Virus record (IMG/VR): IMGVR_UViG_3300027996_000026
Coordinates: 1 to 64,000 of that record
Strand: one strand, 5' to 3'
DNA: 64,000 nucleotides
Source: a virus
Shown: piece after piece, positions 1 to 64,000 of the stretch
How positions within the stretch are numbered: position 1 is the stretch's first letter
How the letters are laid out: each line of letters starts with the position of its first letter
Translations under genes and position numbers: made by a program
The notes under the pieces: generated by a model
Database searches by the model: none
What the model saw: the letters and a program-made list of their open reading frames with translations, nothing else
What the model was told of the DNA's origin: nothing

Positions 1-50
1 TACCTGCTATGAGTCTCATTAATCATTGTATATTTAATCTTATCTTTCAT
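1..50 (-). CDS. Partial hypothetical protein, N-terminus only
   Basis: An ATG at 50 opens a frame (MKDKIKYTMINETHSR) that runs off the left edge. It lies 15 nt after the stop of the next gene upstream, the spacing usual in this operon. Another ATG at 61 opens a different frame that is also unblocked, so the frame choice is tentative. Function cannot be judged from 16 residues. Confidence 0.4.
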   Translation of the reverse strand, partial: MKDKIKYTMINETHSR

Positions 51-65
51 ATTGCTACCATTTTA

Positions 66-221
66 TTATTTGTTTAATAAAGTATATATCTTAGTTACAT
101 CTTGTTTAATTAATCACACAAAGTATAACTCATCACTTCAAGCTCTTCAGCTTTCCATTACTCAATTAGCATTTTGTACTATGCTATATAATAATTTTTG
201 AATTTCTTTTTTATCTAACAT
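66..221 (-). CDS. Small hypothetical protein (51 aa)
   Basis: The frame runs from ATG at 221 to TAA with three UGA codons read as Gly. It is a charged soluble protein beginning MLDKKEIQKLLYSIV. The start overlaps nothing and follows the previous stop by one base, so it is translated in the same operon. I do not recognise the family. Confidence 0.6.
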
Positions 222-222
222 A

Positions 223-567
223 TTATTTTTTGTTATGAGTATTGTCTATTGATTTCATGAATCAATCTCTAAATGTTTCTTTACATTCTTTCATGAATAA
301 TTGTCTTTGTTCATCTACTCATGTACATGCGACAGTTTCTATTATATCATCAAAGTCTCTGTATTTATGCCAGTCTCATCAATCATTAATTGCGTCTATA
401 CAATAGTTAAGTTCATTTGGTATACTCTCTATACTAATAGTATATGGTCATATACATATCTGCCATACTCATGATCATATCCTTGTAAACTTATCTACTA
501 GTTCTTCTAATGAATTAGCATTTACTAACTCATCTCTTATTACTGGTATCTTAAATTTTGTTTTCAC
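223..567 (-). CDS. Hypothetical protein (114 aa), probable GTG start
   Basis: The open frame contains EELVDKFTRIGSGVWQICIG and ends DNTHNKK. There is no ATG in the 5' part; the first acceptable start is GTG at 567, which overlaps the 3' end of the upstream gene by 17 nt and is preceded by TTAATAAAAAATATT. Six UGA codons are read as Gly. Family not recognised. Confidence 0.65.
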
Positions 568-916
568 TTCAATATTTTTTATTAAATAAATTATTTATTA
601 TATCTATCTTATCATCTAGTTCAGTTAATATTTTTTCTAATTCTATTTCTAATTCTTTTTTAGTTTCAGAATTAATCCATTGATAGAATCATATCTCAGT
701 TCTATACTCATCTAATAGATGATCATTAAGTACATATACTTTTGTTGCATCATTTCTTATATCATTATCTATTTCTATATTAGGTTTCGATCTATAGTAT
801 GATCTAAATAGAGATGCAAATAAATCAGCTTCATCTACATCTGGATCTAAAGATTTAGTATCTTGATCATATGCATTCTTAGCAAACTTAATTGCTAGTT
901 TCTTTTTAAGATTCAT
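551..916 (-). CDS. Hypothetical protein (121 aa)
   Basis: It starts MNLKKKLAIKFAKNAYDQDT. Standard-code reading would stop at residue 75, but the frame continues through UGA to TAA. The C-terminal third (ETKKELEIELEKILTELDD) is heptad-rich and probably a coiled coil. It overlaps both neighbours by 11-17 nt, suggesting coupled translation. Function unknown. Confidence 0.7.
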
Positions 917-1268
917 CTTTAATTGTTAATGTTAATTTACTTGCTAGTCTTTCGTAATCATATATAACTTCAGCTAGATTTTCTATAGATTGTATATCAA
1001 TATCTTCTGCTGAATTGTTTAATATAATTGTATATCACACGCTACTATCTTCTATTTTAATATAGTATGTTATCTGTCACCATCTCTCAGACATATCTTC
1101 TATAGATTCTATTGTTATAATTGATACTTCATTAGTTACATTACATAAGTTTTGTAGCCAAGCTTCATTATCATACTTGTCATCTGGTCTAGTTATATCT
1201 GATTCTTCCATATCATTCTCTGCTAGATATACTTGTATATCTTTAGTTAGTTCTTCTATTCTATTCAT
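906..1268 (-). CDS. Acidic hypothetical protein (120 aa)
   Basis: It begins MNRIEELTKDIQVYLAENDM and continues through UGA after EDMSERW. It is rich in Asp and Glu and lacks membrane segments. The stop lies inside the downstream gene's start region, an 11-nt overlap. No family recognised. Confidence 0.7.
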
Positions 1269-1271
1269 AAA

Positions 1272-1688
1272 TTATTTTTGTTTAGTAATATATTTAAGAT
1301 AAGCTTTATCTCATATAGCTTTATCTTTTTTGTAATGTTGTTCATTGAATTTATATAAATATCTTTTGTCTTCTAATCTAAAAGATTCTTTTATATATCT
1401 ATTCTTCTCATGATATAATGCCTGGTCAATAGACATACCTCTTGTTATCCTAGATCTAACTGTATTTTCTTTTAATCATAGTATCCAGGATAATGTAGAT
1501 ATATCTCTATTCTCATTTCTTAACTTAACACATCTAATACATTTAATTGATTTATTTATATTAGCTCTATTCTTATTTACAAATGATTTACAATTTCAAC
1601 ATTCTACTAAAAATGAATTATCAGATTGTTTAGATAATATCTTATGCCCATTAATAATGTTTCATCTTTTATATCTTTTGTTTTTCAT
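1272..1688 (-). CDS. Zinc-ribbon HTH protein, homing-endonuclease related (138 aa)
   Basis: Two CxxC pairs (ECGNCKSF and KCIRCVKLR) form a likely zinc ribbon. They are followed by a short helix-turn-helix, NTVRSRITRGMSIDQAL, of the type found in phage HNH/AP2 homing endonucleases, where a GxSIxxAL motif ends the module. No clear HNH catalytic core is visible, so it may be a DNA-binding remnant or a regulator. ATG at 1688 overlaps the upstream gene by 20 nt. Confidence 0.65.
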
Positions 1689-1968
1689 ATGCTCAAAATA
1701 ATTTATCTAATATTATATTTCAATATTCTCAATCTTCATCCCGTTGTGATAATAGTTCTGGTAGTATTTGTAATCCTGGTAGTACTGTTAATGTACCTCA
1801 GAATATATTCCAAAGAGCTAATCATCTTTGAGTAATAATATCTTCTGCTTCATTGTACTCTCCTTTTTGTAATACATATAAATCATTAGTGTATATGATC
1901 GCTAATATCTCTATCATCTTATCAGTACATTCTATTTTAACTCACATATTATTAGTTACTTTAATCAT
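1669..1968 (-). CDS. Hypothetical protein (99 aa)
   Basis: The frame runs from ATG at 1968 (MIKVTNNMGVKIECTDKMIE) to TAA. The central part, ALWNIFGGTLTVLPGLQ, is mildly hydrophobic. The leader contains AACAATATAAA just upstream of ATG, the recurrent start element of this phage. Family unknown. Confidence 0.65.
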
Positions 1969-1986
1969 AGTTATTTATATTGTTAA

Positions 1987-2694
1987 TTAATATTTTCTTA
2001 ATTTATCTCATACTATATTAGTAAGTAATTCTTCATTAGCTTCTATTGTTTCTCATTCTTTATCAACCATCATTTCTGAATCATTCTTTAAATTATTGAA
2101 TTTATCCCAGAATGAATCCATTGCTTCATTGTAAATTAATTCACTTATATTCATTATCTTACCTTCTGGATCTGTTGTATCTATATATCTCTTAGCTTCA
2201 GCTAATGCTTCATCTTCTGATTCATATCATCATGACATCTCTCATAGTAATTCTATTCTGTATTCGTATATTTCTCATCTATAATATTTATCTAATGTTT
2301 TAATTTCATTGTCTAAATATGTTAATGTTACTTTCTCTAAATTACATTTAGCACAAGTTAATTCTTCTTCTGCTTTCTTTTTTGATACATATATATATCC
2401 CCATTGTCAGCTATCCCATCTACATCAGAATGGTGATGTTGATATTGTTACTCATGAATGTTCGTATAAATATACTGTATGATAATATACTTCTTCCATC
2501 GATAATCATTCTCATTCTAAATACATAGCGAATGCTTTCTCTATACTGGCTTGTCATTCTGGTAATTCATCATCACCACTATAGTTTCTATGTGATGTAA
2601 CTAATGTTCATAAGTTATCCCACTCTCTAGGATTTTCTGGATATTCATCCTGTGTTATCTCTATATTATATCACAAATAATTTGTATCTATCAT
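1987..2694 (-). CDS. Conserved phage protein of the NPREWDNLG type (235 aa)
   Basis: The N-terminal segment NPREWDNLGTLVTSHRNYSG resembles a common uncharacterised phage/plasmid family that begins 'DDPREDDNLGTMV.WHRRY'. A central Trp/Gly-rich part (CRWDSGQWGYIYVSKKKAEE) also fits that family. The C-terminal half is acidic and helical. Role unknown; the resemblance is from memory, not a search. Confidence 0.7.
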
Positions 2695-3038
2695 ATTGTT
2701 TCTTTATTGTTAGTCATTAAAATAGTATTTAATTTTCTAATATAATAATCAACTCTGTCTTTTGTTTTAATCCTTTGATGATATAAATTAGATACTAAGC
2801 ATGGACTCTTTCATAGTCTTTCTCATACTCAATCTCTTGTATGTATATCAGTAGCTCTTTCAACTAAATTAGATAATTCATTTAATTTAATCTTAGTTGC
2901 TAACTCTTGCTTACTTCTTAATCTTTTCTTTTTATCTTTACTTATTGATAATGGTTTAACATATATAGTATATAACATTAATGTTACTAATAAGTTAATC
3001 ATTAATATTATTATAAGTATTGTGATTATTATTTCCAT
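2688..3038 (-). CDS. Small single-pass membrane protein (116 aa)
   Basis: Residues 1-28 form a strong transmembrane segment (MEIIITILIIILMINLLVTL), followed by a basic, soluble C-terminal region. The frame passes several UGA codons after IHTRD and ends with TAG inside the start of the downstream gene. A terminator-like hairpin lies just upstream. Probably an early membrane protein; function unknown. Confidence 0.7.
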
Positions 3039-3065
3039 AATATATTTTTTAATTGTAAAATAAAA

Positions 3066-3096
3066 ATACTATCAACTCATAATGAATTGATAGTAT
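3066..3096 (-). terminator. Intrinsic terminator after the SbcC-like gene
   Basis: A 10-bp inverted repeat (ATACTATCAA/TTGATAGTAT, 11-nt loop) lies 11 nt past the stop of the SbcC-like gene. In the minus-strand RNA it is followed by TTTTTATTTT. A new small gene starts just beyond. Confidence 0.7.
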
Positions 3097-3106
3097 ATTG
3101 ATAATG

Positions 3107-4621
3107 TTATATATTCATTACCTTAATTGTTTTATCCTTTGTAACTTCAGTAGCTATTAATTGTAAGTCTCAGATTTCTTTTAGAATTTCTGTTCTTAAA
3201 TTTATTCCAACTGATTCCCACTTATCGAATAATATAAAATCTAGATCTAAATATTTTATAAATAATTTAGCTATAAGTAATTCAATATATAATTCATTAC
3301 CTGTACTAGTAGCTCAATATTTATTTCATTCTTTATCATAGATAGTGAATGTCTCTTTCATATTACCATTCTTTAATCTTTCAAATAATCTAATATCTAA
3401 TCAAGTTTCTTTTACTTTCTCTTCTATTGTTTTATTGAAATCTGTTTTTATCTTTTGATACTTCTTAATTGATTTAGTTATATTAACTGAATCAAGATCT
3501 TTAAGTTGTTTATCTTTTATATCTAGTTCTTCTTGTAAAGTAGATTTTCTATTCTCTTGCATATCATAATCTCTTAGAGCTGTTGTATATATATTATACT
3601 CTTCAGTATTACCTGGAGTATATTTTATTCATACAGCTTTAGATTTTTCTTGTAGACTGCTACTTATTTCCATAGCTAGTATTGATTCATATGCTGGTTC
3701 TTCAACTTGTGCTATATGATTATTTCTATCAGATTGTAATTTAATTAAATGCTCTTTTGCTTTTGGTATTTGATCTGTTACTTCTTTATATTCTGCTCTT
3801 AATTGTTTAAGCATATCATCTGTATTTTCAATTTTGATTAGTGTTCAGCACTCTCAACAATTATAATCTTTAGCATCTTTTAACTGAGTTGCTTCTCTAT
3901 GTATACTTCATTGTTTAAGTTCTAAGTCAAGTATACTTTCTTCTAGTTTCTTAATCTCAGAATAATTATATAACTCAGCATTCTTTGTTTGAGTTTCATA
4001 ATCTTCTTTAGTTATTTGATTCCTTCATCTAATTGCTATATTATCAGATGCAAATTTATTTTCCATTGCTGTATATGCATTTAATATTTCAGATGAATTA
4101 TCTGGTATAGCTTTAATCTCTATAGGTTTCTCTATATTTAATTCCTCTATTGCTTCTTCTAATCTTATAGCATCATCTGAGATCTGATCCTTCTTTGCAT
4201 CAAATTCTTTTTCTTCAGCTTTGAGTCTCTTCAGATTATTATTAGCATCATCTAATATAGATGAATCTATATCTAATATTTTAGTTATTAAAGATCTTTG
4301 ATCTCAAGTACTCTTAGTTAATTTAAAGAAATTACCTGGTACTATATATCTAATTATCTCTGCTTGATTAGTAGTTAATGTTCATCATCCTACTATTCTT
4401 TTATTACTCATCTCTACATCAAATGCTTCTGTCTTTAATGTTGCTCTACCATCTGGTAGAGTAGTTCAGTATCATGGATAATATCATGAATAGCAAGCCA
4501 TTATACAATTTAATATTGTAGTCTTACCTATCTTACTCATTCATACTATTCTAGTTTGTTTATCAAACTTAACTTCTTTTTTAACTCAATGTACTCAATC
4601 TACTTTTATTGATTTAATCAT
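3107..4621 (-). CDS. SbcC/Rad50-like ATPase (504 aa)
   Basis: Walker A is at residues 27-35 (GMSKIGKTT; the first Gly is UGA). Long coiled-coil arms flank a zinc-hook-like C-x2-C (C255, C258 in NCGECGTL). The C-terminal lobe has a Walker B-like strand (FILFDKWES, about 461-469). This is the layout of short phage SbcC/gp46-type proteins, which act in DNA end processing with an SbcD/gp47 nuclease. No SbcD is seen here; the PD-(D/E)XK nuclease at 7.2-7.8 kb could be the partner (inference). Confidence 0.85.
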
Positions 4622-4628
4622 TTGTATT

Positions 4629-4856
4629 TTAATATAATATAATAAATATAATTCATAGTATCCAAAATGGACCGAATAATAAATATCATATTATTCTTTT
4701 CTTTAAACTATATGGCTTAAAATATGGTTTATATATTTTCCTTATGTTTAATGTATTTCTAAAAAATATTGTTTTATCTTGTCATACTAATGTCCATACA
4801 GATATTAGTAATATGATTATTCAAATAATACAATATATTGCTAATGCTAATAACAT
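4629..4856 (-). CDS. Small two-pass membrane protein (75 aa)
   Basis: Two hydrophobic helices (residues about 1-24, LLALAIYCIIGIIILLISV, and 56-75) flank a basic cytoplasmic loop rich in Lys, Arg and Tyr. TTAACAATTAAA precedes the ATG. The gene sits between the primase-helicase and SbcC-like genes. Function unknown. Confidence 0.7.
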
Positions 4857-4877
4857 ATTTTAATTGTTAATTATAAA

Positions 4878-6728
4878 TTAATATCATTTCTTTTTATTTA
4901 ATCTTCTCTCTTTAGATAAGCTTGATTCTCATAATATTATTCTTCCATTATTATAGATTCATGATATTACTCATACCCAACTCTTACCTCTATTTTTAGT
5001 TATTATATATCTTATAGGTCTTCATTCTCATTCAGATCAAGTTCATCATGTATCGCTTCTATCTCTATCTATATGTATAACCTTGTTAGCTACTTGTGCT
5101 ATTGCTGCACCATCTTTAAATGAATCATTATCTGGCTCGTCATCCTTACCTAATTTTCTATAGTGACTAACTAGCAAGCATGATACTTTGTATTTTCTGA
5201 TTAGATCATTTAACTGATGCATAAACTCTTCTATAGCTAGATCATGTCTCTGGTTCTTTTCGAACTTTACATAATGTAAATGATCTATTACTACAAGTTT
5301 AACTCATCTATTAATTACTACATCCTTGAATAAATTCTCTAGTTCTTTTATTCATACCATTTGTTTATGTGCTAAATCTATTATCCCTTTATTAAAGTTA
5401 TTTAGATTTTTTACTGCTGTCTGAATATCTAATTGTATACCTGGATAATCTTCTTCAGTAAATAAATTTGCTTCAAATATTGAATGTGATGGCATAGGCT
5501 CATCTAACTTATTCATAGTTAATCTCTTTTTCCTAATCGCTACTACTTGATAATATATATCATTGATTCTACTTTCTTCTAATCTATCCTCTAATGAATA
5601 TCTTGCTACTGCAAATCATTGTCTAGCTACATTATTAGCTATCTGATTTACTATAGTTGTTTTACCTACTCATGTTATTCATCATATTACTATTAATTGT
5701 CCTGGTAATAAATATCATAGATTTGTATCAAACTTCTCAAATCAATAACTCATTACTGTAGATTTAGTTCTTAATCTTAATTCATCATATCATCTTGCTA
5801 ATCATTCATCATATCAAATTAATGAGAATGTTTTTTCTTTAGTTTGAACTGATAGATCTAATATAGATCATAATAATTCTGCTCATGAAATTTTTCATAA
5901 TTCATTTACATCTTCAGCTATACTTTCTTCTAACTCATATATATCTGAATCTATCTCTGCTTTAAATCATTCCTTACATTTTATTCCAGCTGGATCATTA
6001 TCAAATAATATATAAATCTTAGTAAACTTATTTAGTAATGCTACTAACTCTTCTGTAGGTTTAGCTACTGCAGATTTAAATCATATTACTTGTTGAGTAT
6101 ATTGTCTTAATGTAAGATAGTCTGTTAATCATTCTACTAATATTATATAATCTCTCTTGAGATCTTTATCGAAATGATAAAACATTCCATCATTACCATT
6201 AGTATAAAATCATTTTCATACTAGACTTCTATATTGATATCAAGTCTTTACTCATTTTATATCATGCATTATTGCTGATATACAATAAGTTTCTTGATCT
6301 GGTGCATCCTTTCAGAATGTCTTTGCCTTCGTTAATGATATTATATTATTAGGAAGTAGCTTCAATTGGATTCATCTTAAGTACAAATATGAAGCTAATC
6401 TATCTTCATCGTTGATCTTGTAGACTTTTTCTATAGGTTTCCATTCATCTTTCTCTATATGTAGATTAAAGTTTTGTTTAGTAAACCATTCTATTGCTTC
6501 TGGTATTGTAGCACCTGTAGCTCATATATAGAAATTTAACGGATTCCCATGAGGTCTCCAGTCTTTTGCTCAATTGAAATTAGTTACTATATTATCCTTA
6601 ACGCAATAACTATAACTATCACTAAATTTTCAATCATCCCATATCCATTTCCTAGTATTAGTTTCTATTCACATAGCATCTAATACTTCTTTTATATCTA
6701 CTTGTTTTATTTTTTCTAAAGAATCCAT
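4878..6728 (-). CDS. Primase-helicase, TOPRIM plus DnaB-type ATPase (616 aa)
   Basis: A TOPRIM domain is visible: E199-G in ILVEGLTDYL and D243-N-D in LFDNDPAG. The C-terminal half is a RecA-fold helicase with Walker A IGGITGVGKTT (about 348-358; three of its glycines are UGA) and a Walker B region LVVIDHLHYVKF. The architecture matches T7 gp4-like fused primase-helicases, but the N-terminus lacks the Cys4 zinc finger, so template recognition may differ. This is the replication fork helicase of the phage; no DNA polymerase is present in the window. Confidence 0.92.
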
Positions 6729-7075
6729 TAATGTATATTGTTAATGTTATTTTTATATTCATATCACGATTTTATAAATGGTCTCAGATATGGATTATTA
6801 AAAAATCTTGTCTTAAAGTTTTTTGTTTTTGTTTCTTCTTCGCTCCAATAATCATAGAATGTATCTATACAATGCTCTAACTGTTGTACTGTTATATTAT
6901 ATTTACTGATCCTTTTTCAAAACCATTTTCTAAATGAGTCTAATGTTTCTTTAGGTTCATATCATAATTTTATTAATGAGTCTATTAAATATGCTAGTAC
7001 TTCTTTATCACATTCCTCTTTTTCAGAGTCTACCTTTATATAATCAGTAAACTCTTTTATATATTTATTTTCCAT
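6728..7075 (-). CDS. Hypothetical protein (115 aa)
   Basis: A basic, Trp/Tyr-rich helical protein starting MENKYIKEFTDYIKVDSEKE. Its stop overlaps the ATG of the primase-helicase by one base, so the two are probably translationally coupled. It could be a helicase-associated accessory factor by position only. Confidence 0.65.
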
Positions 7076-7087
7076 TTAGTATTACTA

Positions 7088-7207
7088 TTATATAATAATT
7101 CATTTTATTTCCATTCTCTTTCTTAATGCTTCAGCTTTTTTATGATCTCATCTATCATACAATATTTTTACTGCATCTCTTCATTGTCAATCATATTTAT
7201 TAACCAT
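7088..7207 (-). CDS. Very small basic protein (39 aa)
   Basis: A short frame (MVNKYDGQGRDAVKILYDRG...) with a compact helical, charged composition. It overlaps the end of the nuclease gene by 8 nt and has a good stop. Its gene-like codon use and tight packing support it. Function unknown. Confidence 0.55.
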
Positions 7208-7811
7208 TGTTGTGTTTATTAATTTTAAGTATTGTCTTGCTATAAGCAATTAGTTCTAAGAATATATCCATATATTCTGATGCTATAACTTCTTCGAATA
7301 TATATTTATCTTTATTTAAATATAATATTCATCACTTGTCTTCGTAAGATAACCAACAATATCATGTAACTTGTAATTTATATTTTTCATTTTTTCTAAT
7401 TGAACTCTTATAATCTACTGGTCAGATATTTGTTCATGCATCTACTTGTCATCTTATATCGTCTCTAACGAATGTTTTTTCTTTATAGGCTATAACTATA
7501 TCATTACATACTTTCCACTCTCTCCACCTACGATAGTATAGTGTTTGAGGTGGTGTATGTGATTTGATAGTAGCTACATTTGATCTACTACTAATATTAT
7601 TTTCTATATTAGAATGTACCAATGTTCATCTATTACAAGCTTCTTCTAATTTATCTGAATGATTATCTTTTATATATTCAAATGATGGATCTATAAAGAT
7701 AGATAATAATTCTGTAATAGAAATTTTATTATCTCAATATCTTCAGTATGAAAAAGAACTTGCTAATCTTAGTCAATTTTTTTCACAGAATTTATTTAGA
7801 TTCTCATACAT
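7200..7811 (-). CDS. PD-(D/E)XK nuclease, RecB/Cas4-like exonuclease (203 aa)
   Basis: The core motif is GQVDAGTNIGPVDYKSS followed by YKLQVTGYCWL: the D...(D/E)xK plus downstream QxxxY arrangement of RecB-family nucleases. The N-terminal half (ITELLSIFIDPSFEYIKDN) is helical. There is no Cys cluster, so it is not a 4Fe-4S Cas4. Probably a DNA end-resection nuclease acting with the SbcC-like ATPase and SSB. TAACAATTAAA precedes the ATG. Confidence 0.85.
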
Positions 7812-8148
7812 TTAATTTAATTGTTATTTCTTCTATTCTTAATAATCAACATACTTGATCATTAATATAGATATCTAATTTAATCATACATCATATTACA
7901 TCTATTAATGTAGTATCTGCTTCTCATCATTTATATCTTCATACTCATGATAGAGTATCTATTACTATAGGATTATGAGCTGTCTTATTTATTGTAGCAT
8001 TTGTTTCGAAGTCTCATATTTTAATTTTAAATAATTCTGATATATCATTAACTTCTTTAATATCTTCATAATCAAATTCAAACCATGCACTAGTTACATC
8101 CTTATCCTTTGTTCAAAATCATTTACTTCAATTAAATTGTAGTTTCAT
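7792..8148 (-). CDS. Hypothetical protein (118 aa)
   Basis: Beta-rich protein (MKLQFNGSKGFGTKDKDV...) with many UGA glycines. It overlaps the nuclease start by 20 nt and follows a terminator hairpin. Its position in the recombination cluster suggests a DNA-related role, but no family is recognised. Confidence 0.65.
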
Positions 8149-8166
8149 TTTATAATTTTAATAGTT

Positions 8167-8191
8167 AAAAGACTAAGTATTACTTAGTCTT
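8167..8191 (-). terminator. Terminator overlapping the HNH gene stop codon
   Basis: An 11-bp perfect inverted repeat (AAGACTAAGTA/TACTTAGTCTT) includes the stop codon of the HNH gene. On the minus strand it is followed by a short T-run (TTTT), so termination may be partial. Confidence 0.55.
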
Positions 8192-8653
8192 ATGTTTCCT
8201 TTTATCTGAAAAATCTAATGTTATTTCAAATGAACTGTCAAGTTCTAAATTTCATGCATGTTTATTAGCATGACATATATTACACATAGGATATACTTTA
8301 TTAGGATAATTATAATCTTCATGATGCATATGTATTCTTTCTTTAGAATTACATACACAACATGAAGTTGGTTTTTCTAATTTTCTTTTTCATCTATAAT
8401 AATTTCATACATCTCTTTGTGCTTTCCTTTTTTCTGGAAATCTGATAGCCCATTCTTTAGTATATTCCTTTTGTTTTTTATTCCTTTCTGGATCGTTATG
8501 ATATCTGTCTCTATCTCTTTGTCTGTATTGATCTGTTCTTCTTTTAGATTTATAACAAATTTTACATTCTCATTTAACTCATTGAGATCATCATTTTTGT
8601 TTATAAAATTCTGATAACTCTTTAGCTAGATTACATAATTTACATCTCTTCAT
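8180..8653 (-). CDS. HNH endonuclease with zinc ribbon (157 aa)
   Basis: An N-terminal CxxC (RCKLCN) and a second pair (CKICYKSKR) precede the HNH core CCVCNSKERIHMHHEDY...PMCNICHANKH, which has paired CxxC around His-His and the closing Asn/His. This is the typical free-standing phage HNH endonuclease. It stands between the SSB-like gene and the recombination genes with its own upstream promoter, consistent with a mobile insertion. Confidence 0.88.
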
Positions 8654-8682
8654 ATTTTTTTATTAAAAGGTAATTACTTATA

Positions 8683-8710
8683 ATAATATGAATTTACTCA
8701 GACAAGTCAA
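8683..8710 (-). promoter_or_regulatory. Sigma70-type promoter for the HNH gene and downstream genes
   Basis: TTGACT (8705-8710) and TATTAT (8683-8688) are separated by 16 bp on the minus strand, 30 nt upstream of the HNH start. Sequence match only. Confidence 0.6.
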
Positions 8711-8730
8711 ACTTTATTTAAAAGGAAAAT

Positions 8731-9795
8731 CTAGAAGGGTATATCCTCTATACTTATTCATCAATTTGTATCAGTCTTCTCAGATGGTGATTTTTTATCT
8801 GACTCTGGAGAAGCTGTTGTAGTTTCTTCTTTTGGAGATTCTATTGCTGTATTATTACTTATAGGTAATTTAGCATAATCTCATTCTTCTTTATTAAATT
8901 CATCTTGTTTATATTGATTACATAAATCATCTATATAATCATATTGTTCAGTATTATCTTCTGATGCTAATTTAATATCTTTAAACTCTGGCTTAAAGAA
9001 GTTACCATGTTTAGTTGATACTAATGTAGCTACTAATAATGAATCATCAAATCTTCATTCTATTCCTTGAGTTGTTTTCATCTCTTCGAATAATGATGAA
9101 CATGTCGCTAATGCATCACATAAACTATTTTCTACTATTGTAGATTCTTTAGTCTCTGCATTCCATTTATTACCGAACGCTGCTGCACTCATGAATAATC
9201 TAAAATATTCTCATGCGAATAATCCATCAGTAAATACTCAATAGATTATAAATCATTCACTTAAGAATGATGATGCATATGGTTGATTAGTCTGAGTTAA
9301 TCATAACTTATAGAATGGATTCTTTTTCCCACCTGGAGTCATCTCAGTTTTAAATAATGTTTTTAAATCTCAAATTGTATTCTTAACAACTTGTCATCCA
9401 TTATTATTCTTGAAAAATATTTCATCAGTATTTCTACTAAATCTAAAATATTCTTCTGTAAATGCGAAACTTCTTTTAGGTTTACCTGCACTATCTAATA
9501 TTTGATTACCTCCATCATCTAATAAATAGTATGATCAGTTAATTCATTTTCTTATCTTTAATATATTCATTCAAACTGATGGATCAAATTTTTCATATTT
9601 GTCTCATCAAGCTATCTTGATCATTAATTGTCCTGCTAATGCTTCATCTATTTCTTTACCTGGTGCAGCATTATATACTTTTATAGAATGGATCTTATCC
9701 ATAACACTAACTTTGTTAGCTCTTTCTGCTCATCTATTATACATAGATGGTACTTCGCTTTTAGCAACATCAGTTACTTCTTTTCATTCTGCCAT
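8731..9795 (-). CDS. Putative single-stranded DNA-binding protein (354 aa)
   Basis: A mixed alpha/beta N-terminal domain is followed by a long acidic, low-complexity tail (residues about 290-354) ending exactly in SIEDIPF. A disordered acidic tail with a terminal D-I-P-F is the hallmark of SSB proteins, where the tip docks partner proteins. The gene sits in the replication cluster. The core does not obviously match an OB-fold by eye, so this rests mostly on the tail and context. It ends in TAG. Confidence 0.6.
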
Positions 9796-9878
9796 ATTTT
9801 ATATGGTTAATAATATAAATGATAGACTAACTATCAAAAAAATATTTTAAGTAATGAAAGAAAAGAAAAAGAATTGTT

Positions 9879-10253
9879 TTAAGACTTTTTCATTTTTCTA
9901 TATTCATTAACTATTAATGGTGTTATATCTTCTCAAATATAAATCATCCTCTCTAGTTCTTTTATTCAGATAGTATTCTTTAATTTATTTATAATTATAT
10001 CTATAGTCTCATGCAACTCTGCGTTTGCTACTAAGACTATATTATTCTGATATAATCTAAACTTCTCGAACATTCACTTACTTAATAAATGAGGATAGCA
10101 TGATGGCGTAGGATTCATTACGAACTGATCTGTAAGTATACATACTCATTTATAATAATCATATACTTTATCATGTACTGCCGTTTCTGTATTTCATCTA
10201 TCTAATCTATTTCTCTTAACTGTTCATATAGATTTCAAGGGCTTGTTTGCCAT
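9879..10253 (-). CDS. HNH-like nuclease (124 aa)
   Basis: The segment CYPHLLSKG...FRLYQNNIVLVANAELHETID follows the His...Asn...His spacing of HNH enzymes (H-L-x-x-K, N-I-V-L-V, L-H). The zinc CxxC pairs of other HNH proteins are absent. It resembles small phage HNH/NinG-type nucleases. It lies between the SSB-like gene and a coiled-coil protein. Confidence 0.6.
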
Positions 10254-10267
10254 TCTTGTAGACTGCC

Positions 10268-10876
10268 TTAAGAAACTTTTTCATTGTCTGAGTTGGCTTG
10301 TTTTCATTCTGTTTTAATGTTATCTATATTTTCTTTTGTATCTTCTTCTTGATCTGTTATATCATCTATATTTTCTATAGAATTTTTTTCATCTAATGCT
10401 TTTTGTTTAGCTACCATTTCATCTCTAATCGCTTTAGCTTCAGTATTATATACTTCCTGCTTAGCTTTAGATATTTTTCTTTGTTCAGCTAATATTTCTC
10501 AATATTCTTTATATGCTTTTTTAATCTCATCTCATAAATTAAATGCATCATCAGCAATTAATTGTTTAGCGATCTTGTGAACATATCCTAATATATAATT
10601 AAGCTCTATATCAAACGCTTTATCATTTGGCGTAACTGTATTAAATTTAAATGTAAAATGTTCTTCTATAATTTTTGCAAATCATACTGCAGATTTTATA
10701 TTTAACTCATCATCTAGATCATGTAATGAAAATAGAGTATCTATATTTTCTATAGATCTTAATACTATAGCTTTATATCTAGCTATTTTTTTATAAGCTT
10801 CTTCTCATACTACTGATTTATCATACATTGCATCAAACTTTGTTGCTGCTCCTTCTAATACTTTTAATGAATACAT
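10268..10876 (-). CDS. Helical/coiled-coil hypothetical protein (202 aa)
   Basis: Residues about 115-200 are almost entirely charged helix (KAYKEYGEILAEQRKISKAK), a likely coiled coil ending in an acidic, Asn-rich tail. The first half is also helical. No catalytic motif is seen. TTAACCAATAAAAAAT precedes the ATG. Confidence 0.65.
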
Positions 10877-10888
10877 ATTTTTTATTGG

Positions 10889-11392
10889 TTAATATTTATA
10901 AGTAATTGCTTTCACCACAGCTTTGCACATTTTTAGTAATACCTCATCTCACCAATCACTCCTAGCCATATTTACACAAAAACAAATTATTCTACAATTG
11001 TCTTTTGTGTATCACTTGTTAGGATTTATTTTATCTATACTTGGTGAAAATGGACTTGCTCTTTTATTGTATCACTCTTCTCTATTAAACTTTATTCAAG
11101 TTAATTCACAAGTTCATTTTTTTAATCTCTCAGTTATCCATTCATTATCTAAGTCACAATCTAATTTAAATCTTTTAGATCTTCATTTTGCGTTTGATAA
11201 TAACGAAACTGTTTGTCATTTCAATGTCTTAGTCCATTCTCTCTTATATATAGTTTTTTCTTGTGTATGAATGTATTTATATTTTTTTCTATAACACATT
11301 TTACAAGCACTTCTATATCAATCTTTTTTTCTTGCATCAGCATAAAAAGATTTTAGTTGCTTGTTTTTTTTACACATACTACATATTTTCAT
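10889..11392 (-). CDS. HNH homing endonuclease (167 aa)
   Basis: The N-terminal zinc ribbon CSMCKKNKQ...CKMCYRKKY is followed by the HNH core TCELTGIKFN...FSPSIDKINPNKGYTKDNCRI, a signature of phage-borne HNH endonucleases. The last eight residues (VKAITYKY) and their DNA closely match the end of the next gene, as though the insertion duplicated that gene's 3' end. Confidence 0.88.
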
Positions 11393-11408
11393 AACTATTT
11401 TTTATAGA

Positions 11409-11825
11409 TTAATACTTGTAACTGATTGCTTTCACGCACATCATCTGTGCTTCTATACATAGCTCTGTTGCTCTTTGCATAAGCATTGTTTTTTCTGCAG
11501 ACTGTGGATCTTGCATTCAAAAATCTATTGCTACTAAATCTATTGCTTTAGCGAATAATTCTTTTATCTCTGTTACTTCCTGCATTCATCCAGGATTAAA
11601 TGTTTTTCAAACTAATTCTTCTCATAAAGTTAATTTCTGTTCTTCAGTTTTTTCTTCAGATATATTTATATCATCCATTGGAACTCAAGTAAAAAATTCT
11701 TTTGCTTCTGTAAATGTTTTACACTCGTGTTCTCTATTTCATTCCATACACTTTACAGTTATATTTCATGATGTACTAAGAAACATTTGTTCTGCTTCTT
11801 GTATAGTTAATGCTATTGGGTTCAT
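11409..11825 (-). CDS. Hypothetical helical protein (138 aa)
   Basis: The first 45 residues include NITVKCMEGNREHECKTFTE. The C-terminal half is helical (SAEKTMLMQRATELCIEAQM) and ends VKAISYKY, nearly identical to the tail of the adjacent HNH gene. The helical pair with SxEKTxxMxRATE loosely recalls small phage nucleotide-sponge (Acb2-like) proteins; that is only a weak impression. Confidence 0.6.
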
Positions 11826-11834
11826 AATATTTTT

Positions 11835-12107
11835 TTATGCAAATAATTTTCTGAAAAATCCGAATCACTTATCTTTAGGTAATCACTTAAACATTTTTTT
11901 ACTTATGTTTTTATATGAATTAGCTATTTTTTGTTCCTCGAATATTTTAATTCTTTTTTCTTTTCACTTTGGATGTGATGTATATACAGAATTATTTCTA
12001 ACTCTGCTTCTAACTCTAGATGCTTTTCTATCATACACTCTATTAGTAAATGATAGTATTCTATCTTTTGTTTTTAACTCATCATTTATTTGTTCTCTTG
12101 TTTTCAT
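11835..12107 (-). CDS. Highly basic small protein (90 aa)
   Basis: Very rich in Lys and Arg (RKASRVRSRVRNNSVYTSHP), with a C-terminal GFGFFRKLFA. The charge suggests nucleic-acid binding. There is no recognisable fold. It is packed between the RusA-like gene and a helical protein. Confidence 0.65.
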
Positions 12108-12110
12108 AGT

Positions 12111-12659
12111 TTATTGTAATATTGATATTTCCATTCTAGGATGTTCTATGTCTTTTCATCATACAGATGAATAAGTATTTGTTAAATGTTTAACATTGTC
12201 TTCTGGTATACATCACAATTCCTGTAATGTATCACAAAAGAATTTATCTACTATAGCTGTTATATTCATAAGATCACAAGTAGCTGCTGAATAATATAAT
12301 TTATATGTTATTTCTATAGGAGTTTTGAATGTCTTTCATTGAAGCTGACTCTTCATTAAATCCTTATAAATTATCTTCATATTATTATTTACTATAAAAT
12401 CTACATTACGATACCAATTTAAATTTAAAGATATCTTTCAGTCTGGTACTGTTTTCTTTCTTACTGGTATATATATAGGTGATATAATAACTCAATGCTC
12501 TGCTTGTGATACAGAATATATTAATGATTGTTCTAATTTCTCTGTTTCTTTTCTACGCTTTATTATATATTCATCAAAGAATAATAATTGCTGATTAGTC
12601 ATTTTAGATCTTGCTATAAATTTATTTCATTTCTTTATTTGTTTTAAAGTAATAGCCAT
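12111..12659 (-). CDS. RusA-like Holliday junction resolvase (182 aa)
   Basis: The C-terminal region CDLMNITAIVDKFFCDTLQE then GCIPEDN matches the RusA pattern of Asp-x-x-Asn, Lys, a second Asp, and (D/E)D-N that forms the metal site. The central part has the RusA-like strand ISLNLNWYRN. RusA enzymes resolve recombination intermediates before packaging. It neighbours other recombination genes. Confidence 0.75.
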
Positions 12660-12662
12660 AAA

Positions 12663-13136
12663 TTAATCTTGATTATCTAATAAACTAGTTTGCATATCAA
12701 GCTGTACTGGAGCTGATATAATCATAGGAACTCATCATACATAGAAGATGAACATATCTGCTACTTTAACTGTAACATTCTCATAGTCTTCTAACATTTT
12801 CTTTATTCACTTGAATACAGATAATTGTAATCATACTCTTCATATAGCTACATAATCTGTTTTATTTGAATTAACATATCATTTGAATGCATCAAGTGGT
12901 GTTCCCTCTATTGCTTCATATAATGAGATCAACTCATTAATTTTTTCTGATATATTCTCTGGTTCTAATACTTCCAGTATAGGTAATGTATGTTCTTGCT
13001 TAATCATTGTATGATTATATATAATCCTTTCATTACCATAGAAAGCTATTCATGTATCCTTATTCTCTGCATATACTAGTTTTTTTCTACTAATATATAA
13101 ATCAAGGAACAGCGAGACCTCTTGTTTTAAATTCAT
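12663..13136 (-). CDS. Hypothetical protein (157 aa)
   Basis: It starts MNLKQEVSLFLDLYISRKKL and has a hydrophobic C-terminal strand region (VADMFIFYVGGVPMIISAP). It abuts the RusA-like gene with a 3-nt gap and is the first sizeable gene after the leader region at 13.4-13.9 kb. Family unknown. Confidence 0.65.
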
Positions 13137-13149
13137 AATTATCTGAATT

Positions 13150-13190
13150 AAAAATTAAAAATAAGTCATTTAAGACTTAGGTATAAGTCT
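13150..13190 (-). terminator. Terminator hairpins after the 58-aa ORF
   Basis: AAGTC/GACTT with a 6-nt loop (13163-13178) is followed on the minus strand by ATTTTTAATTTTT. A competing hairpin, AGACTTA/TAAGTCT (13173-13190), overlaps it, so two alternative structures are possible. Confidence 0.5.
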
Positions 13191-13217
13191 ATCTAATAAA
13201 TCTAATAAAGCAAAAGA

Positions 13218-13394
13218 TTATTTTAAATTTTGTAAATAACTTTCCTTATTTGTTTTTCTAATATAAAAAAAAGCTATAAATATTTTTATTCTATTCTGAA
13301 GATTTATAAGTGTATTTATTTGTAAGTCTATATTTTTTTCGTTTTTGTATTTTAGTTTATATAGATCTAGTAATCTTATTTGTAACATTGTCAT
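13218..13394 (-). CDS. Small basic protein (58 aa)
   Basis: The frame MTMLQIRLLDLYKLKYKNEK... ends YLQNLK before TAA. It contains no UGA or GGN glycine codon, so it reads identically in both codes. It is Lys/Leu/Ile-rich and helical. It lies between the leader region and a terminator, which supports a real short transcript, but a fortuitous AT-rich ORF is possible. Confidence 0.45.
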   Translation of the reverse strand: MTMLQIRLLDLYKLKYKNEKNIDLQINTLINLQNRIKIFIAFFYIRKTNKESYLQNLK

Positions 13395-13762
13395 ATTTTA
13401 CTATTTATTAATATAAATATTATAATGATTTATTTTAATGCATAATCCTGGCATTAGATATAATATTATTTTTATTAATTTAATTATATAAAAAATTATA
13501 TCATTGAAAGATTATATCCTATTTACTGCATTCCCTCTGTAATATAATATATAAGTAATATAGAAGATAACACTTCAATAAAATTCTGAAATATAAATTT
13601 CAGTTAAATATATTATCATACAGAGGAGCAATAGACAGTCATGATTTGTACATCATCGATGAGTTATAGAGCCTATCCTACTTATATTCCCCCCAGCTAA
13701 TTAAAGCTGCGTCGGTTATGATATGCATAAAGTAGTTGCCTACATATCCCAACTTGTATTGT
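13395..13762 (-). other. Non-coding structured leader region
   Basis: No gene-like frame is seen in this stretch. In the minus-strand sense it holds a helix near 13715-13755 (GATATG/CATATC extended by GTTGG/CCGAC), a small AGCT...AGCT hairpin followed by a G6 run, and a large imperfect inverted repeat at 13534-13626. The left part is plain AT-rich sequence. It follows the attenuator-like element and precedes the early operon. Confidence 0.5.
13534..13626. repeat. Inverted repeat enclosing a perfect inner hairpin
   Basis: Arms 13534-13552 and 13608-13626 pair at 17 of 19 positions, beginning CCTCTGTA and ending TACAGAGG. Inside, 13586-13603 is a perfect 7-bp hairpin, CTGAAAT/ATTTCAG. Both strands could fold. 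Confidence 0.65.
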
Positions 13763-13794
13763 AAAAAAAAACTACCGAACTATTAGTGGTAGTT
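13763..13794 (-). terminator. Strong intrinsic terminator of the leader RNA
   Basis: A 7-bp stem AACTACC/GGTAGTT with an 11-nt loop is followed on the minus strand by nine Ts (13763-13771). It is the best terminator in the region. Confidence 0.8.
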
Positions 13795-13852
13795 CAGTAG
13801 TCAATACTCGTGAGGTATGAATTACTCCGTACCACTAATACGAGTTTTATTT
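13763..13852 (-). ncRNA. Attenuator-like leader RNA / small RNA
   Basis: A promoter at 13859-13886 should start RNA near 13852. The RNA first forms a hairpin with ACTCGT/ACGAGT ends (13806-13845), then a strong terminator (AACTACC/GGTAGTT, 13770-13794) with nine Us. The 11-nt segment TATTAGTGGTA of the first hairpin is perfectly complementary to TACCACTAATA, which contains the 5' arm of the terminator. Pairing these would undo the terminator. This is the three-helix design of transcription attenuators; the ligand or trigger is unknown. It may also simply release a ~90-nt small RNA. Confidence 0.6.
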
Positions 13853-13858
13853 GAAAAC

Positions 13859-13886
13859 ATATTATTCATTTAATAATATATGTCAA
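13859..13886 (-). promoter_or_regulatory. Sigma70-type promoter of the leader/early operon
   Basis: A consensus TTGACA (13881-13886) lies 16 bp from TAATAT (13859-13864) on the minus strand, directly upstream of the structured leader and just past the stop of the acidic-repeat gene. Confidence 0.7.
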
Positions 13887-13895
13887 AACTTTTTT

Positions 13896-14375
13896 TTATT
13901 TTAATGAATCTAAATACATATTTACTGCATTTATTTTTAAATTATCATCTAATGATTCATATGTATATTGGTCATTAACCATAGCTTTAAACTGGATAGC
14001 TCTCATTAATAGTACTAATGATTCTCTTTCTATAATTATATCTTCATCTTCAGTATGTTTTAATTTATGACCATACAATTCTCATAATCTAGATTTTTGA
14101 TCAGATGTTAATTCTTCTGGAATTTCTGCAAGATATGCATCATAATCTAAACTAGATTCTTCTGATTCATCTGATTCATCTGATTCATCTGATTCATCTG
14201 ATTCATCTGATTCATCTGATTCATCTGATTCATCTGATTCATCTTCAACTATTGGATCTTCATTAAGTTCTTCTGAAGGTGCTTCATCAGCATCATCTAG
14301 TTCAGTTACTTTATTTTCTAATCAAGTTAATGATTTATCTAGTGTATCAATGTTCTCTTTTAAGTCTTCTCACAT
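13896..14375 (-). CDS. Acidic protein with (Asp-Glu-Ser)n repeat (159 aa)
   Basis: The centre consists of nine perfect copies of a 9-nt unit encoding an Asp-Glu-Ser repeat. The N-terminal third is acidic and the C-terminal third is a helical domain (RESLVLLMRAIQFKAMVNDQ). It is the last gene of the fibre block, transcribed after the giant fibre gene. Possibly a virion-assembly or fibre chaperone by position; function unknown. Confidence 0.7.
14164..14244. repeat. 9-bp tandem repeat, nine copies
   Basis: Nine perfect consecutive copies of GATTCATCT (plus-strand form) lie inside the acidic protein gene. Copy number is likely to vary by slippage without shifting the frame. Confidence 0.9.
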
Positions 14376-14395
14376 AATTTAATATGTTATAATAT

Positions 14396-14419
14396 AAAAA
14401 AGATTAATATAATTAATCT
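14396..14419 (-). terminator. Terminator after the giant fibre gene
   Basis: AGATTAAT/ATTAATCT (8 bp, 3-nt loop) is followed on the minus strand by a T-run. It separates the 1,972-aa fibre gene from the acidic-repeat gene. Confidence 0.6.
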
Positions 14420-14457
14420 AATAGCTAGTTTAATCATATTAATCATTTTGTAAAATT

Positions 14458-17400
14458 TTAGTTATCCATAACTACATTATTTAAATCAACTAATTTTTTT
14501 CATAATTGATCTAGTTTATCATAAGCTTTCTCAAACTTATCTCAACTAACTATATTAAGTAGTTCTTTAAATTCATCCATAACCTTTGTTTTCTCGGCTG
14601 TATCTATCTTATTTCATTCTTGAAGTAGTTTCATATCATCTGAAACTTTAAGTAGCTTAGAATCGAAATTTGATATGATTTGTTTTTCTAGATCTCATGA
14701 ATACTTATTTAATTGTTCTCATATAGATTTAGTTAATAATTCTACATCAACTTCTTTATATGTATCTATTTGATTTCTAATATAAATAATGTCATCTTTC
14801 AGAGGTGTCTTTGAAACATATCATTTTATTTCATCTAAATTCTTTAATAAATCTTTCTCATTTATTCAAGACTCTTTTTGTTGCTTAATATTTTCAATTC
14901 AAGTCTTAACTGTTTCTAGAACATCTTTCATTTTTGAAATTCATTTATCAAGATCATCTCATATATTTGTATATATTTCTGATCATACTTCTCAAGTATT
15001 AGAATTAATATCTTTTATTGATTCTTTAGATATAGCTTCTACTTTACCTATCATATATTCTAAAGCTGTATTTAATTCAACTATAGATATACCTCATGAT
15101 GATGATCATCAATTTCATCTTCACATCCATTGATCTTTATTCTCATAATTATCTAATGCTGTATGTAATTCAGATTCATCTAATCATCAGCTTCAGCCTT
15201 GTTGTAATTCATATCAAGCACTTCAATCATCTGTTATATATCCAGACACATCTTTTCCCCATACTGCTGCAGCATTTTCACTAGCTGTTGGTAAGTCTCC
15301 TATATCTCATGTTATTACATTAGCTCATGTTACAGTTGTTACAAATACATCTGCTTGCCATCTTATATCTATTCACCCTCATCAAGTTGTGACTCCACTA
15401 TTTTTAACTGGCCTAACTCAATCTTCTCTAAAAATACGGATTATATCTGTTTGCCATACATTAGTTGATGTAATGTTATCCCAGAATATATTTACTACTG
15501 TATTGTTAATTCTTAAATTTCAAGCATCTATTGCTGTAACTCATCCAAAGAATGCTGCAATTCATAGAGATGTCGTTGTATTATAGATAAACCAAGCATA
15601 TGCTTCTTTTGCTGTAAAGTTTACTGCTGACGATATATCTACTTCAGTATCTGTATAATCTGCTGTAAATTTAGTAATAGTTGAACCATCTAAAGCATAA
15701 GATATATATACAGTATCATCTGATTGACTATCTAAGAATGTTAATCAACCAGCTGTTACTATTCAAAGAGATTCTATTCATAGTTTTGCTGTAACACCAT
15801 TAGTATATGTTGCTCTTATTCTTATACTATCACCATCTTCTAAATCTAATCAACTTCATAGATTGTTTATATAACTGTATCAACTTCATCAACTTACTAT
15901 AGAATTATCTAATTCATTTGCTTGTGTTACATTATATAACTGTACTCTTGTTCAATCTATTAAGTTTGCATTACTTATGGTAACCGATACTGGTGGTTCA
16001 TATGTACTACCATTATCTGCTGTAAATAAATTAAAATCTGGATGAGGTGTCGTTCAATCACTTAATACAACTCTAACTCATTTTATAGGAGTTCATGTAG
16101 TTCAATCTATAACCCCATTAACTGTTTTAAATTTATTTCAACTAATCTGAACTAAATCATGCCAGTTGAAAGCATCTACTCATTGGAAAGTTCCACCTTG
16201 TCATATATTATATCTTAACCATCTCATTATCTCTTCTCATGTATGAGCTGTTGCTGAATCTGTAATAGTGATACCAAAGTCTTTTCAATTCCATGTTACT
16301 GGACTAGCTCAATGATCTGTGATAGTTAATCAAGTAACTGAAGGATCTCATGTCGTTAATCCATTACTACTAGGAGATAATCATATTACATATAATTGGT
16401 CTTCTAAAGTACCATATTGTCAATATACATCTTCTCTTACTTGGTCATATCAATCAGCTTGTATTTCTACTACTAGATGGTCTGTATAATCAAAGTTTCA
16501 ATGAGTCACATCTCAATACACTTGTATTAATTGGTCTATTTTATCTGTATTATTTGCATTAGTTGTTCATGTTCAATCTTGTTGTTGGAATCTTGATTGC
16601 TGATTGAAGGCTTCTCATACTGATTGTATAGCAGACCAAGTAGCAGTTGTTGTTCAACCATCTGTATACCTCAATCCATCTCTTGATAAGAAAGCTATAG
16701 AAGTATCTCAGTCTGACCATTCAACTCAATCAATGAAAGTAAATGAATTTGGTCAATTAGTTGTGATTGTAAAAGGTTTATTTGCTAAAGCTTCTCACTC
16801 ATCTCAAAGTGCTATCCATTGTTCTATCATATAAGAATAGAAATTTTGTACTGTAGACGCTGTAGTTAATTTAAACGACACTCAAGGTGTTGCAAATACA
16901 TTTGTATTAATAGTTAATCAACTAGATACTACATATGCTCTATCTCATAATTGAGAAATAGGAGTAGATGTTGAACCACTTTCTGATCCTGTTACCTCTA
17001 TTCATGTTACCCTTATAGGTAAATATCCAGCTTGCATTATTACATAATCTATTGTAATACTACCAGATACTTCTTCATTCCATGTTTCAGTTATTCAACT
17101 ACTTAATGTAGAAAACTTTTCTGTATCTGTTCAAGTTTCAAATACTTTAACAAAACTACCTGCAACTAATCAAGTGAAAGCTAATCATCTACTTATCACT
17201 ACTGGTACTGTATAATAAGTTCAGTCATCTGACATAAATCTACTAAAGTCAGCATGTGCTGTTGTTCAGTCTGATTGTACTACTCTTACTCATTTATTAG
17301 TTCATGTTCATAATATATCAATTCTTTGAGTCCTAAAGTCAGAACCATCATCAAAGACCATATCTGACCAATTAAATACATCTATAGAATCAAAGCTACC

Positions 17401-20376
17401 ATCTTGTGCTAGATTCCAGTTAATATATTGTCTGATTTGTTCTCATGTATAACCTCAATTATCTTGGATTGTAATACTATAATCTTTTCAGTTCCATGTT
17501 GTTGGTGCGTGTTGTGTAATTGCTATACTTAATGCTCATGTGTCAGATGCAGTAACTCAGTTTGCTGTTGGTTCTAAATTAACTACATATAATTCATCTG
17601 CCAAAGTACCAAATATACTGGATAAATCAGCGTATGCTTCATCATATCCAGCTACTTGATATTTAATTTTTAAATGTCCTGTATAATCAAATACTCAATT
17701 GTCAAATATTTTTATTAATTGGTCTATATCTCCACTCGCTAAAACATTCGTTACAGTTCAATTTGCTACTTGTTGATATTCGGCTGTCATTCAAGTAGTT
17801 TCTCACGAACTCCATACTGCAGCCCATACATCTGTTGTAGTGCCTGTTACTTCATCAAAATATCTTAGTCAATCTCTATGTAAATAGTTAAATGATCCTG
17901 CAGAAAAAGACCAAGTTAATAATGAGCTAGAGTTTAGAGAAAAACTAGATGTACCATTTGAAGATAAAGGAAGTGGTATATTTGCCAATGCTGCTGCCTG
18001 TAATGTCTCTAATGCCCATATAGCTTTTGTATAGTTATATGTTTGCTGTACTGTTGCAGATTCTGATACATCAATTACACTACCAGATATACTATAATTT
18101 GTACCATATACTAATGGTCAGTAATCTGTATTTGCTGCCCTATCCTCTTTTTGTTGTACTGGGTAGTTTGATTGTGTTGCTCATACAGTATATGAAGTAA
18201 TATAAATAGGATCATAATCTGGATGTAGAATACTTATATCAACATCTTCTTCTATTGTAGCTAAATATGTTTCACTAGTTGAAGAGCTTGACTTATAGAA
18301 TCTTTTATTTGTCCACGCTGTAGCAGCATATTCTCAAGCAGGTACTATTAGAACAAAAGAGCCTGATTCTAGTCAAGTAAATTCAATTCATTTACTAGGG
18401 GCTGATATTGTAATTCCTGTTGCTGAACCTGAAAATGCTGTAGTTACTACATTACTTCAATTTTCCATTACTGCGGTTAGTGCACTAGTATTAGTTGAAT
18501 CATAATGTACATCTATTGTATTATTAGTAAATGTTATTCAATCAAAATCTAGACTTATGTTTCAAGTTCAAGTATATTCTAATCTAATAGCTACTGCATT
18601 GTTTAAGAATGTACAATTAGCTAAGTTATCTAATAATGCTTGTAAAGCAGTTTGTGTTGCTCATGTAAGAGTGATTACTTGTGCATCTATACTATTAGAA
18701 AAAATATTACCTGCTGAAAAGTCATGCATTGTTGTAAATTGAATCTCCTCACATGAATCAAAAGTATATCATACCACTCATGAGTCTAAAGCCTCTAATT
18801 GTAATTTAGCATTACTAACTACATTTCATGAACCAAGAGGATTACCGCTTGTTAATTTAAACCAATGATAATCTCACATATTAATAGACTGTGTAGATAA
18901 TGTAAAATCATTCCCTGTTCATGTATCTATTTCAAAAAATAAATCTCAACTATTAATTTGTACATTTGTTCTTAATAATGTTTCATTATATGCTCATGCA
19001 TATTCTATAGATTGTCCAGTTGAATCCCATATTATACCATTTGTTAATTTAATAGATTGAAAACATATAAATTGTCCAGTTGCCATTCAAGACTGAGCTT
19101 GAACTGTTTTAACATCTTGAATCTTTGATGCTTTCACTACATCATTTAAATTACATGGAAAGGTTGTAGAACCTCATGTCATTGGCAGGTAACTTAATGC
19201 AATTACTCTATCATAAGAACTACCAGCATAACCATTAGGTTGAGACCCTGCTATTGCAAAATGGTCTATATTATTTAATACAGTAGTATCAACTGTCCCC
19301 CAATCCTCTTTATGCGTTAATGCAGATGGATTAATTAAAATTGGTACATTTAATGTACTTGATGATGGAGAGGTATCTTTAGCATCTATTTTATATCTTC
19401 TAAAATTAGTTCAATCTCATACTATTATATTTTTACCTATTGGCTGGTAAGGTGTTTTCATACCATCATCCTTTGAACGAACTGCTATAATTTTATTATT
19501 TATGTCAAAAGCTGCACTTCTACTAGTACAAGCTAATGCACAATTTACTGACCTATAATCTGTTCAATGTGACACTCATCATATTGACCCAAAATTATAA
19601 GGTATAGAAGTAGCATATCCATTTACAGTAGGTATTAAATTTGAACCAGTTGATGTTAAATCTACATTGGCTGTTGACCCTGTAAAAATCCCATGTGAGT
19701 TTAAACTCCATGCAGGTAGAATAATATCACTAGACATTATTGAGTCATCTACATATCACACTTTTTTATTTGTTCAATCATCTCTAAACGCAAAAGTAAT
19801 CCATGTGAAAGACCTAGTTCATGTATTTGCAAAATAGAAATTTTCTACTGGTGTTGTATCTCCACTATTTGCATAAGAAAAAGCAGAGTAGTGATAACTA
19901 TGACCTGCTTTATAAAAATCAGATGCATTCACTATATTAGCATCAAATACTCCAGCATAACCATCTGAAAACATATGATGGAATATTAAAGTATTATCTG
20001 TTACTGGACTAATTTGATTTGATTGTAAAGGATTTTGATTTGAAGTAGCTCTACTTACTGTAGTTACATCAAAGGCATTTATTGTATCAACTCATCTAAT
20101 AACATGTGCATTTAATCAACATGCATTATTAGAGACTGTTATAGCTACTGAATCTGAACCTGTGGCAGTTGCTCTTTTCCACCATACAGCATTATCACCA
20201 CCATTATATGTTGTCTTATTATAACTAACTGCATTCCACCCTGTTCAACTTGGAGGTGAATATGTTGCATATCTATCACTATATGTTAGTAATATTATAT
20301 CATCAGTATTAGCCTCAAAGAAAACTTCAAGATTTGGTGATACAGCTGAACTATATGATGCTACTATATATGCCAT
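14458..20376 (-). CDS. Giant receptor-binding / tail fibre protein (1,972 aa)
   Basis: One uninterrupted frame of 1,973 codons. The N-terminus (MAYIVASYSSAVSPNLEVFF) and beta-rich, Thr/Ser/Gly-rich body are typical of phage adhesins. A unit of about 350 residues occurs at least twice, each copy containing TWNGKD(Y/F).ITI, a Trp-rich stretch and KGVRVV.SDGTT. The last 250 residues are helical coiled coil. Glycine is mainly UGA. It probably forms the host-binding fibre for a very small CPR cell; the target is unknown. Confidence 0.85.
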
Positions 20377-20416
20377 AAATGTTTAATTAAGAATTAAGTA
20401 TTATTTATATATTTTA

Positions 20417-20872
20417 TTATTTACTATAGGCTAAACTAGCCCTATCATCCCAAATATTATCGAAATTTGCATTACTATCAGCCCATAAGACTATTAGTCA
20501 AGATGTTTCATCTAGTCGTTTTATTCTCCAGACTGCTGAGCTAGTAGTACTTCAAATTACAGCATCTCCTATGTATGTTATATTAGCTGTTGTTGTGTCA
20601 TCTAATATTAAATCATATACTGTCTTATAATCAATAAATATTTGTAGGTTATCCACATCTGACATTATAGTAGTATCATAATCCAAAGTTATAATATTTC
20701 AACTAATACTTCATCAGCTATCTGCAAAATTATATATAATAATATTATCTGTAACATTAGTTATAAGTAAAACCTGCTCTAATTTTATAGTATCTATTCA
20801 AGAAATAGTTATTTGTTTTAGACTTGCGTCAAAAGTATAACTTTATATATCTGTTCAAATTAATTGCTTCAT
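20417..20872 (-). pseudogene. Conserved phage fibre-associated protein with an in-frame TAA at codon 10
   Basis: The frame begins MKQLIGTDI, hits TAA at 20843-20845, then continues SYTFDASLKQITISGIDTIK and VLLITNVTDN to a proper TAA. The continuation matches a very common phage family whose start reads '...GTDIxSYTFDAS', so the TAA sits exactly where a sense codon (for example CAA) is expected. A single C-to-T change explains it. Alternatives are readthrough, reinitiation or an assembly error. Confidence 0.7.
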
Positions 20873-20874
20873 TT

Positions 20875-20988
20875 TTATAATGCTATAGAATAAGCTATTG
20901 CTTCTGCTTTAGAAGCTTTATTCTCTAAATCTATTTTAATATCAGTTAAATCTGGTGATGTATTAGCTGACTTTAATTGTATTCACAT
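20875..20988 (-). CDS. Small hypothetical protein (37 aa)
   Basis: The frame MGIQLKSANTSPDLTDIKID...AYSIAL is compact, with its stop 2 nt before the next ATG. Such tiny genes are common between fibre genes. Function unknown. Confidence 0.5.
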
Positions 20989-21001
20989 ATTTATTTAATT
21001 A

Positions 21002-21712
21002 TTATTTAATTTTTAAATGTCTTAATCTTATTGCCTTATCTAATGCTAATCTATTCTTTTTATCTAATGATTCTACGTTATAAACAATGAATCAAGTTTT
21101 TAAAACTTTTAAATAATAATCTACTAGCTTATCTTTTATTTCAATTGTTCTACAATTTAAAAAGAATATTCATTTATCAATTCATTCTCTGAATACACTT
21201 ATATCCATCTCAATTGCTTTTCTAGAACTATTTAGACTATCTAGTATATAATATTTCTTTGTCTTCTTAGAATAGAAGTATGTGAGAAAATGTCATACTA
21301 TTTTATGATCCTTTAGATCTACATCTAATTCGTCTATACTAATTAAATTATCTTCTTTAATTTTCGAATAAAGTCTACCTGCATATTTTAATCATATACC
21401 ATACGCATATCAATTTTTTAAATTCTTTTCAAATATATCTGAAGTTCATTTATGAATTAATATATCTACTGATAAATTAAATTTTTCGTAAATTGCTTTC
21501 TTAAACCAATTTGCTATTGTGTCAGCAAATGTTCACCATAAATTCCACCAAGCTTTATCTTTCTCAGCTTTATGTGATGTAGCTATTATATATTCGTTAG
21601 TTGCTTGTATTGAAAACATTATTTGAAATATATGAAACCATACATAAATACTACAAGCATTTCTTGTAAAGTATTCTAGTCATTGATTATATAATATAAA
21701 TAATTTATTCAT
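21002..21712 (-). CDS. Hypothetical protein of the lysis/fibre block (236 aa)
   Basis: It starts MNKLFILYNQGLEYFTRNAC. The Trp-rich N-terminal part (KDKAWWNLWGTFADTIANWF) suggests membrane proximity, but no clear transmembrane helix is seen. Its start overlaps the next gene's stop by 8 nt. Family unknown; close to the holin, so a role in lysis or entry is possible. Confidence 0.65.
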
Positions 21713-21926
21713 CTCATTTATTTAAAGTATTAAATTGCTTGTCTACTATATTGTTAAGAATTTTTCTAACTTGTGCTGCCCGATTTTCTCATTCTAATAT
21801 TTCTAATACTCAGTCACTTACTTCTATTCAAAATCATATGATTGCTCATTTTGGTATTATATCTTTATTTCATGTTTGTACAGCCACTCATCCATCTTCC
21901 ATATCGTAACATATTACTTTATTCAT
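21705..21926 (-). CDS. Small hypothetical protein (73 aa)
   Basis: MNKVICYDMEDGGVAVQTGN... with several UGA glycines and a helical C-terminus. Its ATG overlaps the upstream gene's TAA by one base. No family recognised. Confidence 0.6.
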
Positions 21927-22330
21927 TATGGTAAATATTTATTAATAAAATTATTTAATACTGATGTCTTTCAAGTTATGTACCGAGTTATCCAACATCA
22001 TAGACATACTCATATAAAATATCTAGCTCTTTTTAATGGTTTAACTTTATATACTTTCATTGAATGTAAGAATAAAAATTGTGATTTCCAATATCAATAT
22101 ATTTTATATCTGACTAACCGATCATGATAACAACAAGGTGTTAGTGTAGCTGGCTCTATTCTTTGTCAAAAAATACAAAATGGTATAGAACATCAATCAA
22201 ACTCAAATCATTCTTCTATCTCATCATAGATTCATGTTTCTGTATCTTTATGATAAAATCTAAAAAGTTCTACAACTCTCCATTGTTCTCATGATGTTTC
22301 AATTATTGAATGATCTGTAAATGTACTCAT
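21926..22330 (-). CDS. DUF1353-like lysis-module protein (134 aa)
   Basis: The motif EGFEFDGCSIP followed by CCYHDRLVR and a C-terminal region around FLHSMKV resembles DUF1353, where a (D/S)xxSxP and HDxLY pair are conserved. Such proteins often sit in phage lysis modules, next to holins, as here. The enzymatic role is unproven. Confidence 0.65.
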
Positions 22331-22331
22331 A

Positions 22332-22805
22332 TTAAGTTTTCTTAAGCCATCATTCGATAGTCTCTAAAATAAAATCTCATATCTTTTTAATAATTAAACT
22401 CACTACATCATATTCAGAAACTACTTTTTTAGTTCTTATAGCATAAACATTTTGTGTAATACTATATGTCTCTGCCATTATAAAAATAGCTAATACTGAT
22501 TTAATATAAAATGATCAATCTATTTCTATTCATTTAAACATTAATGCTAATGATAGTATTAATATTAATGTACTAATTTTCTTAACAGCTCATTGCCATG
22601 CAGCATGACTAGTTACTTTAGATCAATCAATTCTTAATTGTTTTCATATTCATACTATGAAATCTATAATCATCAACATTCAAAGGATACATATTTGTGT
22701 ATCCTTGATATTTAAATATTCAAATATTAAAATTGCTGTAGCATAACCACATAATTTTACTACTCATATTGATGATGTCGTAGCAACTGTTGTCGTAATC
22801 GGCAT
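22332..22805 (-). CDS. Holin, phage holin family 4-like (157 aa)
   Basis: Three to four hydrophobic segments (ATAILIFEYL; CILGMLMIIDFIVGIGK; LILILSLALMFKG; VLAIFIMAETYSI) are separated by basic loops, with the typical 'DFIxGIxKxxxxDGSKVTS..A' stretch of family 4 holins. Holins open the membrane for endolysin release. The endolysin is not adjacent; the likely one is at 62.6-63.0 kb. Confidence 0.82.
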
Positions 22806-22838
22806 AATGTATTTGTTATAATATCTCCCTCTATTACT

Positions 22839-22867
22839 AGTATATCTTTTTTATCAATGTAATTCAA
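22839..22867 (-). promoter_or_regulatory. Late-type promoter upstream of the holin
   Basis: TTGAAT (22862-22867), a 17-bp spacer and TATACT (22839-22844) on the minus strand lie in the only gap between the Gly-rich protein and the holin. The -10 is identical to those before the scaffold and adaptor genes. Confidence 0.65.
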
Positions 22868-22885
22868 ATTTTATATATGTGTATA

Positions 22886-23716
22886 TTAACTTCATGTATT
22901 TGTACTTGGAAAAGATCTTCATGTTCACCATATAATTCTTAATGCTCAAGCTGCACCATTTCAATGAGTAGTATTGCTATCGTTACCAGCTCATCATCCT
23001 CAGTATGAACCTCCATTAGAATATGCTGCATTACCATCTGCTCAATTACTTCATCAAGAACCTCATCCTCAACCATATCAATCTCAAGTAGATGCTGTAC
23101 CACCAGATCCACTAGTTCATTCTCATAGTATTCAGACTCATCATCCTCATCATCAACAATCTGATATTCATCATCCACTTCAACCTCAAGCTGCTCATCA
23201 TGTTCAGTTTCATCAAGTTGAACCTCTATTACTTCAAGCTCATCAATTTCAAGAATATCATCAAGCTCATCCTCAACCAGTACCATAATCTGAGTTCTTA
23301 GTACCATTACCACCATTTCATCATCAATCTCAAGTATGACTTCATCATACTCACGCTATACTATCTGTAGATCAACCAGTACCTCAATATCAACATACTG
23401 TTGCTGTACTAATAAGGTAAGAATTTCAACCACTTCAAGCTGTTCAGTTATTAATTCTTGCTCATCCTCATCATACTACAATAGTATAATTACTTCAAGG
23501 TGTTACTGATATATTATTTTTATATCAAAGTCATCCTCATCAACCACTAGCTGAACCAGTGCTTGTATAAGTACCTCCTCAACCTCAACCTACAGCAACT
23601 ACACAAATACTAGTTACTCAAACTGGACAAGTCCATATCGCATTTGATGTATATATTTGTTCTCAATAAGGTATATCTGTTTGTAGATTCTGACTATGAA
23701 ATAATTGCCTATTCAT
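22886..23716 (-). CDS. Glycine-rich fibre domain protein (276 aa)
   Basis: More than a third of the residues are glycine, in runs such as AVGGGGGGTYT and GGGGGGVGILG, most encoded by UGA. It ends AGALRIIWGTGRSFPSTNTG, the classic C-terminus of Gly-rich phage tail-fibre tips. This gene is the most graphic proof that UGA is Gly rather than Trp. It probably caps or binds at the fibre tip. Confidence 0.9.
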
Positions 23717-23717
23717 C

Positions 23718-25325
23718 TTAACTAAAGTTTAATCAAATATTTGTATTATAATTAGTTCAATCCCAATATAATGTCAATATATCAACTGAACTAGCTGCTG
23801 TAGATAATGTTATTGTAGTTCATCATTGTGTTTTTATTGTAGCTGGAAATGTACCAGTTCTAGTTCAAGTTGCATCTTGAGTTAATTTAAGTATATATGT
23901 TTTTCATACTATCGGATTAGATAATGTGAATGTACAATTTCAAGTCATTGAAAGTTTTTGATTCATACCATTGGCCCAATCTATTGTTTTAGTTGTTCAA
24001 GATGTTCAAGCATCATATTCAGATTCATAAATTCATAATAACTCATCATCTACATATTTTTTATTTGCTACTTGATAATCTGTAGTAGGTGCTGAACTTG
24101 GTGTTAGAGGAAAACTTAAGAATGTTTTAATTCAAGTTATACTTTGTCCTAACAATGTCAGAAATTTCTTTGCTGTAGATGTATCACTAATGTCATCAGC
24201 GTCCAATACAACTGATCCTACTTGTGAATTAACTGATAATACATTATCTGTATAATCTAATTTAATCCAGTTAGCTGTATATACTGTTGTACTTGCACTA
24301 TCTGATATAGACATTAGTCTATCATTTATATTGAATACTACTCAATCTACTGTTCATGCTGTTGATACTACATAGCTCCATCAAGCTATAGTACTTGCAG
24401 GGAATGTTCATACACTCGCATCCCATTCACCTTTTAATATAACTACAGCATTAAACTTACTTATCATTTCGTCAATTGCTCACTTAACATTTGTTGCTAA
24501 TAATCAACTAACTCAATTATCATAAGGAACTTCTGATGCTATTTGGTCATCTTTAGCATTAGTTTCTATTGTAGATAATTTAGATGTATTTGCATCTACT
24601 TCTCATTGTATTGCTGTATCATCATATACTGTATCTATAGAGTTAATAATAGGATTAGCTGGATCTGAAGCATCTACTGTATTATTAGTTCATGATTGTA
24701 TAGATGTCATTAATCAATCTTGTCCAGGTATTCATTGTATTCATCTTATTCATCTTAATGAACGAGGTTTATTTTGAACAATACTTGTTATATCTCATAT
24801 TCAATCTATATATATTTTTCAAATAATATATTTAGTTCAATCATTTGTATCTGTTATGTATATTCATGTTCTATCTATATAAACATAATTTAATTTATTT
24901 ACTACAAATGTATGATCTGGATCTCAATCAGATGAATCTATTTCAGATAATGTTAATAATTCTTCTTGATCATATATGTCTCATCCAGTTACTATTATAT
25001 CAGTTTTTGATTTTTTATATATGAAAAAATCTTCTTGTATATTATCTATAATATAATTAAGAGCATCTATTGAATTTACTAAAAGTACAGATGAATTTAT
25101 TTCATGCTGTACTGGATTAGATCTATTTACTCAATAACAAAATACTGAGTTTCAAGATTTTCTATGATAGAATAGACTTTCATCTTTTCATGCTATACCT
25201 TTTTCTAATATAATAAATCACGTATCTGATTCTGGAGTATCATTTAAATCTACTTGTATTTCTCAAGTAGATGTATTTAATAGTTTTGATACTAGATATG
25301 TATTATAATTTTTTTGTAAAAACAT
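23718..25325 (-). CDS. Tail fibre protein (535 aa)
   Basis: Residues about 1-190 share a domain with the next gene (NYNTYL...NDTPESD). The middle contains SVNSQVGSVVLDADDI and the end TDYQVANKKYVDDEL, both hallmarks of phage tail fibres. The C-terminus is beta-rich (TITLSTAASSVDILTLYW). Likely part of the host recognition apparatus. Confidence 0.85.
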
Positions 25326-25342
25326 TTGTGTATAATTAATTA

Positions 25343-26467
25343 TTATAGTTTTCTTTCAATAGTAATATTGTTATCTTTATTATCCTGTATTTGTATATCA
25401 GATCAGTTTGAGTGTTTCATAAAAAATGTTACTACATCTAATTTAGTCAAAGTTATTATTGTTTCCATAGCTGGTCAAGCATAACCAGTATGTGCAGAAT
25501 ATGAAGACCTAGCTGTCTCCCAATCATTTGATCAATTTATTCTTAACATAAATTCAACAGGTCATACTATAGCAAATCTTGCTTCTTGAAATCTTATTAC
25601 ATAAGTTCAATCTTCTGGAGCTGTAAATGAATTATTAGTTGTATTAATACTATTTAAAGTATCTCATATTGGCGAATTAACTAGTAATTCAAGAGCTGTA
25701 TATACTCATGTTGGTATTAAATGTATTCATAATTTTATAGATATATATAATTTCTTTACTACTAATTGTGAATCTGATATAAGTCAATCTCAGTTTAATA
25801 TAGCTAATCAATTAGCTACTCATTTTTGTGCAGCTATCCTAGCATCAGCTATTGTAGCAGCATCAGAAAAATCTGCTCATTCAATATTATTAAATATAAT
25901 AGGTTTAGTATTATAAATAGTATACATATCTCATGTAGGACTTACTCATACATATCATACATTATATTTAGTTGTATCTTTAGTATCTGTAATTTTAATT
26001 ATTCATTCATCTACATAGATGTAATTAGTTTTATTTACTATCAATACTTGTCCTGGAAATCAATCTGAAGTATCAAGATCTGGAATAGTTATTTCAGATC
26101 AATCTTTATATATTGTTCATCATTTAACTCATAGAATATTAGATCATTTTTTATACATAAAAAATTGTTCATCAATTCTAGACGCTAAATAATTTAATGC
26201 ATCTATAGAATTTACTAATGATACAGTTGATCATTCAGTATGTGTTACTATATTTGTTCTATTAACTCAATATATAAATACACTATTACCTAATTTTCTA
26301 TGATAGAATATATTATCTTCTTTTCATACTATTCATTTATTTATTAATAAAAATCATATATCACTTTCTGGTGTGTCGTTAAGAAACACCTCTATTTCTC
26401 AACTAGAGGTGTTATCTAAATCTTGTGTTAAATATGTATTATAATTTTTTTGAAAACTTATTGGCAT
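25343..26467 (-). CDS. Tail fibre / baseplate protein, paralogue of the neighbour (374 aa)
   Basis: Its N-terminal domain (NYNTYLTQDLDNTSSGEIEV, NDTPESD) is clearly homologous to the downstream 535-aa fibre, indicating tandem duplication. The C-terminal half diverges and lacks the VANKKYVDD motif. Gly is mainly UGA. Confidence 0.8.
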
Positions 26468-26478
26468 AATCTATTTTA

Positions 26479-28350
26479 TTAAATACTATTTTTTGCTTTA
26501 AAGTCTGCTATAGCTTTTATTGCTTTATCTCTATCCTCTTTTTTTGGTAGTAATTTTGCCTTTTCTAAAGCTGTTTTATATCTATTATAAGATTCTTCAG
26601 TATTAAATCATTTAAATCATTTAACTTCAGATGATACATTTGTAGTATCTTCAGTTCAATCATTTGTTTTTTGTTCAGTTTTTTCTTCAAGAGTTTCTGG
26701 TTTACTAGGATTTTCTTGTTTTATAATTTCTGGAAAATCTTCAAACATTTGTTTTATAAATGTTGTTGATTCTTCAGACCAAAATTCTGGATCTGTTTGT
26801 AAGATTGTATTAGCTTTTATTCTAGCATCATTTCATGTTGCAGCTACTTTAGCAACCTTAGCTCTCATTTCTTCTGCTGATAATCATTTACCTGCATAGC
26901 TATTAATTAATCATCTAACAGCATCTGCAGAGAATCCAGATCATTCTAGACCTTCAGTTGTATCAATTAAGAAATCTATCTTCTCTTGATCGTTATATGC
27001 ATCCCATTGTTCTCTTCATTCAGTTAATCTTCTTTCTCTATCAGCTCTATTAAATTCTCAAGTAGCTTCTAGTTTTTTATATTCATTTATAAAAGCAAGA
27101 ATATCTTCTTCAGCTTTTTTATCTCAATCTCTAATTTTTCAAATTGCTGATATTAAAGGTGCTGCTTCTTCAGTATTTAATGTATCTACAATTGTATTTA
27201 AATCTTTTAATTTTCATTCAACTTCTATTCTAGATCATTTTAATTCTAAAGCTAATGCTTCTTTATTTTTAGCTAATGCTTCATCAGCTGCTAGTACATT
27301 CTTATCATATGATGATAATATATTTTGTTGTATAGATTGTAACTCTCATGCTGATACTCAAAATCATCCTTGTCCTGCTGCAGCTGCTGCAATGTTAGCT
27401 TGTCTACCTGCGATATTTCTTGATCTCGCTGCAGATGCTTCAGCTATTGCTTCAGCTTCAGCATTCTTTTTTTCAAAATCAGTAAGTGTTCTACCTAGTG
27501 ATTCTTCCATTTTAACAATTCTATTTCTAATATCTTCATTAGTCTTTTCAGTTTCTGCTGCAATATCCTCAGCAGATTCAGTTTCTATTTTTCAAGTTTC
27601 TTCATTTGTAGTTTTAATATTATCTCAAAATTCTTCAGATGATTCTTCGAATTTTTTTTCAGAAATATTTTCACCTCATTTTTCTTCTTCAGTTTTATCT
27701 TCAGATTTATTTCAAGTAATATCATCTGTTAATAATTCTCATGATCATACAGTATCTGTATCTTCTCATTCAATAACTTCAGTATTTACTTTTTCTATAA
27801 GTAATTTATTTTGTTCTGCTGTACCTTGATAATCTTCTATTCAATGCTTACTAGCTAATGATGTTCTATCATCTAATGATGAAGGCATTCATTTAGAATT
27901 TAATAGATCTACAATAGAATTTTTATTAGTAGTTTTGGTATCGACATTAATGTCGGTAGCAGAGTCTGTTTTAGCTTCAGTATTAACTTCAGTCGTTAAA
28001 GGTTCTTCGTCCTTTTTTTCTTCAGTTTTAATTTCTTCAGCTTTTTTTTCTACTGGTGGAACATGAGCTTTAGTTAAATTATATACTCATTCCCATCAAC
28101 CATCTTTAAATGCTTGTTTAACTTTATCGTTATCCAATCATTTAATATTCTTTTTCAATTCAAGTGCTGCTTTAGCTTTGAATGGATCAGTTCATTTCTT
28201 ATCAGTTCCAGTAATTTCTAATGTCTTTTTGTCTTCCTTTTTTTTCTCTAGCTTATCAGATATAAAATTCTTAGCCATTTTAATTCATGCTGTTTTAGGA
28301 TTGATAGACATTATATCATCTAGTCCTGGAAAGTTTAATCAATTTGTCAT
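26479..28350 (-). CDS. Virion-module coiled-coil protein (623 aa)
   Basis: It is largely charged helix, with Ala-rich and Glu/Lys-rich segments. Around residues 143-185 it carries a motif SIVDLLNSKGMPSS...SLA..GIEDYQGTAEQN that is also found in the next gene. This short 'GI.DY.GTA.QN..LL' motif occurs in many phage structural and cell-wall proteins. It may be an internal or tail protein; the exact role is unknown. Confidence 0.7.
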
Positions 28351-28367
28351 TTGTATATAATTAATAA

Positions 28368-29288
28368 TTATTCACCAACAATGTCCTTAGTTAAAAATGT
28401 ATCATTGTATTGTCATTTAACAATTCTTTTTAAAATTTCTTCATTAGTCATTCAAGATATTTTTTCTAAGATAGCCGTATTTTGTGCAGATGTATAAGCA
28501 TAATCTGATATTCAAAATGATTTAGCTAATGATAATCTTGTAGTCTTATCTGAAGGAAGTTCTTTACTATTCATAAAATCTACTATAGATACTTTAGGAT
28601 CTGGTTTAGTTTTTTTAGATCATTCTCATTTTTCTAAATCAGCTATTCTTTTATCCATTGATTCTTTTTCTTTAGGATCAAATGTATCTGTAAAATTTTT
28701 ATCTCTAGCTCATTGAGTTTTATCTAAAAAATTCATTTCTTTTTTTTCTTTTTTCTCTTCAGATTTACTTCATGGAAATGTTTCTATATCAGCTTTCGCT
28801 TTTTCTTTTTTCATTTCATCTGGTATTAATTCAGAATAATCAAGATCTAAACCATTATCATCAATATCAGTTTCATTTTTTAATGTATTAAGATAATCTC
28901 TTACTGCATTGATTCATCACTTTTTATTTATTTCTACTATCTCATCTTTATTAATTTTATTTTTTAAAGATTTAATCATTCATTGTACTTCATTTTTAAG
29001 TTCAACTCATACTGATTTTATTCATCTTCATGATTGTCTTATAGCCGAATCTACAACTTCTGCTCATTTAACTGCGTTATTTTTTAATGATTCAATCTGT
29101 TCTGATCAAGATCTTCAATTAAATTTATCTGGATCAGAATCTTTTAGTCTTGCTTCTTTTGCTTTCATTTCATTTTTTGCAGAATCTGACATTTCAGTTC
29201 TATTTTTATTTGCATCTACGAAATTTTTTTTAGGTTCTATAGCTTCGTAATCAAATGTTCCATCATCATCACTTGTATAATTACTCAT
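28368..29288 (-). CDS. Virion-module protein with shared GI-DY-QN motif (306 aa)
   Basis: A charged helical protein with a C-terminal motif, SIVDFMNSKELPSD...SLAKSFGISDYAYTSAQN, at about residues 230-275, homologous to the one in the neighbouring 623-aa protein. It follows the nozzle gene, where internal or ejection proteins are common in podoviruses. Function inferred only from position. Confidence 0.7.
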
Positions 29289-29294
29289 ATTATA

Positions 29295-32171
29295 TTAATT
29301 AGAATTTAAAATATCATTTATTATAGCCTTTATATCTCTAATAATCATATAATTATTAGACATAATAAATCTATTTTCAGATTCATATTTGAATCTAGTA
29401 TATTTACCTGCTGTATATATATCAGTTTGTATGCTAGCTATATTACCAGTATACATAGGATTAGTCTCATCTCATATTAACTCATCACCATCTGGTGCAG
29501 GATCTAATGCTGCGTCAAATAAATAATTATTTAGTTTATATGTATCAACTATTAATGCTCAAGACGATTCTTCTCTTTCTACAGTTAAATCTACATCTAG
29601 TCTATCTAACTTATTCAATCAGAATACTGTTCTCAGTATACTAGTCTGAGTAAGTTTAATCAAACTTCAGAAACTAAAGTTAATAACTTGTTTAAATATT
29701 GTTCAAAAGTCTGTATATCATTCTTCCTTAGCTATATATCAAGTGTCTATTTCGTTTGTAACTCAAGTCATTACTTCATCTCATATTTTATATATTGCTT
29801 TATCATATGAATTTACTATCCAATGATTAAAAGATATATCAAATTGAAAGTTTGTTGAAGTATCTCAATTTATTAATAAGAAATTTAAATACTGTCAATA
29901 TTGTTCTACATATAATTCTCATACTATATTCTCAAATAAGTATCTATATTGTCTAGAGATCTCATTAGAAACTATCCTATAACTAACTGCATCATTATTT
30001 GCTACTGATAGTGTCATAAGTCTTCTATCGTCTTGTACGAAGTATAATATACCATCTGTATAGGCATATGAATATTTACTAAACAGAGTTCAATTAAATT
30101 CTAGGTCCTTCATTATGTATCCAGTAATTCACGCTGTTCATAATAATGTTGTTGTTGTCCTGGTTATAATCTGATTTTGTTTTCATATTACTAATAGTGT
30201 TTCTCAAAATGGAATTAATTTTGTTCATCACTTATATGGTATTCTATCTAGTGTTTCGAAATGTGTGTTATCATCAAATGTTATTCTACTAAAGAATATA
30301 TGTGTTTCAGTTAATACAAATATTGCTCAACTAAATTCTACTATATCTATAATATCTAACTCTTGCATCTCATCTATGATTTCTCAATGTAATGCTGTAT
30401 ATGAATATCAGTTTGTTTCATTTACATTTAATATTACATTAGTTAGATTTTGAATATACGCATCATTATTTTTTACCTCAGTTCATATTCATGAATTTTC
30501 TCCAAATCAAATTATTAAATTAGTTTTATCTATACTATGATTTTCTTCAGTTCTAACAATTGATGTTGGTGATGCTCAAGTATATGTTAATGAAGCGTTT
30601 AATTGTCTTCAATCATTATGATGTATTCAAATATTATCATCAGTTCCATCATATATTATTTCAGTTACCTTAAATAATCATTCTAATTCTAATCATGTTT
30701 TTAATGCTGAAATAACATTTCTATCATATATAGAGTTTACATTATATGGACCATAATCAACTCAAGCTAAATTAATAGTTACTGTTAATATATTTGATCA
30801 TTGTGTTTTATTATGATTAGATTTAATACGTTCTGAATATGTGTTTACATATGTAACAGCATTTTCAGTTAGATCATCTTTATATACAATTAATTCTCTA
30901 TTAAAATTATATATATTTTTATCTTGTCATGAGAATGTTCACATATCAAATGTGTCCTCTCCTCATACCAATGTAGTATCTATTATTACTCAAGTATATC
31001 ATACAGGTAATTGATCTATTATTGATTGATAGAAATGTGTTTTAAAAAACTCATCTAGATTTCAGTTAGAAGAATCTGGATCTTCTTGTCTATCTATATA
31101 TTTACTCGATCAAGAAGTGTCTGCATCTAACGAATGGCTAGTTACTTTTGTTCATCCACAATCAATTGATAGTGTAGGATAGGCAGCATATCATGCTGAT
31201 GTACCATCTAAATAATTACAATTAATTCTTAATACAGAATCTAATTCATTAAATGTAATTGCTACTCATGTATCTCTAGCTACAAATAATAATCAACTTT
31301 TAGTTTCAACTACATATGTTCATCATAATGCAGCAACTAATAATGCTTTATTCTCAGTATCATTTTCTCAGTTTAATAATACTTTTACTCAGTCTATTTC
31401 TAATACTAAATAATTTACTTGTTCATATGTTATTACTATATTGTAGTAAAATTCATAATCATCAGATCAATCTGTTAATGAAGTTACTATAACTCAGTCA
31501 TCTGATCAAGTTAATATAACATCTCTTGCATCAGAGAAGATCATAAATTTATCATCTACTTCTGGCAGAGTTCAATATACACTTGTACCAGATATATATA
31601 CAGTATCTCATGCAGCATATATAATTCTATTTGTAGCTCATTTTAAAGCACCTGTAGTGAATGTTATATATCTAGATGATGTTATAGTCCATCAATGTCC
31701 AGGTATGTTTAAAGAGACTAATCATTCTCATCCATTTGCTGTTAAGTATGGATTAGTTATTAGACTTGCAGGATCTGTAGGATTATTATTTGGAGCTAAT
31801 GCATTTGTAATTTCTGTAGCATCTAATATTAATTGTCATCCAGCTCATCTTGCTTTTAATAATTTTATAGGATTTCTATCTCTTACATTATTATTCAAAA
31901 TCATTTGATATGATTTATCGAATAATCTATTTTTATTATCTGCAAAATAATTTCAATAATAATATCTATTATTTTCTACATCTATATAATCATAAAATGA
32001 TTGTCATACAATTCAATGAATTGATGTCAATCATAATCTTTTATCTAACATAAAATCATCTCATGATATTGAGTCTATCTTGTGTGTAGGTTTAACAACT
32101 AAACAATTCTCAACCTTATCATAGACAGTATTGAGTGTTCATGCTTCTAATTTAAATTCTAAGTCTTTCAT
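29295..32171 (-). CDS. Tail nozzle / tubular protein B-like, DNA stabilisation protein (958 aa)
   Basis: A long beta-rich protein, directly following the adaptor, in the position of T7 gp12 or P22 gp10-type nozzle proteins and of crAss-like stabilisation proteins of similar length. It contains repeated aromatic beta strands, as expected of a propeller-like nozzle. No enzymatic motif is seen. The call rests on gene order and size. Confidence 0.65.
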
Positions 32172-32173
32172 TT

Positions 32174-32773
32174 TTAAAGTGATTTATCTGGCATAAAATA
32201 AACATCTGCTGATACTCAATCATTGTTCTTTAATTCATTTAATTGCCTTACAGCAATCTGATATCTAGGAACTACATTATCGTCTTCAAAATAACTAATA
32301 GGACTAGCGAGATCATAAATTTTATTTATGAGTGCTGGTATAAATTTATTTGGACAAGGTAATGGATCTGTTCAATTTTTATTAAACTCTATCCATTTAT
32401 ATGCAGAATAATATTTTATATTTATTGCTGTTACATCTGACTTTGTAATAATAAAATTCTCTCATATTTTAACATCAGCTCATTCTTCTCATGAATCTAA
32501 GCTTGATGTAGTTGGATATAACCTATTTCAATTCTGATCCCATATATCTATAGGTCTATCTATATTATATTTTAAATCCCATTTCAAATAATCTCAATTA
32601 ACAGTAGAAGTTAGATCTTCTTCTTTTATTTTAAATATCCAATCATAAAATCAATACATATCTTCTAAAGATATATTAACATACATTTCCATCATGTCAT
32701 TATTTGATAATGAGTTTCATCATCTAGATATAAAGAATGGGCGTAGCATAGTAAATAATTGATTGTATAGCAT
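32174..32773 (-). CDS. Head-tail adaptor / tubular protein A-like (199 aa)
   Basis: At 199 aa it matches the size and the position (after the capsid gene, before the nozzle) of T7 gp11. The sequence is helical at both ends (MLYNQLFTMLRPFFISRGGN). TTAACAATATTAA precedes ATG. A dedicated promoter lies upstream. Assigned by context. Confidence 0.6.
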
Positions 32774-32801
32774 ATTAATATTGTTAAGTTGTAATAAATA
32801 T

Positions 32802-32830
32802 AGTATATAAAAAAAAGAACAGAATTTCAA
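32802..32830 (-). promoter_or_regulatory. Promoter embedded in the capsid terminator
   Basis: TTGAAA (32825-32830), a 17-bp spacer and TATACT (32802-32807) lie on the minus strand. The -35 is formed by the centre of the terminator hairpin and its 3' arm forms much of the spacer, so capsid transcription ends and tail transcription starts on the same DNA. Confidence 0.65.
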
Positions 32831-32843
32831 ATTCTGTTCTTTT
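32808..32843 (-). terminator. Strong terminator after the major capsid gene
   Basis: A perfect 15-bp inverted repeat (AAAAGAACAGAATTT and its complement, one central base) is followed on the minus strand by a T8 run. Confidence 0.85.
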
Positions 32844-32861
32844 AATAGTTATAAACTAATA

Positions 32862-34199
32862 TTAATTTAAACCATTTATTTCCATATAAGTATTTTCATA
32901 ACTTTGACCTGCAAAGATATTAGCTAATTTATATTCTGTTGTATATTCTCTAAAATCATTTGTTGTTACTGGTTGAGCAATAACTGCAAATTTATTAGCT
33001 TGAACTTTAACAGCTACTCACATATCATTCATAAATTCATTTTCTGGAACTCTGAATCATACTAATTCTTTAGGGAATACATATGCTTTTGGAGTTAGTC
33101 CATAAATTCTATCAATTTCTGGAAGTACTATAAAGTTAATATCATTGAAGTAAGGAGTAGATAATGCTTTTAATCCGTATTCTATTTTAGCTGGGATAAC
33201 ATCATTATATACTTGACTACCTTGAAGTAATCTAGAAAATCTTGCAGAGAACTCTGTGTTACAGAAAACTGTAGGCTTTTCAGAACCAGTATAAACTGGA
33301 GCTGTAGAAGCTAAGTTTAATATTCTTTGTAATTCTTTTATGATTAATTTCTCATCTGTGATAGCTGACATGTCAAACTTAGAAGTAAGACCAGCTGCTT
33401 CTCTCTCTTCGATTACTGCTGTAATACCTTGAGCTTGAGGAGTTTCACCAGATACATTTTGTCAGAAGAACCATACATTAATTATGTTCTCTAGGATTTG
33501 CATCTTAGGTTTATTGAACTCATTAGAAATATATGTTTTAATATCTGATAGTAATCTAGTTTTATTTAGATCATCCCAATTCATTGTAACTGATCAACCA
33601 AATTTTTGGAAGTAAGTTATAACTGTTTTAGAATCTGGATCAGCTACTGTTCTTGTAACTTTATTACCAAGTGTTAATTCTGGAGCTACAAACATTAGTT
33701 TATCACCATCTTTAACTGTAACAGCTCAAGATAATGTTATTGTTTTTGTACCTACAGTTATCACTGTAATCGTTGCTTGAGTTTCAGTACCTACTGATCA
33801 TGGAGCTGGGATTGTTCTTACTATATCACCAACTGCAAATCATGCTACTGAAGCTACTACAACATCAGCTACTGCTGTAGCATCTGCTGTAAATTTAGAA
33901 CTAGTACTAAATGATTCTCATTCATACCATTCTACTTTTCTACCATCCTCAGTTAATGTTGCTTCAATTTTAGAAATTTTACTAAACTGAGTATCTTGGA
34001 AGGCTTCTAGCTGATGCATTGATCATGCTGCCGATCCAGAAATATTTCTCATTGCTTTATACCAATTAGCTGGTCAGAATCCTAAGTAAGCGAAACCAGG
34101 ATATTCTCTAACATATGCTTGCATAAAACCAATACCTTTACCAACTACTTTATTTAAAACATCATTTGTTTTAAATGTTCCTGCTTGTACTGCATCCAT
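32862..34199 (-). CDS. Major capsid protein (445 aa)
   Basis: Identified by position after the scaffold, by length, and by HK97-like features: an N-terminal helical arm, a beta-rich insertion (residues about 105-175) and the conserved-type segment YGLTPKAYVFPKELV near the end. Glycine codon use is unusual: about a quarter UGA and the rest GGT/GGA, with no UGA in the first ~40 codons, unlike neighbouring genes. A strong terminator follows the gene. Confidence 0.85.
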
Positions 34200-34221
34200 T
34201 TGTGTTTTTTATTAAAAATTA

Positions 34222-35034
34222 TTATTCTAATTCAATTGTCATTTCATTAATTCATCATTCTGTTTTAAGATTCGGATTGATCTTATCTCAATTAAAGCTT
34301 GTAAATTTAGATATTTTATCATCTGATTTATCAGCTTCTTCTTGTTCTTTAGTTCATCCTGCTAATTCAGTTCTTAGATCATCAATTATTTTGACAATTC
34401 TTTCCTTAGTCTTTTCATCCCCTGCCCTAGCTTTAGTCATGTTACTATTTAGATATACTAGTTGTGCATCATCATTAGTTCCATATAATTCTAGTTCAGC
34501 ATTTTTCAAGCTAAGGTCTCATTTCTCTTTATCGATTTTTCAGACTAACTTTTTTAAAGTATCAATAGTCTTCTTATCTTGTTTACTTTCAGTTTGTAAC
34601 TGTTTTAGTAATGTGACAGCACCTTCAGTTCATTCAACATCTTTTAAGCTGTCTATGATTTTTTGTGCTTCATCTAAGTCATCAGATCATTCTGTATTTG
34701 AATCATCTAATTCCTTCAGTAGTTCATCTATTTCTGATAGAGTAGTGTCAGTATCATCTTCTTTTGTATCTTTGTCAGATGCACCCTCTTTACCTTCTCA
34801 GTCTAAATTTTCTACTGTTTCTGATTTATCTTCCTTATCCTCTTCTCAACCCTCTTCTCATTCTGTTTTAACTGGATTACCATCTCAGTCTACTTCTTCA
34901 GAGTTGTCAGTTGTGTCTGTTTCAAATTCAGAGAAATCAATGTTCAATTCATTAGTTTCTCATCCAGATAAATCTGGAGTTCAATCTAATCACGCTAGAT
35001 CTAATTCAAGATCATCTCAATTTCATTGTGGCAT
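34222..35034 (-). CDS. Scaffolding protein (270 aa)
   Basis: A very acidic N-terminal half (Glu/Asp-rich, with TDNSEEVDGDGNPVKTEGEE) and a long coiled coil (about residues 130-230) with a small basic-acidic C-terminal domain are the standard scaffold layout, and it lies directly upstream of the capsid gene. The long plus-strand ORF over this gene is a shadow. Confidence 0.8.
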
Positions 35035-35085
35035 AACTTTTAAGTTATTGGATAAATAGTAATTCTAATATAACTATTCAATGCT

Positions 35086-35114
35086 AGTATATTTAAATTC
35101 TTTTTTGAAGTCAA
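35086..35114 (-). promoter_or_regulatory. Late promoter for scaffold and capsid
   Basis: TTGACT (35109-35114), exactly 17 bp, then TATACT (35086-35091) on the minus strand, in the 85-nt gap between portal and scaffold. Close to the sigma70 consensus. Confidence 0.75.
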
Positions 35115-35119
35115 ACTTC

Positions 35120-37009
35120 TTAAATTCATAGAGCATTCAATGCTGCTAAAGGATCTTCTACTTTATCCTCTATCTCTGCAGGTATATCTTCTGCTAATAA
35201 TTCCGTATTATCTATTCATTCATTCCCTTTGAAATCACTTTCCTCTTCAGTAAATCAAAACTTCTTAGGTCATTCGTTTCATACCTTAGCTCATTTATTT
35301 AACATTTTGAAATTCTTTAATTTATCTAAATCAAAGTCATCATCTAATAATGCATTCATTATCTCATCTACATTAACATCTTGCTTCATTTGAATCAACG
35401 ACATAAATATTTCTTTAATAATTCATCTCTTCTTTTCTTTCTCTATATTTCTTAGAGAATTAAATTTAAATGATATAGCTTCATCTCTTATAATCTTCTC
35501 TACTTCTAATTCATTTACATATAATTTTTTATCTTTAAATGTAATATTTAATCATAACTCTTTTAACTCAGCTTCAGTAAAATGTTTTAAGTATGTTAGT
35601 ATCCATGCCTTAGCTACTCATCACATCATTATTTGTACTGAATCAATTACTGGTGTCAGTTTAGATTTATATTGATCATGTATAAGATTTATAGAATCTG
35701 ATACTCTTTCTACTTTTGATTGACCTCATAGTAAATATCCATTTACTCATGCTCTCTTCTCAGTAATTTGTTCTACGAATTGTATTGTATTTATTGGACT
35801 AAAGTCATTTAATCATAAATCTAATCTCTTTATATCTGAATCTCAAGTTAATTTAATTGCTTTAAATTTTTCAAATCTTAATTTACCATCTCTTGATAGA
35901 GCTGCTACATTTCATTTAACTGTAAACATTCAAGATAATTGCATCTTCATATTATCTAGAAATCAATTCCAGATAGATGTCTGCATATTCTGTAAATGCG
36001 ATAGATTATCTATTTGTCAATTAGATGTTCATGCTCCAGGTATTTCATTAAAACTTATTCATCTTATAGATGATACATCTCAATCTAATATAGGTTCACC
36101 ATGATACAATAAATTTCAATCTATGTATACAGTTAATTTTCATTTACAAATATATTCAACTACTTCGTATGATCTCTTATCTTGTACTAAATAAAAGTTG
36201 TTTTTATCTATTGTAGATAGTTCATCTCTAACCGATCATATCATAGTACTTAGTGGTACTCAATTGTTATATGATTTTGTTATTATATTAGAAAAGTTAT
36301 TAATTCTTTTTATAGGATTGTAATCATATAAACTATATCTAGTTTTAGTTTTATTTGTTATAGCTAATACTTTATTTATAAATCAATGTATATTAACTTT
36401 CTTAGTTTTTCAGTCATCAAATAATACTCAATACTTATCTTTGATAAAATCTCATGTATTAAATACTCTTTTTATTTGATATCAAGATTTATTTATTCAT
36501 TGTACATCATCATAAAATACATTAAATATAGATATGAAATCTATACTTGGTTTTTTAGTTACTACTGTTTGTTTATATTTTCATTTAAGAAAAGTATATT
36601 CTTCTTTCTTTTTAAACAATGAAGTCTCAGTAAATCATTCTCATGTTATTAAGCATTCCTTTAATGATCATTTAAGTGCTTGCTTACCTTGTGATTTATA
36701 ATCAAATACATCTCAGCATAGATTTTTAAATATAGATTCTTGTACTCAGAATACAAAATTAAAATCAAATAGATTTGCAAATTCTGTATCTACTATAGAT
36801 GCTGCTAATGGATAACTAATATTTGTTTGCCATGATTCTATATCAGCTAATCTATCTAATGTGTATCATAGATACTGTTTATAGTTATTTATATACTTAG
36901 GAAATTTTTCTTGCTCAAATCTGTTTATAACATCTCTGATCAAAACATCTTGTTCCTCTAAAGCTTTAGTTTCTTTTTTAGTAAATGATTGTGTTTCAAT
37001 TTTTGCCAT
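35120..37009 (-). CDS. Portal protein (629 aa)
   Basis: The gene lies between the large terminase and the scaffold. It has the helical N-terminal clip region, central segment GVPLSTMIGSVRDELSTIDK and long wing/stem helices, with an acidic C-terminus (AEDIPAEIEDKVEDPLAAL). Its ATG overlaps the terminase stop by one base (TAATG). Size is in the podovirus/crAss-like portal range. No diagnostic active site exists for portals, so order carries the call. Confidence 0.82.
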
Positions 37010-39156
37010 TAGTATAAGTTTCAAGAATTATTATAATTAGAATTACTATTAATGTAATTACTACTATTGTATAGATGTTCATCTTCATTATCAAATTCGA
37101 CTCAATATTCCTGCCAAGTCTTTACATCTGTTAATCATAGTATAGTTACTATGAAGAATATACACATCATTAATGCATCTACTAAATCATCATGGCTATT
37201 TCATTTACCTTGATATTTAGCTATCAAACTATTTGTTCAAGTTATCTTAACAAAGTTTTTCATCTGATCTATTAGAGTTCAATGAACAGATGCTATATTC
37301 AATACTCATTTATCTAGCATTAGAGCTGTCATCTCTACCATATGTCGTTTACTTACTACATAAAATCATTTATGATTCCATGACCAATCTCAGTTACCTG
37401 TAAATTGTATCCAATAATCAACTACCATATCTTTCTTTTTATCTTCTTGCATTATTACTTTACCTATAGTTGTTGCATCTCATATAATTGTTATATGTTT
37501 AAGTTTATCTTTTAATATTTTTCATACTGTTAATTGTTCTAAGTATGGAACTCATTTTAATTCTTGAGTATCTATAGTTATTCTTTTAGTAATATTTAAT
37601 AATACAACTCATGCAGGATCAGAGTTACCTCAGAAGTCTATAGAAAGTACATAATAATCGCTCTCATTTCATTGTAACATAACTTGTGGCATAATACTAC
37701 CTACGATATTGAATACATTCCTCTCGTCTAATATAACACAATATGCTCTAGCATAAAATTCTTTTAATGATGCTTTCTTTAAGTTTCATATTGTAAAATA
37801 CATTAGATCATCTAGCTTTTTATTCATCAATTCTATTTGTTCTTCAGTCTCTACTTCCATATTAGATTTATAATCTAATTGATATAACTCTCTTTTATTA
37901 TTTATATCTACTCTTGTAGATGATATTAAGCTATCTCATAGTTCTCAGTCTATTAATAGTCTATAGAACCAATGATCTCTAGGAGTTTTTTCAGATATAG
38001 TAGTAATAACTAGCATATGTTCTGTCTCCATCATTGCTCTTTGAGAGAATAATGTCCAGAATGCATCTTCTACATAAGCTGCTTCATCTATAACTGCAAA
38101 GTCACAAGCTAATCATTCTCATGTTGATCATGATCAGAAATTATATAATGATACCATTCTAAATGTTGTACCAGTTAATGTACAAGTTATCTCTGATTTA
38201 CTTCTATTTATTTTTATAATAGGTTCTCAATTAACTTTCTTTCTAGTAAATTCAATTAAGAATCATTCCATATAATCCATTATACTTGAACCTACATTAG
38301 ATAGATCTGGAACGAAGTATTTAATCTGTCTTATCTTTCTTCATCAGAATCATGAACCTTGTTTAAATAATTCTGCTGCACATAGCTCTGCTGCGAAATA
38401 TGATTTACCAGATCACTTACTTGCTGCAACTACATTTATCTTAGCCCAATTTAATATTACATTCTTAGTCCAATCTAATAAATAATATCATGCTGCCTTC
38501 CTTAATGAATGCGTATATCAATATTCTCTATTTGGATCTCAGATATCTTTATTAGTATATCAAATTGATATTTCTTTTGCTAGTACTTCTTCTAAAGAAT
38601 ACTTTCATATAACAGATAATGTTCATTGTTTTGTAGAATTTAATCATTTATTATTATATGCTGAACTCTTAACTGCTTTAATATTTTCTTCTAAGAATCA
38701 TACCCTTCATAATTTTTTATTAAATCATAATGGGAAAGATTTTAATATCGGAACTAATATTAAATAATACTTATCACTTAGATATCATGATTTAACTAAT
38801 TCTTTTATAAAGTATTGTAATATAACTTTTGATTTAATCTCAGTTACATTACTAGACTTTAATAATTTTGGTAGCATCATTGATGTATTCTTAGTTCAAT
38901 AGAACTCTGCAAGTAATCAATCAACTTCGAAATCTACTTTAAATAAATACTTATGTCAATATTCATTTGCTAATGTTCTATCTAATACTTTTTTATCTAA
39001 TGAATCTAGATCAGTTCATTCTTTATACATCAATTCATTTGATCATACTATCTCATCTACATCAGCTTTAAATGCACCCAAGAAATTCTTGAGTGCTTTA
39101 AAGTATGTTAGATCTCATATATAACTATTATATTTTATATCTTTTAATGTTATCAT
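37009..39156 (-). CDS. terL: Terminase large subunit (715 aa)
   Basis: ATPase: Walker A VVAASKGSGKS (K251) and Walker B CDFAVIDEAAYV (D357-E358) with a following coupling motif VITTISE. Nuclease: acidic residues in YYVLSIDFGGNSDPAG (D507) and the C-terminal HDDLVDALMM. These are the packaging motor and headful/cos cutting domains. UGA glycine occurs inside Walker A. Confidence 0.95.
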
Positions 39157-39165
39157 GTTTTCTAA

Positions 39166-39453
39166 TTAATGTGTTAATTTATCTGTAGCACCTGGATGAA
39201 CGAATACTCATATGTTTAAACTCTTTAAACTAGCCTTACTTCAATGAATAGATTGTACATGTTTTAATAAATCTAATCTAGTCTGTAATGCTGAAGCTCA
39301 CTTATTGTCCTTTAAATCAGATAGTAAGTCCACTATTTCATCTATACTGTCTCCTAATGATAATCATTTTTCATCCAATATATTTGCTAGCTCTACATCT
39401 GTATTTGATTTAACAGACTTTTCATCTCATGCTAGTATTATCTCAGTATCCAT
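39166..39453 (-). CDS. Probable terminase small subunit (95 aa)
   Basis: A short helical, acidic protein (SLGDSIDEIVDLLSDLKDNK, then QTRLDLLKHVQSIHG) ending 9 nt before terL. Position and helical hairpin composition fit a small terminase that recognises the packaging site. The N-terminal HTH is not obvious. Confidence 0.55.
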
Positions 39454-39473
39454 ATATATTTAGTTAAGTAATA

Positions 39474-42400
39474 TTAATTGCTAGTTATATCTCCTGGTAA
39501 TCCTTTGATCGTAGTCTTTCTTATTTTAATAGGACTTGTCTTTGATCTAGATGGTTTTGGTAAACTAATCTTCTTTTGTTTTGATTTTACAAATCATTTC
39601 TTTGGAGTTCATTTCTTTATATAAACTTTTGATTTAGTTGGCTGTGTAGCTGCCTTAAATGATTCTTGTATGAAATAAGAATTTATTTCTTTTATTATAG
39701 GGAAGTTTAAATAATTTAATTGTAAACTTTTTTGTGGTAATGATCCATATGCTATCCTATCAAAATTTTCTGGTATAGTTTTTCATTTAAGAAATTGTGA
39801 CATCTGAGGAAATTGTTTTCAGAATCATGGTCTAGGTCATCAAGCGAATGATGATGATTGTCAATTCTTAAAATAGTTTGGAAAATATTTTGATTTACCA
39901 CTACCACTTCAGAAGTTAGATACTTGATAGTTTGCTATAGAATCTGCATCAAAGTCTTGTATATTAGTTGCTGTCTTATAGGTCCAACTAATTAATTGTC
40001 TTTGTGCTGGTAGTGTTAATAAATTAAACACATCATTATCTCTTAGCATATCCCATGATGAATCATTCATTCATGATAGTACAGATGCGATTTTAGCTGT
40101 CTGTTCTTTACCTGGTTGAGTAGAGTTTGTTATCTCTCTAATATGTACTAAAGCTGCTTCCTTAACTAATTCTACTGCTTCTGCTGTAGGTTCTAATCTT
40201 TTTCATAATGGACTATAATATGTTAGTAATCATTTAAAAGATTTAGTATATTCTGAAGTTAAGTATTTTGCATTAGTATCTCACTCTTGTAAGTTTCTTG
40301 TTGAGATCGCTAATCAATTCATATAATCTTTTAATCAACTACTTGCTCATGCTTCTTGCATATGCTTATAAAGTTCTGGTTGATTTTTTTCTATATGTAA
40401 TCCAAATACATTCTTAACATTTTCTAGGTTAGCATTTAGTAATCATTGTGAACTTAATTCCTTCAATACTTTATATTTAATTCCTGCTTGTTCATCTTGT
40501 TCAAAATAGAATGCATCTTTATATTCTATTCATTTTTCTTCTTTAATTTCTTTTTGTATTTCTTTAAATCTATTTGTTGCTATGTATGAAGTTAAATGTG
40601 CTACACTTAATTCTGGTATATCTTTTTGTTTAGTTTCATAGAATAATTTTTGTAATGCTATTGTCCTACTTGAAGGTCTATTAACAAAGTCTTCTTTAGT
40701 ATATCAGATGTCAGCTAATGCTTTTGTGATGATGTCATCCATCTTATTACTATATAAATCTTTACCTGCTGTTAATATTTTTCTTCCTTTATCATCTAGC
40801 TGTTGTCATACTCATTGGTATACAACTATATTGTTCCAAGCTTTCTCTGTATATACTTGATCTAATTCTCAATCATTTACTAATATAGTATCAAGATTAT
40901 ATCATCAAGCTCATATTCATTTGTCATATAAATTTTTAACTTCTTCTGTAGATAACAATTGATTTACTCATGTAGTTATAGCTGCGTTCCCTAAGTATTG
41001 TGGTTTCATAAATGAAATAAATATATCTCATATACTTGCTCAATATCATAGAGTACTTACTCTTCAACTTCTATTTGCTTTTTGTAATTCACTTTGTGAT
41101 TCCCTTAAGTTAGATGGTATTCAATATCAGAACATTGATAAACTATCTTGTCCTTTCATTTGATCATACATACTTCAGATTAATAATCAATGTGCATTTC
41201 TCATATATGATCATACTGAGTTTTGAGTAGCCATATAGAATGCTTCTAGATATCCTTCTCATAATGTTTCATGTCTATTAACTGCTGAAGGGATTGTCTT
41301 GAAAAAATTAAATGGATTGTTTTTTATTACTCTAGTCATATGCTTGAACATCTCTATAGTTGTTACTTGCATCCTAAGAGCCATAGATTCATTTTCTCTT
41401 CATTGTAAGTTACCTAACTCTCTATCAAATAATATTTCTAGAGCTGCTAAATTATTTACTGCTGACTCTATAAACATTCATTTATTAGTTTTATCATCTT
41501 CATCGCTGTAATCATATTTACTTATCTTAGCTCATAATCATGCTGCCATTCAAATATTTAATAGCATTGCTGTATTATAATCTATAAACTCTTTCATTAA
41601 TACATTTCATCAATGTTTATCTCATTTCATAAATAATCTAATTGCTTCTCATCAAGCTAATTGTCTTTCTATTCAAGTAGTAAATTTATGAAACGCCCAT
41701 CAATTTAAAAATTTATATAATTGAAAAAATACTTTAGTTGTAAATCAAACTCACATTCATGTCTGACTTCATATCCTTGTAAGAAATGTTTCTTTGAATA
41801 TTGGCATATTAGATATTACTCAACCTCACATATCATTATGTTCTCTATAGAATAATATTTTGAATTTATCTTTTTCTCTAGATGTTGTAAGTACTTTATC
41901 TAATTGATCCTTAGTCTTTACTCAATATATTTCCATAAGTCTAATCGCTGATGCTTGTCTTCTAACAGCATCTTGTAACATATCTGTAGCTAGTAATGGT
42001 TCTGTTATAGTTGTATCTATAATATTCATTAACCTTCTTTGTAACAATGGATCTTTAGTTCATAACTCTTTAGTCATTTTCTTAACAATTCATTTGATAC
42101 CTTCAGATGCAAATTTTTGTAACTTACCTATCTTAGTATCTATATTTTGTTCTCATAATCTTTGTCAATGTGATCAAGCGTCTTCTCATAATAATTTATA
42201 TTCTTCTACTACCTTAGATGCTTCTGCTATTTGAGATGGTGTTGCCTTTCTTAAAAATCATAACATCTCTATTGTATTTCATAGTACTTGAGTCAATCAA
42301 GCTATATGTCATACTCATCATAAGAATAATGATGTTGTCTGATATGCTCAATGATAATATGCTGCTTGCGTTTCTCTGATTAAACTTAATAATAAGCTAT

Positions 42401-45400
42401 CATCTTTCTTAACAAAGAGTACATCATACATATCATTTGATTGTTTGATATTAAATTTAGTTCAATTTGCTTCAGCTCATTCCTTCATATATTTATTAAA
42501 CTCTCATCTTGGACCAACGAATGCATCATCCATTGTTCATGTCTTTGTAATTATTCATAGTCTTCTTAATTCAAATTCGAAGTCTCAAGTAAATAATCAA
42601 ATTAGATCTTGAAGAAATCATCAAGAAACATTTATTCAATAGTTTAATTTATATCATCAGCTATCTTTATAATATTGATCCATTTGATTTAATCAATTCA
42701 TCAATGGTGGTAGAATGTCTTCAGCTATTTTTTTTCAATACTTATTTATTATCTCAGATTCATTTGCTTCAAATTTCTTAACAGAAAATTTTCATAAATC
42801 TTCTAAATATCATTCTGCATTAAATACATGCCCTTTATCTGTCTCTGCTGTATGTTTTTTAATTCTTGCTAGTATTTCATCATAAGCTCTTACTTCAGTT
42901 CATTTAAGAGATCCTAATGCTTTTATTTCTTTTTTTAATCATTGTTCTATAGTGATCATTAATTCTTTGACTGCCATAGTAGCACTTCAATTTAAATCTC
43001 TTGCTGTTAATACCTTTCACATTATTTCTGGTCTCCATGAACTAAGTACTGATTCAAATTTTAATTTAATTCAATCTCTTAATAATGAATCTACACTTGA
43101 TGCTGATTTAAAATCATCCATTAATTTAATAAAATCTCTTTCTCATATCTTATGAGTAAGATTTAGATTAGAAATATAATCATCTGGAACATAAGATGAT
43201 TGTAAGTCAGTTCAAAATTCTTCTAGTATTGTAGCATCAGCTATTTCTTTATCACTATTCTTTGTTAATCAGTTTATATATTCATCTAGTTTAACTATCT
43301 CTTGCTCTAGATCATTTATCTTATCTGAAGTATTTTGTATATCTGATATAAATCAATCAGCTCAATCAGCTATACTATCTATAGATTCTCTTATCTCTCA
43401 GTAATCTGTAACTCAAGCATCTTCTATATCATCTATAGATTCTGTCATATTAGATAATTCTTTATTTTTTAATTTATATTCATCATACATTTCTAATGCA
43501 TCTGAACTTAATTCTCAAATATCATTTTCTAATTTATTTTTTGTAGATCTTAATTGATCTATCTTTTTATTGATAGGAATATTTTTACTTAAAATAACTA
43601 TTGGTTCTAGTCATCTATTATATTTATAAATAGAATGTGCTGAACTTAATAATCTTTTCTCATCAGAAAAATTTAATAAATCTAATTTATCTCAATCAGT
43701 TAATAAATTAAAAATATTTGAATTTCATTTAGATAAAGAATATAACGCTACTAAATCTCTATAAGATTTTTCTACTGCTAATTCTCATTTAGAATTTATA
43801 ATATCTTTTCAATCTACTTTAAATTCAGAAATAATTTTATGATGATTTATTCTTCATGTAACTTCGTTTGTATGTTTTAAATATAATTCATCTAGTTGTA
43901 ATACTATATTTGTTACATCTCTATCTTTTAAATTTAATTTAGCTTGATCTTCTAACTCTATTAATCTTTGAAAATCAGATTGTATAATATCTCTAGTATC
44001 TTGAGTTATAAAATTTGTTTTCTTTTCTATAACTGTATCAACTAATTTATTTAATATAATTCATCTTTGAGTTTTTGGATCAAACTCATTTTTCATTTTC
44101 TCTAATATAAATTCTGGTTCAGTTGCATTACTTAATTTATTTATTATCTGTGCATATTTATTTCAGAAGTCTGTAAACATTGATCTTCTATATCATAATA
44201 TACCTGCAAGTATTCATTTCTCTCACATAGGTGAGTTCTTTTTAATAGCTAGTCATCTTACCTTCGCAAGATTTAAACTCTTGTCTCACGCCTTATGTGA
44301 TGCTCACATAGGTGATAGAATATTATTAAATAAATATTTAATAGTTTCTGGATTTTTTAATCATAATGATTTCATCATATCTTTAATCCATACTTCCTTT
44401 GGAAATGGATTACCTGTTTTATCTTTAGCATAGTCCATAATTAATTGAACTATAGATCAAGTTTCAGATCAATATGTATTTGATTTTTTAAATACATCTC
44501 AGTATCCAGGATTAAGATTTCATTCTAATCTTTTAATATTATCAAAAATTTCTTGAACTGTTTCATATTTATCTTTCTCAAATATTTTTCATTTCTTTAT
44601 TATAATCTCTTTTCATTTAACTTTAATCTTTAGTATATTACTAGCGTGTGGATGATCTGTAATTATTGCTTGTTGATATTGTAATAATATATTAGCTCAT
44701 CTTATAACTGACATTCATGTAGATATACTTAATTTAGCTTCAAGATTCTTAAACCTATTCTCAGATAAACTAAATGTTTTATCTGAACGATCTGCTTTAG
44801 TTTGAGTTATTATTGCAATAGTATTATTATAATCTGATTTAACTGTTCAATATAAATCTCAAGCCATATCTAATCACATTGCTGTTCTTGCTATTAACTC
44901 AGACTTATCTGATATAATAGGAAACATAACAAAGTGATCACCATCATTATCTCATTGTATCTTCATGTATGTAGTCTCTGGATGAAGTATAACATCATCT
45001 GATTTAACTTCCTTACCTAATCATACATCCTCTGCTAAAATAACCTTATACACTCAAAGGTTCTCTTTGTTTGGTATAGGGTTTCTTAATCAAGTAATAT
45101 ATATTTCTTTATTTTCTAACTGATCTTTTAAAAATATTAATTTATTATTTTTTTCTGTTAATATTTTTTCATTTGTAATACCTTCTGATATTTCTTTTTG
45201 TAGACTGTCTATGTTTGTTTTTAGATCTCTTACTGCATTCTTATATAAATGAGATTCCTTAGATACTATGATTTCATTTCTCTCTAGTCTAGTTTTTCAT
45301 TTAGACCATCTAGATATAGTTTTCGTGTTCATCGCTGCCTTAGATCTCTTTGGTAGGTCTATTAATGAATATAGTATTGTATGTGATGCTCACTTCTCAG

Positions 45401-48400
45401 TACTTCATGATATTAATTCTTTATATCAATCTAAGAAACTTTTAAGTCTAGCATTAATCATTGAATCAGTTGTTCATCAAACATTATGAAGTTTTTGTAA
45501 ATTATTTAAAAATAAATTCATATCTCAGAATGATGCAAGTTCTTGATCATATCATCCTAATCATCATAATGTTTCTTCGAATAATTTTTCTACCTCTTTA
45601 ACCATTACTCACTTATATGCTGTCAATACATCATAGTCCATTAAATTCACTATCTGTTCTGATAGTGTTTGATCTTCTTTAATTGTTTGTGCATCAGATG
45701 CTGCGTCTTTAAATCATCATGTATTAGTTCATTCTATTTCTCATACAACTTTAAATGTTCTTCAGTTTACTCTAACTGTTTCTACTTTTGATTTACTTAG
45801 TCATCATTTTAATTTTAAACTACTTTCACCAATTAATACTACATTGTCTTGAGTTTTATAAGACATTGCATTCTTATCATAGACTTGTATATCAGCTCTA
45901 TTAAATAATGTCTTAGCTAAAAATCTATTATTATCTTTTGCATATCAAGTATAATGAAATTTCTTAGCTCTATCACTTTCAGTAAACATTCACTTATCTA
46001 TTAGATCATGCATCTTAGCTAATGCATCAGACATATATGATGTACCATCAAATAAATCTGTAGCATATACTGTATCAACATATGATTCTAATTCTTCTAA
46101 AGTTTTTCATTCAAATCTTTCTTTAGTTAATGTAGGATCTAAATTGATTAACATATCTACATATGTATCTGTATCTATAAATAATTCAGTTTGTTTATCT
46201 AAATCTCTTTTTGGATTAATCCTATCTAGTTCTTCAGATATATTAGCAAGAATTGTTCTTCAAGTTACAAGATTATTCTTTGTTCATGTAGTATGTATCT
46301 CTTCTCATAGTACTAATGTTTTAGTATCTATCTCTACATCTCAAAATTCTTTCTTAGTAGATGCTAATGCTGATTCTCTTTTAACTATATCTGATATAGA
46401 TACAAATCATTCTTCAGTTTTAAATCATCATGATTCAATATATTTTTCTGTAAATTCTACTTCAGCTTCTTTAAATGTTTTACCTTCAGCTTTATATACT
46501 TGTAGAGAAGTTTCCTTGTCACCGTAAGTTCACATTATATATTCTCATTCTTGTAATCATAATTGTTCTCTAATACTATCTTTGTTTTTAGATTCAATTA
46601 ATCAATTAGCTATATCTGTTACTACTTTTAATGTTTCTATTCAAGTATTATAATCGTCTCTAGACTTCTTTGATTTTAATAATTTAGTTTTTAATATATT
46701 ATTAATTGTAATATTTTCTCATACACTTAAATATTTTAGATCATCTACTTTATTAATAGATATAGATCTAAATCATTCTAATCAATTTTCTTTTAATTCT
46801 GTTTCAAATAAACTATTCTGTTTTATTTGTCATTCCTTTCTAGTAAGTTTGTATATTGGATATCAATTTTTATATCTAACTAATTCTCTAGCTATTGTTA
46901 TTCAATCAGTACTAGCATTATGTAGAGTTTTAAATTTAACATATAAATCAGAATACATTTTATCATTAGCAAGTAGCTGTCTACTCTCTGCTACTGATTT
47001 AACTTTACCTGTAGCTCAATCAACTAATTCATATCTTAATCATAATACTCATGATTTAGTTTCAACTCATTTTATATATTCATCTAAGAATGATTTGAAT
47101 GCTCTGAAATTTTTTCAAGCTTCAATTGATATATTTGATTTAACTCCTGGTGTTAAATTCTTTCATTTAATATCTATATCAAATTTAAATGAATCTATCT
47201 TAGCCTTAAAATCATTACTAGAAAAATATAATTCTTGTAATGTTTTTGGATCAGTTCATTCCTTTACTGTAAAATCTTTTTTTATTGCTGCGAATAATTG
47301 TTCTCAAACTACTTCTTCGCTATTACCAGCTCAAGAGAATGCTGTATTGAATGCTTTAAAGATAGGGTTTTCTTTTTTAGATATATCCAGATCTCTTTTA
47401 TTATCTACTAGATGTCTAATATTTTTTAATAATTGTTCTTTAGATATAAATCTAATAGCGTCTTTAGAAAATATTCATACCTTTGCTACTATTGGTTCTG
47501 GTATTCATGCATTATATTTAACTTCTATTTTTGTTTTACCTGCTACCTTACTTAATAGATCTTCTATTGCTCAATCAACTGTAGATAAATATTCTATAGA
47601 TTCTTCTTTAGCTATAGCTCTATATAATTCCTCTAATGTTAAATTCTGTTTATTATAAACTATCTTTAATGCTGTTGGCATTTTATGTGCATTCTTTATT
47701 ACATTCACTTCTTGTTGTAATAATGAATCAGCTTTACTTAATTCTGTTTGTAATTTTTTTATTTCTGATTTATTTTTCTGTATATTCTTTTTTAATTTGT
47801 CCATAGTTTCTATAGTCAAATCAACTCATACTTTTTCTACATCAGATAAAGGATCTTGTGTTACTTGCGTTTTCCCAGACTTTAAAGATATTTCCATAGT
47901 TTCTATCTCTTTAGTTCTTTTGCTTATCGCATTAACTAATTTCTCTGTATCTTTAAGCGTTCTTATTCCAGTCTTCTTTGATTGAGGTAAACTATTTATA
48001 ATTCAATCAAATTTAATTAATTTAGCTTTGTATAAAGAATCGTATGTTCTTTTAAATATAAGCTTAGAATAATTTTCTATAAATTCTTTTTTCGAATAAT
48101 TAAAAGTTTCATTAGCTATTTTTAATTTTCTTTCTAAATAATCTTTTTGATTTTTATTAAAATTTATTTCTTCAGCTAAGAATAATTTAGAATCTAATTC
48201 TTGTAATTGATTTTCAATTCTAGTAATAGCTTCAGTTCTTTGTTTTATTATTTCTTCATATTTAAGTTCTGCTTCTTTTTTATAATGATTTAAATCAAAC
48301 TGATTAATCATTTCTTCTGATCATCTAGTAATAGTTTTTTCTCATGATAAAGAATCTATAAGAGTATTAAAATTGTCTATAGTCTTTATTATTTTATTTG

Positions 48401-51400
48401 AATCTATATCTTTAGCATTATTTAATCTATTTAAATCTAAATCTACTTTTTTAAATAATTCAAAATTCTTTACAACTCTCGTTGCAAATACTTCAAATAT
48501 ATATTTAGCTAATGGATCTTGATCAGCTTCCTTAGTAAACTTAGTCATGATAAATTTCTCTATGTCTAATCATTTTTTATTTATCTCATCTCATTCAATT
48601 ATTTTATTTTCTTTTAATAATTGTTTTATAAAAAGTTTCTTAGCATCATATGTGATTGTTTCAAACTTTCAAATATTATTAAGTGGTCTAGCTAGATCTA
48701 TTCAGTCCTGGATAGTTACTTGTGAAAATATATCTTTTATTATTTTAGAACTCTTTGCATGATATTCTTTGAATGTACCAGATACATCAAATCATAAATC
48801 AGTCATTTCCTTTCAAACTCAAATATAGAATAAATTCTTTACTTCTCATTTATTTGGTCATTTAGTGACTAACATTTCACCATATGTTATTACTATCTTT
48901 GCTTGAGTATTTGCCATATCATCAGCATATTGTTGTCTACCAAATCTTTTTCATTTAACTAATTTATTATCTTTACTTGTTCAAGCATCTACATATCAAA
49001 TGTCTTTTCCGAAAATTCATTCATGATATATTTTTTTACCTTCTGGAGTTGTCTCTGTATAATTTCATAATATCTTCTTAAGTTTATCTATTTCTTCATA
49101 AGTATATTGATTACTACCAGATGAATATGGATGTGTTTCGCTACCTTCATTTAAACCTTTATTAAATAGTTTTAATAATTCTGGACTCTCACTACTTAAT
49201 TTATTAAATAGATTTCATTTCTTTGCTGATACACTATATGTTCAAGCCTTATCTAATCATAAAGTTACTTTATTTTTATCTGTTACTTCTAATATTCAAG
49301 TATCATTTAATTTTTGTAAATCAACTCATCATTCAAATTCTAATAATTTATTTAAATTATCTACTGGTATTTGAATAACTTCATTTGTTATTGGATTCAT
49401 TAATGTTAATACTGCAGAAATTTTATCAGCTAAGTTTGCTGTAGAATTTCTTAAAGTATATAGATCTGAAAATAATTTTATCATATCTAATTGTACTCAA
49501 TCTAAATCTCATGATGCTTTTTTTGCTTTTATAACATTAATAGCTCATGTAAATTTAGCTACCTCTGCAGCTTTAGTAGTAGGATTTAATTTAATTATAG
49601 CTTCTTGAAATGTTTTATTTCATTGTACTGCTGATATAATATCAGACATTTGTTTATCTAGAATTGCATTTCAAATTTTAGCATCAGTTAGATCTTCTGA
49701 CTTAGATAATTTAATTCATCTATCTACCTCATTTTCAAATCAAGATTTTAATGTAGTTAAATTATCTACCTTTAATATACCACCTCATGTAGTAATCATT
49801 TTATTTGCTTTATTTAAATCTCATGATTTAAGTTTCTCATATGCATCACTAAAATTCTTATATAATTTTTCTAATGCTGCTTTATCTTTTGCTTTTGATA
49901 CATCAAATAATTCACTTAATCTTTGATCAGTAATACTATATACAAAGTCTCTTTGAGTAGCCATTAATTTATATGCTTCTGATTGTGTAAGTTTAGGATT
50001 TTGTTCCATATAAAACTTAACTGCATCTTTAGCTGAGACTTCTCATAACATATATGATAAAGAGTTTTGTACTAGTGAGTTTCAACTTATAGCTGAATCT
50101 ATAGCTGAAGTTCATATAGATGGTGTAGATGATCATAATGTCTTATATGCGAATGGTTCTATAAACATATCAGAGAAAAAATCAGTCATAGCGTTTGCAT
50201 CTGTGTCTGTTATTCTCATCTGTTTATTTATATTTGGATTAATTGTTCATCATTCTAATCAACCTCTTAATCAATATAATCAAACTCTAGATGTAGTTAA
50301 TCATGTATCTACTGAATAATTAAATAATTTATTTATTGAATTTAAGTTTTGTCAAGATCTTGCTTTCCTTAAATTAGTAGATATGTTTTTTAATGTTGTT
50401 GTTACTCATCATATTGCCTTTGCTGGAACATTAATCTTGTTTCATACATTAGCTATATTTAATACTTCAGTTATATCATCAGTATTATAAACTATATGTT
50501 TAAATAGTTTTATAGGTAATGCATCTGCTGCTGTAGTTAATTCATATTCATCATAGAATATTTTATCTGTATCATTTTGTTTTATAGTTGCACTAGCTAT
50601 TGCAGATACTGCAGAACCGAAAGGTAAATCTAATGATTGCATTCATAATTGTAATACATTTCATATTGCTAATATTGTTCATACAGCTCATCATTGATCT
50701 GCTCTTCTTTTTAATTCTTCAGTATTATAGTACATAGCCATGACCGTATCTGTACCATCTCTTATTACTAATGCCTTTCTATTTTCTTCAGATAGATCTG
50801 ATATAGCATCACGATATGCCTGGCTTATTATTTTATCTTTAGTGTAATCTAACTTATTATCTATTGTACTTATATCATCTAATTTAGTTATTTCAGTTTC
50901 GTATTTTTTTAATACATCTCTAAATAATGTTTCTCTTGCTTCCATCTGTGGTAATAACATACCTTTTATCTTTGCTCTTTTTTCTGGATCTTTTACTGCT
51001 GCTAAATTCTCATAGTAGTTTGTTTGATCTCTAGTTATCTTTTCTTTTATAGTTGATATCATATCACTAAAAACACTATCAGAAGCTAGCTTAGAGTTCC
51101 ATTGTACTCATTGCATTATCTCTTCCATCTTAGTGTCTACTATTTCTGTTCATATATATTGCTGAGTTCTTACTGCAGCATTATCTGATATATTATAATT
51201 GAATGTATCTAGAGGACTTTTTCATTCTCTTGGTTGTACATATTCATCAGCTATTATTTTCTTTTGAACATTTCTATATTCTACTATAGATTTATTTAAT
51301 GATTCAATGTCTTCATTATAATCTTCATCAAGCTTTGCTTGCTCGTCTTGCAATAATTCTTGCTTCCTATTATAAATATAATTCTGATCATTTAATAATT

Positions 51401-52049
51401 TTTTATCTTTGATTTCTTGTTTTACAATTTTATCTAGTCTACTATTTAATTCTAGATTATATTTATCACTAAATACATTTACTTGTTTTTGTATATGATC
51501 TGGTAAAGGTGCTTTATCTATTTCATTAAACTTCATTTGTACTTCTGACCTATCTCATTTTTTAAATTCAATATCATCAGTATCAAATAATCAAAATGGT
51601 TTAAATCATAATATATCTAATTCATCTAATCATGTAGATGCTATAAAGTTTGCCTTACCTAGATTGTCTTGAAATCATTTAATAACATTACTATGTTTAT
51701 TCTCATCATTATCTAATGTAGCTCATACCTTTGGATCAAAGAAATCTCATATAGCTCAGAAATATCATCATGTATTCTCATTAGCTCTTGTAGCTACTTC
51801 TTTTTTATCGTCATCATTTCATGTGAATAATGTTCATATATCTTTTGCTGTATCTACTACAGCACTAAATGGTGATATTTCATAATTCTTCTTTAATGAT
51901 TGTCAAAATGATTTGACTTGTCATATAAAAAATCAATCTTTTTCTTTTGGTATTTCTTTTACATTAGTATTTCATACTAGATTTTCTGTTCCATTAGGAA
52001 TAGTAGGTTTAGTTCATGGAACTAACTTTGTTGTGTCTTCTATTGACAT
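39474..52049 (-). CDS. Giant virion RNA polymerase-like protein (4,191 aa)
   Basis: I checked the frame codon by codon: no TAA or TAG from 52049 to 39474. Residues 2365-2375 read QGDNDGDHFVM, containing D2367-x-D-G-D2371, the metal-binding motif of two-barrel RNA polymerases (bacterial beta' NADFDGD). Upstream, R2322-N-P and ILHPETTYMKI mirror the beta' 'R-x-P...LHP' strand, and LFDGTSYMSD at 2001 fits the first barrel. Giant single-chain virion polymerases are known in crAss-like phages; they are injected to transcribe early genes. Over 1,800 residues follow, ending in a Lys-rich basic tail. Other domains were not recognised. Confidence 0.75.
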
Positions 52050-52067
52050 AGTAGGTTATGTTAAAAA

Positions 52068-52481
52068 TTATTTAAATCTTTGGTGCGTGTGAGTTAAAAG
52101 CTCTTTCATACTTTCTATAATAGTATAATTGATGCATTCTATTTCCAGGTACTCAATGATTTTTGGATCAGCTTCATATATAAGAACTTCTATTTTTTCT
52201 TCGAATAAATACTTCTTAGTTTTTTCTAAAAGTTTTGTATGTAGCTTCTTATAGTATAAAGAATCCCCTTCAGTTTTCAACTTTAGTAAAAACGAAAAAA
52301 TAGTATTGATAAATAGTCAATTACCATAATACAATTGTTGTACTAAGGTTTGATATTTATCTAATACTATTATTCAATGTTCAAACATGTTATCTATGTT
52401 AATCCTATATAGGTCTATAAAATCATTATCTAATCTGAATTGATAATCTATTTCGATTCTTGTTTCTATAAGTATTTTCAT
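52068..52481 (-). CDS. Hypothetical protein (137 aa)
   Basis: It begins MKILIETRIEIDYQFRLDND and is a mixed alpha/beta charged protein. TAAACAATTAAAT precedes ATG. It sits directly upstream of the giant polymerase gene; a chaperone or packaging partner is possible by position only. Confidence 0.65.
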
Positions 52482-52491
52482 ATTTAATTGT

Positions 52492-53298
52492 TTATATATT
52501 ATTTCATTCTTTCTCTAATAACTCTGTTAAGTATATAAATGCTTTATTTAATACTGGATATATTTTATAATCCTGTCTAAATAATGCTGCTGTTAGTAAA
52601 TATATGTATATAAATCTTCTTTTATTTCATTGTATTTTTCAAATATTATTATAAATCATTAAGCATCATTCTGTTAATGCATCTTTTTCTAATTGATTAT
52701 CTATAATATTTTTAATATCATTATCTTTAATAGTCATTGCATCAGCTCTTGATGCTATTGATATATCAGTTTTATCTAATCATGTGAATAAAAAGCTCAT
52801 ACTCTTCCAGTCTATATCTGATAATCATGTTAGATCATTATTCTTTTTCTTTTCTGTAATCACTTCTTTCTCATCGGCTGTTAATGCCTGGTCAAAGAAA
52901 TCATCATATTCTCTTATCTCTCATTCTTTTACTGGTCCTTCTATTATATCTTTTAATATTTGATAGTTTGCTTTATCTGGTACATCCATATTCAAATCGT
53001 TTATTAGATTCTCTAGGATCTGTACAAATATTCATACAACTATATGTTTCTTTCAATAAAATGATATTGCCGTAGCAAAAGCTTGATTAAATTTTCTTTC
53101 ATTAAATGGAATCTTTTTAGTCATATTAGAATATGATCCTTGATAATCCATACCATTAATAAATTTCATTAGTCTAATAACAACCTCTATTTTAGAATCT
53201 CTATCTGAGATATCCATTCTTTGTATATTATATATAGATGGTAAGTTCCTATATTGTTCTATATCCTTAACTATTAATCTTAGTTTTGCATGTAACAT
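52492..53298 (-). CDS. Hypothetical protein (268 aa)
   Basis: It begins MLHAKLRLIVKDIEQYRNLP and is helical throughout, with an acidic central part (EYDDFFDQALTADEKEVITE). It is the first gene of the leftward late operon after the divergent gap. Family unknown. Confidence 0.7.
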
Positions 53299-53328
53299 AT
53301 ATGTATTTTATTAAATAATAATACATCT

Positions 53329-53356
53329 AATATATATCAAAAATAATATAATGCAA
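53329..53356 (-). promoter_or_regulatory. Weak promoter candidate for the leftward late operon
   Basis: TTGCAT (53351-53356), 16 bp, TATATT (53329-53334) on the minus strand in the 145-bp gap between divergent genes. Only a moderate match. The same gap has two TATAAT boxes on the plus strand (53406 and 53417) that could serve the HU genes. Confidence 0.35.
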
Positions 53357-53443
53357 CTTAAATTTGCTTTATTAGACTTCTTATGTAGTATTTATGCACT
53401 TCTAATATAATTATTTTATAATATAACATAAGTTACAAATAAC

Positions 53444-53719
53444 ATGAAAAATAAAGAATTGATAAAGTCAATTGCACATGATACATCTTTTTCTGAATCT
53501 ACTATTAATATAGTAATAAGAAGCTTAACTTCTAATATAACTAAGACTATAGCTTGATGAGATAAGGTTAGGTTAATTGATTTTTGAACATTTGATAGTG
53601 TACGTATTAAGTCAAGAAATTGAGTTAATCCATCTACTTGAGAAAAGATCGTAATACCAGAATTGAACAGAGTTAAGTTTAAACCATCTACTATTATTAA
53701 AAAATTATTAAATAAATAA
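53444..53719 (+). CDS. HU/IHF-family DNA-binding protein (91 aa)
   Basis: Full HU pattern: helical N-terminus, DKVRLIDFGTFDSVRIKSRN, then NPSTGEKIVIP and VKFKPSTIIKKLL. UGA stands exactly at the invariant Gly of GTF and TGE, proving the code. It is one of only two convincing plus-strand genes. HU/IHF pairs are frequent in crAss-like phages, where they may organise or package DNA. Confidence 0.95.
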
Positions 53720-53720
53720 T

Positions 53721-54041
53721 ATGGCAATAAAAAATGTAAGAACTGTAGCATATAAAACTCTTTCTGATAGATTAGCAAAACAACATTGATTAACTAAAGC
53801 ATTAGCTAGAACATTACTTGATTCATTTTTTCATGAAGTTGAATATGAATTACTGCAATGAAAAAATGTTGCTATTAAAAATATGTTTTCTTTGAAAACA
53901 AGAAAGATTAAATGAAAGGTTATGTTTAATACTAAGTTTAAAAAACATTTACCTATAGATGCTCATCGCTGATTTAGGTGTGTATTCTCTCCCAGTATAA
54001 TGGAAAGAATGAAAGTATATGATAGACAAAAAAAAGACTAG
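53721..54041 (+). CDS. Divergent HU/IHF-like protein (106 aa)
   Basis: It follows the first HU gene by one base. The helix-turn-helix dimer part (LAKQHGLTKALARTLLDSFF) and LLQGKNVAIKNMFSLKTRK are HU-like, but the arm is replaced by FKKHLPIDAHRGFRCVFSPS and the C-terminus is longer. It probably forms a heterodimer with its partner. It ends in TAG within the terminator. Confidence 0.8.
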
Positions 54042-54060
54042 ATTAATTTCTAGTCTTTTT
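54033..54060. terminator. Bidirectional terminator between convergent genes
   Basis: A 9-bp inverted repeat AAAGACTAG/CTAGTCTTT is flanked by an A-run on the left and a T-run on the right, so it can stop both the HU transcript and the leftward transcript of the next gene. Confidence 0.85.
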
Positions 54061-54605
54061 TATATTTTTAATAATCTTTCTAAAACATCATCTGATGTAT
54101 GTCAATCCCATTCTATAGTAGCTTGTGTTTCTGTTTTAGCAAACCAACATTTATCCCAATATTCTTTATCTAAATGATAACTAATTTGCTCTCATGTATC
54201 TTCATTAATCATCATAAGTAAAAACATCTTCCAGTCTTTCCAAACATTTAATCAATCTTGATGGACTCTACTTCTGATTATAGTATATCAATCAAATCAA
54301 TATTCTTCTCTATCTCATTCTTGAGACATTCTACATAAAGCCACAAATAAATGCGACCTATGTTTATATAATTCTCAGAACGTATGATATCAATCTGAGA
54401 TATCATTCATTTCTATTCTTCACTTTTTAGCATTTTCTAATAAATCTTTATTTAATTGTTCTGTTATTGAATCACTTTGTTTTTCTTCTAATTGTTTTTC
54501 TGGCTTTATCTTCATTGCATTATCAAAACAATTTTGACATAATTGTCAATCATAAACTTCAATAACTGTTTCTTTTGATTTACACCATACGCATTTATCT
54601 TTCAT
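54060..54605 (-). CDS. Conserved phage protein of the SDGYHTFxELYxHR family (181 aa)
   Basis: The motif ISDGYHTFGELYKHRSHLFV, then SRVHQDGLNVWKDWKMFL and QISYHLDKEYWDKCW, matches a widespread uncharacterised phage/plasmid family. An extra N-terminal zinc ribbon (CVWCKSKE...LCQNC) is present. Function unknown. Confidence 0.8.
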
Positions 54606-54606
54606 A

Positions 54607-54996
54607 TTATATATTATTAATATTAAAATCTTCTCTTCTATAAGTATTAAGTCATATATCTCATTTATCATTTCTAGATATTATTTGTACATAATCATAT
54701 TTTCAATTAGAAAATATTTTACTATTACCTGGTTTCTTAAATGATAAATCAAAATTAAATAATAATGGTAATACTGTTTTATTAATATCATCAGTCATAA
54801 AGACAGGCATTCATAATAATGTTGTTTTTCATTTATATGCTCCTTCTTTATTTATTTCTGATGTTACTGAATTAACTCAAATTTTTTCTTTAAACTCTTC
54901 AAAACAATTTGAATGAATAACTACTGCTCAAGAAGTAGCATATTTTTCTTGTATATCTTTAACCTTATCAAAAAACTCTTGTGTATATTTATCCAT
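54607..54996 (-). CDS. Hypothetical protein (129 aa)
   Basis: MDKYTQEFFDKVKDIQEKYA... with a beta-rich C-terminal half. It is co-oriented with recA and lies 16 nt from it. No family recognised. Confidence 0.65.
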
Positions 54997-55012
54997 ATTA
55001 TATTTTTAATAA

Positions 55013-55999
55013 TTAATTCTGTGTACTATTCTTTATGATCTCTCATAACTCTATACTTAATTCATCAAAAAAATTTTTATTTTTTCCGATATATTCATAA
55101 AGCTCCTCTTTATTCTTAGCAACTTGCTCTCATTTAATTTGATATCTACCTGTGATCATTCAATACTTAATACCATATTTAATGAAATCCTCAACCTTAT
55201 CTATACCTACTCAATACATTATATTAAACTCAGCCCTCTTAAATGGTGCTGAAACTTTATTCTTTATAACATGGATGTTCGTAGGTGTACCAATATTCTC
55301 TGTCTTTGTATCTCATTTTAATTGCCCCTTCTCTGTACTAGTTCTACCAACTCTAATTCTCTGACTCGCAGCAAATTTAGTTCATAATCATCCAGTCGTA
55401 ACTTCATTACTCCCAAACATCGCTACAGTCTGCCTAATCTGATTTATCAAGATCAATGTACAATTATTCTTATTCAAGACTCATGTCCACATCCTTAACG
55501 CCTGATTCATCAGCTTCGCTTGAGTCATCACACTAGGATCGCCACTAGAGCCTTCTAACTCTTTTTTAGGTATCATCATAGCCACGCTGTCTAAAACAAT
55601 CAATCTGACGCATCATGATTCTGCTAACATCTTAACAATGTCTACTGCCTGCTCTCAATACTCTGGTTGCTGGAATACTAACTTCTCTAAATCTATACCT
55701 ATATCCTCAGCATATCCAGGATCAAATGCATGCTCCATATCTACAAATGCTGCTACATCTCATTTCTTCTGGACCTCATGTATCGCATGCAACGCTATAG
55801 TAGTTTTACCAGAACTCTCCATACCAAATAACTCCACTATCCTTCCATCTGCATATCATCCCCCCAATGCTTCATCTATCGCAAAACATCACGAACTCGT
55901 AACAGGTATATCCCTCTTACTAGCATCTAAATAATTCGTAGTACCTGCACCAAACTTTGTATTAATCGCTGCTATCGCTGCTTCCAATGTCTTGCTCAT
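55013..55999 (-). CDS. recA: RecA recombinase (328 aa)
   Basis: Walker [10 protein letters not shown] (59-67), Walker B-like [10 protein letters not shown], the MAW-like Gln-rich loop [15 protein letters not shown], and [17 protein letters not shown] then TTGGLGTKFAAS are all present in RecA order. Length is close to cellular RecA. Codon use is more GC-rich than its neighbours (GCG, GGG, CTG), and Gly uses both UGA and GGN, hinting at recent acquisition, perhaps from the host. Confidence 0.95.
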
Positions 56000-56038
56000 A
56001 TAATAATAATTATTAATAAATATACTCTAACGACTCTA

Positions 56039-56066
56039 ATACTACGTTTAATTAAATTAAAGTCAA
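56039..56066 (-). promoter_or_regulatory. Promoter for recA
   Basis: TTGACT (56061-56066), 16 bp, TAGTAT (56039-56044) on the minus strand, 40 nt before the recA start. Confidence 0.6.
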
Positions 56067-56456
56067 AAGTTTATTTATTTTTACAGCATCTATAAATTCA
56101 TATTTCTGCCCTAGAGAGTACCCCTTTGTATCAGCATCAACAAGCCAAAAAATTTTTTTCTGATATAAAAATCAAGACAATATCTAGATGATCTGGTTCA
56201 ATTATATTTGTGCTTTATGCTTATTGTAACTACTTATTGCCTATAACAAGCCATAACCTTATTTCCACCATATCAGTAATCCAATTTTAAAGCCCCCATG
56301 AGTACCGTTCTTTTCAGCATCAATAAGCCATTTATTTTTTTTATGTCTATACTTTACCTGGTGATTAGTAGATAAAATGGAAAGGGGTACTCCTATACTA
56401 TACTACTACTTGGGACATATATACCCCCCCTTCGACAGCAGCAGCATCAGCTTTTT

Positions 56457-56819
56457 ATTTGTTTGTTTTTTAGTTTTGTTTTTATTTTGTTTTTTTATTT
56501 TATTTTTTTAATGTGTTGTGTGTATTTGTTTGTTTGTATTAGGCGAGGGTTGGCTTTGGGATAGGGTTTGTTGTTGTGTTGTTGTGTGTGTGTTGTTGTT
56601 GTTTGTTGTTGTTGTTGATTGTTTGTTGTATGTATGTATAGTAGTGTTTGTGGTTGTGGTTTTGTGGTTGTTGTTTTGTGGTTGTGGTATTGTAGTGTTG
56701 GCTTGGTAGTGGGAAGGAGAGGTTATAGTTGAGGAGTAGTTTTATATGTTATGGTGTTTTTGTTTGTGTGGTTTTTTGTTTTTTGTTTTTTGTTTTTTTT
56801 GTTTTTTTATTTATTAGTA
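56457..56819 (+). other. GT-skewed low-complexity stretch
   Basis: The plus strand is almost entirely T and G, with TTGTTGTTG-like runs and very few C or A, for about 360 nt. ORFs in it are composition artefacts. It could favour R-loops or single-stranded DNA and lies beside a purely A/T stretch. Confidence 0.8.
56539..56562 (+). repeat. 24-nt motif, copy 1
   Basis: Consensus begins TTAGGCGAGGG and ends GGCTTTGGGAT. Copy 1 lies in the GT-rich stretch; the other copies are at 57327 and 58053, all plus strand. Confidence 0.8.
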
Positions 56820-56916
56820 TTATATGTATATATAGTTATTATATATATATATTATAATATTTTTATATATTCTAATATATATAGTATAATTATATATAAT
56901 AGTAATTAGGGCGAAA

Positions 56917-57016
56917 ATAAAGAGCTATTTTCTGAGTGGGAGATTAATAACAAAGGATTGTTATTATGGTATCTCTCATCAGATGACTAGCTCTTTATTG
57001 TTCTTGTTTTTTGATG
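56917..57016 (+). ncRNA. Possible structured small RNA (long hairpin plus U-rich end)
   Basis: Nested pairings: AAAGAGCTA/TAGCTCTTT (56919-56927 with 56988-56996), CTG/CAG, GGGAGAT/ATCTCTC and AATAACA/TGTTATT, giving one long stem of about 78 nt. It is followed by TTGTTCTTGTTTTTT. The immediately preceding DNA is A/T-only, which could include a promoter. Transcription is inferred. Confidence 0.45.
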
Positions 57017-57065
57017 GTTTTAGTTTTGATTAAATCTATACTTATAGTATATGGATTTAATAGGA

Positions 57066-57094
57066 GAAAGCAAACTTTAGTTTGACTTTCTTTT
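57066..57094 (+). terminator. Possible plus-strand terminator hairpin
   Basis: GAAAGCAAAC pairs with GTTTGACTTTC (one bulge) and is followed by TTTT. It may end a plus-strand non-coding transcript. Confidence 0.4.
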
Positions 57095-57326
57095 GCGACT
57101 CGATTCTGGTTAAGCATAGAACTTATTCTAGTTCATTAGTTTTAGTATTGCAATTAGTAGGATTTTTGTCGGATAGATTTCTGGGAGGTTATTACTGGAG
57201 CATAGCTCTTACCTTAATTAATGTGTTTCTTTTTCTGGACTCTTCTAGTTATGTTTCGTAGGTGCTACATTCAGTAGAGGATGGCGTTGTATGACACTAG
57301 GTCTCGTGTGGTTAGCTTTAGCTTTA

Positions 57327-57350
57327 TTAGGCTTAGGGCTGGCTTTGGGA
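57327..57350 (+). repeat. 24-nt motif, copy 2 (diverged)
   Basis: It reads TTAGGCTTAGGG then CTGGCTTTGGGAT. It is directly followed by an 8-bp perfect hairpin CTTGTAGA/TCTACAAG at 57352-57371. Confidence 0.7.
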
Positions 57351-57364
57351 TCTTGTAGAATAAT

Positions 57365-57460
57365 CTACAAGTAATTAATAGCTATTTGTGTATAAGCTAT
57401 AATTGATATGAATCACCATAGTAATAGTGATGCTATATTGTTTATTCTAAATAGTTTCAT
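57365..57460 (-). CDS. Possible 31-aa single-pass membrane peptide
   Basis: MKLFRINNIASLLLWGFISI then a hydrophobic end; one UGA Gly. A single transmembrane helix is predicted by eye. It ends in TAG inside the 57352-57371 hairpin. Too short for certainty. Confidence 0.3.
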
Positions 57461-57576
57461 AATGTAATTTTAATAATAAATATAATTGAACATATATATA
57501 ATGTACAACTCGCTGAGCTGTATCTGATATATACATATGTTCAAAGAAATATTTTATATAATGTATCTTAGTACAC

Positions 57577-57900
57577 TTATTTATTTTCTTGAGCTTCTTT
57601 ATATTTCTCTCAAGTATATATTCCTGTATCAGATAATTCTTCATCTGATAATGTATCTATATCCCACGTATCTGTGGGATTAAGTAATTCTCATTTAGCC
57701 ATTCTGGCTGCTTTCTCTTTAGAGATAAATGGTTCTTCTCAAATAACTTTTATATCAAAGAATTGTTTTACGTAATCATACTTACTCTTAATATATAATA
57801 AGTGTGATACTGATTCTCTATTCATATGATTGTCTATATCTATTCATCTATGTGAATATTCTATAATCTCATATGGTATTCTTATTGGTAGTTTAGACAT
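57577..57900 (-). CDS. Hypothetical protein (107 aa)
   Basis: It begins MSKLPIRIPYEIIEYSHRGI, with an acidic C-terminus (TWDIDTLSDEELSDTGIYTG). It lies alone between non-coding stretches, with an AATATAAAATATTCTT element upstream that recurs upstream of the gene at 58523. Function unknown. Confidence 0.65.
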
Positions 57901-58052
57901 AATAATTTAATTAATAATAAAATAGTTCAGAAGAATATTTTATATTGTGCATTTAAATGCGTTATAAGAGATTTAAATAGTAATGACTAATGTCTTATCC
58001 TATTATTATCTTCCGATTAAAATAGAGTTAGCTATCTATGATAGATAACGAA

Positions 58053-58076
58053 TTAGGCGAGGGCTGGCTTTGGGAT
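58053..58076 (+). repeat. 24-nt motif, copy 3
   Basis: It differs from copy 1 at a single position (C for T in the middle). It lies 5 nt upstream of the large inverted repeat. Confidence 0.8.
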
Positions 58077-58080
58077 ATTG

Positions 58081-58239
58081 TAATCTAATCAAATTAATTT
58101 AATTAGTTTTGAAATAGGATATACAATATAGTGACCTTGTTGTAACTACATTAAGTAATTACATTTCAACTTGTAGTTGGTAACGGGCAGTCACGATTGT
58201 ATATACTATGATAAACTAATTAAATTAATTTGATTAGAT
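58081..58239. repeat. Perfect 29-bp inverted repeat with nested stems
   Basis: Arms 58081-58109 and 58211-58239 are perfectly complementary over 29 bp. Inside, 58118-58135 and 58190-58206 pair again (ATATACAAT...GTGAC with GTCAC...ATTGTATAT), and an inner AACTACA/TGTAGTT stem closes the top. The whole can fold into one long rod on either strand. Confidence 0.85.
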
Positions 58240-58310
58240 TACTTGTTTGTACAGGCAGACTAGTACACCTAACAGGATATCAAGTATCAGTTAGATGCAG
58301 TAAGTAAAAA

Positions 58311-58345
58311 AAAAGAGTAAGACATTATAGTCTTACACTTTTTTT
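58311..58345. terminator. Bidirectional terminator
   Basis: GTAAGAC/GTCTTAC (58317-58336) is flanked by an A-run on the left and T7 on the right, so it works for both strands: the 39-aa gene on the minus strand and any plus-strand RNA from the structured region. Confidence 0.75.
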
Positions 58346-58463
58346 ATTCTATTACTCAACTGTTTGTTTTGATAGCTTTAGCTATCTTGCTTTGTGATAT
58401 ACTTCTGTACTCACTTCAAGCTGAAGCATCATATGCTTTAGTAACTCTTTTTAATTTATGCAT
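58344..58463 (-). CDS. Small basic protein (39 aa)
   Basis: MHKLKRVTKAYDASAGSEYR... is basic and helical, and is bracketed by two terminator hairpins. This makes it a monocistronic unit. It may be a DNA-binding regulator; no motif supports this. Confidence 0.5.
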
Positions 58464-58491
58464 TGTAATCTTATTACTAATATAAAATAAT

Positions 58492-58519
58492 AAAAGCTTA
58501 GAATTTAATCTAAGCTTTT
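58492..58519 (-). terminator. Terminator after the 126-aa gene
   Basis: An 11-bp repeat AAAAGCTTAGA/TCTAAGCTTTT is followed on the minus strand by TTATTATTTTAT. It lies 4 nt past the stop of the gene at 58523. Confidence 0.65.
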
Positions 58520-58522
58520 ATA

Positions 58523-58903
58523 TTATATAGAGTCTATGTCTTCTTTAGATGACACTCTTCTATCTGCTAACAGCTCTTTAAATCTATTTGATTTTACATA
58601 ATCAGTTTCATAGATTTTCTTATTAGTAACTTCATCAACTTCATCAGTTGGTGTAGATACTCTACAAGATAACTCGTTAGTCTCTGGGAAGATAGCTAAT
58701 TTAAGTGAACTATCATCTAGAACATAACCTCTTATATTAATATAAGTAGTTGCTGGTTGAGTTTTAACTTCACCTTCAGCATCAGTAATTTCTTTAGAAG
58801 CATTTCTTGAAATGTCTTCTAAGAATATATCTTGTTCAGTTAAACCGAACTTAGATAATACTTTAGTTTCTAAAGTATTCAATTTAATAGTACTCATAAT
58901 CAT
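58523..58903 (-). CDS. Hypothetical protein free of UGA codons (126 aa)
   Basis: MIMSTIKLNTLETKVLSKFG... with a second ATG at 58897. All its glycines are GGT and none is UGA, unlike nearly every neighbour, which suggests a need for strong or early expression. It has its own terminator and an upstream region with direct repeats. Family unknown. Confidence 0.75.
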   Translation of the reverse strand: MIMSTIKLNTLETKVLSKFGLTEQDIFLEDISRNASKEITDAEGEVKTQPATTYINIRGYVLDDSSLKLAIFPETNELSCRVSTPTDEVDEVTNKKIYETDYVKSNRFKELLADRRVSSKEDIDSI

Positions 58904-58966
58904 ATAGATTAAGAAATAAAAATAAGGAAGGATATTACTCTTCCATAAGAATATTTTATATTATGT

Positions 58967-58999
58967 ATTTCAAGTACACAATTAATTTCAAGTACACAA
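58967..58999. repeat. Direct repeat ATTTCAAGTACACAA (two copies)
   Basis: Copies at 58967-58981 and 58985-58999 lie 18 bp apart, upstream of the UGA-free gene. They may be operator half-sites for a regulator. Confidence 0.6.
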
Positions 59000-59048
59000 G
59001 TCTCTGGATATTATTTATTATACCTCTTATAGATCTTTGTAGACTGTA

Positions 59049-59348
59049 TTATCTTTTATATGGTTTCTTAATTACATGATCATGATACTCATATCATCTA
59101 TGTATTTCTAATATATGTTTAACATCTCTTACAAAGTCTCATTGTAATGCTGGTAAGTCTTCTTCTAATATATGAAGAAGCTTATCAACAGTAGACTTAG
59201 TTTTAAATACAGTATGCTTTGCTCTGTGATAAGTAATAAGAATCCTTTGTATATTATCTGGATGATTAGTTCATCAGATATCTTTTGCTACTATATGATC
59301 ATTGTTATATTTATTATTATAATCTGATGTCCTATTTCTTCTCTTCAT
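59049..59348 (-). CDS. HNH-like protein (99 aa)
   Basis: The segment NDHIVAKDIGGTNHPDNIQR then ITYHRAKH follows the D-H-I-V...G-G-x-x-x-x-x-N-I...H-x-x-K-H spacing of HNH nucleases, without zinc ligands. Length is minimal for such a domain. Confidence 0.6.
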
Positions 59349-59349
59349 A

Positions 59350-59556
59350 TTATTTTAATAATTCATTAAAATAATAATCGAACTCTGCATCTGTTTCTCA
59401 TTCATCTTCTAATAAGAATATTAATTCTTCGAAGTTTATTTCTCATGCTATGAAGAAATCAAATAGATCTTCATCTGTTAATATCGTTGCATTTGTTCAT
59501 GCATATGATAATAGAAATATTGTTATTGCTATTATTATTTTACTTATTTGTTTCAT
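59350..59556 (-). CDS. Small secreted acidic protein (68 aa)
   Basis: A signal peptide is evident: MKQISKIIIAITIFLLSYAG, cleaved probably after TNA. The mature part is very acidic (LTDEDLFDFFIAGEINFEEL). Exported from the host, it could act in the envelope (for example exclusion). No family recognised. Confidence 0.65.
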
Positions 59557-59586
59557 TTTATTTATTAGTTATTTGTTTAGTAAATA

Positions 59587-59745
59587 TTAATCCGTAGAAT
59601 TATAATTTAATGTAATAAAACTTTCTTTACTATTTGTTTGTATTCATTCAATATTAGATATTTGGTTATCACTTTCATCTCTAATATTAATATCTTTATC
59701 CCAATCATATTTAGATAGTTGTTCTATCAATTCTTTTACTAACAT
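59587..59745 (-). CDS. Small hypothetical protein (52 aa)
   Basis: MLVKELIEQLSKYDWDKDIN... resembles the short phage family whose N-terminus is 'M.V.ELI..L...D.d..V.', often annotated hypothetical. The stop of the upstream gene lies 3 nt before its ATG. Confidence 0.6.
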
Positions 59746-59747
59746 AT

Positions 59748-59963
59748 TTATTTAATTAATTTTAAAATATTATCAATGAATTGTTCTCTTTCACTTCCTA
59801 TCTCGCAAGCCATATAGTCATCATATTCTTGCATAGTTAAATTCACACTCACGAACTTTCTTATCTCTGCTATCTTTAAATGAACTGGATGTTCAGCTTC
59901 ATTAAATTCTTGTGTATCATGATTCACATCTATGATCATTTGTACTGCTGTTTGTTTTGGCAT
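59748..59963 (-). CDS. Small hypothetical protein (71 aa)
   Basis: MPKQTAVQMIIDVNHDTQEF... contains no UGA; its single glycine is GGA. It is acidic and helical. Function unknown. Confidence 0.65.
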   Translation of the reverse strand: MPKQTAVQMIIDVNHDTQEFNEAEHPVHLKIAEIRKFVSVNLTMQEYDDYMACEIGSEREQFIDNILKLIK

Positions 59964-59988
59964 AGTATTATAATTAGATAATATAATC

Positions 59989-60051
59989 TTAAGTAGATGT
60001 TACAGTTGCTGATAATTGTTTACAATCATCTGATAATTTTTCATATATCAT
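59989..60051 (-). CDS. Possible 20-aa peptide
   Basis: MIYEKLSDDCKQLSATVTST has gene-like composition but is very short. It fills part of the gap before the next gene. Low certainty. Confidence 0.25.
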   Translation of the reverse strand: MIYEKLSDDCKQLSATVTST

Positions 60052-60074
60052 TTGTGTTATATCTCAATTTTATT

Positions 60075-60170
60075 TTATTTCTTTGCTTTATTCAAGTCAG
60101 AATAATCAGCAACTAAAACATCTCCATAAGGAAATGTTAATGGCTTAGCCAGTCCAATAAACTAAGCCAT
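60075..60170 (-). pseudogene. Possible broken small ORF
   Basis: ATG GCT is followed by TAG, then an open frame reads FIGLAKPLTFPYGDVLVADY to TAA. The reading looks protein-like and codon use is good, but the start is cut by TAG and buried in a hairpin (60139-60171). It may be a remnant, or may start at a non-ATG codon. Confidence 0.3.
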
Positions 60171-60171
60171 T
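60139..60171. terminator. 10-bp perfect hairpin
   Basis: AATGGCTTAG/CTAAGCCATT with a 13-nt loop lies 7 nt after the stop of the 496-aa gene. There is no T-run on the minus strand, so it may be a processing or protective hairpin rather than a terminator. Confidence 0.45.
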
Positions 60172-60177
60172 GTTGTT

Positions 60178-61668
60178 TTAATTTTTATTAAAGAATTGTT
60201 CTACATCAAATGAATTGTTACTGTCCTCTATTTCTCATAGTTCGTTTACAGTATTTTCTGTATATGAATTAAGAAATTCTTTTACTTCTTTAAATTGTGA
60301 TATACATTCTTTAATATCTTTTGAATCTTTATATTCAAATGCTCTATTAATTCTAGTATATAATCAATTTAGTTTAGATCTTTTATCATCTGTATCACTA
60401 GATGCTTTTTCTAATATATCTAAAAGTTCTTTCATTTCTGAATTTACTTTAGTTAATTCTTTTGTATTCTTTGCATTAGCAAAGTATTCTTCATTAGCTA
60501 TATTGTCAGCTGCATTTTCTATATTTGACATAGTGTTATTTGTATTAGGTTTTAAAAATATTTCTTTTCCATTTGGTAGATCATCCATTATATAATATGT
60601 ATAATCTATCATTCATGTATCGTTAATATATATTGATGTACTGTCTGGTAATTCTATATCCCAGTCTTCCCATGCTTGAAATAATTTATATCATTTATCT
60701 TTAAAGTATTCGATAGCTTGTTTGTATTCTTCAATATGAGATACATCTATATATTCATTACATCATTTAGATCATAATGCATAATCTGATATTCATCCAA
60801 GTGATGATCATCATGATATATTATCTATTAGCTTTAATGATTCTGCTTGTACTCATGATCATATTCATTTGTGTCTTCTATACCATGTAGGAAAGCTACC
60901 ACATTTATATACTTCTTGTATGATAAATTTATTTCATATATCTAATCAAGATTTATTATTTTCATTAGATACTATTTCTACTGTGTCACCAACTTTAAAT
61001 TCTTTTGTTGGTTCTGGTATTCATTTTACATCTACTCTTTTTATTACTTGTAGTTGATATTTATATCTCCATAGTATACAATCTATATCTATTCTATAAC
61101 TATCGTCTGATTTATTATGTACTAATATTTCTCATTCCATATTACTATATGGTGAATCATCTATTATTCTTACTATATCTCATACTCTTAATTGTGTATT
61201 AACTTTATTTCCTTCTGGCAATAATATATTACTTACATCTATAATTGTTTCATAAGATTTAAATGAGTCTCTATATAATCTTTCATCTTCAGCAAAATGT
61301 ATTGTAACATTTTTATTTTTTTTATAAAAGTTTTCATATGTAGGTGAACCTCACATAAATTTATATGATGTCTGTTCTTCTATCCATTGCATTATATTAT
61401 CATAATGTTCTTGTGATTGAAATCATTTATAACATATTCAAGGATGAGTAGGTAAGATAGGTTCTTCTATATCTTCTACTAATCATTCTATCATCCATTC
61501 AGATAATAGATATACTTCTCATATTCTATAATTTCAATTTGAATGTTGTCATAATATCTTATATGTGTTATCTGCTAACATTTCATTTCTACTATCGTTT
61601 GATGAAGGTCATGCAGTTAATTGTAATAATCATTTAACTTTAACTTTATCTCATATTTTATATTTCAT
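60178..61668 (-). CDS. Protein with tandem SH3/KOW-like modules (496 aa)
   Basis: At least three segments have the KOW/SH3-like pattern: KIGDKVKVKGLLQL at the start, LRVGDIVRIIDDSPYSNMEG, and VGDTVEIVSNENNKSG...GNKFIIQEV. Each is a short beta-barrel of the type that binds nucleic acid or protein. The C-terminal 130 residues are helical and charged. It could be a transcription or translation factor; no enzyme motif is present. Confidence 0.7.
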
Positions 61669-61677
61669 TTTAAATTA

Positions 61678-61917
61678 TTATTCAGATAAAATTCTTTCGA
61701 TATCTTCAGAAGTTAATTCAAATATATCTGATGATTCAACTTTACCTTGCCAACTAAATAGTACTGTATCATCTGGTTGAGCTTCTTGTAATAGCTCTAA
61801 CTTTTCTCATGGCTGTGTAGCGAATCACATCTTACCTTCATTCAATAACATTAATGTATTGAAATCTTTTAATATTATTTCTCTCTTAACATGTTTTCCA
61901 TTTCTAAAATTTTTCAT
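61678..61917 (-). CDS. Small hypothetical protein (79 aa)
   Basis: MKNFRNGKHVKREIILKDFN... is a compact acidic/basic mixed protein. Its stop is 9 nt before the next ATG. Family unknown. Confidence 0.6.
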
Positions 61918-61936
61918 ATTGTATTATTAATAATAA

Positions 61937-61966
61937 GTATTAGAGCTATTATAATAACTCTAATAC
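61937..61966 (-). terminator. Hairpin after the DUF4313-like gene
   Basis: GTATTAGAG/CTCTAATAC (9 bp, 12-nt loop) lies between two genes. Downstream Ts are few, so termination is uncertain. Confidence 0.4.
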
Positions 61967-61985
61967 AAAATGCAAACTTAGTATA

Positions 61986-62291
61986 TTAGATTAAATCTAA
62001 TACTTCTTGTGTTACTTTATATACTGGATAATTTACAAATCATGATTGAGTATCTCTTACATGATCTGTTATAAATCCTTGTGCTTTTAATTGTGTAATC
62101 ACTTCTCATATATAACTCATATTGTTTATATCTATTACTACCTCATCACTAGCTATCCTTTCATCATATAGATTAACTGTGATAGTAGCTATAGGTTCTC
62201 CACTCTTTGTGTTCCAACTGAATGCAGTTCTTCAATTATTATATTGAAGCATTGTTACTGGTCCTTCATATGATCATAGTTTAAAATTCAT
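61986..62291 (-). CDS. DUF4313-like protein (101 aa)
   Basis: The pattern YEGPVTMLQYNNGRTAFSWN, then GEPIATITVNL and VVIDINNMSYIGEVITQLKA fits the phage/plasmid DUF4313 family, which has 'Y.nGr.al.l....GEPya..TvNlp...l...e...kdy.eN.G....L...g'. Function of the family is unknown. Confidence 0.7.
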
Positions 62292-62311
62292 AATCTTATT
62301 CTTATTATATA

Positions 62312-62551
62312 TTATATTTTTCTAGATTTAATTTCCTCACATATTCATTCATAGTCTAGTATATCTAAGACTTGCTGTCAATATACTATATCTACATCAT
62401 ATGTATCTGGATCATTTAATACTCAATAAGCTTGTTGGATTCATTCTTTAGCTCTTCTCTCTATATATTTCTTTATGTTTAATATATGAGAGTCAGTTAA
62501 TTCTTTATATGGTATTCGTGTTCCATCTATTGTTACCCATATATCTTGCAT
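62312..62551 (-). CDS. Small hypothetical protein (79 aa)
   Basis: MQDIWVTIDGTRIPYKELTD... has the start 'W.t..G..I.i.eM.d.HL.N.i.yi.rr', typical of a short, widely distributed phage family. The family's role is unknown. Confidence 0.65.
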
Positions 62552-62555
62552 AGTA

Positions 62556-63020
62556 TTATATATTATAGAAATATAATTCTGTTTCTCTTCTTGATTTTAA
62601 TCAAGGATACTCAGCGTTCCATCACCATACACTCATGATATATGTTATATCTTTATGAGAACATCTCTTTATGTATGATCTTAAATTCATCTGATATCAT
62701 CATGTATTATACATATATGAAACGAGAGCTATCTTTTGGTTATCATTGTAACAAGAGTTATCTACAACTTCATAGAGAGGATTTAAATGAGAAGCAAATT
62801 GTTTATCTGCTTCTTCTTTATTTATCTTATCTCATATTGTTTTACATGCTGTTCAATGTCACCAACTGTTTTGCTTGTTATCAAACTTACATGTATCTGT
62901 ATATCATTCTCATGTGAATGATCCATATCAATTCTGAATAAAATCTATTGATCTTTCTTTCCAGTCACCAATTGATAATGGCTCTTCTAATAATAGAGGT
63001 GAGTCTTTAACCTCTATTAT
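62556..63020 (-). CDS. GH24 lysozyme domain expressed by -1 frameshift (154 codons after the shift)
   Basis: The domain EGYTDTCKFDNKQNSWGHGT (E-x8-D spacing as in T4-type lysozymes), NKEEADKQF, QKIALVSYMYNTGGYQ and YPGLKSRRETELYF is a full phage muramidase. The frame has no ATG, GTG or TTG before the domain and a TAA just upstream. It is the -1 frame of the upstream ORF, entered exactly at A AAA AAA next to that ORF's stop. The product would be a membrane-anchored lysozyme of about 290 aa. An assembly error in the A7 tract is the alternative. Confidence 0.8.
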
Positions 63021-63026
63021 TTTTTT
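62989..63026 (-). promoter_or_regulatory. Putative -1 frameshift site (A7 plus stem-loop)
   Basis: On the minus strand ACA AAA AAA TAA ends the upstream ORF; the heptamer A AAA AAA is in the correct phase for -1 slippage. A perfect 11-bp hairpin, AATAATAGAGG/CCTCTATTATT with an 11-nt loop, follows at once (63011-63021 with 62989-62999). Its first A-U pairs overlap the slip site, so spacing is short and transcriptional slippage is also possible. Confidence 0.65.
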
Positions 63027-63427
63027 GTTCTGAACTGTTCAAGGTTTTCTTTATCTAAACAATATTCTATATTGTATTCTAATCAATTAACCTTTCTATC
63101 CATTTGAGATCCATAACATTCTCTGCTTAATATCTCATGTTCATATCTTACTTCCTCTTCTTTGATTAATTGTTTCCAATCATCTATATTATCTAGATAT
63201 CATTCAGCATAATAATTAGCTTCACTATATAAAAACTCTAACATTTCTATATCAGATTTTTCTAGTACTTTCTCTTCTAAACTATTAATAGTTTCTTGAG
63301 ACTCTTGTTCTACTAAAGCTACCTTAGCTTTATATGTTCTGTTCATACTTCAAATAACAATTGTTAGTACTAATATAATTACTACTAATAATGCCATTGA
63401 TATGTATCTAATCTTTATTGTATTCAT
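63017..63427 (-). CDS. Membrane-anchored coiled-coil protein, 0-frame of the lysozyme fusion (136 aa)
   Basis: Signal anchor: MNTIKIRYISMALLVVIILV...IVIGS is a strong N-terminal transmembrane helix, then a coiled coil (ALVEQESQETINSLEEKVLE). It ends FRTKK at TAA after the A7 tract. Alone it could act as a spanin-like or inhibitor form; fused by frameshift it anchors the lysozyme. The two forms would be made in a fixed ratio. Confidence 0.8.
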
Positions 63428-63470
63428 ATGTATTATATAAATTAATAAATAAAATAATGTAGATAAAAAT

Positions 63471-63502
63471 AAAAAAAACCTACATAAAAATATTTTATGT
63501 AG
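63471..63502 (-). terminator. Strong terminator upstream of the lysozyme unit
   Basis: A 10-bp stem CTACATAAAA/TTTTATGTAG is followed on the minus strand by T8. It ends the transcript of the gene at 63538. Confidence 0.8.
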
Positions 63503-63537
63503 ATTTATTTAGACAGAATAAATTTAAGTACAAGATA

Positions 63538-63999
63538 TTAATAATCATTTATATTATATAATGTACATATTGTATCGTAGTACTCAGTACACTCTTCTTT
63601 AAATGTATGTCATCACCATGATCATTGCCATTCTATAGACTCATATTTAGTTTCTATATGTAGATCTATATGTGGTCATCATCATGCTAGATTTAAATCT
63701 ATAATCTTCTGGTCCTTATATTCTGTATGCACATACTCATCTCTTCAATAGTCTGTGAAGTACTCGTATATAATATCTTGTAGACTGTCTGAATTTTCTT
63801 CAGCATATATTTCATTTGTCCATTCTCATTTGTCATACATATCTTCTGGATCATCATCATATGATTCTACATAATCTTTATATTGTTTATATTGTTTATC
63901 TATTTCTTCTTCAGTATCTGTAGAACAATACTTAATTATAAAATCTACTCTAGTTAATTTCTCGTAGTCTGATAACTCTTCTATAAAGTTATCATACAT
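63538..63999 (-). CDS. Acidic hypothetical protein (153 aa)
   Basis: It starts with ATG at 63999 (MYDNFIEELSDYEKLTRVDF); upstream sequence is outside the window, so an earlier start is possible. It is Asp/Glu/Tyr-rich, with a Trp/Gly/His patch (WQGSWGGHTFKEE) near the end. Family unknown. Confidence 0.6.
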
Positions 64000-64000
64000 T

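Follow-up and report, generated by a model that had tools for sequence, protein, structure and literature searches.

A candidate three-structure transcription attenuator at the border between structural and replication genes of a code-25 phage

Attenuation in the E. coli trp and thr biosynthetic operons relies on three alternative hairpins, the last of which is an intrinsic terminator, and on a leader peptide bearing control codons. Immunity of phage P4 combines the CI RNA with termination in the leader ahead of the replication operon, where complementary segments are found, one of them exposed in a hairpin loop. The B. subtilis rplJL leader is described as an arrangement of anti-antiterminator, antiterminator and terminator (PMC4538822). 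On the mobile element Tn916, the strong intrinsic terminator T1, located near the end of the element and overcome by a processive antitermination element, would shield the replication genes of the element from neighbouring transcription (PMC11658703).

The locus described here, on the minus strand of a phage genome at the border between structural and replication/recombination genes, is best explained as a candidate cis-acting, three-structure transcription attenuator, a tentative reading to which we give a probability of roughly 45%. It shares the three alternative hairpins and terminal intrinsic terminator of the trp/thr type and, like E. coli trp, prefers the full-length terminator even with the first hairpin blocked. 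Unlike these systems, it has no leader peptide bearing control codons, it precedes a replication operon, and in its alternative pairing the 5' strand of hairpin 1 joins a segment that has the terminator loop at its centre. The three-structure layout is also that of the rplJL leader, although, compared with leaders of that type, the phage element has no recognised protein- or ligand-binding domain and no relatives were found. With P4 it has in common that the leader preceding the replication genes contains complementary segments, one of which a hairpin loop exposes, but the terminator here is intrinsic and neither a trans-acting RNA nor lysogeny is indicated. As with Tn916 T1, a strong intrinsic terminator would shield replication genes, although a processive antitermination element was not identified in the phage.

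The window, that is, the 64-kb stretch of DNA analysed here, comes from a virus record in IMG/VR that is 66,648 bases long and in which the large genes are open only if TGA encodes an amino acid. The UvsX gene has 13 TGA codons, and because its relatives carry glycine at these positions (168 of 249 aligned cells), the code is assigned from sequence to table 25, with TGA read as glycine; in four large genes, TGA stands against all GGN glycine codons at 345 to 96. Code 25 is in use in Gracilibacteria and Absconditabacteria, as well as in some phages of these bacteria (PMC10746230). Nearly all genes of the window lie on the minus strand. The feature, to which the first-pass annotation had assigned no strand, is for this reason described in minus-strand direction, running from 13886 to 13763; all of its confirmed parts lie on that strand. 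G-U pairs also give the element a better predicted fold on the minus strand (z -5.35) than on the plus strand (z -3.58). The plus strand, otherwise nearly unused, carries two adjoining genes for HU/IHF-like DNA-binding proteins (53444-53719 and 53721-54041). Upstream of gene starts, a GGA/GAG/AGG motif is missing in 58 of 59 minus-strand genes, and TTAA or TAAC peaks 13-15 nt before the start codon (31 matches at these three positions in 54 genes), possibly as a non-Shine-Dalgarno start signal. The features at and around the locus, in the order in which they would be transcribed, are as follows.

14375 to 13896, minus strand: upstream gene for an acidic protein of 159 aa with DES repeats, at the end of the structural gene array, with its stop at 13896
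13886 to 13859, minus strand: candidate promoter TTGACA-16-TAATAT, a 10/12 consensus match, with a predicted RNA start at about 13852
13860 to 13822, minus strand: possible 12-codon leader ORF MFSNKTRISGTE, a weak candidate from an ORF scan, with its stop codon in the hairpin-1 loop
13845 to 13806, minus strand: hairpin 1 (ACUCGU/ACGAGU, GGUA/UACC, GGA-GUAA-UUC), with the 5' internal bulge AUUAGU
13840 to 13781, minus strand: predicted alternative (antiterminator-like) hairpin of 22 bp, which includes AGUA/UACU and contains the 11 bp of the next two lines
13840 to 13830, minus strand: 5' half of the alternative pairing, TATTAGTGGTA = UAUUAGUGGUA, the exact complement of 13791-13781
13791 to 13781, minus strand: 3' half of the alternative pairing, TACCACTAATA = UACCACUAAUA, comprising the terminator loop and 2 bp on each side
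13802 to 13763, minus strand: intrinsic terminator, with a hairpin (13802-13770) of 13-bp stem and 7-nt loop and a T9 run at 13771-13763
13762 to 13137, minus strand: long, mostly non-coding leader between the terminator and the first confident early gene
13136 to 12663, minus strand: first confident downstream gene, 157 aa, no assigned function, with its start at 13136
12659 to 12111, minus strand: RusA-like Holliday junction resolvase (PHROG 1682, E 8e-29)
6728 to 4878, minus strand: Toprim/DnaB-type primase-helicase of the same gene array (Pfam DnaB_C 1e-18, Toprim_2 9e-6)

The strong intrinsic terminator named in the first-pass annotation is borne out, being the only terminator-like match in 13000-15000 (0.1 +/- 0.4 in shuffles) and having the most stable hairpin among the minus-strand terminator-like hairpins of the window. 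Ahead of it stands hairpin 1, a simple 40-nt hairpin of -10.8 kcal/mol when folded alone. The 91-nt RNA 13853-13763, which comprises both, has a predicted folding energy of -27.4 kcal/mol (z -4.3) that none of 200 shuffles equalled, and the segments 13825-13736 and 13855-13766 are in the top ~1% of a fold ranking of 2,130 minus-strand windows. The perfect complementarity that had been noted between a segment of this hairpin and the terminator is likewise present, over 11 nt (13840-13830 against 13791-13781). Complements to the terminator of at least 11 nt arise in 0.055% (0.00055) of shuffles of the 51 nt upstream, and the longest found at the nine other terminators of the window measure 5-8 nt. 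What had been called a consensus promoter fares less well, its 10/12 match being not above chance in AT-rich DNA (19 promoter-like sites in the 2-kb region, 19.6 expected). Since such sites are equally frequent in shuffled sequence, TTGACA-16-TAATAT is retained as a candidate promoter only, from which the leader would be transcribed.

The claim that the 11-bp pairing and the terminator are mutually exclusive is borne out only in part. The 11 bp occupy the whole 7-nt terminator loop (13789-13783) but merely the top 2 of the 13 stem pairs, and taken alone they do not exclude the terminator because its 11 basal stem pairs remain free and retain -12.0 kcal/mol. With AGUA/UACU and other pairs added to the 11 bp, 8 of the 13 bases in the 5' arm of the terminator are drawn into the alternative fold, which speaks against a view that the alternative pairing leaves this arm untouched. 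Dominant predicted states change with RNA length from hairpin 1 (nt 50-66) through the alternative hairpin (nt 70-78) to hairpin 1 together with the terminator (nt 80 on), the alternative hairpin reaching -18.0 kcal/mol at nt 74-78 (p 0.008 with the upstream part shuffled, and p 0.003 in the comparison of ten terminators below). As in an attenuator, an alternative hairpin is thus predicted to tie up the 5' side of the terminator stem while the 3' side is still to be transcribed, and an intrinsic terminator stands in the leader of the operon that would be regulated, linked to it by position only. In the nascent RNA, hairpin 1 would form first; at ~70-78 nt, 13840-13830 would pair with 13791-13781 and extend through shorter helices over those eight 5'-arm bases; and once the 3' arm emerges, the terminator and a re-formed hairpin 1 would be the most stable combination, stopping the polymerase at the T-run. 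The outcome would be set by kinetic competition: termination would be promoted by a factor stabilising hairpin 1, and read-through by one that keeps it open or slows the polymerase ahead of the 3' arm, with termination probably the default state. The analysis establishes the sequences, their complementarity and the predicted energies with their rarity, from which transcription off this promoter, kinetic competition, conditional read-through and any signal are inferred.

Whether the terminator yields when hairpin 1 is lost had been proposed as a refuting test, and at equilibrium it does not: with hairpin 1 blocked in silico, the full-length RNA still folds into the terminator with a probability of at least 0.99, and with the anti-antiterminator blocked the terminator leads the alternative by ~3 kcal/mol. 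The same handling of the E. coli trp leader, however, gives a lead of 4.7 kcal/mol (2:3 fold -15.6, terminator form -20.3), so that the terminator wins there too. In view of the trp result, this folding outcome is not counted as disproof of a switch. Since a proven attenuator also ends in its terminator, equilibrium folding cannot decide switching and kinetics must.

A constitutive intrinsic terminator, which would end a structural or short local transcript and insulate an early operon with its own downstream promoter, is the main rival, quite possible but somewhat less probable than the attenuator. Hairpin 1 would then be a structure stabilising the 3' end or the body of a phage small RNA of ~90 nt, and the 11-nt complement a product of chance or a tertiary (loop-bulge) contact. 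That the full-length RNA strongly favours the terminator in every state tested agrees with this, as does the existence of insulator terminators on mobile elements such as Tn916 T1 (PMC11658703). Intrinsic terminators also follow other genes of the phage, 40-60 nt past the stop codon, but the present one lies 94-125 nt past the upstream stop codon, with hairpin 1 in between. The first-pass annotation had placed the element before the replication/recombination genes, and RusA, an exonuclease, the DnaB/Toprim protein and an SbcC-like protein do lie in the early array downstream on the same strand; the first confident early-gene start (13136), however, is 627 nt from the T-run, which again suits a constitutive terminator. 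The intervening leader includes a long stem-loop (~13642-13519), a doubtful 58-aa ORF (13394-13218) and a stretch of raised G+C (13600-13760), and a separate early promoter downstream of the terminator is possible, an extended -10 match TGATATAAT at 13503-13495 being not above chance. On the other side of the locus, the gene for the 159-aa acidic protein contains a tandem 9-nt repeat (14155-14253) encoding Asp-Glu-Ser units.

Against a plain terminator stand the rarity of the upstream structures and the fact that it needs neither of them. At ten terminators of the window, the fold reached immediately ahead of 3'-arm synthesis was compared with upstream-shuffled controls. The terminator at 13771 alone combines a stable hairpin upstream (-11.8 kcal/mol, against -0.6 to -7.7 at the others) with a strong pre-terminator alternative (-18.0 kcal/mol, z -3.0, p 0.003), the two being jointly this stable in 0.1% (0.001) of shuffles. 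Because the feature was picked post hoc, from among about ten terminators in the 64 kb of the window, the effective significance is about 0.01-0.03. Since a plain terminator requires neither a stable upstream hairpin nor a complementary segment, an attenuator-like leader of three structures is the reading that the sequence favours over it. The three-helix attenuator first suggested for this locus accordingly keeps its anatomy, which stands out among the ten terminators, while its regulatory role is putative.

Three further explanations fit less well. An RNA acting in trans, as in P4, would be the freed terminator hairpin, whose loop CCACUAA pairs with UUAGUGG in new leaders and alters elongation. 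The complement is indeed centred on the terminator loop, in which a YUNR motif is present, and replication genes follow the element, but the complementarity seen is in cis only, lysogeny genes were not identified, and a second weak partner, ATTAGCTGG at 13701-13693, is within chance, all of which leaves this mechanism unlikely. Less probable still is ribosome-dependent, trp-like attenuation through the 12-codon peptide MFSNKTRISGTE, whose stop lies in the hairpin-1 loop. Its frame is open (13860-13822) and has TTAA at -13, like many starts of the phage, and early stalling of a ribosome would keep hairpin 1 from forming and so make the alternative pairing available. Such start motifs are AT-rich and readily matched by chance, however, MFSNKTRISGTE, the sole candidate for a trp-type leader peptide, lacks a run of repeated control codons, and its ATG, overlapping the proposed -10, would be missing from a transcript made from that promoter; lying upstream of the predicted RNA start, the ORF would need another promoter. 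Finally, that the inverted 11-bp copies are a pair of DNA-binding operators downstream of the promoter rather than RNA pairing segments is scarcely plausible, for although the window contains somewhat more one-mismatch copies than expected (7 against 2.1), at least four of the five other copies lie inside coding genes and the G-U pairs of the fold favour an RNA read from the minus strand. An operator shared with the promoter of the plus-strand HU gene (53703-53722) was also considered and dropped, the match overlapping an AT-rich gene end and being near chance.

Searches for known families and relatives bear on how the candidate attenuator is to be classified. Rfam, at gathering and relaxed thresholds, has no family that matches the element, in keeping with the first-pass view that no recognised riboswitch class is present, and a search for tRNA or tmRNA found none. 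The label 'riboswitch-like' finds no support past the alternative folds themselves: these Rfam searches returned no conserved ligand-binding aptamer and no ligand logic was found, and for want of a recognised aptamer the element is not filed as a riboswitch. The leader DNA gave short chance matches only against the phage collection and low-complexity matches only against 353 host-class genomes, in which a covariance model of the element retrieved generic terminators only. For an alignment in which covariation of the alternative structures could be judged, relatives were sought, but neither the element nor its flanking gene has one in IMG/VR, the phage collection or the 353 host-class genomes. 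In IMG/VR, searches with exact complementary-pair patterns led to an unrelated repeat region and to 13 unrelated places that lack a terminator tail and mostly resemble coding sequence. One unrelated viral contig (L030:2930-3110) carries several ACTACCACTAAA / TTTAGTGGTAGT repeat copies between genes. The helicase, the terminase, the 157-aa neighbour and a 354-aa protein have no relatives in IMG/VR, and searches with RusA and UvsX found distant relatives only. The host genomes yielded one helicase fragment (G140, 37%) and a distant 66-kb phage contig (G049) with a capsid-portal-terminase block, on which neither the neighbour gene nor the element has a relative.

Other structured DNA occurs in the window. 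At 57930-58345 (both strands), ~400 nt of non-coding sequence adjoin a bidirectional terminator and contain a perfect 30-nt inverted repeat (58080-58109 / 58213-58242) around nested stems. The predicted fold (-120 kcal/mol, z -9.7) is statistically stronger than that of the attenuator candidate, neither Rfam nor phage matches were found, and the region may be a large structured element, of either RNA or DNA. Two structured intergenic segments lie on the minus strand at 56906-56995 (-28.6 kcal/mol, z -7.1) and 60086-60175 (-29.5 kcal/mol, z -6.2).

The attenuator candidate would work like a known kind of regulator, a transcription attenuator, and it is doubtful that it represents a new class of early-gene attenuator of phages infecting candidate-phyla bacteria with code 25, with a loop-centred 11-bp pairing protected by a 40-nt hairpin, responsive to a signal and gating replication genes. 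No description of RNA-level gene control in phages of Gracilibacteria or Absconditabacteria was found in the literature. If it is merely a terminator, the element still marks the border between structural and early operons and aids the annotation of such genomes. The hosts, Gracilibacteria and Absconditabacteria, are largely uncultured, and a cis-acting RNA switch before the replication genes, if true, would be testable host-free in vitro.

Follow-up and report, generated by a model that had tools for sequence, protein, structure and literature searches.

The RNA polymerase (RNAP) of Thermus phage P23-45, gp96, is a virion enzyme fused to the tape measure protein (TMP), and its minimal active fragment spans residues 327–1124, around D779 (PMC10770324). 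The TMP carries membrane and peptidase domains, and its gene lies among the tail genes. The virion RNAPs of crAss-like phages, which include phi14:2 gp66 (PDB 6VR4), crAss001 gp50 and the fusions of crAss002, cr1_1, cr4_1 and LMMB, are giant single chains, too. By annotation, the single RNAP ORFs of these phages are ~4,070 (LMMB), 4,245 (crAss002), 4,491 (cr4_1) and 4,551 (cr1_1) residues long, and that of cr4_1 also contains many standard stops. A crAss-type RNAP signature (RTPTSSHKS...GLDYDIDK; score of 35 with the crAss DPBB-A HMM) is also found in a ~4,401-residue virion protein of Flavobacterium phage Fpv2 (NC_031931.1 34343-47548), which is not classified in Crassvirales. The polymerase of phage N4 belongs to the T7-like fold and is devoid of the DxDGD double-psi barrel. 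In N4 (Schitoviridae), the virion RNAP gp50 (~3,500 residues) consists of an N-terminal domain, a polymerase at residues 998–2103 and a large C-terminal domain (PMC12633501). Two-barrel phage RNAP families share little outside the DxDxD region (PMC10770324).

The locus described here is found in a 64,000-nucleotide stretch of DNA (the window), positions 1-64000 of the 66,648-bp uncultured virus record IMGVR_UViG_3300027996_000026. Its giant ORF (39474..52049, minus strand), 4,191 residues long in genetic code 25 and possessing a full-length ortholog, is a candidate single-chain virion RNAP. We consider it probable that the protein is a virion-packaged single-chain two-barrel (double-psi β-barrel, DPBB) DNA-dependent RNAP.

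Similar to P23-45 gp96, the window protein is a giant single polypeptide with an F/L-R-N-P loop and a DxDGD-x5-P motif at a similar spacing, and the two align in register in hhalign. Unlike gp96, with which it has no overall sequence similarity, it carries the polymerase signature in the middle of the chain (D2367 of 4,191 residues) and not at the N-terminal end (D779 of 5,002), and its gene is located upstream of the terminase. With the crAss-like enzymes it shares the giant single-chain organization and the R-x-P...DxDxD arrangement, and the crAss trigger-loop motif VD.aKD resembles its MDYAKD. However, the crAss loop reads YRIPT and the triad DFDID or DFDVD, whereas the window protein has R-N-P and DNDGD, and blastp, hhalign and HMM tests detect no homology between the crAss RNAPs and the giant ORF. 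The terminase large subunit (TerL), portal and major capsid protein (MCP) of the window phage have no crAss-type match, and its genetic code is different from that of crAss-like phages. The likeness to N4 gp50 is one of layout only: a putative N-terminal ejection domain, a predicted central polymerase and a large C-terminal part.

The original prediction drew attention to a size roughly twice that of the well-studied enzyme. This is true with respect to phi14:2 (2,180 residues) but is no novelty when the crAss-like ORFs of ~4,070–4,551 residues and the 5,002 residues of gp96 are taken into account. What is new here is the family itself, the mid-chain position of the predicted polymerase and its setting in a phage with UGA read as glycine.

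Reading frame, genetic code and the orthologous genome

The giant ORF starts with an ATG at 52049 and ends with a single TAA at 39474 on the minus strand (translation table 25). It contains 251 in-frame TGA codons and no further internal stop, which bears out the earlier claim that this 12.6-kb frame is open in code 25 only; under table 11 the ORF is absent. The coordinates given originally are correct, and the strand, which had been left unstated, is minus. The frame is not open by chance because the remaining five frames over the same DNA hold 54–429 TAA/TAG codons each. At the TGA positions of the giant ORF, the ortholog displays TGA 65 times, a GGN codon 23 times and Trp three times. The excess of GGN over Trp indicates that TGA is decoded as glycine, and, as judged from this alignment, TGA is a glycine codon in the phage of the giant ORF. 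The description of the virus as a CPR phage derives solely from the genetic code; predicted phages of Absconditabacteria and Gracilibacteria often use code 25 (PMC10746230).

The ortholog is a 4,657-residue protein, likewise encoded in code 25, in the 64,028-bp record IMGVR_UViG_3300000216_000001 (L131:4274-18244). The record was detected with a pattern that places a TGA-coded glycine ahead of the Walker B motif of TerL. The two giant proteins align end to end with 31% identity, and the insertions of the ortholog are found chiefly near residues 2830–2960 of the window protein. About 25 genes are collinear between the two genomes, with identities of 68% for the primase-helicase, 65% for the MCP, 64% for the portal protein, 63% for TerL and 36% for RecA. 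Both genomes keep the order giant gene, small gene, TerL, portal and MCP on the same strand. The giant protein diverges faster than TerL, portal and MCP (63–65%) and yet retains its place; fast evolution has likewise been reported for crAss RNAPs (PMC7886860).

In the window, TerL (37009..39156, minus strand) matches phrog_2 with an E-value of 6.7e-18. The portal protein (35120..37024, minus strand) has a weak match to SU10_portal (E 2e-4, below the cut-off), and the MCP (32862..34199, minus strand) a weak match to phrog_14242 (E 4.8e-4). The 95-residue ORF between the giant gene and TerL (39166..39453, minus strand) has a counterpart of 46% identity in the same place of the ortholog genome. 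The terminase neighbourhood that had been proposed is thus confirmed for TerL, while the small subunit is assigned by position only, with no family match to this ORF in the family search. Directly upstream of the giant gene, two small ORFs of 137 and 268 residues (52068..53298, minus strand) have orthologs of 45% and 33% identity in conserved order.

The ortholog is the one relative that these searches yielded. Single-protein seeds of the giant ORF or TerL in viral contigs, and the RNAP core in genome contigs, found no relative. In tblastn searches of a phage collection (50,697 records, crAss-like phages included), neither TerL, MCP and portal nor the giant ORF itself had a match. DNA patterns for GDNDGDHF, for GDxDGDx followed by four hydrophobic residues and a proline, and for a TGA-coded DxDGD found no relative of the giant ORF; the DxDGD patterns returned just a smaller RNAP-like protein, L010, and a family of tail proteins that carries PGDLDGDALLIVP and is unrelated. 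RecA-based searches led to unrelated records only. In-frame TGA codons are also numerous in the terminase-like ORFs of further virus records (L121, L125 and L127), which are unrelated to the window phage.

Catalytic signature and layout of the giant protein

The catalytic signature is contained in a DPBB-A-like region (residues 2250–2380; 44910..45302, minus strand), in which the order of motifs is the same as in P23-45 gp96 and gp64, phi14:2 and L010, and the hhalign alignments with L010 and gp96 are in register. It consists of an R-x-P loop, R2322-N-P2324 (45078..45086, minus strand), to which F-R-N-P corresponds both in the ortholog and in P23-45 gp96, and a predicted Mg2+-binding aspartate triad, D2367-N-D-G-D2371 (44937..44951, minus strand), which reads DFDAD in the ortholog. 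The sequence QGDNDGDHFVM, with D2367, D2369 and D2371 at the residue numbers originally given, and upstream of it R2322-N-P and an LHP strand, are present in the ORF as predicted. Residues ~2315–2376 of the window protein read YITGLRNPIPNKENLGVYKVILAEDVGLGKEVKSDDVILHPETTYMKIQGDNDGDHFVMFP, and the ortholog reads YVFRNPVPNKENTGVYKIRFAEDVGLNK...HPESIFFKLQADFDADTVISIP over the same signature, which in short is GLRNPIP...QGDNDGDHFVMFP in the former and FRNPVPN...QADFDADTVISIP in the latter. The glycine of the triad is replaced by alanine in the ortholog, with all three aspartates retained. Residues 2323–2352, which comprise the R-x-P loop, form the top-scoring 30-residue window of the entire alignment between the two giant proteins.

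In the window protein, R-x-P is followed after ~42 residues by DxDGD, five further residues and a proline, so that R-x-P falls within 40–55 residues upstream of the triad. This spacing agrees with that of P23-45 gp96 (FRNPV...GVDFDGDTLVVLP), gp64, phi14:2 and the crAss RNAPs. The proven P23-45 enzymes read FRNPVMGHGG...STGVDFDGDTLVVLP (gp96) and NRRPDLPTG...PTGADYDGDIGYVFP (gp64), and the proven phi14:2 enzyme, identical in sequence to PDB 6VR4, reads GYRIPNQGQ...KTGSDFDIDKMYVMLP. The order common to the window protein and the proven phage RNAPs is R-x-P, strand, strand, aspartate triad, strand and proline.

DxDGD alone proves nothing because it occurs, together with hydrophobic residues and a proline, in the unrelated tail-protein family. 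This widespread family of ~150-residue phage proteins (L006, L008, L012 and most other pattern loci) carries PGDLDGDALLIVPVKLILP, a convergent DxDGD that can mislead motif-based RNAP searches. A loose pattern, R.P-x(30,70)-D.D.D-x(3,6)-P, was matched in three of 2,000 composition-preserving shuffles, and a strict one, R.P-x(30,70)-D.DGD-x5-P, in none of 10,000. The loose pattern had 16 hits in 484,000 residues of ORFs from the retrieved loci. Seven of them are RNAPs or the RNAP-like L010; the others represent off-frame noise or stem from loci chosen for the tail-family DxDGD motif. Among these hits, R-N-P followed by DxDGD-x5-P is found elsewhere only in gp96 homologues and L010. The comparison of sequences supports an RNAP-type DPBB-A signature, in the correct order and with the correct spacing, that is kept in an ortholog of 31% identity.

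No RNAP profile or PDB sequence was matched significantly when the giant ORF was compared to Pfam, PHROG and the PDB. PF00623, the model of cellular β', was silent, as were PF05183 and PF00562; the silence of PF00623 and PF05183 is uninformative because neither detects the enzymes of phi14:2 and P23-45, which are proven RNAPs. PF00940 (T7-like RNAP) had no match in the giant ORF and was silent in the control genomes, too. A two-row profile of the window protein and its ortholog aligned in hhalign with L010 (E 0.0056) and P23-45 gp96 (E 0.018–0.06), in both cases exactly at the catalytic motif. The gp96 match (E 0.018) was equalled in none of 60 shuffles, and, as a yardstick, the proven crAss and gp96 families match each other with an E-value of 0.0052 over 32 columns. 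The best partner, L010 (GRNPMVG...MFGDEDGDAVIMIP; also GRNPMVG...GDEDGDAVIMIP), is a single-chain RNAP-like protein of 1,021 residues (L010:2185-5250) from IMGVR_UViG_3300045974_000102 (115,882 bp). Unlike the giant ORF, it is small and written in the standard code; it is itself uncharacterised, and the phage collection, PHROGs and the PDB contain no relative of it. When short HMMs were used, the best matches other than self were in register but scored within the range of shuffled sequences, and the crAss motif HMMs did not detect the giant ORF. The statistical link to known polymerases suggested by these sequence comparisons is weak. Single-sequence AlphaFold2 models of the window sequence have pLDDTs of 34 (941 residues) and 42 (206 residues), which are too low to judge the fold.

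The predicted polymerase core (residues ~1800–2720; 43890..46652, minus strand) was delimited approximately, with the minimal active fragment of P23-45 and the conservation as guides. In two-barrel RNAPs, a second barrel (DPBB-B) that bears catalytic lysines precedes DPBB-A, and a bridge helix and a trigger loop follow it. The predicted core contains two further motifs that were matched by eye. A DPBB-B-like motif (residues 1995–2085; 45795..46067, minus strand), FDGTSYMS ... KKFHYTGYAK ... VVLIGESSLKLKGG, resembles the crAss DPBB-B (TDAQAWIT...QPLKGV...PTYLKYS) and reads RDGAGFAS...KYHIVGNVK...YVIDKSGLKL in the ortholog. A trigger-loop-like motif, M2538-D-Y-A-K2542-D (44421..44438, minus strand), resembles VDNAKDP of phi14:2, in which Lys-1615 is the trigger-loop lysine (PMC8713982), and reads LDYAKS in the ortholog. 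In profile tests, both motifs performed no better than shuffles.

The N-terminal region (residues 1–1800; 46650..52049, minus strand) is a candidate ejection or packaging domain with ~19–36% identity to the ortholog per 100 residues and no family match. The C-terminal region (residues ~2721–4191; 39477..43889, minus strand) aligns with the ortholog at 32% identity over residues 2957–4190 and ends in a basic tail, the final 191 residues containing 31 K/R and 10 D/E. The more than 1,800 residues that follow the catalytic motif, flagged as unexplained in the original prediction, are not peculiar to the window phage: the ortholog has them as well, and several of the best-conserved windows lie within this part.

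Alternative readings and proposed mechanism

What is demonstrated is the ORF together with its ortholog, the conservation of the catalytic signature and that of the place beside the terminase, portal and capsid genes; several readings can be considered. The chain might be a giant protein of the virion or of ejection that lacks polymerase activity, with DxDxD as a structural metal site or as the remnant of a decayed polymerase. Such a reading would be in keeping with the lack of RNAP profile matches, the large unrecognised part of the chain, the occurrence of DxDGD, hydrophobic residues and proline in the tail-protein family and the glycine-to-alanine change in the ortholog. We find this unlikely: decay would not retain the three aspartates and R-x-P at 31% identity, with the loop being the best-conserved part, and, among the pattern hits, RNP plus DxDGD-x5-P was otherwise found in gp96 homologues and L010 only. 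The protein could also be a true two-barrel RNAP that is absent from the virion and transcribes later phage genes, as P23-45 gp64 does. Two-barrel RNAPs outside virions are common (PMC10770324), but single-chain enzymes of this kind are small (616 residues in gp64 and 1,021 in L010), giant fusions are of the virion type (P23-45, crAss, N4), and both genomes have the giant gene directly ahead of the genes for TerL, portal and capsid, with the strand shared; a non-virion role is decidedly unlikely.

The giant size and the motif likeness, which is closest to gp96, might point to a P23-45-type fusion between an RNAP and a tail tape measure protein. Such a fusion is very improbable, given that the core is mid-chain and not N-terminal, that the gene precedes the terminase and is not among tail genes, and that the window protein contains neither a clear transmembrane segment nor an HExxH motif. 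The giant protein of the ortholog genome has two HExxH tetrads. An EF-hand-type calcium loop, the start of which D-x-D-G-D resembles, can be practically dismissed: loop position 6 is not a glycine and position 12 is not acidic in either the window protein (DNDGDHFVMFPI) or the ortholog (DFDADTVISIPL), and the EF-hand pattern matches nothing in the giant ORF.

For the preferred reading, a virion-packaged two-barrel RNAP, we infer the fold, the second barrel, the activity, the packaging and the timing. Residues ~1800–2720 would form the polymerase, with D2367, D2369 and D2371 holding Mg2+ and R2322-N-P forming the adjacent loop. Packaging, ejection and regulatory domains would make up the ~1,800 residues that precede this core and the ~1,470 that follow it. 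The protein would be made alongside the head proteins and then packed into the capsid. Upon infection, it would thread through the portal and tail in a partly unfolded state into a host that reads UGA as glycine and then refold; partly unfolded passage through the portal and tail has been proposed for the cargo of crAss001 (PMC10172136). The polymerase would then use phage-specific promoters to transcribe the first phage genes as the genome enters the cell. A virion role is the most likely one for the giant ORF, with packaging argued from the position of its gene in the operon alone.

Other features of the two genomes and implications

A 24-nt motif, ACACAACTACTAAAAATTTTNTGG, is present in five copies with at most one mismatch in the ortholog genome. 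All copies are intergenic, lie between ORFs and point in the direction of the gene strand (L143 3531, 6910, 7731 and 8117, and L142 11976; G001:C1 23536, 26915, 27736, 28122 and 11976, respectively). No close copy is found in the window. The motif is promoter-like, unlike a sigma-70 promoter, and may, as a hint, be a target of the giant-ORF enzyme.

The ~3-kb region 56000-59048 of the window contains few conserved ORFs, a local reversal of GC skew and a G/T-rich low-complexity tract, which is syntenic to a C/A-rich tract of the ortholog genome (L143 8978-9337). A GC-rich 20-mer, TCCCAAAGCCAGCCCTCGCC, occurs here three times on the minus strand (56542, 57331 and 58056), and AAGAATATTTTATATTATGTAT occurs three times as well (57545, 57931 and 58947). 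The region is a candidate origin or regulatory region. It also contains a perfect 30-nt inverted repeat (58080-58109 / 58213-58242) with arms 103 nt apart.

Elsewhere in the window, a 1,972-residue ORF (14458-20376) is richer in GC than the DNA around it, matches no family and has no counterpart by tblastn in the ortholog genome; it is a candidate receptor-binding or host-range protein. A 276-residue ORF (22886-23716) contains 65 TGA-coded glycines, and its neighbour (25343-26467) has a weak match to BclA_C; the two appear to be collagen-like fibre proteins in which reassigned TGA codons abound.

A wider interpretation, which we put forward tentatively as a possibility somewhat short of an even chance, is that the giant protein represents a separate branch of single-chain two-barrel RNAPs, outside crAss/QDE-1 and P23-45, which is carried on an ejected giant protein in UGA-recoded phages of Absconditabacteria and Gracilibacteria. 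Such an enzyme might allow transcription to start independently of the host RNAP, from its own type of promoter, in a reduced episymbiotic host.

If the assignment of the giant ORF is right, virion-packaged two-barrel RNAPs extend to code-25 phages, and an RNAP family too diverged for present profiles is added to those described. Each new family helps to order the two-barrel RNAPs and bears on the question of whether the single-chain form is old or a simplification. The assignment would show, too, that virion RNAPs escape notice in recoded genomes that are not read in the correct code. The assignment would also suggest that phages of CPR bacteria in which UGA encodes glycine start the transcription of their first genes without the host RNAP.
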